Shown piece by piece: positions 1 through 40,759 of a stretch of 40,759 nucleotides of DNA (within the stretch, counting starts at the first letter, position 1; each line of letters begins with the position of its first letter). Source of the stretch: a virus; IMG/VR virus record IMGVR_UViG_3300035659_000045, positions 1 through 40,759 of that record. The stretch is one strand, 5' to 3'. The notes below the pieces were generated by a model that saw nothing but the letters and a program-made list of their open reading frames with translations, did no database searches and had not been told where the DNA came from. A program made the position numbers and the translations under genes.

Positions 1-196
1 GCTTGTTGGGTGACACGTCAGCCACAACTGCATCAGCGAGCGCCTCCTGGATGTACTTCATGGCTTGCTTCACCGTGCAGCCGAGCTTCAGCGCGATCCA
101 GTCCGCCTTGCTTGTTCGGGTCTTCGAGCGATCGTTGAGCCTCTCGTACCCTTCCAAGCCAGCCTTCACGAATGCGATGCGATCCTTCTTGTTCAT
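1..196 (-). CDS. Hypothetical protein, C-terminus cut by window edge
   Basis: An open frame starts at ATG 196 and runs off the left edge after at least 65 codons. The protein begins MNKKDRIAFVKAGLEGYERL and is basic and helix-rich. A central stretch (SKADWIALKLGCTVKQAMKY) could form a helix-turn-helix, because its spacing resembles a short recognition-helix domain, but I do not recognise a family. A purine-rich ribosome binding site (GAGGAG, about 9 nt upstream) supports the start. It lies 22 nt downstream of the DNA polymerase gene on the same strand, so it is probably co-transcribed with the replication genes. Confidence 0.7.
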   Translation of the reverse strand, partial: MNKKDRIAFVKAGLEGYERLNDRSKTRTSKADWIALKLGCTVKQAMKYIQEALADAVVADVSPNK

Positions 197-218
197 CTCC
201 TCTTGCTCCTCTTCTTCT

Positions 219-2477
219 CTACGGTTTGGCGGTGAGCCAGTTGTCGCCGATCGCTCCTTCTACGGCAAGCGGTACTTCCATCTGGTCGGCATACGGCTTC
301 TTCATCAGGACGATCTGTCGTTCGAGGGCGTGCGCGCTCGTGCTGCCAGGCGCCTCGGCCACGACCTCGTCGTGAACTGGAAACAGCGGCGCTGCGCGGC
401 GCTCGATCATCTCCGGGTCCGTGCGGATCAGGTTCATCGCCTCCTTGACGATGTCGGCCTCGGTGCCTTGGGCGGGCGTGTTCGTGCACACGCGCTCGCC
501 GTGCTTGATCATGTTCTTGCGCTTCTCGTCGTCCTGGATGTACCTGCCGGATCGGTCGCAACCCTGCAGCATCTTCTGCACGTGCCCACGTCGACCCGCG
601 ATCGTCGGCACCCAGCCGTGCTCGTAGCCGTGGTCGATCATGAACTTCTGGTAGACCGCGATCTCTGGGTACAGCTCGTACCAGTCGTCGTAGTGGCGCT
701 TGCACTCCTCCAGCTGTTCCTCGTCGCCAGGATCACGTCCCGTGTTGTAGGCGAGCGTCCACGGCGATCCGAGGAAGATGAGCGCGAAGTTCGTGTTCTT
801 CGCGTACGTGTACTGGTCGGGGAAGAGGGACTTCACCATTCCCCAGTTGTCCATCGTGAAGTCCTTGAGCGCGAACGTCTTGTTCTCGCCGTGGAACTTC
901 TTCCACTCACCCTTCTTGTCCTTGCACGTGTACGAGTCGCACTTGTGCGGCTTCGCATGCTTGAACATCTGGATCGTTGTGTAGACGTGCACGGCGCTCG
1001 GCGTCCCGTACTTCTTCATCACGTCGACCATCGCGGACTGTGGCTTCGTGGGCAGCTTCGCCACGAAGTTCGCCACGATGACGAGGTGGAAGCCCGAGTA
1101 ATCCGCGACGAGCAGCTTGTGGTCCTCGGTGGCTTCGTCACCCCACGCGGTAACCTCACCCTTCCGCGGTGCTCTAAACGCGCCGCGGATCCCGTCCGGG
1201 TCCTTCTCCTTGCGGGCAGGGATGTTCTGGACGTTCGCGCCGGCCTTCTTCTTCTGGATCGTCGTCTTCACCACACCGCTCTTGAGCGTGCGGTTCACCT
1301 CGACGAGCACGTCGAACTTACGCGAGCTGATGCGGCCCGACGTCTTGCCGCCGATCTGGTTGAGATCGGAACGCAGCCGACCGTCGTCACTGAGCCCATT
1401 GAGGATGCCCGTCAGGAAGGTGCCCTTCATGGTGCTCGCGTTGTTGAATGCGAGCTTCACCTCGGCCAGCTCCAGCTTGTGCTTCTGGAGCCACCACGTG
1501 AGGACCTCCTTGTCCATCGCAGGCTCGCCGGTCTTCTCGCTCCTATTCTCGGGATGTTCAGGCCAACCCCACTCGCCGAGCAGCAGCTTCTTCATCTGCG
1601 GACCCGAGCGCAGGTTCAGCTTCGGGTTACCGGCCGCGGTGCGGAAGCAGTGCTCCGCGCGCATGATGCGGATCTCCTGCTTGCGAAGAATCTTGCGGAG
1701 CGTCGGCTGGTCGATAAGCGCGCCCGAGTCCTCGCACTGCATGAGGGTGAGCGTAAACGGGCGGTCGACGTTCACGTACGTCTGCCAGTAACCGGTGCGT
1801 TTCAGCTCTGAGCGATGACCGACAGCGAGGCGCTGTGTGCCCTCGGCGTCGTCGCCAGCGTAATCGAGCATCAGCTGAAACCAGTCCTCTGCGGTGCGCG
1901 CTCCGGTCGTGTGCTCTCCCTTCGAACCACCCCACTTGAGGATGGCGCCTGCGAGCGCCTCGGGTGGTAGATCATCGAGCACCTGCCTCGGGTTCATGAC
2001 GATCGCCTTCTTCTTGCCCGGAGGCACGTAGACGAAGGTCTGCCCGTACTCGCGGCGATACCACTTCAGGAAGTGGAACATCTGGGCCTTGAGGCCGTGC
2101 AGGAGCAACGTCTCATCGACGAGCACACCGGCGACCATGACGTCGATGTAGAAGCTGTCGGCGAGGTACTTGCGCTTGAACCCAAGCGCCTCCAGCGTCT
2201 CGACGTCCTCCTTGTAGTTCTGGTAGGCGAGCTTGGTCTGCTTGTCGCAGAGCCAGTCGCCGAAGAACTCCTTGACCAGCTCGGCACGCACGACACGTCG
2301 GATCCCTTTGCCCCATGAGTAGGACATCAGGACCGGCTCGTGCGTCATCGGAACGAACTCGGTGTCGACCGCGGTCACCTTCCCTTCGAGGTAGGCATCC
2401 TTGTACAGCTCGTCCATCAGCCGACGTGCCTGCTTAGGCGTGTCGGCGAAGATGACGGGTGGGCGTACCTTCTTCAT
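219..2477 (-). CDS. Family A DNA polymerase with 3'-5' exonuclease domain
   Basis: This is the replicative polymerase of the phage, about 752 aa. The N-terminal third is a DnaQ-like proofreading domain: Exo I has D38-T-E40, Exo II is LAYQNYKEDVETL (D about 91), and Exo III is YAGDD near residue 215. The C-terminal half carries the Pol I-type palm and fingers: motif A (VADYSGFHLV), motif B (AKNTNFALIFLG, with the Lys and Phe of the O-helix) and motif C (VHDEVVAE). Both catalytic carboxylates are present, so the enzyme should be active. No 5'-3' exonuclease domain is present, as is usual for phage enzymes. I chose ATG 2477 rather than the upstream in-frame ATG at 2546 because it follows the HNH stop by 4 nt and has GGAG about 11 nt upstream; the longer start would lie inside the HNH gene. 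Odd features: the Glu of the canonical DYSQIE is His here, and the O-helix Arg four residues before the Lys appears to be Tyr. Confidence 0.95.
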   Translation of the reverse strand: MKKVRPPVIFADTPKQARRLMDELYKDAYLEGKVTAVDTEFVPMTHEPVLMSYSWGKGIRRVVRAELVKEFFGDWLCDKQTKLAYQNYKEDVETLEALGFKRKYLADSFYIDVMVAGVLVDETLLLHGLKAQMFHFLKWYRREYGQTFVYVPPGKKKAIVMNPRQVLDDLPPEALAGAILKWGGSKGEHTTGARTAEDWFQLMLDYAGDDAEGTQRLAVGHRSELKRTGYWQTYVNVDRPFTLTLMQCEDSGALIDQPTLRKILRKQEIRIMRAEHCFRTAAGNPKLNLRSGPQMKKLLLGEWGWPEHPENRSEKTGEPAMDKEVLTWWLQKHKLELAEVKLAFNNASTMKGTFLTGILNGLSDDGRLRSDLNQIGGKTSGRISSRKFDVLVEVNRTLKSGVVKTTIQKKKAGANVQNIPARKEKDPDGIRGAFRAPRKGEVTAWGDEATEDHKLLVADYSGFHLVIVANFVAKLPTKPQSAMVDVMKKYGTPSAVHVYTTIQMFKHAKPHKCDSYTCKDKKGEWKKFHGENKTFALKDFTMDNWGMVKSLFPDQYTYAKNTNFALIFLGSPWTLAYNTGRDPGDEEQLEECKRHYDDWYELYPEIAVYQKFMIDHGYEHGWVPTIAGRRGHVQKMLQGCDRSGRYIQDDEKRKNMIKHGERVCTNTPAQGTEADIVKEAMNLIRTDPEMIERRAAPLFPVHDEVVAEAPGSTSAHALERQIVLMKKPYADQMEVPLAVEGAIGDNWLTAKP

Positions 2478-2481
2478 CAGA

Positions 2482-2832
2482 TCAGCTTCTCCGTCGCTTC
2501 TGGATTCGGAGCATGCAGGGCCGACAAACACGACGTTTCCGGCCATTCGGTTTCATCTGGACGTACCAATCGTTGTGACCATGCTTGCAGCGCTTCTTCG
2601 CAGCGTTGCGTGCACCCACACCTCGACCACGCATCGTGTTCACAACATGCGTGACTGGTGTGACATGGTTTGGGTGCACGCAACGCCGCCTATGGCACAG
2701 ATGATCTAGTGTCATCCCACGCGGGATCCGTTCGACCAGCTGCTCGTAGACGACGCGGTGAACGAGCGTTGACATGCCAGGCGCGGTGAACGCCTGAGTG
2801 TAACTGTTGCTAAGTGTGGCACCTGTCCACAC
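2482..2832 (-). CDS. HNH endonuclease (HNH_3-like), N-terminally short
   Basis: The protein of about 116 aa carries the core TLDHLCHRRRCVHPNHVTPV, a typical HNH motif of free-standing phage homing-type endonucleases. A C-terminal zinc-ribbon follows with spacing C-X3-H-X16-C-X2-C. It would nick or cut double-stranded DNA at a site not visible here. GTG 2832 is the only start upstream of the core domain (the next is ATG 2775). The family signature CWxWTGA begins before this GTG: the codons just upstream in the same frame read GWRCCW, preceded by an in-frame TAG. Full-length relatives, such as the HNH gene at 8809, have about 30 more N-terminal residues. This copy therefore looks 5'-truncated and may be impaired. 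It sits between the acidic protein gene and the polymerase gene. Confidence 0.85.
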   Translation of the reverse strand: MWTGATLSNSYTQAFTAPGMSTLVHRVVYEQLVERIPRGMTLDHLCHRRRCVHPNHVTPVTHVVNTMRGRGVGARNAAKKRCKHGHNDWYVQMKPNGRKRRVCRPCMLRIQKRRRS

Positions 2833-2856
2833 CCAACAGCAACGCCATCCCTAGCA

Positions 2857-3363
2857 TCAGCCACGTAGCTTGATCTTGATCTTCTTCTTGCCGTCGGACT
2901 TCTTGTCGCCCTTGTCCTTCTTCTTCTTGGAGGTCTTCTGCTCCTCCTCTTCGTCCTCGTCGGAATCCTCGTCCTCGTCGGAATCATCGTCGTCGTCCTC
3001 GTCTTCGTCCTCTTCTTCCTCGTCGTCGTCCTCCGACTTGGTCTCCTCCTCGTCCTCGTCTTCGTCCTCCTCGTCGTCAGCCTTCGACTTGGACTTCTTG
3101 CTCGCCTTGCCAGCCGTCACCGCCGTGACCTTCGCGTCGCCGACGACACGCAGGATGCCCAACGACATGCCGATCACACCCTCGGCCGTCTTCGTCGCTG
3201 ACGCCGTCGCGTCCTTCTCGTCTCCAGCTTCGACGATCACAGCCAGGGTCGTCGGCAGAGTCACCACGTACAGATTCTTCTTCGCCACAGTCTTCTCCTT
3301 GGTTTGGTTTCCAGAAACATCGAGATATGGCAGCTCAAGCTGCCGCATCAATTTACGAGTCAC
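2857..3363 (-). CDS. Acidic low-complexity protein
   Basis: The protein has 168 aa and no recognised family. Residues about 30-90 form an ordinary Val/Ala-rich segment. The rest is a long run of Asp and Glu broken by Ser and Thr (about residues 95-145), followed by a Lys-rich tail ending KKKIKIKLRG. The charge layout, acidic block then basic tail, resembles DNA-mimicking or histone-chaperone-like acidic tails, but that is only an analogy. The GTG start at 3363 overlaps the TGA of the preceding gene by 4 nt (GTGA), suggesting translational coupling; an internal ATG at 3348 is the alternative start. It lies in a run of small genes between primase and polymerase. Confidence 0.8.
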   Translation of the reverse strand: MTRKLMRQLELPYLDVSGNQTKEKTVAKKNLYVVTLPTTLAVIVEAGDEKDATASATKTAEGVIGMSLGILRVVGDAKVTAVTAGKASKKSKSKADDEEDEDEDEEETKSEDDDEEEEDEDEDDDDDSDEDEDSDEDEEEEQKTSKKKKDKGDKKSDGKKKIKIKLRG

Positions 3364-4100
3364 AGGTCGTAGCCGGCGTTGCGCAGCTCGGTCTTGTTCT
3401 TCTCGCTGAGGTCGACGTCGAGCTTGATGATGCCCTCCTTGGGATCACGCATCGACGTCACGAACTTCATGAATTGGCCGTCGCTGTCGATGTCGAAGTC
3501 CTCCTCGACGATCGCGCGCAGCTCCTGTAGCGTCTCCGGCTGGTTGTCGAGGACGTTCTGGAGCGTGTTATGGTAGTCGTCGCCCTTCGGGTTCGGGTTC
3601 TTGACGTCGCGCACGAACACGAGACGGCCCGGCTTGTACTTCGTCACCGGGGTGATCTTCACCTTCGCCTCCACCTTCTCGGGCTCCGGGTCTGGCATCG
3701 CCTTGTCGAGGTCGCGGGCGCCGTCCTTCACGTTCTTGAGGAACGTGGTGATGCACGTCTGACTGTCCTTGCAACGCACGCAGGAGACGTCAGAGAGGTC
3801 GATGAAGAGGCCGATACAGTCACGCTTCAGGATCGTGACGAGCTTCTCTGGAACGATGCTCTCCAGCTTCTTCATCACGTTCGGCGGAGGCAGCTTCTGC
3901 AGCGCCTCGTTGATCTTCTTCTGGAGTGCTTCGTCGGTATCACTCTTGAACACCTTGATGTCGGTGCCCATGTCCTTGAGCTGTGACACGACGGCCTTGA
4001 GCGCCTTGCGGTCCATGGTCTCCTCCGGTTTTGCCTTCGCCGTCTTCGGCACGTGCTTCTGCTTCTTGACGGTCTTCGACTTCTTCTTCGTCTTCTTCAC
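3360..4100 (-). CDS. Hypothetical protein with Cys cluster, replication region
   Basis: The protein has 246 aa. It begins with a strongly basic stretch (about 25 residues rich in Lys), followed by a helical region. Near residues 107-116 a CVRCKDSQTC cluster could bind a metal ion. The C-terminal half is mixed alpha/beta with no recognised family. The GTG start at 4100 has AGGAG about 7 nt upstream, which supports it. The stop overlaps the start of the acidic protein gene by 4 nt. Its position between primase and polymerase suggests a role in DNA metabolism, for example as a nucleic-acid binding accessory factor, but this is inference from context and the Lys-rich N-terminus only. Confidence 0.8.
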   Translation of the reverse strand: MKKTKKKSKTVKKQKHVPKTAKAKPEETMDRKALKAVVSQLKDMGTDIKVFKSDTDEALQKKINEALQKLPPPNVMKKLESIVPEKLVTILKRDCIGLFIDLSDVSCVRCKDSQTCITTFLKNVKDGARDLDKAMPDPEPEKVEAKVKITPVTKYKPGRLVFVRDVKNPNPKGDDYHNTLQNVLDNQPETLQELRAIVEEDFDIDSDGQFMKFVTSMRDPKEGIIKLDVDLSEKNKTELRNAGYDL

Positions 4101-4109
4101 GTTGGTCTC

Positions 4110-4328
4110 CTAGTTGACCCGCTTCAGCACGATCAGGTCGTAGAGCCCGTCGGCTCGTGTGTCGATCATCAGACGATGGTCGGCGTCTTGACCGTTCTTC
4201 TTGAGAGCACGTTCGGTCAGCTCGCGTATCGACTCGGCTGCCTCCAGCGTGAGGCCGCGAACGGACTGGTCCGTCTCTCGGTAGTTGCTCAGGTCCTCTT
4301 CTGTCATCTGCTCTTGATCCTCGAACAT
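4110..4328 (-). CDS. Small hypothetical protein
   Basis: The protein has 72 aa, is charged and mostly helical, with no recognised domain. ATG 4328 lies directly after a good -10 hexamer (TAAGAT, 4329-4334) and has no Shine-Dalgarno sequence. If that promoter is used, the transcript would begin downstream of this ATG, and the internal ATG at 4307 (giving 65 aa, with GAGG about 11 nt upstream) would be the true start. The gene is the first one after the palindromic promoter/operator and ends 9 nt before the GTG of the 246-aa gene, so it would head that small operon. Confidence 0.7.
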   Translation of the reverse strand: MFEDQEQMTEEDLSNYRETDQSVRGLTLEAAESIRELTERALKKNGQDADHRLMIDTRADGLYDLIVLKRVN

Positions 4329-4358
4329 ATCTTACAGCTTCGCGTTGACGTTGTCAAC
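4329..4358 (-). promoter_or_regulatory. Putative sigma70-type promoter overlapping a palindromic operator
   Basis: On the minus strand there is a perfect inverted repeat, GTTGAC-AAC-GTCAAC (4344-4358), that contains a consensus -35 box TTGACA (4352-4357). Exactly 17 nt later comes TAAGAT (4329-4334), which matches four of six positions of the -10 consensus. The same palindrome occurs before the SF2 helicase gene at 10830. A palindrome covering the -35 box is the usual layout of a repressor or activator site. No matching regulator was identified in the window. Confidence 0.6.
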
Positions 4359-4421
4359 AAAAAATGGCAGGTCGACAAGCTACTAGGTCAACACACCAAT
4401 TGCAAGCAATCAAGCATGCCT

Positions 4422-5429
4422 TCAGCTCGGGCGTTCCAGACGGCCGATCAGGTACGCGCGTCGAGCGCCAGATGTGTCGAGCACTGGTGACGCACGCTCC
4501 ATCTCCAGCAGCTCGTCCTTGGTGTGCTCGTCGGGATCTCGTGCATCGGGCAGCTCCACGACGCGCACCCGCCACAAGTCCGATAGTCGGTCCGCCAGGG
4601 CGCGAGCCTTATCGATCGCGTCGCGGTCCCACATGATGATGATCTCGCTCGCCGCGGTGCGCATCAGCAGCTCCAGCTGGTACTGGGAGAGCGACGTGCC
4701 GAACGTAGCCACCGCCGACTTGCCGACATGGACCGCGTCGAGCACGCCCTCCACGATGCGGATCGTCTCGCAGAACCGAGCGCGGTCGTAGTTGAACAGG
4801 TGACGGCCCGGCTTGGCACCCTTCGGATAGAGCGTCTTCTTGACACCCTTGGGCGGTTTCGCCTTCATGTAGCGAGCCACGAAGAACACCACTTTCCCAT
4901 CGCGGTGCGCCGGGATGATCATGCGGTTCGCGAAGTACCCGTCGTCGCACCAGCCGATCCCGTAGCGGTGCGCCTTCTTCGGACCGATGCCGCGCTGCAT
5001 GAAGTACGGCAGGCGTGGAACGTCGCTGCCGTACGCGATGAACTCGTCGGGCAGCGGAATGACGACGTCGTTGTCATTCCACAGCTCGACCTCGCCCATC
5101 AGCCGGTCCTCGACGAGACGTCGCAAGTCGATGAGAGGCTCGTTGCCCTTCTGAAACTTGGCGATCAGCTCCAGCGCTGCGAACGTGTCGCAGTCTTCCA
5201 AGCGACGCACGAGCGAGAGCGCCGTACGGCCTGAGTCACCGCAGAAGAAGCACTGCCACGCCGGTGAGCGGATGTCGTCGCGGTCTACGGTGAGCACCCA
5301 CAGCTTGGCCTTGTCGCAGTGCGGGCACGTCACGATGAGGTTGCCTGAACTGCGTGCGGCGTCGGACTGCACACTGAGCACGTAGCGCTCGGTGTCGAAG
5401 GCTCGGTCTATGGCTCGGAGGTTGAGCAC
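4422..5429 (-). CDS. DnaG-type DNA primase
   Basis: The protein has 335 aa and should synthesise RNA primers for lagging-strand replication. An N-terminal zinc ribbon has C35-P-H-C38 paired with C60-F-F-C63, matching the zinc-binding domain of DnaG/gp4-type primases. A Toprim fold follows: the EG motif (E227-G228 in IRIVEGVLDAVHVG) and the DxD motif (D268-R-D270 in IIIMWDRD) supply the metal-binding acidic residues. The protein is short compared with bacterial DnaG (about 600 aa) because it lacks a C-terminal helicase-binding domain, as is usual for phage enzymes. The GTG start at 5429 overlaps the preceding TAG by one base, with AGGAG about 12 nt upstream. It lies two genes downstream of the DnaB-type helicase. 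Confidence 0.92.
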   Translation of the reverse strand: MLNLRAIDRAFDTERYVLSVQSDAARSSGNLIVTCPHCDKAKLWVLTVDRDDIRSPAWQCFFCGDSGRTALSLVRRLEDCDTFAALELIAKFQKGNEPLIDLRRLVEDRLMGEVELWNDNDVVIPLPDEFIAYGSDVPRLPYFMQRGIGPKKAHRYGIGWCDDGYFANRMIIPAHRDGKVVFFVARYMKAKPPKGVKKTLYPKGAKPGRHLFNYDRARFCETIRIVEGVLDAVHVGKSAVATFGTSLSQYQLELLMRTAASEIIIMWDRDAIDKARALADRLSDLWRVRVVELPDARDPDEHTKDELLEMERASPVLDTSGARRAYLIGRLERPS

Positions 5430-5770
5430 TACTTGTTCCGCTCCTCAGGCGTTAGCACGGCACCCTGACAGCAAGTGCAGATCCCGTTGATGCCGATCGT
5501 GATGCCGGTGCACCCACATGCTGCGAGCATCAGGTTGTGGTGCGTGATCGCACGCAGGTAGCGCTTGCTACCTTCCTTGGTGCGCTTGTCGCTGATGCGA
5601 CCCGGAGTCGGGTACGGGCCGAACCTGTTCGCGGGTCGGTACTCAGCCACCGATCGCTCCCATGACTTCTGCCTTGCTGAGCTTGACCGGACCACCGAGA
5701 GATGACGAAGGACCTGATCAAGGCTCAGGACGCGCTCCACTCGGCGTTCCAGACCGTGTGCCGTGTTCAC
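5429..5770 (-). CDS. Hypothetical protein with C-terminal Cys cluster
   Basis: The protein has 113 aa. The N-terminal half is Arg-rich and the C-terminal part holds four Cys in CGC and CTCC (about residues 85-102), which may bind zinc. No family is recognised. The GTG start at 5770 overlaps the TGA of the coiled-coil gene by 4 nt (GTGA). Its own TAG overlaps the primase GTG by one base, so translation of the three genes is probably coupled. The location between helicase and primase suggests a replication accessory role, which is unproven. Confidence 0.7.
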   Translation of the reverse strand: MNTAHGLERRVERVLSLDQVLRHLSVVRSSSARQKSWERSVAEYRPANRFGPYPTPGRISDKRTKEGSKRYLRAITHHNLMLAACGCTGITIGINGICTCCQGAVLTPEERNK

Positions 5771-6432
5771 GGTTGCTTCTCCTGTTGTGTGTCCTGCTGT
5801 GGTCCCTCGTTCTTCGCCGGGTTCTTATGCGACTCGATCTCCGCTTCGAGCTTCTCTGCGCGCTGGATGAGCTTCGCGTTGTCGTCACGCAGCCGACGGA
5901 TGGTGTGCTCCTGCCACTCCCTCGCGTTCTTCGGCATCGCGGAGTCGTACTCCGCGCGCGTCATCCGCGTCCCGGCGACGCCGAGCACGCGGTCCGTCTT
6001 GCCATAGTCGTTCACCCAGTTTCGCCACGTCTTGAAGAGGTCCGGCTCGAAGTTCTCAACCTCGGCCACGGTCGTCTTCCGCGCGTCGATGGCCTTCTGT
6101 GTCTGGAGGAGCCACTGCCGCCAGAACTCCGACAGCTCGTGCAGCTGCAGCACCAGCGGAGCGTCGGCGCGCAGCATGTCGATGAACGTCGCCTGCATCG
6201 CGTTGACGCGTTCGAGGTACGTGATCTTGAGGTCTGTCTCCGACATGCGCTTGGCCTGCATGCCAATCAGCTCTGAGGTGAGGCTGAGCTTGTGGACGTT
6301 CTTCGCGTTCTCTGCGATCGCCTCGGTGTAGCTTTCCTCGCGAGCGACAAACGCGTCGTACTCCTCGCGCGCGAGCGACACGTGACCGTTGTGATTGTTG
6401 TGGCCGTTGGTGGTGGTCTTCTTCGGTGGCAT
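5767..6432 (-). CDS. Coiled-coil hypothetical protein
   Basis: The protein has 221 aa. It begins with an Asn/His-rich stretch (NGHNNHNGH) and then consists of long, charged, presumably alpha-helical segments. A heptad-like C-terminal region (IRRLRDDNAKLIQRAEKLEA, about 178-197) predicts a coiled coil, and the tail is Gln-rich. ATG 6432 has AGGAG about 6 nt upstream. The gene lies between the DnaB-type helicase and the primase, the place where some phages encode helicase-loader or helicase-primase bridging proteins. No sequence signature supports that function. Confidence 0.75.
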   Translation of the reverse strand: MPPKKTTTNGHNNHNGHVSLAREEYDAFVAREESYTEAIAENAKNVHKLSLTSELIGMQAKRMSETDLKITYLERVNAMQATFIDMLRADAPLVLQLHELSEFWRQWLLQTQKAIDARKTTVAEVENFEPDLFKTWRNWVNDYGKTDRVLGVAGTRMTRAEYDSAMPKNAREWQEHTIRRLRDDNAKLIQRAEKLEAEIESHKNPAKNEGPQQDTQQEKQP

Positions 6433-6441
6433 CTGTGCTCC

Positions 6442-7797
6442 TCAGCCGATGGTGCGGATGTCGATTCGCGCCCAGTCTAGACGAACTTTCCATTCGGACT
6501 TCGCAGAACCGAAGCGATTCTTTCCGATGTAGAAGCGTCCCACTCCTTGGCGATGCTCCTCTCTTGTCTGCTGTAGGATCAGCACGACGTCGGAGACCAT
6601 GACCTTCTTGGCCGAGTCGGCGATCTGGTCCCAGTCGACGTGTTCCTTGTGCAGGGCGCCACGCTGCGTCTGGCTCGCTGTGGCCACCGGAGCCCGGACG
6701 TCGTAGCTCAGGCGCCGGCAGCCGCGCCAGACTGCTCCAGCGTCCTCGTAGCCGTCGCGATCGCGCCCGCGGTCGCCAGGATCGGGGATCATGTCGTCGG
6801 CGCTGTCGATGTAGACCGCCTGTGGGTAGAACGCGACCCGCTCCAGCTGGCGGATGTACGCGCGCAGGTTGGATGGCGTCAGCGTGGCCGGCGGGAACTC
6901 CTTGATGACGAGGAACTCACCGTACTTCGCCCCAAGGCCACGGACCTTCTTGCGGACGAGCTTGCGATCCTTCTCCAGCATGTTGATCGACACGCCGGTG
7001 AACGAGGCGTCGAGGCGGTCGCAGACCACGTCCTCCGACAGCTCGGTCGTCACGTAGAGCACCTTCGCGTTGCTGTTCACCACGGCGCTGCGCGCCATGA
7101 ACATCAGCACACCGGACTTGCCAACACCTGATGGCGCGACCACGGTGGTCAGCGACTTCGGCGGAATCCCCTTTGGCTTTAGCTTCTCGTCGAGGAACAA
7201 CCCGGTCGAGATGCCATCGAACTTGTAGTCCTTCCGTCGTTTGTACCGTTCGGTACGATCACGCACGAAGAAGTGACCGAGGCCGCCGTCGAGAGACATC
7301 TGAACGTCGAGGACCTTCTGCAGCTCCTTGTCGACCGACTCGAAGTCCTGCGTGTCGAGGTGATCAATGCTAGATCGGATTGCACGATCGACTGTCTGGT
7401 TCTTGATGAACCGGAACAGCTCCTCCTTGACGTAGGAGCGGTCCTTGACCGGCGTGTCGATCGTGTCAACGAGTGCCTTCGCGGCGTCCCGGTTGGCGGC
7501 CGTGAGCCGGCCGATCTTGATGTCACGCTCCAGCTCGATCGCGAGCGCGTCCTTGCTGCAGCCAGCTCCATGCTCGCGGACGTAGTTGACGAGCTTCTGC
7601 GCGAGCCACCGCAACGACGGTGTGGAGAAGTGCTCGTGACCGAGGTGAAGGCCAGAGGTCGTCGCGAACTCCTGGTCGATGAACAGCACGCGGAGCATCT
7701 TCCGCTCGAAGTCCTTGCTGTAGTCGACCTTCCATGACGGATCAGCTACCTCTTCGGCTACGGCGTCGAACCGCGTACGTGGTTTCTTCGGAGTCAA
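6442..7797 (-). CDS. DnaB-like replicative DNA helicase
   Basis: This is a hexameric F4-type helicase of about 451 aa that unwinds duplex DNA at the fork. The N-terminal region is helical (about residues 30-170). The RecA-like core starts with Walker A in VVAPSGVGKS (about 219-228), followed by the TELSEDVVCDRL region, Walker B in VYIDSADD and a C-terminal KNRFGSAK stretch, as in DnaB. Start choice is uncertain. TTG 7797 gives a 4-nt overlap (TTGA) with the preceding stop and has GAGGG 8 nt upstream; GTG 7836 would add 13 residues but lacks a ribosome binding site. It is followed 9 nt later by the coiled-coil gene. Confidence 0.93.
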   Translation of the reverse strand: MTPKKPRTRFDAVAEEVADPSWKVDYSKDFERKMLRVLFIDQEFATTSGLHLGHEHFSTPSLRWLAQKLVNYVREHGAGCSKDALAIELERDIKIGRLTAANRDAAKALVDTIDTPVKDRSYVKEELFRFIKNQTVDRAIRSSIDHLDTQDFESVDKELQKVLDVQMSLDGGLGHFFVRDRTERYKRRKDYKFDGISTGLFLDEKLKPKGIPPKSLTTVVAPSGVGKSGVLMFMARSAVVNSNAKVLYVTTELSEDVVCDRLDASFTGVSINMLEKDRKLVRKKVRGLGAKYGEFLVIKEFPPATLTPSNLRAYIRQLERVAFYPQAVYIDSADDMIPDPGDRGRDRDGYEDAGAVWRGCRRLSYDVRAPVATASQTQRGALHKEHVDWDQIADSAKKVMVSDVVLILQQTREEHRQGVGRFYIGKNRFGSAKSEWKVRLDWARIDIRTIG

Positions 7798-7970
7798 TGA
7801 ACCAACCCTCGTACGCGCCAATACAGACGCCGCCACCAGGTCGCTGGCTTGAGCACGATCGTGTTACCCCGCTGATAGACGATGACGTAGGTCTCGTCGC
7901 GCGACTGCACGAGCATACCAACGACGAAGACACCCTCGAAGTGTTCGAGCTGGATGACCTTCTTGCTCAC
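7794..7970 (-). CDS. Small hypothetical protein
   Basis: The protein has 58 aa if started at GTG 7970, reading MSKKVIQLEHFEGVFVVGML at the N-terminus. This start overlaps the TGA of the 181-aa gene by 4 nt (GTGA) and has GGAGG 6 nt upstream. The sequence alternates hydrophobic strands and turns (VVGMLVQSRDETYVIVYQRG), suggesting a small beta-barrel or SH3-like fold, and ends with a basic WWRRLYWRVRG segment. No family is recognised. It immediately precedes the replicative helicase. Confidence 0.7.
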   Translation of the reverse strand: MSKKVIQLEHFEGVFVVGMLVQSRDETYVIVYQRGNTIVLKPATWWRRLYWRVRGLVH

Positions 7971-8512
7971 GAACGCCTCCTCTCTTCCCAGAGATCGCAG
8001 ACCACATCCCACACACCCTTGTGCTGGAGGAACGTGCGCGAGAACTGCTCCGGCTGTTCCGTCATGACCTCGATCGGATCACGACGCTGCACACGCACCA
8101 GACCGCGCAGCTGGCGCTCCTCCACGAAGAACCGCTTGCGGTCCTCCTGGTCATCGATCGTCGCGACACGCGCGAGCCGCGTCTCGGAATCAGCCTGGTG
8201 CTGCAGGTAGCGGACGCGCGCGGCGAGCGTGCCCATGTGCTGCGGCGATGGGATGAGGAACTTCTTGTGATAAGCGCTCGCGTCACGCCACATCGCGAAC
8301 TGCGCGACGATGTACTCGCGGGCGTCGGCATCCAGCTCGATGCACGCGGTCGCCGCAGCCATGAATGCACGACGCGACGACTTGTCGACATCATCTAGCG
8401 TGTGCGTCGGCATGTGTCGGTTGCGATTGGCCTTCGTCTGAATCGCGACTGCTCCACGCACTGCCTCGTGATAGAGCACGCACAACTCTTGAGCGATCTG
8501 CTTCTTGCTCAC
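7967..8512 (-). CDS. Hypothetical protein, replication region
   Basis: The protein has 181 aa, is mainly helical and basic, with no recognised domain. It begins MSKKQIAQELCVLYHEAVRG and is rich in Arg, Gln and Ala. The GTG start at 8512 overlaps the TGA of the small zinc-finger frame by 4 nt, and its own stop overlaps the next GTG by 4 nt. Its placement directly upstream of the DnaB-like helicase gene would fit a helicase loader or other replication factor, but no AAA+ or other motif supports this. Confidence 0.75.
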   Translation of the reverse strand: MSKKQIAQELCVLYHEAVRGAVAIQTKANRNRHMPTHTLDDVDKSSRRAFMAAATACIELDADAREYIVAQFAMWRDASAYHKKFLIPSPQHMGTLAARVRYLQHQADSETRLARVATIDDQEDRKRFFVEERQLRGLVRVQRRDPIEVMTEQPEQFSRTFLQHKGVWDVVCDLWEERRRS

Positions 8513-8664
8513 TTCGTCGCCTTACGGACACGCTGCTTGTACTTGCGAACAGCTCGTCGTTGACACGTTCGACACTCGCGACGCCCATCAGGGTAGACGT
8601 AGAGGTTTTCACCAGACAGTGGATGACGACGCGGGCAATGCGTCTTCGCAGCGTTTTTGATCAT
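8509..8664 (-). CDS. 51-aa zinc-finger ORF, probable remnant of an HNH endonuclease
   Basis: The translation starts MIKNAAKTHCPRRHPLSGEN and ends in a Lys/Arg-rich tail. Its C-X3-H-X16-C-X2-C finger has the same spacing as the C-terminal ribbon of the HNH protein at 2482, and both have a similar NAAK segment just before the first Cys. The HNH core itself is missing. The same frame stays open upstream to the stop of the HNH gene at 8809, without any ATG, GTG or TTG start. In that stretch it reads NWLWITS and LNLDHC, like the CWxWTGA and TLDHLC blocks of the family. No clear ribosome binding site precedes ATG 8664. The TGA overlaps the GTG of the next gene by 4 nt, which argues that some translation still occurs. 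Confidence 0.5.
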   Translation of the reverse strand: MIKNAAKTHCPRRHPLSGENLYVYPDGRRECRTCQRRAVRKYKQRVRKATK

Positions 8665-8685
8665 CCCGAAGACAGGATGTAGTTC

Positions 8686-8708
8686 ATCTTGACCGCAGTG
8701 GTCAAGAT
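8686..8708. repeat. Inverted repeat, 9-bp arms
   Basis: ATCTTGACC and GGTCAAGAT form a perfect 9-bp stem around GCAGT. No T-tract follows on either strand, so it is not a clear intrinsic terminator. It could be an RNA hairpin in the leader of the downstream genes or a protein-binding site. The arm includes CTTGAC, which overlaps part of the TTGACA-like -35 hexamer. Confidence 0.5.
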
Positions 8709-8726
8709 TAAGGTGGCCAGGAGATG

Positions 8727-8779
8727 TTATCCACAGCCAATTTTGAAGATCGTCGACGGTCCGTCCACAAGCTGTGGAC
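8727..8779. other. DnaA-box-like cluster, possible origin element
   Basis: TTATCCACA at 8727-8735 is a perfect match to the classical DnaA box. Some 28 nt further on, GTCCACA-AGC-TGTGGAC (8763-8779) is a perfect 7-bp inverted repeat whose arms each contain TCCACA. The cluster lies in the only sizeable gap inside the replication module, next to the helicase genes. Caution: on the minus strand the first box coincides with codons for Leu-Trp-Ile of the decayed HNH frame, so the match may be a by-product of that coding relic. Confidence 0.3.
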
Positions 8780-8808
8780 GAGATCTTTTTCAGGCCACGA
8801 CCTTGAAC

Positions 8809-9336
8809 CTAACGAACGTGTGCCCACTTCACGCGTCGAATGATCTGACTGATGGTGAAGGCGCTCACGCCATAACGTTTTGCAATCGACTTCTGTGACT
8901 TTGAGTGAGCAACGCCTTGTTTTCCGGGTTCATATTCAGCACGAATGCACCGAACATCAGCTTCGGTAAGTTTCGCGTGCGGCGACTCTTCTCCATGCAA
9001 GCTGACTCGTCGTCTACGCTTGGTCATGTCGCTCTCGTTGTCCTTCGGCGCCCCCAAGTACAGATGTGAAGGCCGAATGCACGGAGGGTTATCGCATTTG
9101 TGAAGAACCCATCTTCCGCTTGGAATTTTACCGTAACGAAGTTCCCAAGAAACGCGATGCGCAAATGCCGCACCCGCTCCTGCAGGACCGCGGCCGATTT
9201 GCCCATACCCGACATTTAATGATGCGGTCCAAACCCAGCACCGCGTCTTCATGTGCGGTTGCTTGGGACCAAGCTTATTGACCTTCGGCCAGAAACGCTC
9301 TGCGAGCGAACCTCGAATCGTTCGGCTCCTCATCAA
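8809..9336 (-). CDS. HNH endonuclease with C-terminal helix-turn-helix
   Basis: This free-standing homing-type endonuclease of about 175 aa looks complete. The N-terminal block RFWPKVNK...CWVWTAS is followed by the HNH core VLHKCDNPPCIRPSHLYLG (about residues 78-96). A C-terminal region (SQKSIAKRYGVSAFTISQII) has the pattern of a helix-turn-helix, often the DNA-recognition part of such enzymes. The TTG start at 9336 overlaps the helicase TGA by 4 nt, while ATG 9333 is one codon later; neither has a strong ribosome binding site. The gene is inserted between the SF2 helicase and the DnaB region. Confidence 0.88.
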   Translation of the reverse strand: MMRSRTIRGSLAERFWPKVNKLGPKQPHMKTRCWVWTASLNVGYGQIGRGPAGAGAAFAHRVSWELRYGKIPSGRWVLHKCDNPPCIRPSHLYLGAPKDNESDMTKRRRRVSLHGEESPHAKLTEADVRCIRAEYEPGKQGVAHSKSQKSIAKRYGVSAFTISQIIRRVKWAHVR

Positions 9337-10808
9337 TCCACTATAACATGAAAGCCTTCATCGGTGTAGAGCGCAAGTCTCTCTTGACTGTGTCGCGAAA
9401 GCCACTTGTGCGTCAGGTCGCTGAAGTCGACGACATCGAGTCGGTTGTCGTCCTTCTTCGCGCGGAGACCACGGCCGATCTTCTGCAGCACGTTCGCGGT
9501 CGACTGTCCGCCGTCCGCGACGATGAGCGCGCGAATGCTCGGGATGTCGACGCCCTCGCCGAAGATCGGCGACGCGACGAGCACATTGATCTTGCCGTCC
9601 GTGAGCCGCACCTTCTGGCGCTCGATCTCCTCGGTCGGCATCTGGCCGTGGACGAACGCGTGCTTCACCTTCCGCTCGCGCAGCAGGTCGCACAGCTTGT
9701 CGCCGTGCCACAGCTCTCGCACCAGGATCAACGTAGGCCACTCCTTCTTCGCGAAGCGAGCGGCTCTGCCCGCGATGACTCCGTTGCGTACATCGTTGAG
9801 GACGATGCCCTCCTTGTAGACGCTCTGCCAGTCGAGGTCGGCGTCGATCTTCGGCTTAGTGATCTCCACCATGCGAATGGTCGGTATCGCGTTGACGCCG
9901 AGCTTGCCCAGCTCCTGGTTGGTGACGAGCGCGACGATCGGTCCGAACGCGGCCTCGACCATGAGGCCCTTGCCGTCCGCGAGCCCGAACGGGGTACCAG
10001 ACATACCGAAGCGCCATGGCGCGTCGATGCGCTGGACGAGCCGATAGAACGACTTCGCGGAGGCGTGATGCGTCTCGTCGAGGATGAGCAGGTCGATCGT
10101 CTTGAGGTACTTCGCGATGATCTTCTTCTGCGCCTCGCCCTGCGTCCGGGTGAGGCTCTGCACGGTTGCGATCGTGATGTGCTTCGGATCGAAGCGGCCA
10201 TCACCGATGATGCCGATGTGCTCCTCGATCGTGCCGAGGCGCAGCGCGATGCGCTCGCGTGCCTGCTTGAGCAGCTGCTTGGTGTGGACCAGGAACAGGC
10301 AGCGGCACTCGGACAGCGCCTTGATGATCGCCGCGGCGATCTCGGTCTTGCCGCCGCCGGTCGCCACGTCAAGCAGGCCATGCCCTCTCTTCAGCGCGCT
10401 CCTGACCACGCGGAGCTGGTCGGGACGTAGCTTGATACCGGCGAGCATGCTCGGCGTGACACGACGCTCTCCAGTACCCAGAGGAGGACGCTTGCGCTCG
10501 TCCTTGGTCTTCATGACCTTGTAGCCGGCCTCGCGCAGCAGCCTCTTCAGGCGCCGCATGATGCCCTTGGGGAACGTGGAGCCTTCCGCGTAGAACATGT
10601 GCCTGCGGCCGTCCCACAGGCCCTGCTGAACGACTGGGTTGAAGTGCGCGCCCTTGGTATCGATGGCGAGCGCATCGTCCAGGAGGTTGACGATGCGCGT
10701 GCGCTCCTTCTTGGCCTTCTTCTTGTCCCAGCCCGGATAGCGGAACCTGACCACGCAGCGCACGTTCGAGAGCATCGTCACCGTGGCGCGTCGTTCAGGC
10801 TCCGTCAC
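9333..10808 (-). CDS. SF2 DNA helicase, UvsW-like
   Basis: The protein has 491 aa. After an N-terminal domain of about 110 residues (including the FNPVVQQGLWDGRRHMF block, like the DNA-binding N-domain of T4 UvsW) comes the helicase core: Walker A in VATGGGKTE (about 148-156), the DEAH-box variant LDETHHAS (about 243-250), motif III FGMSGTP, and the C-terminal VASPIFGEGVDIPS and QKIGRGLRA motifs. UvsW-type enzymes remodel recombination and replication intermediates and help switch to recombination-dependent replication. The GTG start at 10808 lies just downstream of a TTGACA-bearing palindrome. It is the first gene of the replication module after the structural genes. Confidence 0.92.
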   Translation of the reverse strand: MTEPERRATVTMLSNVRCVVRFRYPGWDKKKAKKERTRIVNLLDDALAIDTKGAHFNPVVQQGLWDGRRHMFYAEGSTFPKGIMRRLKRLLREAGYKVMKTKDERKRPPLGTGERRVTPSMLAGIKLRPDQLRVVRSALKRGHGLLDVATGGGKTEIAAAIIKALSECRCLFLVHTKQLLKQARERIALRLGTIEEHIGIIGDGRFDPKHITIATVQSLTRTQGEAQKKIIAKYLKTIDLLILDETHHASAKSFYRLVQRIDAPWRFGMSGTPFGLADGKGLMVEAAFGPIVALVTNQELGKLGVNAIPTIRMVEITKPKIDADLDWQSVYKEGIVLNDVRNGVIAGRAARFAKKEWPTLILVRELWHGDKLCDLLRERKVKHAFVHGQMPTEEIERQKVRLTDGKINVLVASPIFGEGVDIPSIRALIVADGGQSTANVLQKIGRGLRAKKDDNRLDVVDFSDLTHKWLSRHSQERLALYTDEGFHVIVD

Positions 10809-10815
10809 CTACGGA

Positions 10816-10846
10816 ACCTACCCTCTTATCGTTGACAATGTCAACG
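10816..10846 (-). promoter_or_regulatory. Second palindromic promoter/operator copy
   Basis: A 17-bp palindrome (10830-10846) reads on the minus strand CGTTGAC-ATT-GTCAACG and contains TTGACA at 10839-10844. A candidate -10 follows after 17-18 nt (GTAGGT or TAGGTT, weak). It has the same arms and spacer length as the site at 4344-4358. It lies between the last virion-type gene and the SF2 helicase, where a promoter for the replication module would be expected. Confidence 0.5.
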
Positions 10847-11299
10847 CTAAGAACCGAAGGCGAACAGCATCACGCGGACCGTTGTCTGGACGCTTGGCGT
10901 GCGCGCGATCGACAGCGCCGTGTACGCGATGGTCTGCGAGGCGATGAGCATGAAGCCGTCGACCTCGATCGGAGCAGCCGCACCGGCCGGGCTCGTCAGC
11001 TTGGCGATGACAGGGTTGGGTGCCGCAAGCACGCCGGTCGGGAAGCCAGGAGACGGCGGGATGCCGATGTTTGGCATGACCTTGATGACGACCCAGTTCG
11101 CGCCGTTCACGAGCGATCCGAAGGTGACCGGCGTGTCGCCATCCGCGGTGAGCGTGTACTCCTCCTCCTTGCGGGCTGAGCACGCCATCTGCTCCAGGAC
11201 GTCGGCGAGCCACGTCGGGTTCGACGAGCTGTCGACGTTCGGGACGGGCGCCGCGTACCTGAGCCGCCCGGAGAACTGCACGGTGCCTGAGATCGTCAT
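10847..11299 (-). CDS. Virion-type hypothetical protein
   Basis: The protein has 150 aa. It is beta-rich with many Ala, Val, Thr and Gly and few Cys, and begins MTISGTVQFSGRLRYAAP. The pattern (FGSLVNGANWVVIK, then a variable loop, then DGFMLIASQTIAYTALSIA) resembles small beta-sandwich proteins of phage virions. No family can be named. ATG 11299 has AGGAGG about 6 nt upstream. It is the last gene of the structural block before the promoter at 10830. Confidence 0.75.
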   Translation of the reverse strand: MTISGTVQFSGRLRYAAPVPNVDSSSNPTWLADVLEQMACSARKEEEYTLTADGDTPVTFGSLVNGANWVVIKVMPNIGIPPSPGFPTGVLAAPNPVIAKLTSPAGAAAPIEVDGFMLIASQTIAYTALSIARTPSVQTTVRVMLFAFGS

Positions 11300-11308
11300 G
11301 GATGCCTC

Positions 11309-11722
11309 CTAGAAGAACACGGTGGTGACGGCTGGCTCGACGACGAACTGCCGGTTGGAGAGCACCTGAGAACGCTTCCCGGTGGCGAGCTGGACCCAGG
11401 CGTCGCACCAGTACGACGCGTCGGAGTCGAGACCGGCGGTGTCGGCAGGGTCGAGGAAGATCTGCGCCTGACCCATCGTGGCGCCGGTCTGCGGCACCGT
11501 GATGAGGATCTGGCCGTCGACGCCGCCGGCCGTGACGTTCTTCTTGGTGATGATCGCGTTGATGTCTTCGATGCGGTTCTTGGTCGTGAACCAGACCTTG
11601 GCACCGGTGAGGTCCACTGGCTGGAGGGTCTTGCTGTCACGCACAGCCAGCAGGAACGTCTTGCTCTCGCCACGGACGACCGTGATGGGTTGCGGTGGAG
11701 CCTGCGGGTTCGTGCAGCTCAC
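11309..11722 (-). CDS. BppU-N-like Ig-fold virion protein
   Basis: The protein has 137 aa. The segment beginning at residue 13 (TVVRGESKTFLLAVRDSK, then DLTGAKVWFTTKNR) resembles the N-terminal beta-sandwich of phage baseplate upper/tail accessory proteins of the BppU type: a Gly-Glu-ser-Lys strand, then Val-Asp-Leu-Thr-Gly-Ala and an aromatic strand. Such domains attach receptor-binding parts to the tail tip. The GTG start at 11722 overlaps the TGA of the repeat protein gene by 4 nt, so the two are probably translated together. The family call rests on pattern only. Confidence 0.7.
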   Translation of the reverse strand: MSCTNPQAPPQPITVVRGESKTFLLAVRDSKTLQPVDLTGAKVWFTTKNRIEDINAIITKKNVTAGGVDGQILITVPQTGATMGQAQIFLDPADTAGLDSDASYWCDAWVQLATGKRSQVLSNRQFVVEPAVTTVFF

Positions 11723-13959
11723 TTGATGCTTCCTTCGAGGAGGTCGCCCACGACCGCAAGGGTACCATCAAGGTCGCCCTTTGTGGTCACCCCGCTTGCG
11801 AGGTCGCCGACCGTGCTGAACACGGCGTCGAGGTCACCTCGCACCAACACGGTCGCCGCCAGGTCGCTGATCGACGTGAGCGTGGCGATGAGGTTCGGCG
11901 AGGGAGCGGGCGTCGGTGGGAGAGCCGACGGGAAGTCCTCCGGCCCCAGGAACGGGTCCGGCTGCTTCCAGATCGGCCACGTCTGACGCGGCCACGTCGT
12001 GTCTTCGTCGAACGACACGGTCGCGGCTCTGACCTCATCACCGATCGGGACGAACGGGTTGACCCATGGGTCAGGCAACGTCCGGTTGTGGATGAGGACG
12101 GGTTCTTCCTCGATCGCGTTGATCGTGAATTCGTGGTCGACGCGGAACGACTGGACGCTCCACACGCGCTCCTTCGTGACGCCGGCGAGACGGTCGTCTT
12201 CCTCGACGGTGGTGCGAGCAACCGACTCATCCACGTCGACCAGCGCCAGCGTCGATGTCCCAAGCGGTTGCGTCGGTAACGTGCGGACGTCGTTTTCCTC
12301 GACGCGCGTGCGGGCAGTCGACTCGTCCACGTCGACAAGAGCGATGGTCGACACTCCGAGGGGTTGCGTGTAAACGACGTGGAAGTCCTCCTCCTCGACA
12401 CGTGTGCGAGTGATGGAGTCATCGACGTCAACGAGCGCGACGACCGAGACGCCGAGAGGCTGGGTCGAGTAGACATGGAAGTCATCCTCCTCGACGCGAG
12501 TCGCAGGCACGTTGTCTTCCGGGCCGACGAGCACTCTGCTCTCGATCGGGATGAACACCGAGCCGGTGAGCAGAGCGTCGTCGTCGACGATCGCCACAGA
12601 TGGCACCACGGGTGTCTCTTGGTCGATCGGTGCAACGACAGACGTGACGAGAGGTTGGGTCGGAAGCGTGCGGACGTCGTCTTCCTCGACATGAGTGGAC
12701 GGAGCGAGCGAATCATCGTTGTCTGCGATGGCAACCTGAGACGTGACCAGAGGCTGCGTCGGAAGCGCGCGGACGTCGTCTTCCTCGACATGAGTGGATG
12801 GAACCAGCTCATCGAGATCGACCAGCACAATGGTCGAGACGCCGAGTGGTTGCGTCGGAAGCGCGCGGACGTCGTCTTCCTCGACATGAGTGGATGGAAC
12901 CAGCTCATCGTTGTTGTCAGCGATCGCGACGACTGACGTACCGAGCGGTTGGGTAGCCGGCGAACGAACGTCTCCTTCCTCGACGGAGAATGTAGTCGTG
13001 GTCGCGATCGACTCGTCGAGGTCGACGAGCGCGACGACTGACGTACCGAGCGGTTGGGTAGCCGGCGAACGAACGTCTCCTTCCTCGACTGTGGTGCGTG
13101 CGACCGAGTCGTCGACGTCGACCAGCGCGACGACTGACGTACCGAGCGGTTGGGTAGCCGGCGAACGAACGTCTCCTTCCTCGACTGGGATCCGCACCGT
13201 CGAGTCGTCGACGTCGACCAGCGCGAGCTGACTCGTCACGAGCGGTTGGGTCGGAAGCGTGCGGACATCGCCTTCCTCGACCCGCGTGCGCGCGATCGAG
13301 TCATCCACGTCGACAATCGCGACTTGGCTCCAGGTGAGCGGCTGCGTGGGGAGCGTGCGGACGTCGTTTTCCTCGACGCGCGTGCGGGCAGTCGACTCGT
13401 CCACGTCGACAAGAGCGAGTTGTGATGCGACGAGAGGTTGGGTCGGAAGCGTGCGGACGTCGTCTTCAGCGATGCTGATGCTTGGAGAAATGACGTCGTC
13501 GACGTCGACCAGCGCGAGCTGACTCGTCACGAGCGGTTGGGTCGGAAGCGTGCGGACATCGTCTTCAGCGATGCTGATGCTTGGAGAAATGACGTCGTCG
13601 TTGTCGACACGCGCGACCTGACTCATGGTCAGGAGTTGCGTCTGCTGCGGGAAGATCGGGTCGTCGTCGACAGGAGACGTCGCGGCCGGAGTCGGAAGCT
13701 CATCGCGATCGACAGGCGCCATGGTCGGCGCGACGTCGAACGGCAAAGCTGGCTTCGGCTGCGCCGCGTCGTCGTCGGGACTGTTCGACTGCGGGATCAG
13801 GTACCGCTCGATGCCCGGCTTCGTTACGGTGGTGTGGACGACACCTTCCGTCGTCGAGAATTCAGGGCCGCGATCGGACCACTGACTGCCCGGCTGATTG
13901 GCACCGGCTCGGGGACCGATCCGCCGACCGCCGCCGAGCCCCTTGTTGATGCTAGACAC
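11719..13959 (-). CDS. 746-aa acidic tandem-repeat protein
   Basis: Function is unknown. Residues 1-97 are a Gly/Pro-rich lead. Residues about 98-613 are about fifteen copies of a 32-33-residue unit with the core EEDDVRTLPTQPLVTS followed by xxALVDVDDSxARTRV; the first, one middle and the last copy are degenerate. A proline-rich linker follows (PSALPPTPAPSPN), then a short C-terminal region of VxGDL units. Each repeat has an acidic turn, a Pro pair and a hydrophobic strand, suggesting a beta-solenoid or a chain of small modules. Some copies are nearly identical in DNA, indicating recent duplication. The GTG start at 13959 lies 3 nt after the stop of the preceding paralogue gene. Neighbours suggest a virion or fibre role; a host-surface or ligand-binding role is speculation. 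Confidence 0.85.
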   Translation of the reverse strand: MSSINKGLGGGRRIGPRAGANQPGSQWSDRGPEFSTTEGVVHTTVTKPGIERYLIPQSNSPDDDAAQPKPALPFDVAPTMAPVDRDELPTPAATSPVDDDPIFPQQTQLLTMSQVARVDNDDVISPSISIAEDDVRTLPTQPLVTSQLALVDVDDVISPSISIAEDDVRTLPTQPLVASQLALVDVDESTARTRVEENDVRTLPTQPLTWSQVAIVDVDDSIARTRVEEGDVRTLPTQPLVTSQLALVDVDDSTVRIPVEEGDVRSPATQPLGTSVVALVDVDDSVARTTVEEGDVRSPATQPLGTSVVALVDLDESIATTTTFSVEEGDVRSPATQPLGTSVVAIADNNDELVPSTHVEEDDVRALPTQPLGVSTIVLVDLDELVPSTHVEEDDVRALPTQPLVTSQVAIADNDDSLAPSTHVEEDDVRTLPTQPLVTSVVAPIDQETPVVPSVAIVDDDALLTGSVFIPIESRVLVGPEDNVPATRVEEDDFHVYSTQPLGVSVVALVDVDDSITRTRVEEEDFHVVYTQPLGVSTIALVDVDESTARTRVEENDVRTLPTQPLGTSTLALVDVDESVARTTVEEDDRLAGVTKERVWSVQSFRVDHEFTINAIEEEPVLIHNRTLPDPWVNPFVPIGDEVRAATVSFDEDTTWPRQTWPIWKQPDPFLGPEDFPSALPPTPAPSPNLIATLTSISDLAATVLVRGDLDAVFSTVGDLASGVTTKGDLDGTLAVVGDLLEGSIK
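12121..13668. repeat. Coding tandem repeats, period about 96-99 nt
   Basis: About fifteen in-frame units of 96-99 nt inside the 746-aa gene. Nearly identical DNA copies of a stretch of more than 50 nt begin near 12928, 13030 and 13129. A second, longer pair starts near 13434 and 13530. Every unit keeps the reading frame, and other copies have diverged at silent and non-silent sites. Confidence 0.9.
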
Positions 13960-13962
13960 GCG

Positions 13963-15087
13963 TCATCCCCACGCCACGTTGACACCAGCACTCGACGTCG
14001 GGCCAGTGGCGGCGATGGGGTTCAGCAACGCGAACGTGAGACATGCACCGTCACGGACGCGAGGGAGCGCGGAGATCTGCTTCACGTAGTCGTGCGAGTA
14101 CGTGTCCTCCAGCCCGTTGTAGATGGGGATCCACGCGAGTGGGAACCCGAGGATGTAGTTGTTCGACTCGGCCGGCGTGGCGCTCATCGTGATCGAGTCG
14201 AGCTGCTTGACGCCAGAGTCCCCATTCTGCAGCGGGACCATCAGGAGGCTGGCGCCAGGTCCGGTGGTGATGTAGCTGAAGCAGGACAACCCTGGGTTGC
14301 CATTACCAGGAGCCGTTGCATTGTTCACGGTCGTCATCGTCGTGCCCGGGATAGTTTGCCCAGCCGTGCCGCCGATGCTCGTGTACTTGAAGCTCGTGTA
14401 GCTTGTGCCACCACCACTCACGGTGTTGTACATCCCCATGATCTGGAGACCAGGATCACCTGCCGAGATGTAGCGCTGCGCCGGCAGCGTGTTGGTGAAC
14501 GTCGTCGGCGTTGCAGACGTGACCGTCTGGTCGTACGTCAGCACCATGTCGTACAGCACCATCAACCGTGCCGATGCGGCGACGTCGTCGGTACGCACCC
14601 AGGCGCTGATCACGTGCTTGGTCATCGGCGACACGTTCCCGCCGTGCATGAGTGCGCCGAGGGTCTGGTCGTTGCGTTGACGAGCAGTGGCCGCGGTCCC
14701 TGCGAAGTCGCCGGCGGCCGGGTACTCGTTGACGCCGAAGTGATGGGTCCAGTCCTGGAGGAGAGTGCCCGTGCTGATGCCCTTGAACCAGAAGGCTTGC
14801 CGCATCTGCCCGTTGACCGTGATCTGGCGGATCATGCCGTCGACGGAGTTGAAGCCGCAGAGCAACCCGTTGCGGTCGATCTGCGTCTGCATCCATGGCT
14901 TGTGGTGGAACACGTACGAGCAGTGTTCGAGCCATGACCACCCGCACCAGGCGAAGACCCGCCCGCGGTGGAGGATCGGCATCAGGCGAGACACGCCGAA
15001 CGCGTTCCTCGCGACGAACTGCGCAACGCGCAGCTTGTCGTGGTCGCTCGACCTCGTCTTGCTCTCCGTGTGGGCGCCGACGAGCAT
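13963..15087 (-). CDS. Virion-type protein, paralogue 4 of a four-gene array
   Basis: The protein has 374 aa. It starts MLVGAHTESKTRSSDHDKLR, similar to the start of the paralogue at 16178 (AGAH...TRSKTRHSDHD). Shared core blocks follow in order: a P-AAGD-xxGTAxTARQ block, GGNVSPMTKHV, LYDMVLTYD, TNTLPAQRYISAGDPGLQI, and a final D-G-ACLTF block close to the C-terminus. The protein is Thr/Gly/Ala-rich and beta-prone, typical of virion proteins. ATG 15087 forms TGATG with the preceding stop; GTG 15090 is one codon earlier and equally possible. It is not recognised as a known family. Confidence 0.85.
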   Translation of the reverse strand: MLVGAHTESKTRSSDHDKLRVAQFVARNAFGVSRLMPILHRGRVFAWCGWSWLEHCSYVFHHKPWMQTQIDRNGLLCGFNSVDGMIRQITVNGQMRQAFWFKGISTGTLLQDWTHHFGVNEYPAAGDFAGTAATARQRNDQTLGALMHGGNVSPMTKHVISAWVRTDDVAASARLMVLYDMVLTYDQTVTSATPTTFTNTLPAQRYISAGDPGLQIMGMYNTVSGGGTSYTSFKYTSIGGTAGQTIPGTTMTTVNNATAPGNGNPGLSCFSYITTGPGASLLMVPLQNGDSGVKQLDSITMSATPAESNNYILGFPLAWIPIYNGLEDTYSHDYVKQISALPRVRDGACLTFALLNPIAATGPTSSAGVNVAWG

Positions 15088-16178
15088 CACCCGTGCACCA
15101 GCCACAGCTTGCCCTGAACGTCCGCGGCGTTGTTCGACGCCTGCGTCGCGAGGAAATTCAGGCACGCGCCGTCGAACACGCGCTCCAGCGTGAACATGCC
15201 GCGCGCGAGGTCCTGCCGGGTGACGACGCTGTTGGATCCCCACATCGTGGCCAGCGGCTTGACCAGCGCGAAGCACACCGTGCCAGTGTTGATCGCCGAG
15301 CTGACGAAGGTCTCGATCTTGCGCAGGCCGGTCACCCCGGGACCCATCGGCAGGAACGGAGAGTCGTGGATGGCCGCGCCGATCGCCGGCTGCGTCGCCG
15401 ACGGACTCGGGATGCCGACCTCCCAATTCACGGTGTAGCCCGGGTTCCAGGTCACGGCAGTGTTGCCGTTCTGGTCAGTGAACGTGACCGTATTGATGTT
15501 GGACGCGGTCGCACCCGTCACCGCCGACACCATGACGGAGATGAGCAGCCCGTCCTGACCCGCCGAGATGTAACGCTGGGCGGCCAGCGTGTTGGTGAGC
15601 GTCGTCGTCGTGGTGGTGATCGACGCGCCGTCGTACGAGAGCACGCGGTCGTACAAGAACAGCTGCCGGTTCGTCGGAGTCGTGGCGCCGACGACGGCGA
15701 CCTCCCACTGCGCGACGTGTCTGGTTTCGGTCGCTGCGGGCTGCAGGTACCGATGCTGGATGCCACCGACGGTCGTGTTGTCGAACTGCCGAGCCGTGTT
15801 CGCGGTGCCGCTGTAGTCGCCGGCGCCAGGAGACCCACCGCACGGCCAGAAGTCGGTCCAGGCGAGGCCGCCGACGGTGAGGCTCGACGTGGTCTTGTTC
15901 CACGTGATCCGCGTGTACTTGCCGTTCTTCGCCTGCTGGTCGAGGTCCGGGTAGCCTTGGAAGCCGCACCACTGCCGTCGCGTGAGCGGCATGTAGTCAG
16001 CCCACGAGCCGTCCCACGAGCCGCGGACGAGCCCGACGACCTCGCCGGCGTGGAGGACAGGAACCGCCTGCGGGACCTTCCTACATGCGAGCAGGGCACG
16101 CTCGACGGCGTCGTCGACCGCGGACGGGTTCCACCGCGTCTTGCGGCGCGTATGCACGGCCGCTGTCTCTTGCAGCAT
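15087..16178 (-). CDS. Virion-type protein, paralogue 3 of a four-gene array
   Basis: The protein has 363 aa. Starting at MLQETAAVHTRRKTRWNPSA, it keeps the array signature: WTDFWP, PGAGDYSGTANTARQF, LFLYDRVLSYD, LTNTLAAQRYISAG and FDGACLNFLA near the end. The middle (FLPMGPGVTGLRKIETFVSS) aligns with the paralogue at 13963 (LMVPLQNGDSGVKQLDSITM). ATG 16178 overlaps the preceding TGA in TGATG, with GTG 16181 as the alternative. The direct abutment with both neighbours suggests expression at similar levels. Function unknown. Confidence 0.85.
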   Translation of the reverse strand: MLQETAAVHTRRKTRWNPSAVDDAVERALLACRKVPQAVPVLHAGEVVGLVRGSWDGSWADYMPLTRRQWCGFQGYPDLDQQAKNGKYTRITWNKTTSSLTVGGLAWTDFWPCGGSPGAGDYSGTANTARQFDNTTVGGIQHRYLQPAATETRHVAQWEVAVVGATTPTNRQLFLYDRVLSYDGASITTTTTTLTNTLAAQRYISAGQDGLLISVMVSAVTGATASNINTVTFTDQNGNTAVTWNPGYTVNWEVGIPSPSATQPAIGAAIHDSPFLPMGPGVTGLRKIETFVSSAINTGTVCFALVKPLATMWGSNSVVTRQDLARGMFTLERVFDGACLNFLATQASNNAADVQGKLWLVHG

Positions 16179-17290
16179 CACCAGCCTGCCTCCACCCAGC
16201 CGTGGTCCATGTGACCGTTGCCGACGTGAGGGTTGTGGAGGAACGACAGGCACGCGTCGTCGTAGATGCGCTTGTTGATCGAGTCGATGCCGAACTGGAA
16301 CTCCTGGTCGGCCACGGTCGCAGTGCCGACGCCGTCGATGAACAGCGCGTACGGGAACTGGAGGACGAACGCGTTGGTCCCGGTCGGAGCCGCGCTCCAC
16401 GTGAAGTTGGTAATCGACCTGACGCCCTCGTCGCCGGCCTGGAGCGTCAGGTACGGGTTCGCATTCTTCGTGGACCCGCCAGGGGTCTGGATTACTGCTC
16501 GTGCTCCGATCTGCTTCGTTGGTGCAGCGATGGAGACGATCTTCGACAGCGTCGGCGTCGTGACCACGGTGCGCGACGCCGTGCCAGTCTCGTTCACATA
16601 CGTCAGAACCGTGAGGTTCGCGGCCGTCGCGTTGTGGACCGTGTCCGCCTCGATAAAGATCTGCAGCCCTGGATCTCCGGTCGAGATGTAGCGCGTCGCG
16701 GCGAGCGTGTTCGTCATCGACTGTGAGCCAGCTGTCATCGTGCAGGCGTCGTACGAGAGCACGCGGTCGTAGAGCACGAATGCGTCTGGCGACTGCCCGG
16801 TGCCGTTCGCGTAGGCCAGCATCGAGGCACGCGTCAGGTACTTGATCGCCGGAGTGACGTTGCCGCCGGTGTACAGCGCACCGGCCGTCGAGCCAGTGAA
16901 TTGACGAGCTGTGAGCGCCGTGCCGGACCAATTACCTGCCTGCGGGTACCCGTCGAGGCCCCAGAGGTCGTACCAGTTGTCGATGACGTGCGTGCCGATC
17001 GCGGCCTTGGTCCAGTACTGAGCCCAATGCCTTCCGCTCGTCTTCTGGACGACCGCTTGGTCGTAGTCGACATACGGGTGGTCCTGACCACAGCGGATCA
17101 GCGTGCGGCCACGGACGGGATCTCCCTTGACGTCGCCGACGTGCCTGCCACGTGAGATGACGGCGACCCAGACTGGAGTGTCGCGCCACAACCACGCGGC
17201 GCGGCTGAGCGCACGCTGCTCGTCGTGGTCGCTGTGTCGGGTCTTCGACCGCGTCCGGATCGCAGCGCTATGTGCGCCGGCGACTACCAC
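16178..17290 (-). CDS. Virion-type protein, paralogue 2 of a four-gene array
   Basis: The protein has about 370 aa. Array signature blocks: NWYDLWGLDGYPQAGNWSGT, ALTARQFTGS, GGNVTPAIKYL, FVLYDRVLSYD, SMTNTLAATRYISTGDPGLQ, YLTLQAGDEGVRSITNF and IYDDACLSFL. GTG 17290 is the best start: it overlaps the preceding TAG by 7 nt, with a GGTGGGA stretch about 10 nt upstream. The N-terminus (AGAHSAAIRTRSKTRHSDHD) matches that of the paralogue at 13963, so those two share an extra N-terminal element that the others lack or have lost. Function unknown. Confidence 0.83.
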   Translation of the reverse strand: MVVAGAHSAAIRTRSKTRHSDHDEQRALSRAAWLWRDTPVWVAVISRGRHVGDVKGDPVRGRTLIRCGQDHPYVDYDQAVVQKTSGRHWAQYWTKAAIGTHVIDNWYDLWGLDGYPQAGNWSGTALTARQFTGSTAGALYTGGNVTPAIKYLTRASMLAYANGTGQSPDAFVLYDRVLSYDACTMTAGSQSMTNTLAATRYISTGDPGLQIFIEADTVHNATAANLTVLTYVNETGTASRTVVTTPTLSKIVSIAAPTKQIGARAVIQTPGGSTKNANPYLTLQAGDEGVRSITNFTWSAAPTGTNAFVLQFPYALFIDGVGTATVADQEFQFGIDSINKRIYDDACLSFLHNPHVGNGHMDHGWVEAGW

Positions 17291-18456
17291 CCGAAGCGGT
17301 TCCCACCTTGGAGCGTGTACGCGGTCGTCGCTACCTGGTAGCTCATGAGCGACAGGCACGCGCCGTCGAAGATCTGCTCCAGCTCGCTGATCTGGTAGAC
17401 GCAGTCCTTCTCGACCGGGATCGCGGCGACGGGAAGGATGAGGTCGGTCAGCGGGTGCATGAGCACGAGCGTGAACGTGCCGGTGTTCGCGGCGCTCGGC
17501 GTGTAGTCGTTGACGAGACGGCAGCCGGTGTCGCCGATCGCGAGCGGCATGAAAGCACCCCACGTCGGGGTCGCCGCCGACGACGGCGCGATGACGATGG
17601 CGCCGAGGGTCGCGGTGGGTGCAGCGCCCGAGACGACGATCGACACCGTCGGTGTGGTTGGCATCGTCTGGAGCGTCGTGCCAGCCTGGTTCGTGTAGCG
17701 AAGCTGCGTGATGTTCGTCGCCGTGCCACCATTCACCGTGCAGACGCAGAAGACGATCAGGAGACCTGGAGCGCCGGCGTTGTAGCGCTGCGCGGTCAGC
17801 GTGTTCGTCATCGTCTGGTTGACGGCCGCAGCATACGGGTTCTGGTCGTACGAGATCACGCGGTCGTACAGCATCAGCATCGGCGTGTTGGCCGTCGCCA
17901 CCGCCATCGCCGAGAGCATGTGCTTCGTGTCGGTCGACACGTTGCCGCGGTGGTTGATCGCGCCCGTGCTGCCCTCGGTCCACTGCTGCGACGTCTTCGC
18001 AGTGCCAGCCACCGAGCCGGCCGACGGGTTGCCGGTGACCGGCCACAAGTCGTACCAGCGGTTCGCGACGCCAGTGGAGGTCGGCGTCTTCGCCCAGTAG
18101 GTCCTGCCGAACTTCCCGTTCGTCAGGTCGTTGATCATCGCGTTCTGGTCTGCCCATGGCATGAGCAGCATGTCGGCCTTGAGCTGCTCGTTGTCCTTGA
18201 ACTTCGACCTGTACGTCTGGCGCAGGCGCGCGAAGCGGACGTCAGGAGAGAATGGACCACGGCCCTGCGTGATGCCGATGACGCGACGGTTAGCCGTCAC
18301 GTACGTGGGATGGAGCCTGCCCCGCGCCATCTCGATGGCACCCTTGATCGCCCGCGCCTCCTCGTCGTGCGTGTAGAGGCTCCGTGGCGGAACACCGATG
18401 ACGTGAGGCGCCTTCCTCCACGCGTCGCGGGCTGGCTCAGAGAACGTTTCAACCAT
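17284..18456 (-). CDS. Virion-type protein, paralogue 1 of a four-gene array
   Basis: The protein has 390 aa and is the first transcribed and longest member. Its N-terminal region of about 110 residues (MVETFSEPARDAWRKAPHVI onwards) is helical and differs from the others. The shared part begins at RWYDLWPVTGNPSAGSVAGT and continues with GGNVSTDTKHML-type, LMLYDRVISYD, TMTNTLTAQRYNAGAPGLLI, MPLAIGDTGCRLV and FDGACLSLM blocks. ATG 18456 follows a gap with two hairpins, so this gene probably starts a new transcription or translation unit. No known family is recognised. Confidence 0.85.
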   Translation of the reverse strand: MVETFSEPARDAWRKAPHVIGVPPRSLYTHDEEARAIKGAIEMARGRLHPTYVTANRRVIGITQGRGPFSPDVRFARLRQTYRSKFKDNEQLKADMLLMPWADQNAMINDLTNGKFGRTYWAKTPTSTGVANRWYDLWPVTGNPSAGSVAGTAKTSQQWTEGSTGAINHRGNVSTDTKHMLSAMAVATANTPMLMLYDRVISYDQNPYAAAVNQTMTNTLTAQRYNAGAPGLLIVFCVCTVNGGTATNITQLRYTNQAGTTLQTMPTTPTVSIVVSGAAPTATLGAIVIAPSSAATPTWGAFMPLAIGDTGCRLVNDYTPSAANTGTFTLVLMHPLTDLILPVAAIPVEKDCVYQISELEQIFDGACLSLMSYQVATTAYTLQGGNRFGW

Positions 18457-18488
18457 GGTTTGGCGGCCTCCCTACGACCATACAACAA

Positions 18489-18516
18489 CGCGACGGAGCC
18501 CACGAAGCCCGTCGCG
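18489..18516 (-). terminator. Putative intrinsic terminator hairpin
   Basis: CGCGACGG and CCGTCGCG form an 8-bp GC-rich stem around a 12-nt loop. On the minus strand the stem is followed by TTGTTGTA, a weak U-rich tail. It lies between the 155-aa gene and the first paralogue gene and would reduce read-through into the paralogue array. Confidence 0.45.
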
Positions 18517-18533
18517 CACACCACCTCAAAACA

Positions 18534-18547
18534 GCGCGTACACGCGC
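18534..18547. terminator. Short hairpin after the 155-aa gene
   Basis: GCGCGT-AC-ACGCGC is a perfect inverted repeat 6 nt beyond the stop of the upstream gene. On the minus strand it is preceded by AAAAG and followed by TGTTTTG, the arrangement of a weak bidirectional terminator with only four T residues. Together with the next hairpin it fills most of the 97-nt gap. Confidence 0.4.
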
Positions 18548-18553
18548 CTTTTG

Positions 18554-19021
18554 CTACTCCTCGTGGTCGAAGCTGAACTCGTACGCCATCGAGGCGGTGC
18601 CCGACGCGTCCATGCCGCTGATGCTGAATGCGCCGCCGCCTTCGATGGCGAGCCCGGCGTCCATGTTCGGCTTGGTCCACCCACCGAGGTTGGTGCCGCT
18701 GCACCCGGTGATGAGGCCGTTGGTGCGTGTGGTCCCCGACGTCGGTCGAGACGCCGCGGTCGCCTTCGCGGCCTGCATGCCTGGGTCGACCGGCGCCGGC
18801 GTGATGCCGGTGCCAGCGGTGGAGGCGATACCCCACTTGATGATGCGCATGACGATGCCGGAGAGCTGTGTGAGACCAGCTCCCTTGCCGAGCATCGAGA
18901 GAGCAGCGAACACCGCGTTGCGGACGCCGGCCTTCAGGAAGAAGGCTTCGGTCTCGGTGTTCGGCGTGGCGTTCGTCGTGAGGTTGCCGGCGGTGGCCAG
19001 CGAGGATCGGTAAACCATCAT
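18554..19021 (-). CDS. Virion-type hypothetical protein
   Basis: The protein has 155 aa from ATG 19021, which has GGAG 7 nt upstream; a longer frame from 19048 would overlap the preceding gene. It begins MMVYRSSLATAGNLTTNATP and is Ala/Thr/Gly-rich. A helical middle (FLKAGVRNAVFAALSMLGKG) is followed by a beta-rich, Gly-rich C-terminus ending FSFDHEE. No family is recognised; composition and location suggest a virion or tail-fibre-associated protein. Confidence 0.75.
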   Translation of the reverse strand: MMVYRSSLATAGNLTTNATPNTETEAFFLKAGVRNAVFAALSMLGKGAGLTQLSGIVMRIIKWGIASTAGTGITPAPVDPGMQAAKATAASRPTSGTTRTNGLITGCSGTNLGGWTKPNMDAGLAIEGGGAFSISGMDASGTASMAYEFSFDHEE

Positions 19022-19032
19022 GGGCGTTCTCC

Positions 19033-19296
19033 TTAACCCTTCGGCCACCAGAAGCCGGCCGTCTTCTGGTCGGCTTCCGTCTTGGCGAGCTTCGCGGCGG
19101 TGACGCCGCCGGCGATCTGCAGGTGGACCTCGCCGGCTTCATCCGTGTGCTCGTTGTAGAGCGCGAGGTCGACGGTCTCCGCGTCGTAGGAGTCCTTCGC
19201 GAGCAGGCCGTTCACGAACGTCTGCGCGCGAGTGACGGAGGCGGCGCGCTGACCGTCCCCGTCGCAGTACCAAACTTTGTCCCTGTTCTTCGCCAT
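19033..19296 (-). CDS. Small hypothetical protein
   Basis: The protein has 87 aa, starting MAKNRDKVWYCDGDGQRAAS and ending KTAGFWWPKG. ATG 19296 has GGAG 6 nt upstream; ATG 19302, two codons earlier, is less well spaced. The middle is acidic and helical. No domain is recognised. It lies 2 nt downstream of the 133-aa gene and 11 nt upstream of the 155-aa gene, so the three form a tight unit. Confidence 0.72.
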   Translation of the reverse strand: MAKNRDKVWYCDGDGQRAASVTRAQTFVNGLLAKDSYDAETVDLALYNEHTDEAGEVHLQIAGGVTAAKLAKTEADQKTAGFWWPKG

Positions 19297-19298
19297 GA

Positions 19299-19700
19299 TC
19301 ATCTCCTTTTGAGAAACTCGCCCTCGCTGCGCAACAGCGAATGAACCCAGTGGTTGGGATCCTTGAGTGCGTCGAGGATCTCGACCTCGGTCATCTCGCG
19401 ACCGTAGCGTTCGAGCTGCTCCTGACGCGCGACCTCCCAGAACTTCTCCTGCGGCACGACCATATGGTCCACCATCGGCGACCACTTCGATGAGCAGCCA
19501 TTCTGGTTCTCGTCGCAGAGGAAGAACGCGAAGTGCTCGGATGGCTTCGGGACGTAGCCGCCGTCGACGCCGCAGTTCGCACAGAAGATCGGGATCCACT
19601 CCACCCCGTTCTTCATGACGGATCCCTTGATGTGCCGCGCCACGCTGCTCGGAAGCACGTTCGCGATCAAGGGCTCACGGGTGATGGGGAGGTCCGACAT
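19299..19700 (-). CDS. Hypothetical protein with possible zinc-binding Cys pairs
   Basis: The protein has 133 aa from ATG 19700 (MSDLPITREPLIANVLPSSV). Four Cys, in FCANCG (about residues 39-42) and a C-X6-C pair further on (FLCDENQNGCSSKW), could bind zinc, forming a small rubredoxin- or ribbon-like knuckle. The C-terminal half is helical and charged (FWEVARQEQLERYGREMTEV). A longer frame reaches 19832 but overlaps the preceding gene and loses sense composition. No family is recognised. Confidence 0.75.
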   Translation of the reverse strand: MSDLPITREPLIANVLPSSVARHIKGSVMKNGVEWIPIFCANCGVDGGYVPKPSEHFAFFLCDENQNGCSSKWSPMVDHMVVPQEKFWEVARQEQLERYGREMTEVEILDALKDPNHWVHSLLRSEGEFLKRR

Positions 19701-19756
19701 CTCTAGCCCCCATAGACTACAACAACATGGTTGACACGTGCAAAGTGTTGCTGGGG
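19701..19756 (-). other. Gap with an inverted repeat, possible terminator or leader
   Basis: TAGCCCC (19704-19710) and GGGGCTA (19753-19759) are 7-bp arms around 42 nt. The right arm includes the stop of the coiled-coil gene. On the minus strand a weak promoter-like pair (TTGCAC, 18 nt, TAGTCT) also lies here. Neither is strong. Confidence 0.25.
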
Positions 19757-20407
19757 CTACCTGTAGTGCTCGATGAGCATGCCGAGGATGGCGCCTGCCG
19801 TTGTGATCAGGACGATCAGGGCCTTCTTCCATACCTCACGCCTAGCCTTCTTGGCATCGGCGGCGTCCTTCTTCTCCAGCTCGGCATCGGTGGTGGCGAG
19901 CCGGATCTGGGCCTTCTGGTTGGTCTCGACGAAGGCCACGAGATGCTGGACGTGTGCTGAGGTCTTGCCGGACTCGACGGCCACGACCTGGAAGCTGTTG
20001 GTGAGCACGTCGAAGCGCGCGTCGTGCTTCTCGGTCTGCTTGTCGAGCTTGTCGTCGAGCTGCTCGACCGTGCTGGTGAGCTTGTCGTCGAGCTGCTCGA
20101 CCGTGCTGGTGAGCTTGTCCATGCGCTGGGTGACCGACACGTTGTTGCTGACCGCGTTGTCGACGATCTGCTTGTGCTCCTCAGCGTCCTTCGTGGCCCA
20201 CGCCTGGAAGCTGGTCGTGGATGACTTCAGCTCTCCGCTCAGCTTGTCGATGTCGCCGCGCGTCGCGCGCCGGCGCTCCCTTGGCAACCCCACCTGCGAT
20301 GGTGACTCCTCGTCGAACTCTCCAGTCGGCACCGTGTCCTTCATCGTGGCCCCTTCCTCGATGACCCTCTGCACGCCGACCGGCGGTGTTTTCTTCGGCA
20401 GTGTCAT
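19757..20407 (-). CDS. Coiled-coil protein with C-terminal membrane anchor
   Basis: The protein has 216 aa. A polar N-terminus is followed by a long coiled coil (about residues 45-185) and a single hydrophobic C-terminal segment (ALIVLITTAGAILGMLI), which predicts a tail-anchored membrane protein with the bulk in the cytoplasm or within the virion. Inside the coil the 11-residue unit KLTSTVEQLDD is repeated perfectly, the hendecad period of right-handed coils. The topology resembles XhlA-type holin accessory proteins and spanin-like factors, so a lysis role is possible, but no endolysin lies next to it. ATG 20407 has AGGAG 7 nt upstream. Confidence 0.8.
   Translation of the reverse strand: MTLPKKTPPVGVQRVIEEGATMKDTVPTGEFDEESPSQVGLPRERRRATRGDIDKLSGELKSSTTSFQAWATKDAEEHKQIVDNAVSNNVSVTQRMDKLTSTVEQLDDKLTSTVEQLDDKLDKQTEKHDARFDVLTNSFQVVAVESGKTSAHVQHLVAFVETNQKAQIRLATTDAELEKKDAADAKKARREVWKKALIVLITTAGAILGMLIEHYR
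20045..20110. repeat. Two perfect 33-nt tandem copies inside a coding region
   Basis: The unit at 20045-20077 is repeated exactly at 20078-20110, with the first 9 nt of a third copy following. It encodes the duplicated 11-residue coiled-coil unit. The absence of any synonymous change suggests a recent slippage event. Confidence 0.9.
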
Positions 20408-20426
20408 CGGGTACTCCTAGTGTGGA

Positions 20427-20771
20427 TCAGGCTGCTACGACTGCGTACGCTTCCCACTGTACCGTCGCCGCGGCAGCCTGCACCACGAAGAACGGGATCT
20501 CACCGGCGAACTCCTTGTCGGTCCCCTTCGGAACGAGCACCGGCGTGCTGTCGAGGAAGTAGACCTTGAGGTCGTTGGTGGCGTCCGCATTGGTGATGCG
20601 CAGGTAGCGTGCGAACGTGGTCGCCGGCGCGAGCGGTGAGCCGGGGATCTGTCGACCCGGAGGCATCGGGATCTGGACGCGCGCCGGGGTCGTGGTCGCA
20701 GGACCAGGCTGCCCAGCCGGTGCGCCTGTCTTGCCGTTGATGTTCACTGGTGTGCCGCGGACTGGGATCAT
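20427..20771 (-). CDS. Small virion-type hypothetical protein
   Basis: The protein has 114 aa. A Pro/Gly-rich N-terminal half (GAPAGQPGPATTTPARVQIP) suggests a flexible arm. The C-terminal half is beta-rich (ARYLRITNADATNDLKVYFL, then a VPKG turn and FFVVQAAAATVQWEAYAVV), the pattern of small virion decoration or fibre-attachment domains. No family is named. ATG 20771 is the only sensible start; the gene lies 19 nt after the fibre-like gene. Confidence 0.7.
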   Translation of the reverse strand: MIPVRGTPVNINGKTGAPAGQPGPATTTPARVQIPMPPGRQIPGSPLAPATTFARYLRITNADATNDLKVYFLDSTPVLVPKGTDKEFAGEIPFFVVQAAAATVQWEAYAVVAA

Positions 20772-20790
20772 GGCTCTCTCCTACTACGAG

Positions 20791-22527
20791 TTACGGATCA
20801 CCGACAGCAGTCTGCGTGCCGCTTCCGGTCTCGTTGACCAGACCGCCAGGATCGCCGAGCGTCAACGTCAGCGCATCGACGATGGTCGTGACCACGAATG
20901 TGTTGTTGTTGCCACCGTTGGCGAACCCGGCGAGCGTCAGCGACATGCCGACGTAGGCGCCGTCGGTGAGCCAGCTTCCCGTCAACCGCGCGACGGTCAG
21001 CGCGATCGCCACGATGTTGAGCTGCAACGGGCCGACGTTGAGGCGCTTCGGCGAAGAGAACTTTCGCTTGAAGCCCTTGACGCGGAGACCTGCTCCGTTC
21101 GCGTTGACGCGGAGCTGGAGGTTGTCACCAGGACCAGGACGAGCGTCGTTGGTCTGCACAGTGGCGTTGTGCGTCTCGTTGACCGTGGTCGCAGGCCCAG
21201 CCGGTGCGCTCACGGTCATGACCAGCGCGGTGAGCGCGGTGATAGTGACGTTCGTGAGGTTGTTGCCAGCGTTGACGAATCCGGTCCATGACACGACCAT
21301 GCCCACGGCGAAGTTGTCGGTGAGGTAGCTGCCTGCGGCGCGTGTGAACGTGAAGCTGCCAGCAACGACGGTGACGTTGGCAACCACGTCGATAATTCCG
21401 GCGAACGTGAACGAGACGTCTGACCATGCCGCGCCAGGAACCAACGCAAGCTGCGCTTGGAGCACCACGTAGTTGGTGGCGTCTCGATACGTGCGCACGA
21501 CCTGGACGTCGAGTGTGTTCGCTCCGTTGCCGAACACAGACACGACGAGGGAACGCAAGCTGCGTCCAGCTGGTACCAGCAGGTCGAAGTAAGCGTCTCC
21601 AGCACCTGATGATGCCAGATGAGGGCCGACGAGAGCGGTCGCGGCGGCGGCCCAGTTGAGCGCGAAGACGGGCACCGGGGCCAGAACCTGAGGGACCTCG
21701 CCGAGGTCCTGTAGACCTCGCCCGGTCGGCTCCGTGTACGCTCCGAAGTTGTTGGCCTGCGTCGGCGGCTGCACGTTCGACGAGCCCCACACTGCCTTCC
21801 CGTGCTCATAGAGCGCAGCGTGGAGGAGGCCGAGGATGTGAGCTACCGACCCGTTCGCGGTGTTCGCTGGCGGAGGCGTGGTCGGCTGGACGACGCTGGT
21901 GAGTCGGTTGGTCGCGTAGGCGCCGTTCGGCGCTGTCACCACGTCGTAGCCGGTCATCGTGATCGCGCCGGCGGCGTTGTTCGCGACGCCGAGGAAGCAG
22001 AGCGCTGTCGTCTGGCCGTTTACGACGTCGCTCGCCACGATCGTGGTCTGGTCTCCGGTGCGCACCCAGTACCCGACGTCGCCCTTGAGCTTGGTCGGGA
22101 TGACCTGCGGACCCTCCGCGTATGGCGACGTCACCGTGATGAACCGACGCGTGGTCGAATCGCTGTTGTCCTCGATGTAGTAGGCGTAGACCTGCGAGTT
22201 GCCGGCGCCGAGGGTCAGGTCGACGGTGGTGCCGTTCTCCTTGATCAGCATCCTGCCGTTCGCGTCGAACGCTACCCCGACAGGAGACTGCACGCGGACC
22301 TTGTTGTCGTTCGGTCCGGTCGGGTTCAGCGTCAAACCAAACCCCGTGAAGATGAGCCCCGTCGGGGTGGCCCCTCCGACGTTACGTGGCAGCGCCTCGA
22401 TCGCGCGCGAGTACGCATCGAGGTGGTCTCTCGATGCCTGAGACAGCGCCTGGGCGTCGCCGGTGTCCAGACGCTCGTTGGCTTGCGTGCGGACTCGCTT
22501 CGGGTTGAGGACGTCGCCGATGGACAT
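20791..22527 (-). CDS. Tail fibre-like protein with repeated beta modules
   Basis: The protein has 578 aa. An N-terminal helical part (residues about 1-45) is followed by beta-rich, Thr/Val/Gly-rich sequence. The last third holds two related modules of about 70 residues. The first runs from GSYLTDNFAVGMVVSWTGF to the NETHNATV stretch, and the second from GSWLTDGAYVGMSLTLAGF to NETGSGTQ. Both share the G-S-[YW]-L-T-D, V-G-M, G-F, G-N-N and N-E-T positions. This repeated beta architecture is typical of fibre or baseplate-attached proteins that reach host surfaces. The exact family is not recognised. It lies downstream of other fibre-type genes. Confidence 0.75.
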   Translation of the reverse strand: MSIGDVLNPKRVRTQANERLDTGDAQALSQASRDHLDAYSRAIEALPRNVGGATPTGLIFTGFGLTLNPTGPNDNKVRVQSPVGVAFDANGRMLIKENGTTVDLTLGAGNSQVYAYYIEDNSDSTTRRFITVTSPYAEGPQVIPTKLKGDVGYWVRTGDQTTIVASDVVNGQTTALCFLGVANNAAGAITMTGYDVVTAPNGAYATNRLTSVVQPTTPPPANTANGSVAHILGLLHAALYEHGKAVWGSSNVQPPTQANNFGAYTEPTGRGLQDLGEVPQVLAPVPVFALNWAAAATALVGPHLASSGAGDAYFDLLVPAGRSLRSLVVSVFGNGANTLDVQVVRTYRDATNYVVLQAQLALVPGAAWSDVSFTFAGIIDVVANVTVVAGSFTFTRAAGSYLTDNFAVGMVVSWTGFVNAGNNLTNVTITALTALVMTVSAPAGPATTVNETHNATVQTNDARPGPGDNLQLRVNANGAGLRVKGFKRKFSSPKRLNVGPLQLNIVAIALTVARLTGSWLTDGAYVGMSLTLAGFANGGNNNTFVVTTIVDALTLTLGDPGGLVNETGSGTQTAVGDP

Positions 22528-22534
22528 GAGGCTC

Positions 22535-23560
22535 CTAAACGATCTCTAGCCGTACCACGATGCCGGCCGCACGGACGAGGAGGTCCAGGTAGAACTGCAC
22601 GACCTGGTAGAGACCGGTACCGGTCAAGTATATCCGGTCGTTGTGCGGCGGTGTGATCCCAGTGTCTGCCAGCTCCTGAACGACGAGGAACACCTGGTTG
22701 GCTTGGCCCCCGGGGACGTCGGTCGTGGTCAGCACCACCGTGGTGACGTTCGTCGCGTTGTTGTAGGCGATGGTGCTGACGATCCGCGTCTGGAACACAC
22801 CGCTGATGCTGATCAGGGCTGCCACGCTGGGTTGCACGCTCTGAGTGACGTCGCCGACCACGAGGAGCGTGTTGGTGAGTGGTCCAGCAGCAGTCGAGTA
22901 CGTCGACTGGGCTTCGCCACCGGTGGCGAGGTAGTCACCTCGATAACTGGCCACGAGGTCGCCGGGCACCTCCAGGTAGAAGCTCCCACCGCCGGTCGGC
23001 AGGGTCGCGGCGCTCACCTGGACGGTGGCAGTGCCGGCGCTGAACGAGTAGGCGCTGACCGTGTATGTGGTCCACGTGCCTGGTGCCGTCTCGACGTAGA
23101 TGTTGAGACCGACGATCGTGACCGCGCTCGACAGGCTGAGGTCGAAGTCGGTCGTGAACGTGTTCGACGGTCCGGCCGGCACGCGCGCGAAACCGTTCGC
23201 GCCGTGGAGGTAGCTGGCGATCTCCGTCGTGCCGGCGACGAGCGCGGATGGCACCTCGATGACGATCTCGTTAGCGTTGACCTCGTAGACACGCCATGGT
23301 CTGCCGCCACCAGACCTGATGACCTCCTGCGTACCGAACACGGCGCCGAGGAGGTTGTACACCGACGACAGGATCGCCTTCGGCTGCCACATCAACACGA
23401 ACAGCAGCGCGCGGTACAGCGTATCGCTGTTCGACAACTGCGGCCTCGGAACGCCATGGTTGTTGCCGACGCCATCGAGGTCGCCGACCGTAGCCTTGGT
23501 GGCGAGCATCGCTCCGCGGAGCTGCTGGATGAGGCTCGACGTGGCATCAGTCGATCCCAT
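22535..23560 (-). CDS. Virion structural protein, tail-associated
   Basis: The protein has 341 aa. A short N-terminal region is followed by a hydrophobic helical patch (TLYRALLFVLMWQPKAILSS), then long beta-rich sequence with many Thr, Val and Gly, and a C-terminal helix (VVQFYLDLLVRAAGIVVRLE). It resembles tail proteins that attach to a baseplate through the N-terminal part, but no family is recognised. ATG 23560 follows the stop of the 75-aa gene by 3 nt. Confidence 0.75.
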   Translation of the reverse strand: MGSTDATSSLIQQLRGAMLATKATVGDLDGVGNNHGVPRPQLSNSDTLYRALLFVLMWQPKAILSSVYNLLGAVFGTQEVIRSGGGRPWRVYEVNANEIVIEVPSALVAGTTEIASYLHGANGFARVPAGPSNTFTTDFDLSLSSAVTIVGLNIYVETAPGTWTTYTVSAYSFSAGTATVQVSAATLPTGGGSFYLEVPGDLVASYRGDYLATGGEAQSTYSTAAGPLTNTLLVVGDVTQSVQPSVAALISISGVFQTRIVSTIAYNNATNVTTVVLTTTDVPGGQANQVFLVVQELADTGITPPHNDRIYLTGTGLYQVVQFYLDLLVRAAGIVVRLEIV

Positions 23561-23563
23561 GCG

Positions 23564-23791
23564 TCAGCCCTCGTCGGGTAGGAAATCGGCGGTGCCGAAC
23601 AAGCCGCCGATGATGTTGTCGCTCTGACCGATGATCGTGAGGATGATGCCCATGACCGACGTGAAGTCCTGACTCCATGGTGGTTGCACCATGTGGCGCA
23701 TCAGCTTGGCCTTGTAGTTGTCCCGCACCAGAGACCCCGTCGGTGCGAGGTCAAAGGCATTACTGAATGTCCCGGGATCGAAGCTCCCCAT
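23564..23791 (-). CDS. Small hypothetical protein
   Basis: The protein has 75 aa, starting MGSFDPGTFSNAFDLAPTGS. ATG 23791 forms TGATG with the preceding stop and has GGAG about 11 nt upstream. A hydrophobic stretch (SVMGIILTIIGQSD) and the Phe/Gly-rich end (IIGGLFGTADFLPDEG) could mark a membrane- or interface-active helix. No domain is recognised. Its neighbours are both tail-type proteins. Confidence 0.7.
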   Translation of the reverse strand: MGSFDPGTFSNAFDLAPTGSLVRDNYKAKLMRHMVQPPWSQDFTSVMGIILTIIGQSDNIIGGLFGTADFLPDEG

Positions 23792-24897
23792 CAGATTGAG
23801 GTCTCCCCGTACATGCCCATCAGAGCCAGCGTGACGGCCGCCGCCGTGCCACCGTTCGTGCGCCAAGCAGCTGGTGTGAGGAACGTCGTGTTCGTGGAGA
23901 TGTTGGCACCGGTCAGCGAGCCGCTGACCGTGTCACCAGTGTTGAGTCGGTTGACGGTGTACGTGACCACGGTGTCGTTCGGATTGCAGTGCAGCACCAG
24001 CTCGTAGACATCCACACCATGCGTGTTCACCGGGAAGTTGGCACCGAGGTTGACCCTAGCTTGCGCGACTGCACCAGCCGCGTAGAGCTGAAGATTGGTG
24101 TCGCCATTGTTGCATCCGACGCCGATCAGGTCCGTGAGCGTCGATGGATCGACGTCCGTCGGGGCGCCGACGCCGGCGCGAACGCCGGCGAACATACGCG
24201 CGGTGGCGACCACCGCAGCCTCTTCGATGCCGAAGCGCCACACCACCGTGAAGCCGCCGAGGCCAGCCGCGTTGCCACGCCAGAAGCGAGAGTCGCTGGC
24301 CGTGTACACGCCATTAAGAGAGCCTGCGCCCGCCGTCGAGGAGTAGTCGCGACGGAGCAGCGACGTGAACAGGTTCGTCGACGTCGGGTTCACGGTCGAG
24401 CCGGCGAGGATCTCGGCGACGGCCGTGCCGCCGAGACCGACGACGGCAGAGTTTGGGCAAAAGATCCACTCGTAGCGGCGAGTCTGCCCCAGCCATGGCT
24501 GAGCTGTGTACTTGCTGCCGCTGGCACCGACCCATCCGAACATCGACCGCCCCGACGTCACTGACTGCGAGATGATCTTGGACCCGGCTGCAGGCGAGAC
24601 CGGCGCGGCGTTGTCGGTGAGGACGATGTCCCCGTTGTCTGTGGTGACCCTGGCGAGGGCTCCCCACGTGCCAGCGGTGCGCGTCAGCAAGACGCCGTTC
24701 GTGTTGTTCACCCAGTCGAAGATCAGCGAAGCTGTGACCTCTTCAGCAGCGCCGATTCCAGCGCTGTTGCGGCCGACGACGCGCTGCGACGCGAGCGAGA
24801 TCGAATGGGCCGCGTTCCATTCGAGCGGACCCTGGAGCGTTGGATCCGACTGCTCTGGCTTCGCTGAAACGGAGGCGTGCATGATTGCGATGGTCAT
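23791..24897 (-). CDS. Fibre-like virion protein
   Basis: The protein has 368 aa. The N-terminus (EWNAAHSISLASQRVVGRNS, then GAAEEVTA) is characteristic of phage tail fibre and tailspike adaptor segments in which an N-terminal stalk leads into beta-rich sequence. The rest is Gly/Thr/Ala-rich with long predicted strands. It probably forms part of the receptor-binding apparatus; the C-terminal domain is not recognised. ATG 24897 overlaps the TGA of the preceding gene by 4 nt (ATGA). Confidence 0.78.
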   Translation of the reverse strand: MTIAIMHASVSAKPEQSDPTLQGPLEWNAAHSISLASQRVVGRNSAGIGAAEEVTASLIFDWVNNTNGVLLTRTAGTWGALARVTTDNGDIVLTDNAAPVSPAAGSKIISQSVTSGRSMFGWVGASGSKYTAQPWLGQTRRYEWIFCPNSAVVGLGGTAVAEILAGSTVNPTSTNLFTSLLRRDYSSTAGAGSLNGVYTASDSRFWRGNAAGLGGFTVVWRFGIEEAAVVATARMFAGVRAGVGAPTDVDPSTLTDLIGVGCNNGDTNLQLYAAGAVAQARVNLGANFPVNTHGVDVYELVLHCNPNDTVVTYTVNRLNTGDTVSGSLTGANISTNTTFLTPAAWRTNGGTAAAVTLALMGMYGETSI

Positions 24898-25334
24898 GGT
24901 GTTGCAGTTGCTCCTCCGACGGTGTCGACGGCTCCGATGTCAAACGAGGTGATGAGCGGCAGCTGTGATGGCCACCCACCGTCACGCAGGATCGTGAACG
25001 TGTATCCACCATTATTGTTCGAGACGCGCGTGTTCGTGTTGTTGGTGTAGAACACGCCGAATCGGCTGCCCGTGAACACAGTTTCGTCACCCACGATCCC
25101 CGGGAAGTGAGCATTGATCCATGCCTTGCGGATCGGGAAGCCGGTGCTTCCTGAGATGGTGATCACGATCGGTGTCTGCTGCGTGGCCGGTGGCAACGCC
25201 GTCACCACTGTGATCAGTGGTGAGAGCGCAAGTGGAGCCACCTGTGTCCCGAGGACGACCTGCCCAAGCCTGGCCCGAGGCCACAGGAAGTAGAGTGGCG
25301 TGTCTCCGAAGTATGCGCCATTGCGGACGGTCAT
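24894..25334 (-). CDS. Virion-type hypothetical protein
   Basis: The protein has 146 aa from ATG 25334 (MTVRNGAYFGDTPLYFLWPR). This start overlaps the preceding TGA by 4 nt; the frame extends to 25364 but that would overlap more of the upstream gene. It is beta-rich with a Gly/Asn-rich C-terminal half. No family is recognised. It is tightly coupled to the fibre-like gene downstream. Confidence 0.75.
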   Translation of the reverse strand: MTVRNGAYFGDTPLYFLWPRARLGQVVLGTQVAPLALSPLITVVTALPPATQQTPIVITISGSTGFPIRKAWINAHFPGIVGDETVFTGSRFGVFYTNNTNTRVSNNNGGYTFTILRDGGWPSQLPLITSFDIGAVDTVGGATATP

Positions 25335-26347
25335 GCGATCACCGGCGTGGTCACCCCGTCCCACGGCATGATGAGGGCGCCGAGAGCGAGGAACTGCAGG
25401 GCGCCGAACGTGTCACCATGCGCTGGGACAGCGGCGTTGTTGGTCAGGGCGGCCCACCAGTCGATCCGGTTGCCGAGCTTGCCGTTTGCGTTCGCCGTGT
25501 TGCTCATGCAACCCATCGGCAGGAGGATTTCGTTCGCAGACCCCTGCAGCTCGGGCTTCTCGACGGTCCAGAAGGTGCCGCCGAACCCGCCGATCGACCC
25601 GAAGGCCTCGCCGCTTCCACCGACGAGGCAGCTTACGTCGACAGATGTGTGCACCTTGGCCACGCCACCGACCGTGTTCACTGACCCGCTCGACATGATC
25701 GAGTTGCTCGTGTTGGCAAACTGATAGTTGGTGGAGGTGTTGCCGTAGAAGAAGCCCCACACGGGTGGGGAGAACGTCGCCGGAAGAACGACCTGCGAGG
25801 TCATCTTCTCCACCCCCCAGAACGACTGCGGCAGAGACGAGCGGTAGACGATGACCCTGAACATCGTCGCGGTCGAGTTGACCCAGATGTCGTAGACGCG
25901 GTCTGCAGAGGCAGTGGCGTTGACGATCGTCGTGCCAGAGACGACGACCTGCTCGTCGGTTGCAGTCGGCTGCTGGTTCGTCGTGCCGGCGAGCGCGAAC
26001 AGAGCGCCGGGTGAGAACGAGATGCGGCAGATGTCGTCGCTCGCCCCTTGGAACGTGAGGAGAATCTGGACGCCGTTGCCGTCGAGAAGGACGATCCAGG
26101 CCTGCGAGGCCGCCGCGATGGTCGCACGTGGGGTCCACGTCGCCGCGCTCGTGATTCGATCTGTGTGATCGGCTGCATTCGTCGGCCCGGTGCCGCCGCT
26201 TGCCGACCAGACGACGGTGTAGCCGTGGGTCACGAGCCAGTTCTTGACGTTGTAGAACACCTGTTGGGTCGCGTCGATCACGGAAACGAAGTTCGCCCGG
26301 TGGTTCGGGTCGATGCTCCAGGTCTGGGTCGGTACTGGTAGGGTCAT
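25331..26347 (-). CDS. Virion structural protein
   Basis: The protein has 338 aa, starting MTLPVPTQTWSIDPNHRANF. It is beta-rich with many Trp, Phe, Thr and Ser. The N-terminal half reads as a jelly-roll-like domain (RISFSPGALFALAG, YDIWVNSTATMFRVIVYRSS), and the C-terminal half is Gly/Ser-rich. The gene lies directly downstream of the J-like baseplate gene, in the position often used for tail or baseplate accessory and fibre-connector proteins. No family can be named. Confidence 0.77.
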   Translation of the reverse strand: MTLPVPTQTWSIDPNHRANFVSVIDATQQVFYNVKNWLVTHGYTVVWSASGGTGPTNAADHTDRITSAATWTPRATIAAASQAWIVLLDGNGVQILLTFQGASDDICRISFSPGALFALAGTTNQQPTATDEQVVVSGTTIVNATASADRVYDIWVNSTATMFRVIVYRSSLPQSFWGVEKMTSQVVLPATFSPPVWGFFYGNTSTNYQFANTSNSIMSSGSVNTVGGVAKVHTSVDVSCLVGGSGEAFGSIGGFGGTFWTVEKPELQGSANEILLPMGCMSNTANANGKLGNRIDWWAALTNNAAVPAHGDTFGALQFLALGALIMPWDGVTTPVIA

Positions 26348-26370
26348 GTTCTGTTTCCTCTACGAGAGTC

Positions 26371-28470
26371 TTAGACGACCGTCACGTTCGTGTCGCCGAT
26401 GCGCATCAGCGTGCCGTTCGGCAGTGAGATGTTGGACGGTGGAGATATGATCGCCGTGTCTGCAACACCTGGGAGCGCGACGATCGCACCGATGATCTCC
26501 GCGAGCACGACCGTGGCGCCGATGCCGAGCGCGTTCACGTAGGTCTCGACGACGAGCTGCACCGAAGCAGCTAGCTGCGTGACCGTGAAGCCGCGCGCCG
26601 GCGTCACCTTGATCAAGAATGCCTGACCGAGGATCGTCGGAACGGCGACGAGGATCTGCGTGCCTGCAGCGCGATAGCCCGGGAAGTCGGAAAAGTCGGA
26701 TGGATCGCCGTTGATCGATCGTTGCGCGAAGGCCGCGAGGCCGCTGGAGTACAGGTATGCGCCGAGCGACGGCGCGGCGCCATCCGACGCAGCCACGAGG
26801 CCGTCGTGAGCAGCGAGACCTGCCGTGATCTCCAGATCGCCAGTCGACGCGTTGAACGTGAAGTCGGTGCCTGGCACGAGGGGAGTGCCAGCGAGGTTGT
26901 AGACCGAGTAGCTGCCTGCGCTCGGCACGTCGCCGCTCGTGAAGATGAAACGGACGGCCGTGTTCGATGCGATCAGCCGGAACACGTTGTCGACGGTCTT
27001 GAGCCACATGCCCGCGAACGCGTTCACCGTCATCGCCTGTGAAGTGTCTTCCAGGAAGTTCAGTCCGACGGACGTCGATGACCCTCTGGCTGTACCAGCG
27101 CTGGAGAACACGCGCGGCGCGACGGGCGCGATCGTTGAGTAGTTGTACGGAGGTCCGTACGTGCCGAGCTTGCCGCGACGATCACCAACCGTGGCATCAG
27201 AGATCAGCACGTCGCGGCCGAGGAACGGCTGCTGGCCAAGGGAGAACGTCGGCGTCCCGTCTGTGATGTACAACGTGCTCTGCCCTGGGCTGATCGGCTC
27301 CACGAGCTGCACGAAGGCCGTCGACGCGCCGGTCACAGGATCGACCAACGACTTCGCGAACGTCATGATGGCGAGCGGAGTGGCGCGAGTCAGGCTCTGG
27401 AGGAAGTCCTTCAGGCGCTGCCGGAAGTCGTCGTCGCCCTCGATGTCGGACCCGCGTGTGGCTGCGGAAGGGTTGGTAACCGTCGCGTTCGCAAACGGTG
27501 GTGTCGACCACTTCGTGATCGTGTTGGCGCCTGCGCGCGTCGCAGCTCCGACCAGGTTCGACTCCACCGGGATGAGGCCGGAGACGAAGTCGCCGTCGAA
27601 CAGCGTGCCCGACTGCGTGACGTGGAAGTTGACCTGTGGTGTGGACAGCGACGGTGGGACGAATGCACCCGTGCCGACAGACACTGCCTGGTCGACGCCG
27701 CTCGTGCTCTGGATTACGACAGAGCCTGCCGCATGGGCAAACGTCGTAGGAGCACCGAGCGTCAGCAAGTCGCCGACGCGTGTGAAGGTGATCGTCTCGC
27801 GAGTCACGAGGCTGCGGTCGAAGATGACCGACCCAGACGCCGCCCACGCTGCTCCGGTGCCGGCAACCAACGTGGCTGACAGGGCGCCGACGTTCACCAG
27901 CGCGAGAAGCGTCGATCGGATCGACGCGCTCACCGCAGGCTCGCCTGCGGCGTGGCTGCGCTGGAGGGTGTTGCCGCTGCCGGACAGGATCACTGTGAAC
28001 ACGTTGAGGACGCGCGAGTAGATCAGGTCCTCCTCGTTCGCCGTGCCCGCCGAGATCGTGATGTAGCCGGAGGTCGGGAACAGCGACCCGTCCAGGACGG
28101 AGAACGTCGTGCTGCCGTAGAGGACGTCGACAGCGAGCGTGGTTGAGCGGAGGACGGCGCCGTTGCCGGCGATGACGTTGCTGATGCTCGTCTCTGCTGG
28201 CTTACGACGCAGCGTCACGTTGAGGTCGGAGCCGATCTCGATCGCGCGCTGGTCGAGATCGTCGCCACGACACTTGTCGAGCTGGAACAGATTGAGCAAC
28301 CGGCTCATCTGCACGTACTGCTCGGCGTCACTCAGCGATGCGCACTCCAGGACCGTCCGCGTCGCTGACCCTGGGATGAGGTCTGCCTGAGACCCACGGA
28401 TGTTCTGGATGTGTGCGAACATGTTCGCGAGCACTTCAGGGTAGGTCAAGAATCTCAACGCGGTCGGCAT
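26371..28470 (-). CDS. Baseplate J-like wedge protein
   Basis: The protein has 699 aa and belongs to the J/gp47-type family that forms the wedge of contractile baseplates and connects hub and fibres. The N-terminal 110 residues (EVLANMFAHIQNIRGSQADL, then a GSATRTVLE stretch and DDLDQRAIEIG) match the family entry region. Two inserted beta-rich modules follow, each with a turn of the form YSRVLNVF or FTRVGDLL and an A-H-A-A-G stretch (SHAAGEPAV and AHAAGSVV). Then comes the conserved GSDIEGDDDFRQRLKDFLQS block typical of the family, and a beta-rich C-terminus. Larger than the usual 350-400 aa because of the insertions. Its stop is 23 nt before the next gene. Confidence 0.9.
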   Translation of the reverse strand: MPTALRFLTYPEVLANMFAHIQNIRGSQADLIPGSATRTVLECASLSDAEQYVQMSRLLNLFQLDKCRGDDLDQRAIEIGSDLNVTLRRKPAETSISNVIAGNGAVLRSTTLAVDVLYGSTTFSVLDGSLFPTSGYITISAGTANEEDLIYSRVLNVFTVILSGSGNTLQRSHAAGEPAVSASIRSTLLALVNVGALSATLVAGTGAAWAASGSVIFDRSLVTRETITFTRVGDLLTLGAPTTFAHAAGSVVIQSTSGVDQAVSVGTGAFVPPSLSTPQVNFHVTQSGTLFDGDFVSGLIPVESNLVGAATRAGANTITKWSTPPFANATVTNPSAATRGSDIEGDDDFRQRLKDFLQSLTRATPLAIMTFAKSLVDPVTGASTAFVQLVEPISPGQSTLYITDGTPTFSLGQQPFLGRDVLISDATVGDRRGKLGTYGPPYNYSTIAPVAPRVFSSAGTARGSSTSVGLNFLEDTSQAMTVNAFAGMWLKTVDNVFRLIASNTAVRFIFTSGDVPSAGSYSVYNLAGTPLVPGTDFTFNASTGDLEITAGLAAHDGLVAASDGAAPSLGAYLYSSGLAAFAQRSINGDPSDFSDFPGYRAAGTQILVAVPTILGQAFLIKVTPARGFTVTQLAASVQLVVETYVNALGIGATVVLAEIIGAIVALPGVADTAIISPPSNISLPNGTLMRIGDTNVTVV

Positions 28471-30642
28471 CTACGATCCTCCAACGTTCACTGAGATCGG
28501 CAACGCGGTGCGCGAGGCGACGGGTTGGATCTCTGCGGTCAGTGTGAACACGTCGCCGGCGACACTGATCTGCGCGTTACGGACACGATTGATCCGAGGG
28601 TCAGCTAGCAGTGAACGTCGCATGAAGAACACGTAAAGGATCCCGACGTGGGCAGTGTAGGGGCGCCCGACCGGAGAGGGCAAGCCATACGTCGGATGGA
28701 ACGGGTGCTGTCCGGCCTGACATCTGGCTCGAAGGTTGATGGCCTGGATCAGGTTGTCGATACCAGAGACGGTGGCGAGGTCCCCCGTGGCATCCCACGC
28801 GAGGTCGACGCGGCCGTCGCCGACATTGACCGCGCGTAGGTCCGTGCCGTACGCCCGCGTGTCAGCCGTGATTGGTCGATTCATGTTGAGCTGAGCTAGC
28901 ACTACCACGTACGTCGTCACGCCTGGCGTGATCGCGATCGCCCACGTCCCGTTGAGCGAGAGCTTGACCGCGGTGTTCGAGGCGACGACGTGAGAGTCGG
29001 AGACGCCGCCGGTCGTCGCGGTCACGGTGTAACCGACCCACTGGTTGGCACGCCACGACTGCGTGTTGTCGATCAGCTCGCTGAACGTCGCTGCGGTGGT
29101 GACCGTGCCGGCGACCGTCGGCACCGCAACGTCGCTCGGAGCATCACCAACAGAAGCGGTCGTCTGCTGGGTCGACTGGTAGAGGATGGACTCGCCCCAC
29201 GCGAGCGTGTTGGGTGGCTTGTTGTTCGCGCTCGCGACGATGAACGGGAACTCCAGCCTGTTGAGGAGGATGAGGTCGGTGAAGCGTTCGATCTTCCCGG
29301 TCAGACGACGCGCGATCGCGTAGATGTCCTCGCCGTTGTAGACGACGGTCGACGACACCTGCCCGGCGTTGAGGAGACGATTGAGGTCGGTGATCAACGA
29401 CAGACCAGAGGTGCCGAGGAATGGGTTGGCATCTGGTGACCCGGTGCTGCCGGTCGCCTCCTGGAGGAAGTCTGTGGTCGAGCCCTGCGCTCCACGACTG
29501 GTCGAGTAGCGTTGGTGGGTGTCGGCGATGTCGGTACGGACCTTCGACCCGACGATCTGCGTCATGCTGACGGACAACGAGTCGTATAGCGCTGTGACCT
29601 CCAGCCACCACTCATTCATCTCCAGCGCTGCGTCACGAGACGTGAACACGTTGACCGCGGCGGCGTACTTCCCGATCACGCGCTCCAGCCCGGCGAGCGA
29701 GTCGCCGAGCTGGTTGAGCAGCGCTGGCACGAGATCTAGCTGCTGAGAGGCAGTGTCAACGATGTTCTCGAAGAACCCGACGACGTTGTCGAGGTTGTTG
29801 AGCGTCGACTGCATCGCACGCTGCGCGACCGAGTCGAGGAACTTGAGGTAGTTCACGCCGCTCGTGACCATGTCCGCGTAGCGCGCGATCGTCGTCAAGA
29901 TGTTCTGCGGGATGGCTCGCTTGCCGAGGCCGAGGCCGGGATGAAAGCCGCTGGAGTCGCTGAGCGGGTTGGTCTCCAGGTCTGTGCCGTACATCGCGGA
30001 ACCGAGCACGAACGCTGACGCCTGCGCCGGCGGCGACTTGTTGTCCGACGGCTCGATGCAGCGGAACTGGATGTTATAGTCGTATGACATCGGCTTCCGG
30101 CTCGAACGAGTCATCTCGAAGACGTCGGGCTCGACGCGCCAGTAGTCGTCGTTCTTCTCGTCGAAAAAGTACAGCTTGGCGTCGATGTTGCCGCGACGCC
30201 GCTCGGCTCCGTACGCGCGGAACAGGTACCGCAGCTTCATGAAGGCGAGGTAGCCGGACACCGCTCCGAGCTGAGCGTCAAGGTCGGTGGCCAAGCGCGG
30301 CAGCATGAGCGCGTTGCCATTACCCTGCAGCGCCACCTCCGCGTTGAACAAGAACCCCGTGGTGCCAGAGATCGACCCCATCTTGATCACCTGACCGCGG
30401 GACTCGATCACCTTCCCGCCGTCTTGCATGATGGTGACCTGCGTGGCGAACGGCTCGCGCAGGGAGATCTGCTGCGGCAGGAACAGCTGGACGGCGAGGT
30501 CGCTGGCCTCGAATGCTTCACCGCCGTCAGAGTCAGTCACGGTGACGCCCGGCAGGGGCATCATGAACGAGTACGCGAACGCTCCTGAGTAGCGCCGACC
30601 GCTGGATACGTCTGGAGGTTGTGGGTCGAATGAGTCTGCCAT
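28471..30642 (-). CDS. Baseplate protein with LysM-like and gp25-like domains
   Basis: The protein has 723 aa. The N-terminal half is mixed alpha/beta. A LysM-like segment (TVVYNGEDIYAIARRLTGKI) lies near residues 430-490, as in gp53-type baseplate proteins. The C-terminal 120 residues (GDLATVSGIDNLIQAINLRA, then HPFHPTYG and RRSLLADPRINRVRNAQIS) match the gp25/lysozyme-like wedge family. In many phages these are two separate genes, so this looks like a fusion of a gp53-like and a gp25-like wedge component. ATG 30642 follows the Ala-rich gene after a 7-nt gap, and the stop abuts the J-like gene directly. Confidence 0.85.
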   Translation of the reverse strand: MADSFDPQPPDVSSGRRYSGAFAYSFMMPLPGVTVTDSDGGEAFEASDLAVQLFLPQQISLREPFATQVTIMQDGGKVIESRGQVIKMGSISGTTGFLFNAEVALQGNGNALMLPRLATDLDAQLGAVSGYLAFMKLRYLFRAYGAERRRGNIDAKLYFFDEKNDDYWRVEPDVFEMTRSSRKPMSYDYNIQFRCIEPSDNKSPPAQASAFVLGSAMYGTDLETNPLSDSSGFHPGLGLGKRAIPQNILTTIARYADMVTSGVNYLKFLDSVAQRAMQSTLNNLDNVVGFFENIVDTASQQLDLVPALLNQLGDSLAGLERVIGKYAAAVNVFTSRDAALEMNEWWLEVTALYDSLSVSMTQIVGSKVRTDIADTHQRYSTSRGAQGSTTDFLQEATGSTGSPDANPFLGTSGLSLITDLNRLLNAGQVSSTVVYNGEDIYAIARRLTGKIERFTDLILLNRLEFPFIVASANNKPPNTLAWGESILYQSTQQTTASVGDAPSDVAVPTVAGTVTTAATFSELIDNTQSWRANQWVGYTVTATTGGVSDSHVVASNTAVKLSLNGTWAIAITPGVTTYVVVLAQLNMNRPITADTRAYGTDLRAVNVGDGRVDLAWDATGDLATVSGIDNLIQAINLRARCQAGQHPFHPTYGLPSPVGRPYTAHVGILYVFFMRRSLLADPRINRVRNAQISVAGDVFTLTAEIQPVASRTALPISVNVGGS

Positions 30643-30649
30643 GGCTAGC

Positions 30650-31120
30650 TCACGTGATCGGTTTGACGACAGGACCAGGGAACGTGACAGTGCCCCCGAT
30701 GATGGCCTGGTTGTGGAAGTCTACAGCCAAGGCATTCGTGGCTGCGGCTTGTGTCGCCGACGTCGCGGTGTTGGTCGCGAAGTCGGCCGCGAGCAATGCA
30801 GCCAATCCTGCGTGGGGAGGAGGAGTGATCGCCGTCGCGCCCACGAACGAGGCCGCGAGACCAGCCGCCACTGCGGCCCAGAAGGCTTGGACAGCTGCCG
30901 TGATCACGGCGGCGCCGGCGCCGGTTGCGCTCATCCCTACGAGGGCTGCCTGCATCGCCGTCTTCCCGAGTGTTACACCAGCTCCTGTGATCACGACTCC
31001 GTTCGATTCGGCGGCAGCGGCGAAGACGCCGTACGCGTTCGTCAGCGTGGTGATCGCAGCTGCCTCCGTCGCGGCTGGCACGAGCGCGAGCAGCTGCGCA
31101 GCGAGCGTGGCGGTCGACAT
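30650..31120 (-). CDS. Ala-rich hypothetical tail/baseplate protein
   Basis: The protein has 156 aa, starting MSTATLAAQLLALVPAATEA. About a third of residues are Ala, giving long amphipathic or weakly hydrophobic helices (AAVITAAVQAFWAAVAAGLA), with a short polar C-terminus. It could be a small helical baseplate component or a membrane-interacting protein. Location between the OB-fold spike and the LysM-gp25 wedge gene supports a baseplate role. ATG 31120 lies 5 nt after the spike stop. Confidence 0.72.
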   Translation of the reverse strand: MSTATLAAQLLALVPAATEAAAITTLTNAYGVFAAAAESNGVVITGAGVTLGKTAMQAALVGMSATGAGAAVITAAVQAFWAAVAAGLAASFVGATAITPPPHAGLAALLAADFATNTATSATQAAATNALAVDFHNQAIIGGTVTFPGPVVKPIT

Positions 31121-31125
31121 CGCCA

Positions 31126-31890
31126 CTATGGGAGACCCTTCTGTGTGAAGGCGATGTCGCTCAGCAGCGTAGCCAGCTGAGTCTTGAGGTTGGCGATCGT
31201 GGTGCTCGCCGGCGGCAGCATCGGACCCGTCGGTCCGACGCCCGTCGGGTACGTCGCAGTGAGCAGCGCGTCGATCAAGTCCGATGCGAACTGCTTGAAC
31301 TTCTGTCCGAGCACGAGGTTCTCGCTGGCATTGGGGCCGCCGAACTGCATCTTGGTCGCAGGGGTTACGACGTACGTCCCGTCCTGTTGGATCTCGGTCG
31401 ACGTGCCCATGTGTGATGTCAGGCGACGCTCGCCCTGAGCAGCGGTCGCGCCGCGCGTCGACCCGGAGTGCGGCAGCACGCCGTAGATCACGGGTCGAGA
31501 ACGGGAACCCTCCACGAAGCCGACGAACACCTGGTCGCCATCGATGAGCTTGGCGGGCACGTTCTCGGTCTTGGCGTTGGTGGTGCTCGTCGACCCGGGC
31601 AGAAGCTTCGTGGATGGGTGGAGGACGTTGTCGTCGCCGTTGGTCGTCCCTCCCATCGAGGAGAGCAACCGACATCCTGGGAGGAACTCTCCGGTGTAGA
31701 TGTCTCGGCAGTCATACTCGACGAACCGCTTCGACGTGTTCCCTGGGTCGTCGACGAAGTGTCGACCGACGACCACCATCTCGCGCTGACCGAGGATCGA
31801 CCAGTGCGCGTGCTCTCCGGTCAGCGCGAAGTGTCTGCGCGACGTGCCGGCCGTCAACGGGGTCCCGTCCCACGCGTAGTCCGTCGTCAT
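31126..31890 (-). CDS. Baseplate spike protein with OB-fold (gpV/gp5 N-like)
   Basis: The protein has 254 aa. The central part (DGDQVFVGFVEGSRSRPVIY, then VLPHSGSTRG) carries the OB-fold pattern of membrane-piercing spike proteins, which sit under the hub and puncture the cell envelope. The C-terminal quarter is helical (VLGQKFKQFASDLIDALLTA). No lysozyme domain and no clear beta-helix tip is present, so the spike tip may be supplied by another protein. ATG 31890 overlaps the hub TGA by 4 nt, which supports a joint role. Confidence 0.85.
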   Translation of the reverse strand: MTTDYAWDGTPLTAGTSRRHFALTGEHAHWSILGQREMVVVGRHFVDDPGNTSKRFVEYDCRDIYTGEFLPGCRLLSSMGGTTNGDDNVLHPSTKLLPGSTSTTNAKTENVPAKLIDGDQVFVGFVEGSRSRPVIYGVLPHSGSTRGATAAQGERRLTSHMGTSTEIQQDGTYVVTPATKMQFGGPNASENLVLGQKFKQFASDLIDALLTATYPTGVGPTGPMLPPASTTIANLKTQLATLLSDIAFTQKGLP

Positions 31891-33623
31891 GTCCCAAATC
31901 CTGGTTTGAGTGGCTCTAGTCCGGTCGGCCGCGGCGCGAGGTTAGTCGGTGATGCGCTCGGCGACGCGCTCGGCGACGTCGGATTGGCCTGCTTGAGTTG
32001 GTCGTGCTGGAACGTGGTCAGGGTTATCTCTGGGAGACCAGAGTCATCGCGGCCTCGCGTGAGGGTGAGCTGCGTGCGGCTGCGGCCGGGGTCCTTGCTG
32101 AAGCTGTGGTTGACACCCTGGACGTAGAACCATAACTTCTGACTCCCTCGTCGGAACTCAAGTCGAGTACCGACGCGGATGTCGGGACGGAACCTGACCG
32201 TCATCCCGCCGGCGAGGAAGTTCTCGTTGCCGCCGTACCAGTGCCCGAGCTTGTCGACGAAGAACTCGTAGACGCTGGTGAAGTCGATCTTCGCGCCACC
32301 CTTCGCGTCGACGGCGAACTTGCTAGACGTGAACATGAACTGCGTCTCGGCATCCATCCGACGGAACCCGAAGCGAGCGACCGAGTCCGGGACGATGCCG
32401 ACGCCTTCGAGGATCTCCTGCAACTTCACGTCTGCGTTGCCGAGCCTGAGCCGGAACCAGTTGAACACGTCGTGCGACGACCGCGAGATCTCTGAGTTGT
32501 CGATCTCGGTCGACTCGACCACGCTCGTGGGGAGTGCGGAGAAGACGGCATCGTCGAACGGACGCTCGCGGAGGACGAGCGCAACGGTGGACACCACGCC
32601 TGGCGCTGACTTGTTGAACACGCCGCTGGTGTCGACGTCGTTCACAGCGACCTGCTGGTTCCTGACGTCGTCCAACACGAACGTCTCGTTGTTGGAGACG
32701 AACGATGCCTGCACGGACTGGTAGGCGCTGTTCTGCGTGTCGAGGTCTCGGACGTCGACGAACATCTCGTTGAGCACCGGGTTGCTGAAGGCTTCCATCG
32801 CTGACCAGAGGTTGCCGTACTGGATCAGGGCGGCGGGCTCGATCGGCCGGTAGCCGAAGATCGGCACCTGCACGAACGAGGTTACGTCGATCAGCGACGC
32901 GAGCTGGCGCGTGTTGTCGAGCTTCCACTGGAGGTCGACTCCTGTGCTCGAAGCGAAGGTGCCGTCCGCGTTCTGGGTCTTGGTTGCCGACGAGTCGTAG
33001 AAGATGCGCAGCAGGAGGAGGATATTCTCCAGCGGGCTGAGCGCGAGCTGGCTCTTGCCATACAGCTGCTTCAGGTAATCGCCGCTGAACAGCAGGTTGT
33101 CGAGCTGCTGGAACGCCTGATCGTTGACGCAGGCCGTCTCCGAGAAGACGACACCCATGTCGCGCGCCGTGATCGAAACCGTGTTCACGACTGCTCCGCC
33201 GTTCTCGACCGCCGTCAGCTGCCGCACGCTGTCGATGATCACGAACGTCACGAACGTGCCGCTCGCACGGTTGGCTGGGTCGTAGTCGCCGCTGTCCGAC
33301 ATGAACGCAGCCAGCAGATCGCCCGGGAAGACAGTGTTGAGGTAATCCATGCCGCCCGGTCGCGGCTTGAGCATCAACGACAACGTGCCGACCGCACCGT
33401 CGACGTCCTTGCTGAAGTTGCATGCCATCACGTCGCTGGCGTTGCCGCCCATCCATGAGGCACCGCCTGGCTTGTTGAAGCCTGCTGACGCCTTCGTCTT
33501 AGTCGTCGGGTTGACGACGCTGTCGAGCACGGCCTGCGGATCGATCGCCGCGTTGCGAGGGATGTGCAGCACGTGGCACGTGTTGTTAACGTCACGGACA
33601 GGTCCGGCAGATACGCGGATCAC
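31887..33623 (-). CDS. Baseplate hub protein (gp27/gpD-like)
   Basis: The protein has 578 aa. The C-terminal half ends in the pattern GGMTVRFRPDIRVGTRLEFR followed by FYVQGVNHSFSKDPGRSRTQ, typical of hub proteins of the T4 gp27/Mu gp44/P2 gpD type that form the trimeric ring on which the tail tube starts. The N-terminal half has the mixed beta structure of the ring domains. A Ser/Pro-rich tail (NPTSPSASPSASPTN) is unusual and probably flexible. The GTG start at 33623 overlaps the tape measure TGA by 4 nt. Confidence 0.85.
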   Translation of the reverse strand: MIRVSAGPVRDVNNTCHVLHIPRNAAIDPQAVLDSVVNPTTKTKASAGFNKPGGASWMGGNASDVMACNFSKDVDGAVGTLSLMLKPRPGGMDYLNTVFPGDLLAAFMSDSGDYDPANRASGTFVTFVIIDSVRQLTAVENGGAVVNTVSITARDMGVVFSETACVNDQAFQQLDNLLFSGDYLKQLYGKSQLALSPLENILLLLRIFYDSSATKTQNADGTFASSTGVDLQWKLDNTRQLASLIDVTSFVQVPIFGYRPIEPAALIQYGNLWSAMEAFSNPVLNEMFVDVRDLDTQNSAYQSVQASFVSNNETFVLDDVRNQQVAVNDVDTSGVFNKSAPGVVSTVALVLRERPFDDAVFSALPTSVVESTEIDNSEISRSSHDVFNWFRLRLGNADVKLQEILEGVGIVPDSVARFGFRRMDAETQFMFTSSKFAVDAKGGAKIDFTSVYEFFVDKLGHWYGGNENFLAGGMTVRFRPDIRVGTRLEFRRGSQKLWFYVQGVNHSFSKDPGRSRTQLTLTRGRDDSGLPEITLTTFQHDQLKQANPTSPSASPSASPTNLAPRPTGLEPLKPGFGT

Positions 33624-35833
33624 CGACGACCACCAACCAGCTGACCAGGGGCATGAGGCTTGGCTCCTGGGTTGACGACGTGGGCGACTGGCCTGCCGAT
33701 GTGGTCCTGTCGGATGACGACCTCCACGACGTGATGGACGACGCCACCACCGCCGCCACCTGCAGCTGCTGCGGTGCCACCGACATCACCTTGAGGATCT
33801 GCCGTCAGCCTGTTCAGTTCTTCTCGCATCGCGGCGGTCGGGTGAGAGAAGTCGAGGTTCTTCCCTTTATGGATGTGCTGGTAGTGGAGGTGAGATGCCA
33901 TCCCGGTGCGCTTCCATGTGTCGGCGTCGAGGGTCACACCGAGCACGTCACCAGCCTGCACATACGAGCCGCTCTTGACGGCAGTCCTCGGATCGAGGTG
34001 ACCGTACTTGGTGGTGTCGTTGTCATCACCCTCCAAGACGACGAAGGTTCCCGGCGCGGAATGGGCGCCAGCGCCACGAGTCCCGCCCATGGCAGTGCGG
34101 ACGCGCCCGCTGAACGGAGCGCGGATGGTCGTGCCGGGCGGGTACGTGATGTCGCCACCAGCAGCGGCACCTCCTGGGTGCCGGAAGTGGATGCCTGCGG
34201 TCTGCCAGTTGGCTCCTGACATCTGCGACGATGACTGGAAGCTCGGCACCGGCGGTGCGAGGAAGCTAGGGTCGGCGGACGCCGGGATCGACCCACCTCC
34301 GGGCGGAGCTGTCGACGCAGGGACTCCGTACACGTCGGGCTCGTTGTCGTCGCTCGGGATGTAGCGTTCCTCCTGGATCTGCTTCTCGGCAGGACGCTGG
34401 AGTCTCTCGATCGGTACTTCTTGCAGCTTGCCGGCTCCCACCGAGATGTCGTGCAGCACGTCGAAGACGTTCGGTGTCGACTCGGCGACCAGCGTGTTGA
34501 CGATGTCGTCGATCGGCGCGCGAAGCTCGCTGGCGACGGTGTACGCGAAGTCGTAGAGCGGACGCTTGTTGCCCTTGTTCCACTCGTCAAGCGCGTCGCG
34601 CACAACCGGCAGCTGCATCATCCCGGTGATGAGCGCCTTGCGGAACTCCAGGTTGTTCCAGCCGCGCTCGATCAGGGCAGTGATCTGGCCGATGCCTGCG
34701 CTCGGCCCGAGGACCTGCTGCGCCGCCTGAAGGTTGATCGCGCCGGTGATGCCCTGCTGGCTGCTGGCCTGCGTCTGCATCACGCCTTGGATCGCCGCGC
34801 CTGCCGGCCCGGCGCCGGCGAACTGCTTGCCGAGCCCGGCGATGCTCGTCTGCATCGAGAGCGCGTTCTGCCAGTCGAACGCGGTCGAACCGAGCTGACT
34901 GGCCGACTCGGCGAGCTTGTCGGCGACCTCCAGCCAGCGCGCCTTGCCGAGCCCGATCATTACCGCCGTACCGATCGACGCCGAGAGCGCCTCGTCGACG
35001 TCCTTCACACCGCCACGGCGCAGTGCTCCGCCGGTCTGGATCGCGCGACCCGCTGCCTCCATGCCCATGGTGCTGGCGAAGCCCATCGTCGTCGGTGTCG
35101 GTGCGCCGATGCCTTGCTGAGCCGTGGCGCCGTAGAGCTGCTCCATCTCCGCAGCGGGCAACCCGTACTGCGACATCACGTCCCGCTGCTTCTCGCGCAT
35201 CTCGCGCATCCACACCACGCCCTGGTTTCCCGTGGCCTGGTACATCCTCTTCTGCTGGATGCGCATGTTCTGCTTGGTCTCTGCCTCCTGGGTGAGGGTG
35301 CGGACCATCGAGCCGACGAACGGGATCTTGTCGGTGACCTTGCCGACGGTGTGCAGGACCGTGAGCGGATCGAACCCGGAGCGGAACATGTCGTTGATCC
35401 CCTCCATAGCCTGACCCGCGATGGAGGCGATGCTGAGCATCTTCCCGGTGGCTCCCTGCCTCAGCATCCCCAGGCCGCTGCCTCCGCCCATGCCGCCACC
35501 GCCAGCGCCTCCACCTCCACCTCCACCTCCGCCGCCGGCACCGAGTCCTCCGCCGATGCCAGCACCACCGGCTGTGCCAGGACCGCCGACGCTGAAACCT
35601 CGTTGGAGGGTGTTGTGGATCAGCATGAGCTGATCGATGACGCCGCGGATCGTGTCCTTGCTGCTGGCGCCGGCCTGCACGCCGGCTCCGGCAGCGCTCG
35701 GCATCCCGTTGCCGAGCACGTTCGCGCCGACAGTGCGCTCGAACTCTCGCTGGAGGACCTGCGCGGCCTGTGCGGAGCTGCGTTGCAGCGCCGAGATGTC
35801 GATGCCGAGCTTGATGTCTACGTCGTCGGCCAC
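33620..35833 (-). CDS. Tail tape measure protein with C-terminal M23 peptidase domain
   Basis: The protein has 737 aa. It begins with a helical region, then a Gly-rich hinge (about residues 84-122, with a run of 10 or more Gly), then long helical segments that set the tail length. Near the C-terminus an M23/LytM metallopeptidase-like domain follows: HFRHPGGAAAGGD, TTIRAPFSGRVR, KYGHLDPRTAVKSGSYVQAG and the zinc-binding SHLHYQHIH. It would cut peptidoglycan during DNA injection. The GTG start at 35833 overlaps the preceding TAG by one base, with GGAG 6 nt upstream. At 737 aa, the roughly 0.15 nm per residue rule predicts a tail near 110 nm, if all residues count. Confidence 0.88.
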   Translation of the reverse strand: MADDVDIKLGIDISALQRSSAQAAQVLQREFERTVGANVLGNGMPSAAGAGVQAGASSKDTIRGVIDQLMLIHNTLQRGFSVGGPGTAGGAGIGGGLGAGGGGGGGGGGAGGGGMGGGSGLGMLRQGATGKMLSIASIAGQAMEGINDMFRSGFDPLTVLHTVGKVTDKIPFVGSMVRTLTQEAETKQNMRIQQKRMYQATGNQGVVWMREMREKQRDVMSQYGLPAAEMEQLYGATAQQGIGAPTPTTMGFASTMGMEAAGRAIQTGGALRRGGVKDVDEALSASIGTAVMIGLGKARWLEVADKLAESASQLGSTAFDWQNALSMQTSIAGLGKQFAGAGPAGAAIQGVMQTQASSQQGITGAINLQAAQQVLGPSAGIGQITALIERGWNNLEFRKALITGMMQLPVVRDALDEWNKGNKRPLYDFAYTVASELRAPIDDIVNTLVAESTPNVFDVLHDISVGAGKLQEVPIERLQRPAEKQIQEERYIPSDDNEPDVYGVPASTAPPGGGSIPASADPSFLAPPVPSFQSSSQMSGANWQTAGIHFRHPGGAAAGGDITYPPGTTIRAPFSGRVRTAMGGTRGAGAHSAPGTFVVLEGDDNDTTKYGHLDPRTAVKSGSYVQAGDVLGVTLDADTWKRTGMASHLHYQHIHKGKNLDFSHPTAAMREELNRLTADPQGDVGGTAAAAGGGGGGVVHHVVEVVIRQDHIGRPVAHVVNPGAKPHAPGQLVGGRR

Positions 35834-36327
35834 TACTTCTCCTCACCGTAGGTGTCGCGAAACTCCTCGACGACTTCCTTCTCTTTCGCCTGACCACGCT
35901 TCCTGCTGCGTTCCCGGACAGCATCGAATGCCGCCTGAGCCTCTGCAGACTTGAACGCTGTCGAGAAGTCGATCTTCTCACCCTTGATCGCCTTCTCCTG
36001 CCAGTCATCGAGGATCCTGTCGCCGGTGCGCATCACGATGCGGTCGGCCTCTCGCGCAGGACGCGGGAATGCTTCGTCGGGCTCCATCTCGATCAGGTCC
36101 TCGAAGAATTCGATCATAAGTTCCTCAAGCGTGTACTCGGCGAGCAGCGGATCCTTCCGCGGTCGGTTGTACTTCTGGCACCACCAGCGTTGCAGCCACT
36201 CCTTGTCCAAACGTGCCGCGGCGGTGGTCCGCAGCACGGCCGCGTCGTCAGCCCACGCGGCGGCTACGAAAGTTGTCGATCCACCTGCGAACGTGGTCCC
36301 ACACTTCACGCAGTGGGCGGGCGTCAT
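35833..36327 (-). CDS. Tail assembly chaperone, frameshift extension (gpGT-like)
   Basis: The frame from 36327 down to 35833 encodes helical, highly charged sequence (EWLQRWWCQKYNRPRKDPLL, EELMIEFFEDLIEME). It overlaps the 143-aa upstream gene by about 80 nt in the +1 frame and is the usual second half of a tail assembly chaperone pair located between the tube and the tape measure. An independent start at ATG 36327 lacks a Shine-Dalgarno sequence. A fused product through a +1 (or -2) shift is therefore more likely; a slip at 36271 would give about 281 aa. The pair guides tape measure folding and tube assembly and is not part of the mature virion. Confidence 0.8.
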   Translation of the reverse strand: MTPAHCVKCGTTFAGGSTTFVAAAWADDAAVLRTTAAARLDKEWLQRWWCQKYNRPRKDPLLAEYTLEELMIEFFEDLIEMEPDEAFPRPAREADRIVMRTGDRILDDWQEKAIKGEKIDFSTAFKSAEAQAAFDAVRERSRKRGQAKEKEVVEEFRDTYGEEK

Positions 36328-36679
36328 AGAACTCGTCTGGGGTCCACCAATCGGGAACGTCCGTCAGGATCACCTGGAGCGCCGCCATCATCTCGTGACA
36401 GAAGTCGGTGTTCGGGTCGACCTTCTCGCCTCCGTTCAGCTTCGCCTTGATCACGGCGATCCGGCCGAGCTGTCCGAGGTTCGGACGCTGAGCCGTGAAC
36501 GTGCCGACCAGGACCTGCCCGGTCTCCTTCTTCCACGTGATCGTGAACGACGTGGATTGCTGGATGACCTTGGTGTCTCCAGCCTGGACGTCCACGATCA
36601 CGAAGTCGCGTTCCTTCTCCTCGGCGGACGCTACTACCTCGGGCTCCGGTGCCGGAACCACAGCTGCTGCTGCACTCAT
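36248..36679 (-). CDS. Tail assembly chaperone (gpG-like)
   Basis: The protein has 143 aa, starting MSAAAAVVPAPEPEVVASAE. The N-terminus is Ala/Pro/Glu-rich; a beta-rich middle (DFVIVDVQAGDTKVIQQSTS) leads to an acidic, aromatic C-terminus (PDWWTPDEFYDARPLREVWD). The short-product/long-product arrangement and the location just before the tape measure gene define the gpG role. ATG 36679 has GGAG/AGAGG sequences directly upstream. It is probably made in excess over the frameshift product. Confidence 0.82.
   Translation of the reverse strand: MSAAAAVVPAPEPEVVASAEEKERDFVIVDVQAGDTKVIQQSTSFTITWKKETGQVLVGTFTAQRPNLGQLGRIAVIKAKLNGGEKVDPNTDFCHEMMAALQVILTDVPDWWTPDEFYDARPLREVWDHVRRWIDNFRSRRVG
36268..36271 (-). 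other. Candidate +1 ribosomal frameshift site
   Basis: In the 143-aa frame the codons read AAC TTT CGT. A +1 slip of tRNA-Phe from TTT to TTC moves the ribosome into the frame of the extension (TTC GTA GCC). The offset between the two frames is exactly +1 (equivalent to -2), so a -1 shift cannot join them. The end of the first gene, GTG GGC TGA, is a second possible place. Confidence 0.45.
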
Positions 36680-36771
36680 CCTCTTCTCCTCTTGGTCTTG
36701 GTTTTCTCCACCCTCTACACGCCGACCCTCTTCTGCTCATGCAGCCGTGGCTGCTCTAGTGCTCGCTCAGC
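36680..36771 (-). other. Intergenic leader with short hairpin
   Basis: The 92-nt gap between the tube and the chaperone holds a perfect hairpin GCAGCC-GT-GGCTGC (36741-36754) without a T-tract, followed by a purine-rich stretch with the ribosome binding site of the chaperone gene. It may act as a weak attenuator that lowers expression after the abundant tube protein. No gene is visible. Confidence 0.35.
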
Positions 36772-37269
36772 TTACGGGCTGACCTCGGACTCGTCGAAGG
36801 CCCGGATGGCGACGAACGTGACGTTCTGCGTGACGATGCCACGCGCCGGGATGTTGAAGTTGTAGCTCGCCGTCTTCACACCCTGGAACTGGTGGAGGAC
36901 CTTGTCGCTGAGACGAGGGTCGTCCTGGACGAGGGCGTCGACGCCAAGAATGCGGAAGATGTCGTCGAACTTCGGGAAGATCTGCTGCTGCTTGAGCGAG
37001 CCCGGTCCGTTGACGTCCTCCGAAGCGCCGATGGAGATCGTGCGGAACACCTGTGCCGTGAGCGTGCAGCGGTAGGCGACCGGCACGAACTCGCGAACCT
37101 CCAGGTGATCGAGCGTGTCGACAGGCTCGTACTGGATCTCCTCCGAGCCGGACACACCGCTGGCGAACCCGACGACCTCGCCGTTGAAGAAAAAGATTGC
37201 CCTCGCACCCGAGAAGACGCGGGTGGCGCCGGTCCCAGGAGGGCTCTTTGGAAGTGCTTGACGCGCCAT
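36772..37269 (-). CDS. Tail tube protein
   Basis: The protein has 165 aa. It forms the hexameric rings of the inner tube through which DNA passes. The sequence has the tube pattern: an N-terminal strand, NGEVVGFASGVSGSEEIQYE, the long-loop region (TLDHLEVREFVPVAYRCTLT) and C-terminal strands (YNFNIPARGIVTQNVTFVAI). It directly follows the sheath gene (16-nt gap), the standard sheath-tube order of contractile tails. ATG 37269 is supported by an upstream AGGAG-like purine stretch. Confidence 0.85.
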   Translation of the reverse strand: MARQALPKSPPGTGATRVFSGARAIFFFNGEVVGFASGVSGSEEIQYEPVDTLDHLEVREFVPVAYRCTLTAQVFRTISIGASEDVNGPGSLKQQQIFPKFDDIFRILGVDALVQDDPRLSDKVLHQFQGVKTASYNFNIPARGIVTQNVTFVAIRAFDESEVSP

Positions 37270-37285
37270 CTCTCAGCTCCTTCTG

Positions 37286-39067
37286 CTACGCCGCAGCTCC
37301 ACTGATCTGGGCCGGGACGAGGACGATCGTGGTGAGGACGTAGTTGATGCCTGGCGTCGGTGTGACGACGACGGTGATCGTCAGCGTGTCACCGCTCAGG
37401 TTCCAGACGACGTTGCGCCACGCGTTGAGACGCTGGCCGTTCACGATGCTGTCCGTGATCGCGCCGGCGTCCTTGAGAGGCTGCAAGACGTTCGCGATGA
37501 CGGCCGGCGTGGTCGACACGCGCTGCACCGTCCCACCACGTCCGACGAATGCGTCCTGGAGCGCCGAACGCAGGTTGAACGCGACCAACTTCCAGATCTG
37601 GACGATGGTCTCCTCGGTGTATGCGTCGTTGTTCGACTTCGTGTAGGTCGTGATTACCTTGTCGAAGCGGAACCCGCGACCGCGGACCGTGTTGAGCACC
37701 GTGACGCCGTTCAGCTCCATCGACACGACGTCGCTGTTGCTCTGCTCCGACCACGAGGAGTCGGAGCTGACGCCAAGGACGTTGGCGTACTTCCACGTGA
37801 GCGGCTCGCCGAGCGGAGCACCTGCGCGCATGCCGGCAGCGATCACCGCCGTCGCCCACTCCGGGAAGAACACCACAGCCCCGTCCGACGTGCGGACGCG
37901 CTGCGGCTTCTCGCCGAACAGGACGAGGTGCTCGCTGTTCTGCAGGTTGGCCTGCGCGATGAGGTTGGCCTTGATCATGTTGATGCCAGCCCAACCTTGG
38001 ACCTCGTTCTGGCCCGCCGTGCTCGACGCCTGCTTCGCGTAGGCGACGAGGGCCGCGAGCACCGAGACGATCGTGAAGGTCCCCTGCGCCGTGGTCCCAT
38101 CCAACGACGCGAGCGGGATCATCTGGTTGATCCGGACCGTAGACAGCGCCGTGAACCCGGCTGCCCAGTCAGCGTTCGCCGACGTGCCTCGTGTCCCGCC
38201 GACGAGCTGCGTGGTGAGGAGCGGGCCGACGAACGCCGCCGTCGCGAGGGTGAACGTGTTCGTGACCTGCTGGCTGTTTGCGTTGACCCAGTTCGAGATG
38301 TCCGCGTTCTTCGCGGTCACCACGAGTGGCGCGGCCTTGATGTCGACCGCGCTCTGGAGGTCGATCTGGTTTGACGCGAAGCTGTTCGAGTTGGTGACCA
38401 GCGACGTGACGGTGTACTTGCCGTTCGCCGCAAGCGCCTGCAGCAGCTGCGCGAGCGTCGGGTAGTCGGCGAAGTTGAGCGTCAGCGAGTCGGCCACGCC
38501 TGGCGCCGTGACCGCGGTGGTGAGCGTCGTCGCGGTGGTCGTTATCGTCGCGGCGGCACCGGTGCCGGTGTACTGGATCGAGAATTTGCCGGTGCCTCCG
38601 AGGATCGGGCTAACCTCGGTGATGAGGTTCCCGAACGCGTCGAGGTTCGTGATCGTGACCACGAACCCAGGAGCGCTGATCGCGATGGCGACCTGGATGT
38701 TGTTCGTCAGCACGCCGTACTGCTTGGCCAGCCACGTGAACGGAGCGGTCGTCACGGTCGACTGCGCCGAGTTGTTGACCTTGTAGCAGACGATCTGCTG
38801 CGCTCCGGTAGGGACGCGAGGGTCGTTGCTCGGGTTGGCGGCCATGTCGGCGGCGTCGACGAGGTCGCCGGAGACGTAGAACTTCTTCACGTCTGCAGGC
38901 GTCAGAAACGACTGCACCGTGCGTGGCTGGCCCTGGTCCGCTTCACCGATCAGACCGACGATGCCGAGCCCTGACAGGACGACGTTCTGGAACTGCGATG
39001 CGTCGATCTTCGTGTACGCGCCTGGTCGGACGAGCACCTGACCATTGAACAAAACCTGCGTCGTCAT
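37286..39067 (-). CDS. Tail sheath protein
   Basis: The protein has 593 aa. The N-terminus (VLVRPGAYTKIDASQFQNVV, then GIVGLIGEADQG) and the C-terminal part (RVRTSDGAVVFFPEWATAVI, NGVTVLNTVRGRGFRFDKVI, ETIVQIWKLVAFNLRSALQD) match the contractile sheath family; the last segment forms the handshake with neighbouring subunits. Middle residues (about 130-330) are beta-rich surface domains. It builds the outer contractile tube whose shortening drives the inner tube into the cell. ATG 39067 is followed by the motif MTTQVLFNGQ. The length (593 aa) is within the range for large-phage sheaths. Confidence 0.92.
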   Translation of the reverse strand: MTTQVLFNGQVLVRPGAYTKIDASQFQNVVLSGLGIVGLIGEADQGQPRTVQSFLTPADVKKFYVSGDLVDAADMAANPSNDPRVPTGAQQIVCYKVNNSAQSTVTTAPFTWLAKQYGVLTNNIQVAIAISAPGFVVTITNLDAFGNLITEVSPILGGTGKFSIQYTGTGAAATITTTATTLTTAVTAPGVADSLTLNFADYPTLAQLLQALAANGKYTVTSLVTNSNSFASNQIDLQSAVDIKAAPLVVTAKNADISNWVNANSQQVTNTFTLATAAFVGPLLTTQLVGGTRGTSANADWAAGFTALSTVRINQMIPLASLDGTTAQGTFTIVSVLAALVAYAKQASSTAGQNEVQGWAGINMIKANLIAQANLQNSEHLVLFGEKPQRVRTSDGAVVFFPEWATAVIAAGMRAGAPLGEPLTWKYANVLGVSSDSSWSEQSNSDVVSMELNGVTVLNTVRGRGFRFDKVITTYTKSNNDAYTEETIVQIWKLVAFNLRSALQDAFVGRGGTVQRVSTTPAVIANVLQPLKDAGAITDSIVNGQRLNAWRNVVWNLSGDTLTITVVVTPTPGINYVLTTIVLVPAQISGAAA

Positions 39068-39079
39068 TGGGCAGACTCC

Positions 39080-39391
39080 TCAGCGGCTCGGGTTCTCGAC
39101 CTTGGCTTCAGGGACCCTGTGGTGCTCCTCGAAGATCTCGTCGAAGTCCTCGACGGTAGCGATGCGGACCTTCGTGTAGGCGGCCATGCTCGCCTGCAGG
39201 ATCGGGTTATCGATCCCTTTGGTGATGAAGTACACCTGGATCGACATGGCGCCGGGTTTCGCGGAGAACGGAGCCTGCATCGCGTGCAACTCGGCGACGG
39301 CGTCCGGCGTGGTGATCGGCGGCGCACCCTCACCACGGTAGGTACGACCGACCAGCAATGCGAGGGTCTTGGTCTCGTCCTTGGTGTCCAT
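39080..39391 (-). CDS. Small hypothetical tail-region protein
   Basis: The protein has 103 aa, starting MDTKDETKTLALLVGRTYRG, with a mixed alpha/beta pattern and a charged C-terminus (TVEDFDEIFEEHHRVPEAKV). No family is recognised. No Shine-Dalgarno sequence precedes ATG 39391; instead the leader contains GATCACCTC. A TAGGAT/TAAGAT A-T rich stretch lies about 15-25 nt upstream and could be a -10 element. It lies just before the sheath gene. Confidence 0.7.
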   Translation of the reverse strand: MDTKDETKTLALLVGRTYRGEGAPPITTPDAVAELHAMQAPFSAKPGAMSIQVYFITKGIDNPILQASMAAYTKVRIATVEDFDEIFEEHHRVPEAKVENPSR

Positions 39392-39474
39392 GATGAGGTG
39401 ATCTTATCCTACACCCTAACCCCCGACACCAGGCACTGTTACCACGAGTCGCTGCCTGAGGGGTACGCCGCCGT
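39392..39474 (-). other. Intergenic region with imperfect inverted repeat
   Basis: An 83-nt gap. CAGGCA (39430-39435) and TGCCTG (39453-39458) form a 6-bp stem flanked by C and G runs, without a T-tract. Between the stem and ATG 39391 lie the hexamers TAGGAT and TAAGAT, like the -10 of the promoter at 4329, but no good -35 is present. It may be a weak promoter for the sheath transcript or nothing. Confidence 0.3.
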
Positions 39475-39714
39475 TCAGTGGTCGTCCGCGGCCCCGTTGG
39501 CGTCGGCCATCTCGACGAGGCGCTCGACGAGCTTCGGGATGCCCTCGGTGTGGGCCACGAACTGCTTCATTATGAGCATCATCTCAACGTGGTCCTTCCG
39601 CCTGGCCTCGCTGTCCTTACGGATCGTGCGTTCGAGCCCGATGACCGCCTGCGTGAGGTTGTCGACATGACGGGCTGACAGGAACGCGAACTTATCGTCT
39701 TCACCATCTGGCAT
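39475..39714 (-). CDS. Small hypothetical helical protein
   Basis: The protein has 79 aa, starting MPDGEDDKFAFLSARHVDNL. It is almost entirely helical and charged (GLERTIRKDSEARRKDHVEM, then LVERLVEMADANGAADDH) and may form a coiled coil. ATG 39714 has GGAGG 4 nt upstream. Its position between the probable terminator gene and the sheath gene suggests a tail assembly role, which is not supported by a motif. Confidence 0.7.
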   Translation of the reverse strand: MPDGEDDKFAFLSARHVDNLTQAVIGLERTIRKDSEARRKDHVEMMLIMKQFVAHTEGIPKLVERLVEMADANGAADDH

Positions 39715-39723
39715 GCGGCCTCC

Positions 39724-40452
39724 TTAGGTGGTTGGCACGGGGACCACGACTCGCTGCGCGTTCTGGATCGTGTCGACCATGAGGTTGAGGCTCACGATGG
39801 CAGCTGCGCTCGGCACGCCGCTCCAGTCGAAGAAGGTCATGTACGTGGCCTGGAGGACCCGGTAGTAGACGAACTGGGGCAGCTTCTCGGAGTCGTGGTC
39901 GAGGACCCCTCCGCTGAGGCTCAGGTTGTTGACGTCGTAGAATTTCGTCAGCAGCTGCTTATTGCTGACGAGGATGAACTTCACCAGCTCGTACAGGAAC
40001 AACGTCAGGCGGTCGTCATCGGACGCCACGTAGATGTTCGTGGTGCGCTTCTCCGGGATCGCGTACGCCGCGCCAGCAGACGGATTCACGTCGCCGAACG
40101 TGCCATGGTCGACCATGCCGGCGTGGTCGTTGAGGATCACATCGGTCGACTCCGCCTCGCTCTGTGGTTCGACGACGACGAGCGCCAGGCTTGCCGAGTC
40201 ACGCGGCCAGCTGACGTCGATGTACATGTTCTCGTTCTGCAGCATCCACTGCTTGAACTGGTCGCGCACCGCCTGTGGCACGAGCGAGAACAGCTGCTCG
40301 ACGACGTCGTTCGGCGTGTTGATGGTGCCGCGGACCTGGTCGAAGGCCCAGCTGATGAGTGTGCGGATCGCGAACTCTGGAATCCGCAGTCCTGCAGGCT
40401 GCAGAGACGGGATGGTGTAGTTCGCCGTCGGGTCATCGATCGGGGTGCTCAC
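39724..40452 (-). CDS. Probable tail terminator or neck protein
   Basis: The protein has 242 aa. The C-terminal half (RLTLFLYELVKFILVSNKQL, then the KLPQFVYYRVLQATYMTFFD segment) has the alpha/beta pattern of tail-terminator and neck proteins that cap the sheath and tube and join the head. The gene lies between the gp10-like gene and the sheath gene, which is where such proteins are normally encoded. The assignment is from pattern and context, with no decisive motif. Confidence 0.6.
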   Translation of the reverse strand: MSTPIDDPTANYTIPSLQPAGLRIPEFAIRTLISWAFDQVRGTINTPNDVVEQLFSLVPQAVRDQFKQWMLQNENMYIDVSWPRDSASLALVVVEPQSEAESTDVILNDHAGMVDHGTFGDVNPSAGAAYAIPEKRTTNIYVASDDDRLTLFLYELVKFILVSNKQLLTKFYDVNNLSLSGGVLDHDSEKLPQFVYYRVLQATYMTFFDWSGVPSAAAIVSLNLMVDTIQNAQRVVVPVPTT

Positions 40453-40759
40453 AACATCCCCTTCAGCGTCGAGAACGTGTTGCGCAGGATCGCGACGATG
40501 TCACGACGCAGTCCCGGCAGGACCTCGTCGAGGACATGCGCTCCTTTGAAACCAGGATGCCACCACGACGATGGTTTACTCTTGGTCGAGATCCTGCGGA
40601 TGGTGGTGTAACGAACCGACGACTTTCCGCCTGCCCTTGTCGAGCTGCGAATGATGTCGTCGTGCACGCCGCGGCTGTGCTTCACCGCTTGCTTCCGCGG
40701 CGACAGGCCAAGAGCGCGCCCGATGCTCCCACGCTGCAACGAGCGTGTGAACGACTTGC
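40449..40759 (-). CDS. HK97 gp10-like head-tail joining protein, cut at window edge
   Basis: The C-terminal 100 residues are visible; the N-terminus lies beyond the right edge. The frame is open at the edge (KSFTRSLQRGSIGRALGLS upstream of a TTG at 40739). The segment WWHPGFKGAHVLDEVLPGLR followed by DIVAILRNTFSTL resembles the C-terminal part of HK97 gp10-type tail completion proteins. These proteins join the tail to the connector. The start cannot be determined. The stop overlaps the start region of the next gene by 4 nt. Confidence 0.65.
   Translation of the reverse strand, partial: KSFTRSLQRGSIGRALGLSPRKQAVKHSRGVHDDIIRSSTRAGGKSSVRYTTIRRISTKSKPSSWWHPGFKGAHVLDEVLPGLRRDIVAILRNTFSTLKGML

Follow-up and report, generated by a model that had tools for sequence, protein, structure and literature searches.

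A tandem array of four diverged paralogues in a virus genome, probably related to thread-like phage fibres

Fiber I of the Ralstonia podophage GP4 is reportedly composed of gp80 dimers arranged along an elongated 'rope' protein, with five such fibres attached to the neck through a 15-fold mount. In Bcep22-like phages, relatives of gp80 with 58-68% identity to the protein of GP4 are followed by a repeat protein (gp56 of BcepIL02) and by a PF23148 gp77 adaptor (gp57; 8jou_D). All three proteins are annotated as virion-associated in BcepIL02, and no match to gp56 was obtained among the PDB sequences. Another gp80 relative, gp53 of phage JC1, was detected by mass spectrometry in purified virions (PMC9144972). 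The GP4 gp80-like gp35 of Alishewanella phage LSH1 (GenBank PX020959) belongs to an extra structural module, gp34-gp36, in which, by its description, it stands beside a lyase-like and a beta-sandwich protein; this module resembles the loci considered here in that pairing, but consists of three genes and contains no array (PMC13243795). A bead-chain fibre has also been described at the neck of the Anabaena myophage A-1(L) (gp82-gp81-gp80; PMC10966104). It is similar to the structure proposed below in having a repeated bead, a differing anchor and tip, and adjacent genes, and differs in the size of its proteins (~240, 168 and 201 aa by our own gene assignment) and in the lack of a repeat protein. 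Homology to this neck fibre was rejected, as the profile of the family described here did not match its gp80-gp82.

The DNA analysed in this study (the window) is a virus record of 40,759 bases, which codes for a contractile tail and for a replication block with a DNA polymerase, a primase, and DnaB-type and other helicases. Between these two blocks, on the minus strand and behind the baseplate genes, are the four array genes P1 to P4, of which P1 is the upstream-most (Table 1). The positions and lengths given for these adjacent genes in a preliminary description of the window were correct. The ends of the ORFs overlap by 1-7 bases, as might be expected of one operon. In pairwise BLASTP comparisons the four proteins were 30-38% identical, with E-values of 1e-22 to 1e-48 and scores of 94-166 bits, compared with at most 29.6 bits over 200 shuffles of P2. 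The homologous stretch common to all four was ~280 residues long. As had been described, the blocks LYD(R/M)V, TNTLxAxRY, GTAxTxxQ and DxACL were present in every copy in identical order. By these comparisons P1-P4 are diverged paralogues, as first proposed; they are old copies of one unnamed family.

Table 1. Coordinates of the array, of its neighbours in the window and of related features in other loci.
Locus	Feature	Coordinates	Strand	Length (aa)	Remarks
Window	P1	17284..18456	(-)	390	B-type family member; ~25 residues unique to P1 at the N-terminus, then a helix/hairpin domain, helices 86-112 and a beta-sandwich at 116-389
Window	P2	16178..17290	(-)	370	B-type family member; GTG start
Window	P3	15087..16178	(-)	363	B-type family member
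Window	P4	13963..15087	(-)	374	B-type family member
Window	Repeat protein	11719..13959	(-)	746	Directly downstream of P4
Window	Beta-rich protein	11311..11722	(-)	~137	Downstream of repeat protein
Window	Small protein	18554..19048	(-)	up to 164	Directly upstream of P1
Window	Candidate second receptor-binding protein	25331-26347	(-)	338	Next to baseplate genes
Window	Baseplate	26371-30642
Window	Hub/lysin proteins	31887-35833
Window	Sheath	37286-39067
L016	Repeat protein	14498-16867		789	Counterpart of the 746-aa protein
L018	Repeat-bearing protein	8790-9980		397	Upstream of array
L101	Second repeat protein	11899-14115		738	After C
L123	B protein with inserted module	9986-11164			~95-aa beta module

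An N-terminal domain of ~75 aa, with a helix and a hairpin, was present in diverged form in all four proteins. The claim that an SKTR/SDHD element in this region occurs in two copies and is lacking from the others was therefore wrong. Its counterparts are RRKTRWNPS in P3 and PRSLYTHDEEARA in P1, and a profile from which P1 and P3 were left out detected both proteins at E-values of 4e-7 and 3e-17, the set searched being very small. The N-terminus said to be peculiar to P1 proved to be so in part: the ~25 extra residues ahead of the domain were found in P1 only, whereas the domain behind them is shared by all four.

Searches with P1-P4 against Pfam, PHROGs, NCBIfam and the PDB sequences gave no family match (in Pfam, none of note). 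This is in agreement with the earlier failure to recognise a known family, and the profile searches did not assign the copies to different known families in Pfam, PHROGs or NCBIfam. The PF23140 profile, which represents the GP4 gp80 family, also did not match P1-P4. Confident AlphaFold2 models of P1 (mean pLDDT 85.9, core mostly >90) and of a protein of clade A, defined below (mean pLDDT 93.6), both presented eight main strands behind a short helix. For two separately predicted members, the best PDB matches in Foldseek were viral jelly-roll capsid proteins (E-values of 1.1e-3 and 1.5e-5), while the strong matches in a viral structure library were uncharacterised phage proteins. The likeness to the capsid proteins, which include birnavirus VP2 and those of tetra- and nodaviruses, lies in the eight main strands that both predicted models show and in the recurrence of such proteins as top matches; TM-scores were ~0.2 or less, there was no sequence similarity, and no sign of a capsid function was seen. 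Assignment to the viral jelly-roll capsid fold was dropped because of these TM-scores, and the predicted fold is described only as an eight-stranded beta-sandwich that is loosely jelly-roll-like. Some relatives of P1-P4 in clade B carry a beta module of ~95 aa inserted in the loop after the TNTL block (for example in locus L123), and this module matched PHROG profiles of tail-fibre, baseplate and baseplate-wedge proteins. As these matches fall in the inserted module and not in the core, the family was not named after them.

More than 150 viral contigs carried the family. With two profiles, 214 and 140 relatives were obtained from IMG/VR, the best 80 of each being fetched, and at least six further phage records carried it, among them an uncultured phage of 642 kb and Pseudanabaena phage PA-SR01, which has one B gene next to a gp80 gene. 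A first scan of bacterial genomes found no family member; a second, with clade A, yielded seven MAG contigs, possibly of phage origin and binned with their hosts. Exactly two adjacent members were present in 145 of 164 sampled loci, with four members in two loci, three in two and one in 15; some of these loci are cut by contig ends and many are near-copies, so that the counts do not represent independent events. A tree of 155 sequences, rooted at the midpoint, had one deep branch with an SH-aLRT of 100 on both sides. Clade A contained 71 first-of-two genes, and clade B the second genes, all of the single genes and P1-P4 (SH-aLRT 100). Throughout the sample A never occurred without B, and B also occurred alone. 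P1-P4 matched clade A across the ~280-aa core (hhalign probability 100, E-value 3.6e-43); the N-terminal domain was mostly missing from members outside the subclade of the window. The fixed A-B pair, which is found across podophage-type and other genomes, shows a very old duplication retained by phages, and the array of four is a natural example of growth in the A/B system. As far as the libraries searched show (Pfam, PHROGs, NCBIfam and PDB), neither the family nor its A/B duplication has been described; structures of the kind proposed for them are known.

In the nearest relative of the window (L016), P1-P4 have one-to-one orthologues in the same order, with identities of 67-73% for P1, 58% for P2, 44% for P3 and 48% for P4, which means that the duplications predate the split between the two. 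The two copies in another locus (L020) are sisters with 63% identity, and thus copy number has grown more than once. A search for further arrays with P2- and P4-like genes recovered only a near-copy of the window itself and the L016 phage.

Upstream of the family there was nearly always a gene for a ~140-aa PF23140 protein ('Podophage GP4 fiber I protein gp80'), with E-values to 2e-45; matches were found among the upstream genes of loci L017, L021, L103 and L139, and the gp80-like profile itself matched PDB chain 8jou_a (1.7e-13). Downstream, mostly at a distance of a few bases, was a gene for a ~250-350-aa protein, here termed C; its N-terminus is conserved, and it usually contains short repeats of beta type (median 283 aa and maximum 372 aa among 123 proteins). 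For loci with room on the contig, gp80 was present upstream in 122 of 132, C downstream in 132 of 140, and both in 98 of 109. The row in L017 consisted of gp80, a B gene (49% protein identity to P1) and a gene for a repeat protein of 274 aa. A two-sequence profile of the gp77-like adaptor (PF23148) had no match in any family locus. In a 220-kb virus contig (L101), C was followed by a second repeat protein, which matched PHROG 11583 (unknown function) at 5e-29.

The likeness to the mounted fiber I of GP4 (gp80, PF23140; gp77, PF23148; PDB 8JOU) lies in the gene neighbourhood: nearly every testable relative has the gp80-like gene upstream of A/B and the usually repeat-bearing C-type protein downstream. 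P1-P4 themselves, however, are not homologous to gp80, and neither gp80 nor gp77 was detectable in the window. As the GP4-like module of BcepIL02 contains no A/B gene, the family is accessory to the solved fibre and does not belong to it. The gp80-like gene was detected by profile in L017, L021 and L101, and was absent from the window, L016, L018 and L020; clade A was also absent from the window. The small protein upstream of P1 is the best conserved neighbour (81-85% identical to that of L016) and occupies the slot of the gp80-like gene of other loci; its interpretation as a diverged gp80 was unsupported, no relation being detectable. In the repeat protein downstream of P4, a unit of 32-33 aa, TQPLxTSxxALVDVDDSxARTRVEEDDVRTLP, is clearly recognisable at least 14 times. 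The protein had no detectable sequence homology to C, scoring no better than shuffled decoys, and was not retained as a sequence homologue. Equivalence of these neighbours to gp80 and C thus rests on position and repeat architecture, by which the repeat protein would be the positional equivalent of the C-type protein; gene order suggests that it corresponds to the 'rope' of GP4. The layout of the window was also seen in L016 and in L018 (897-aa repeat protein, three B copies), and it was in these copy-rich loci without gp80 that the repeat protein directly next to the array was longest (746, 789 and 897 aa). In L018 a second protein, upstream of the array, has the same type of repeat as the downstream one. 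Relatives of the ~137-aa beta-rich protein were found just upstream of the family in some podophage-type modules, mostly before gp80-like genes.

Because this gene set is conserved beside a known chain-fibre protein across hundreds of phages, P1-P4 are probably parts of a thread-like fibre. Our preferred interpretation, held with a confidence slightly above even, is that they are virion structural proteins, most likely the globular subunits of a neck or tail fibre similar to GP4 fiber I, in four specialised copies. The virion role proposed in the preliminary description is favoured by context: in the window the genes follow those of the baseplate, and elsewhere the family adjoins homologues of the fiber I bead protein, which is solved in the GP4 tail structure and has a relative in JC1 virions. 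The ancestral module might have consisted of a gp80 bead, optionally A, then B and a repeat protein; in the myophage lineage of the window, gp80 and A are absent, four copies of B would have arisen by duplication, and the repeat protein would have grown to its present length. The four B proteins could be assembled at different places along the fibre or at its end, bound and held by the repeats, with a division of labour in which the fast-evolving P3 and P4 would be the likelier host-contacting parts. It is a good deal more doubtful that P1-P4 are non-identical beads replacing those of gp80, each with its own place on the long repeat protein, in a new rope-type, multi-specific fibre. On the preferred interpretation, chain fibres of the GP4 type, solved in one podophage, would extend to a module that seems to be widespread and to vary, and that occurs in a myophage as well. 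Uncultured phages commonly carry the family, yet its core matches no curated family in the libraries searched; synteny provides a first testable function.

A location on the head was considered, as the module of podophage-type genomes is situated amid head genes, with median positions relative to it of ~-3.5 kb for the terminase, ~-0.6 to -0.9 kb for the portal and ~+2.4 kb for the P22-type coat protein. A and B, or P1-P4, might decorate the capsid or make up head spikes, as trimers or hetero-oligomers at the surface of the head, for which the Foldseek matches of two members to capsid proteins would also speak. This reading is live but improbable: the TM-scores do not indicate a fold match, the genes of the window are located behind the baseplate genes and away from the head genes, and the family is steadily accompanied by a fibre protein and a repeat protein.

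Rates of change bear on the other live rival, ranked after capsid decoration and likewise improbable, in which the array encodes receptor-binding tips or adhesins that have diversified towards different hosts and do not build a fixed structure together. Identity to L016 was 38-48% for P3, P4 and the repeat protein, compared with mostly 70-85% for the tail neighbours, so the comparison of relative rates suggested earlier did show that P3 and P4 (44-48%) diverge faster than most of the tail. The repeat proteins of these two loci, at ~40% identity, agree in the length of the repeat, and their C-terminus is conserved. Such divergence suits exposed, host-facing parts, and an adhesin array would also be consistent with the fibre-type insertion module in many B genes and with the gene annotated as alginate lyase that follows the pair in MW202738. 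However, the order and one-to-one orthology of all four genes are kept, P1 is as conserved as the baseplate proteins, and A/B pairs stand in order in 145 loci, to which fixed roles fit better than interchangeable cassettes. Between the two possibilities raised in the preliminary description, a hetero-oligomeric virion component (ring or shell) and an array diversifying for hosts, specialised parts fit better than recent diversification, given the age of the copies, their kept order, the orthology of each to one copy in L016 and the A/B pairs across very different phages; no ring or shell was indicated, and the neighbourhood points to a fibre. Since P3, P4 and the repeat protein change faster than neighbouring tail genes, host-driven change may be added to specialisation.

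Co-retention of old paralogues in fixed order might also suggest a hetero-oligomeric ring or collar of four different subunits, which we consider very unlikely, as copy number in relatives is 1, 2, 3 or 4, so that a fixed four-part ring is not general, and no ring-forming homologue was found. The least probable reading is that of non-virion, infection-stage proteins placed by chance among structural genes; no virion proteomics was found for any member (in PA-SR01, gel bands were matched by size only), yet the same flanking genes occur in ~90% or more of testable loci, and the proteins are beta-rich, with fibre-type insertion modules.

Apart from the fibre subunits proposed here, the window contains a 338-aa protein, encoded next to the baseplate genes, which is a candidate second receptor-binding protein; its identity to L016 was 41.5%, compared with ~73% for its baseplate neighbours.
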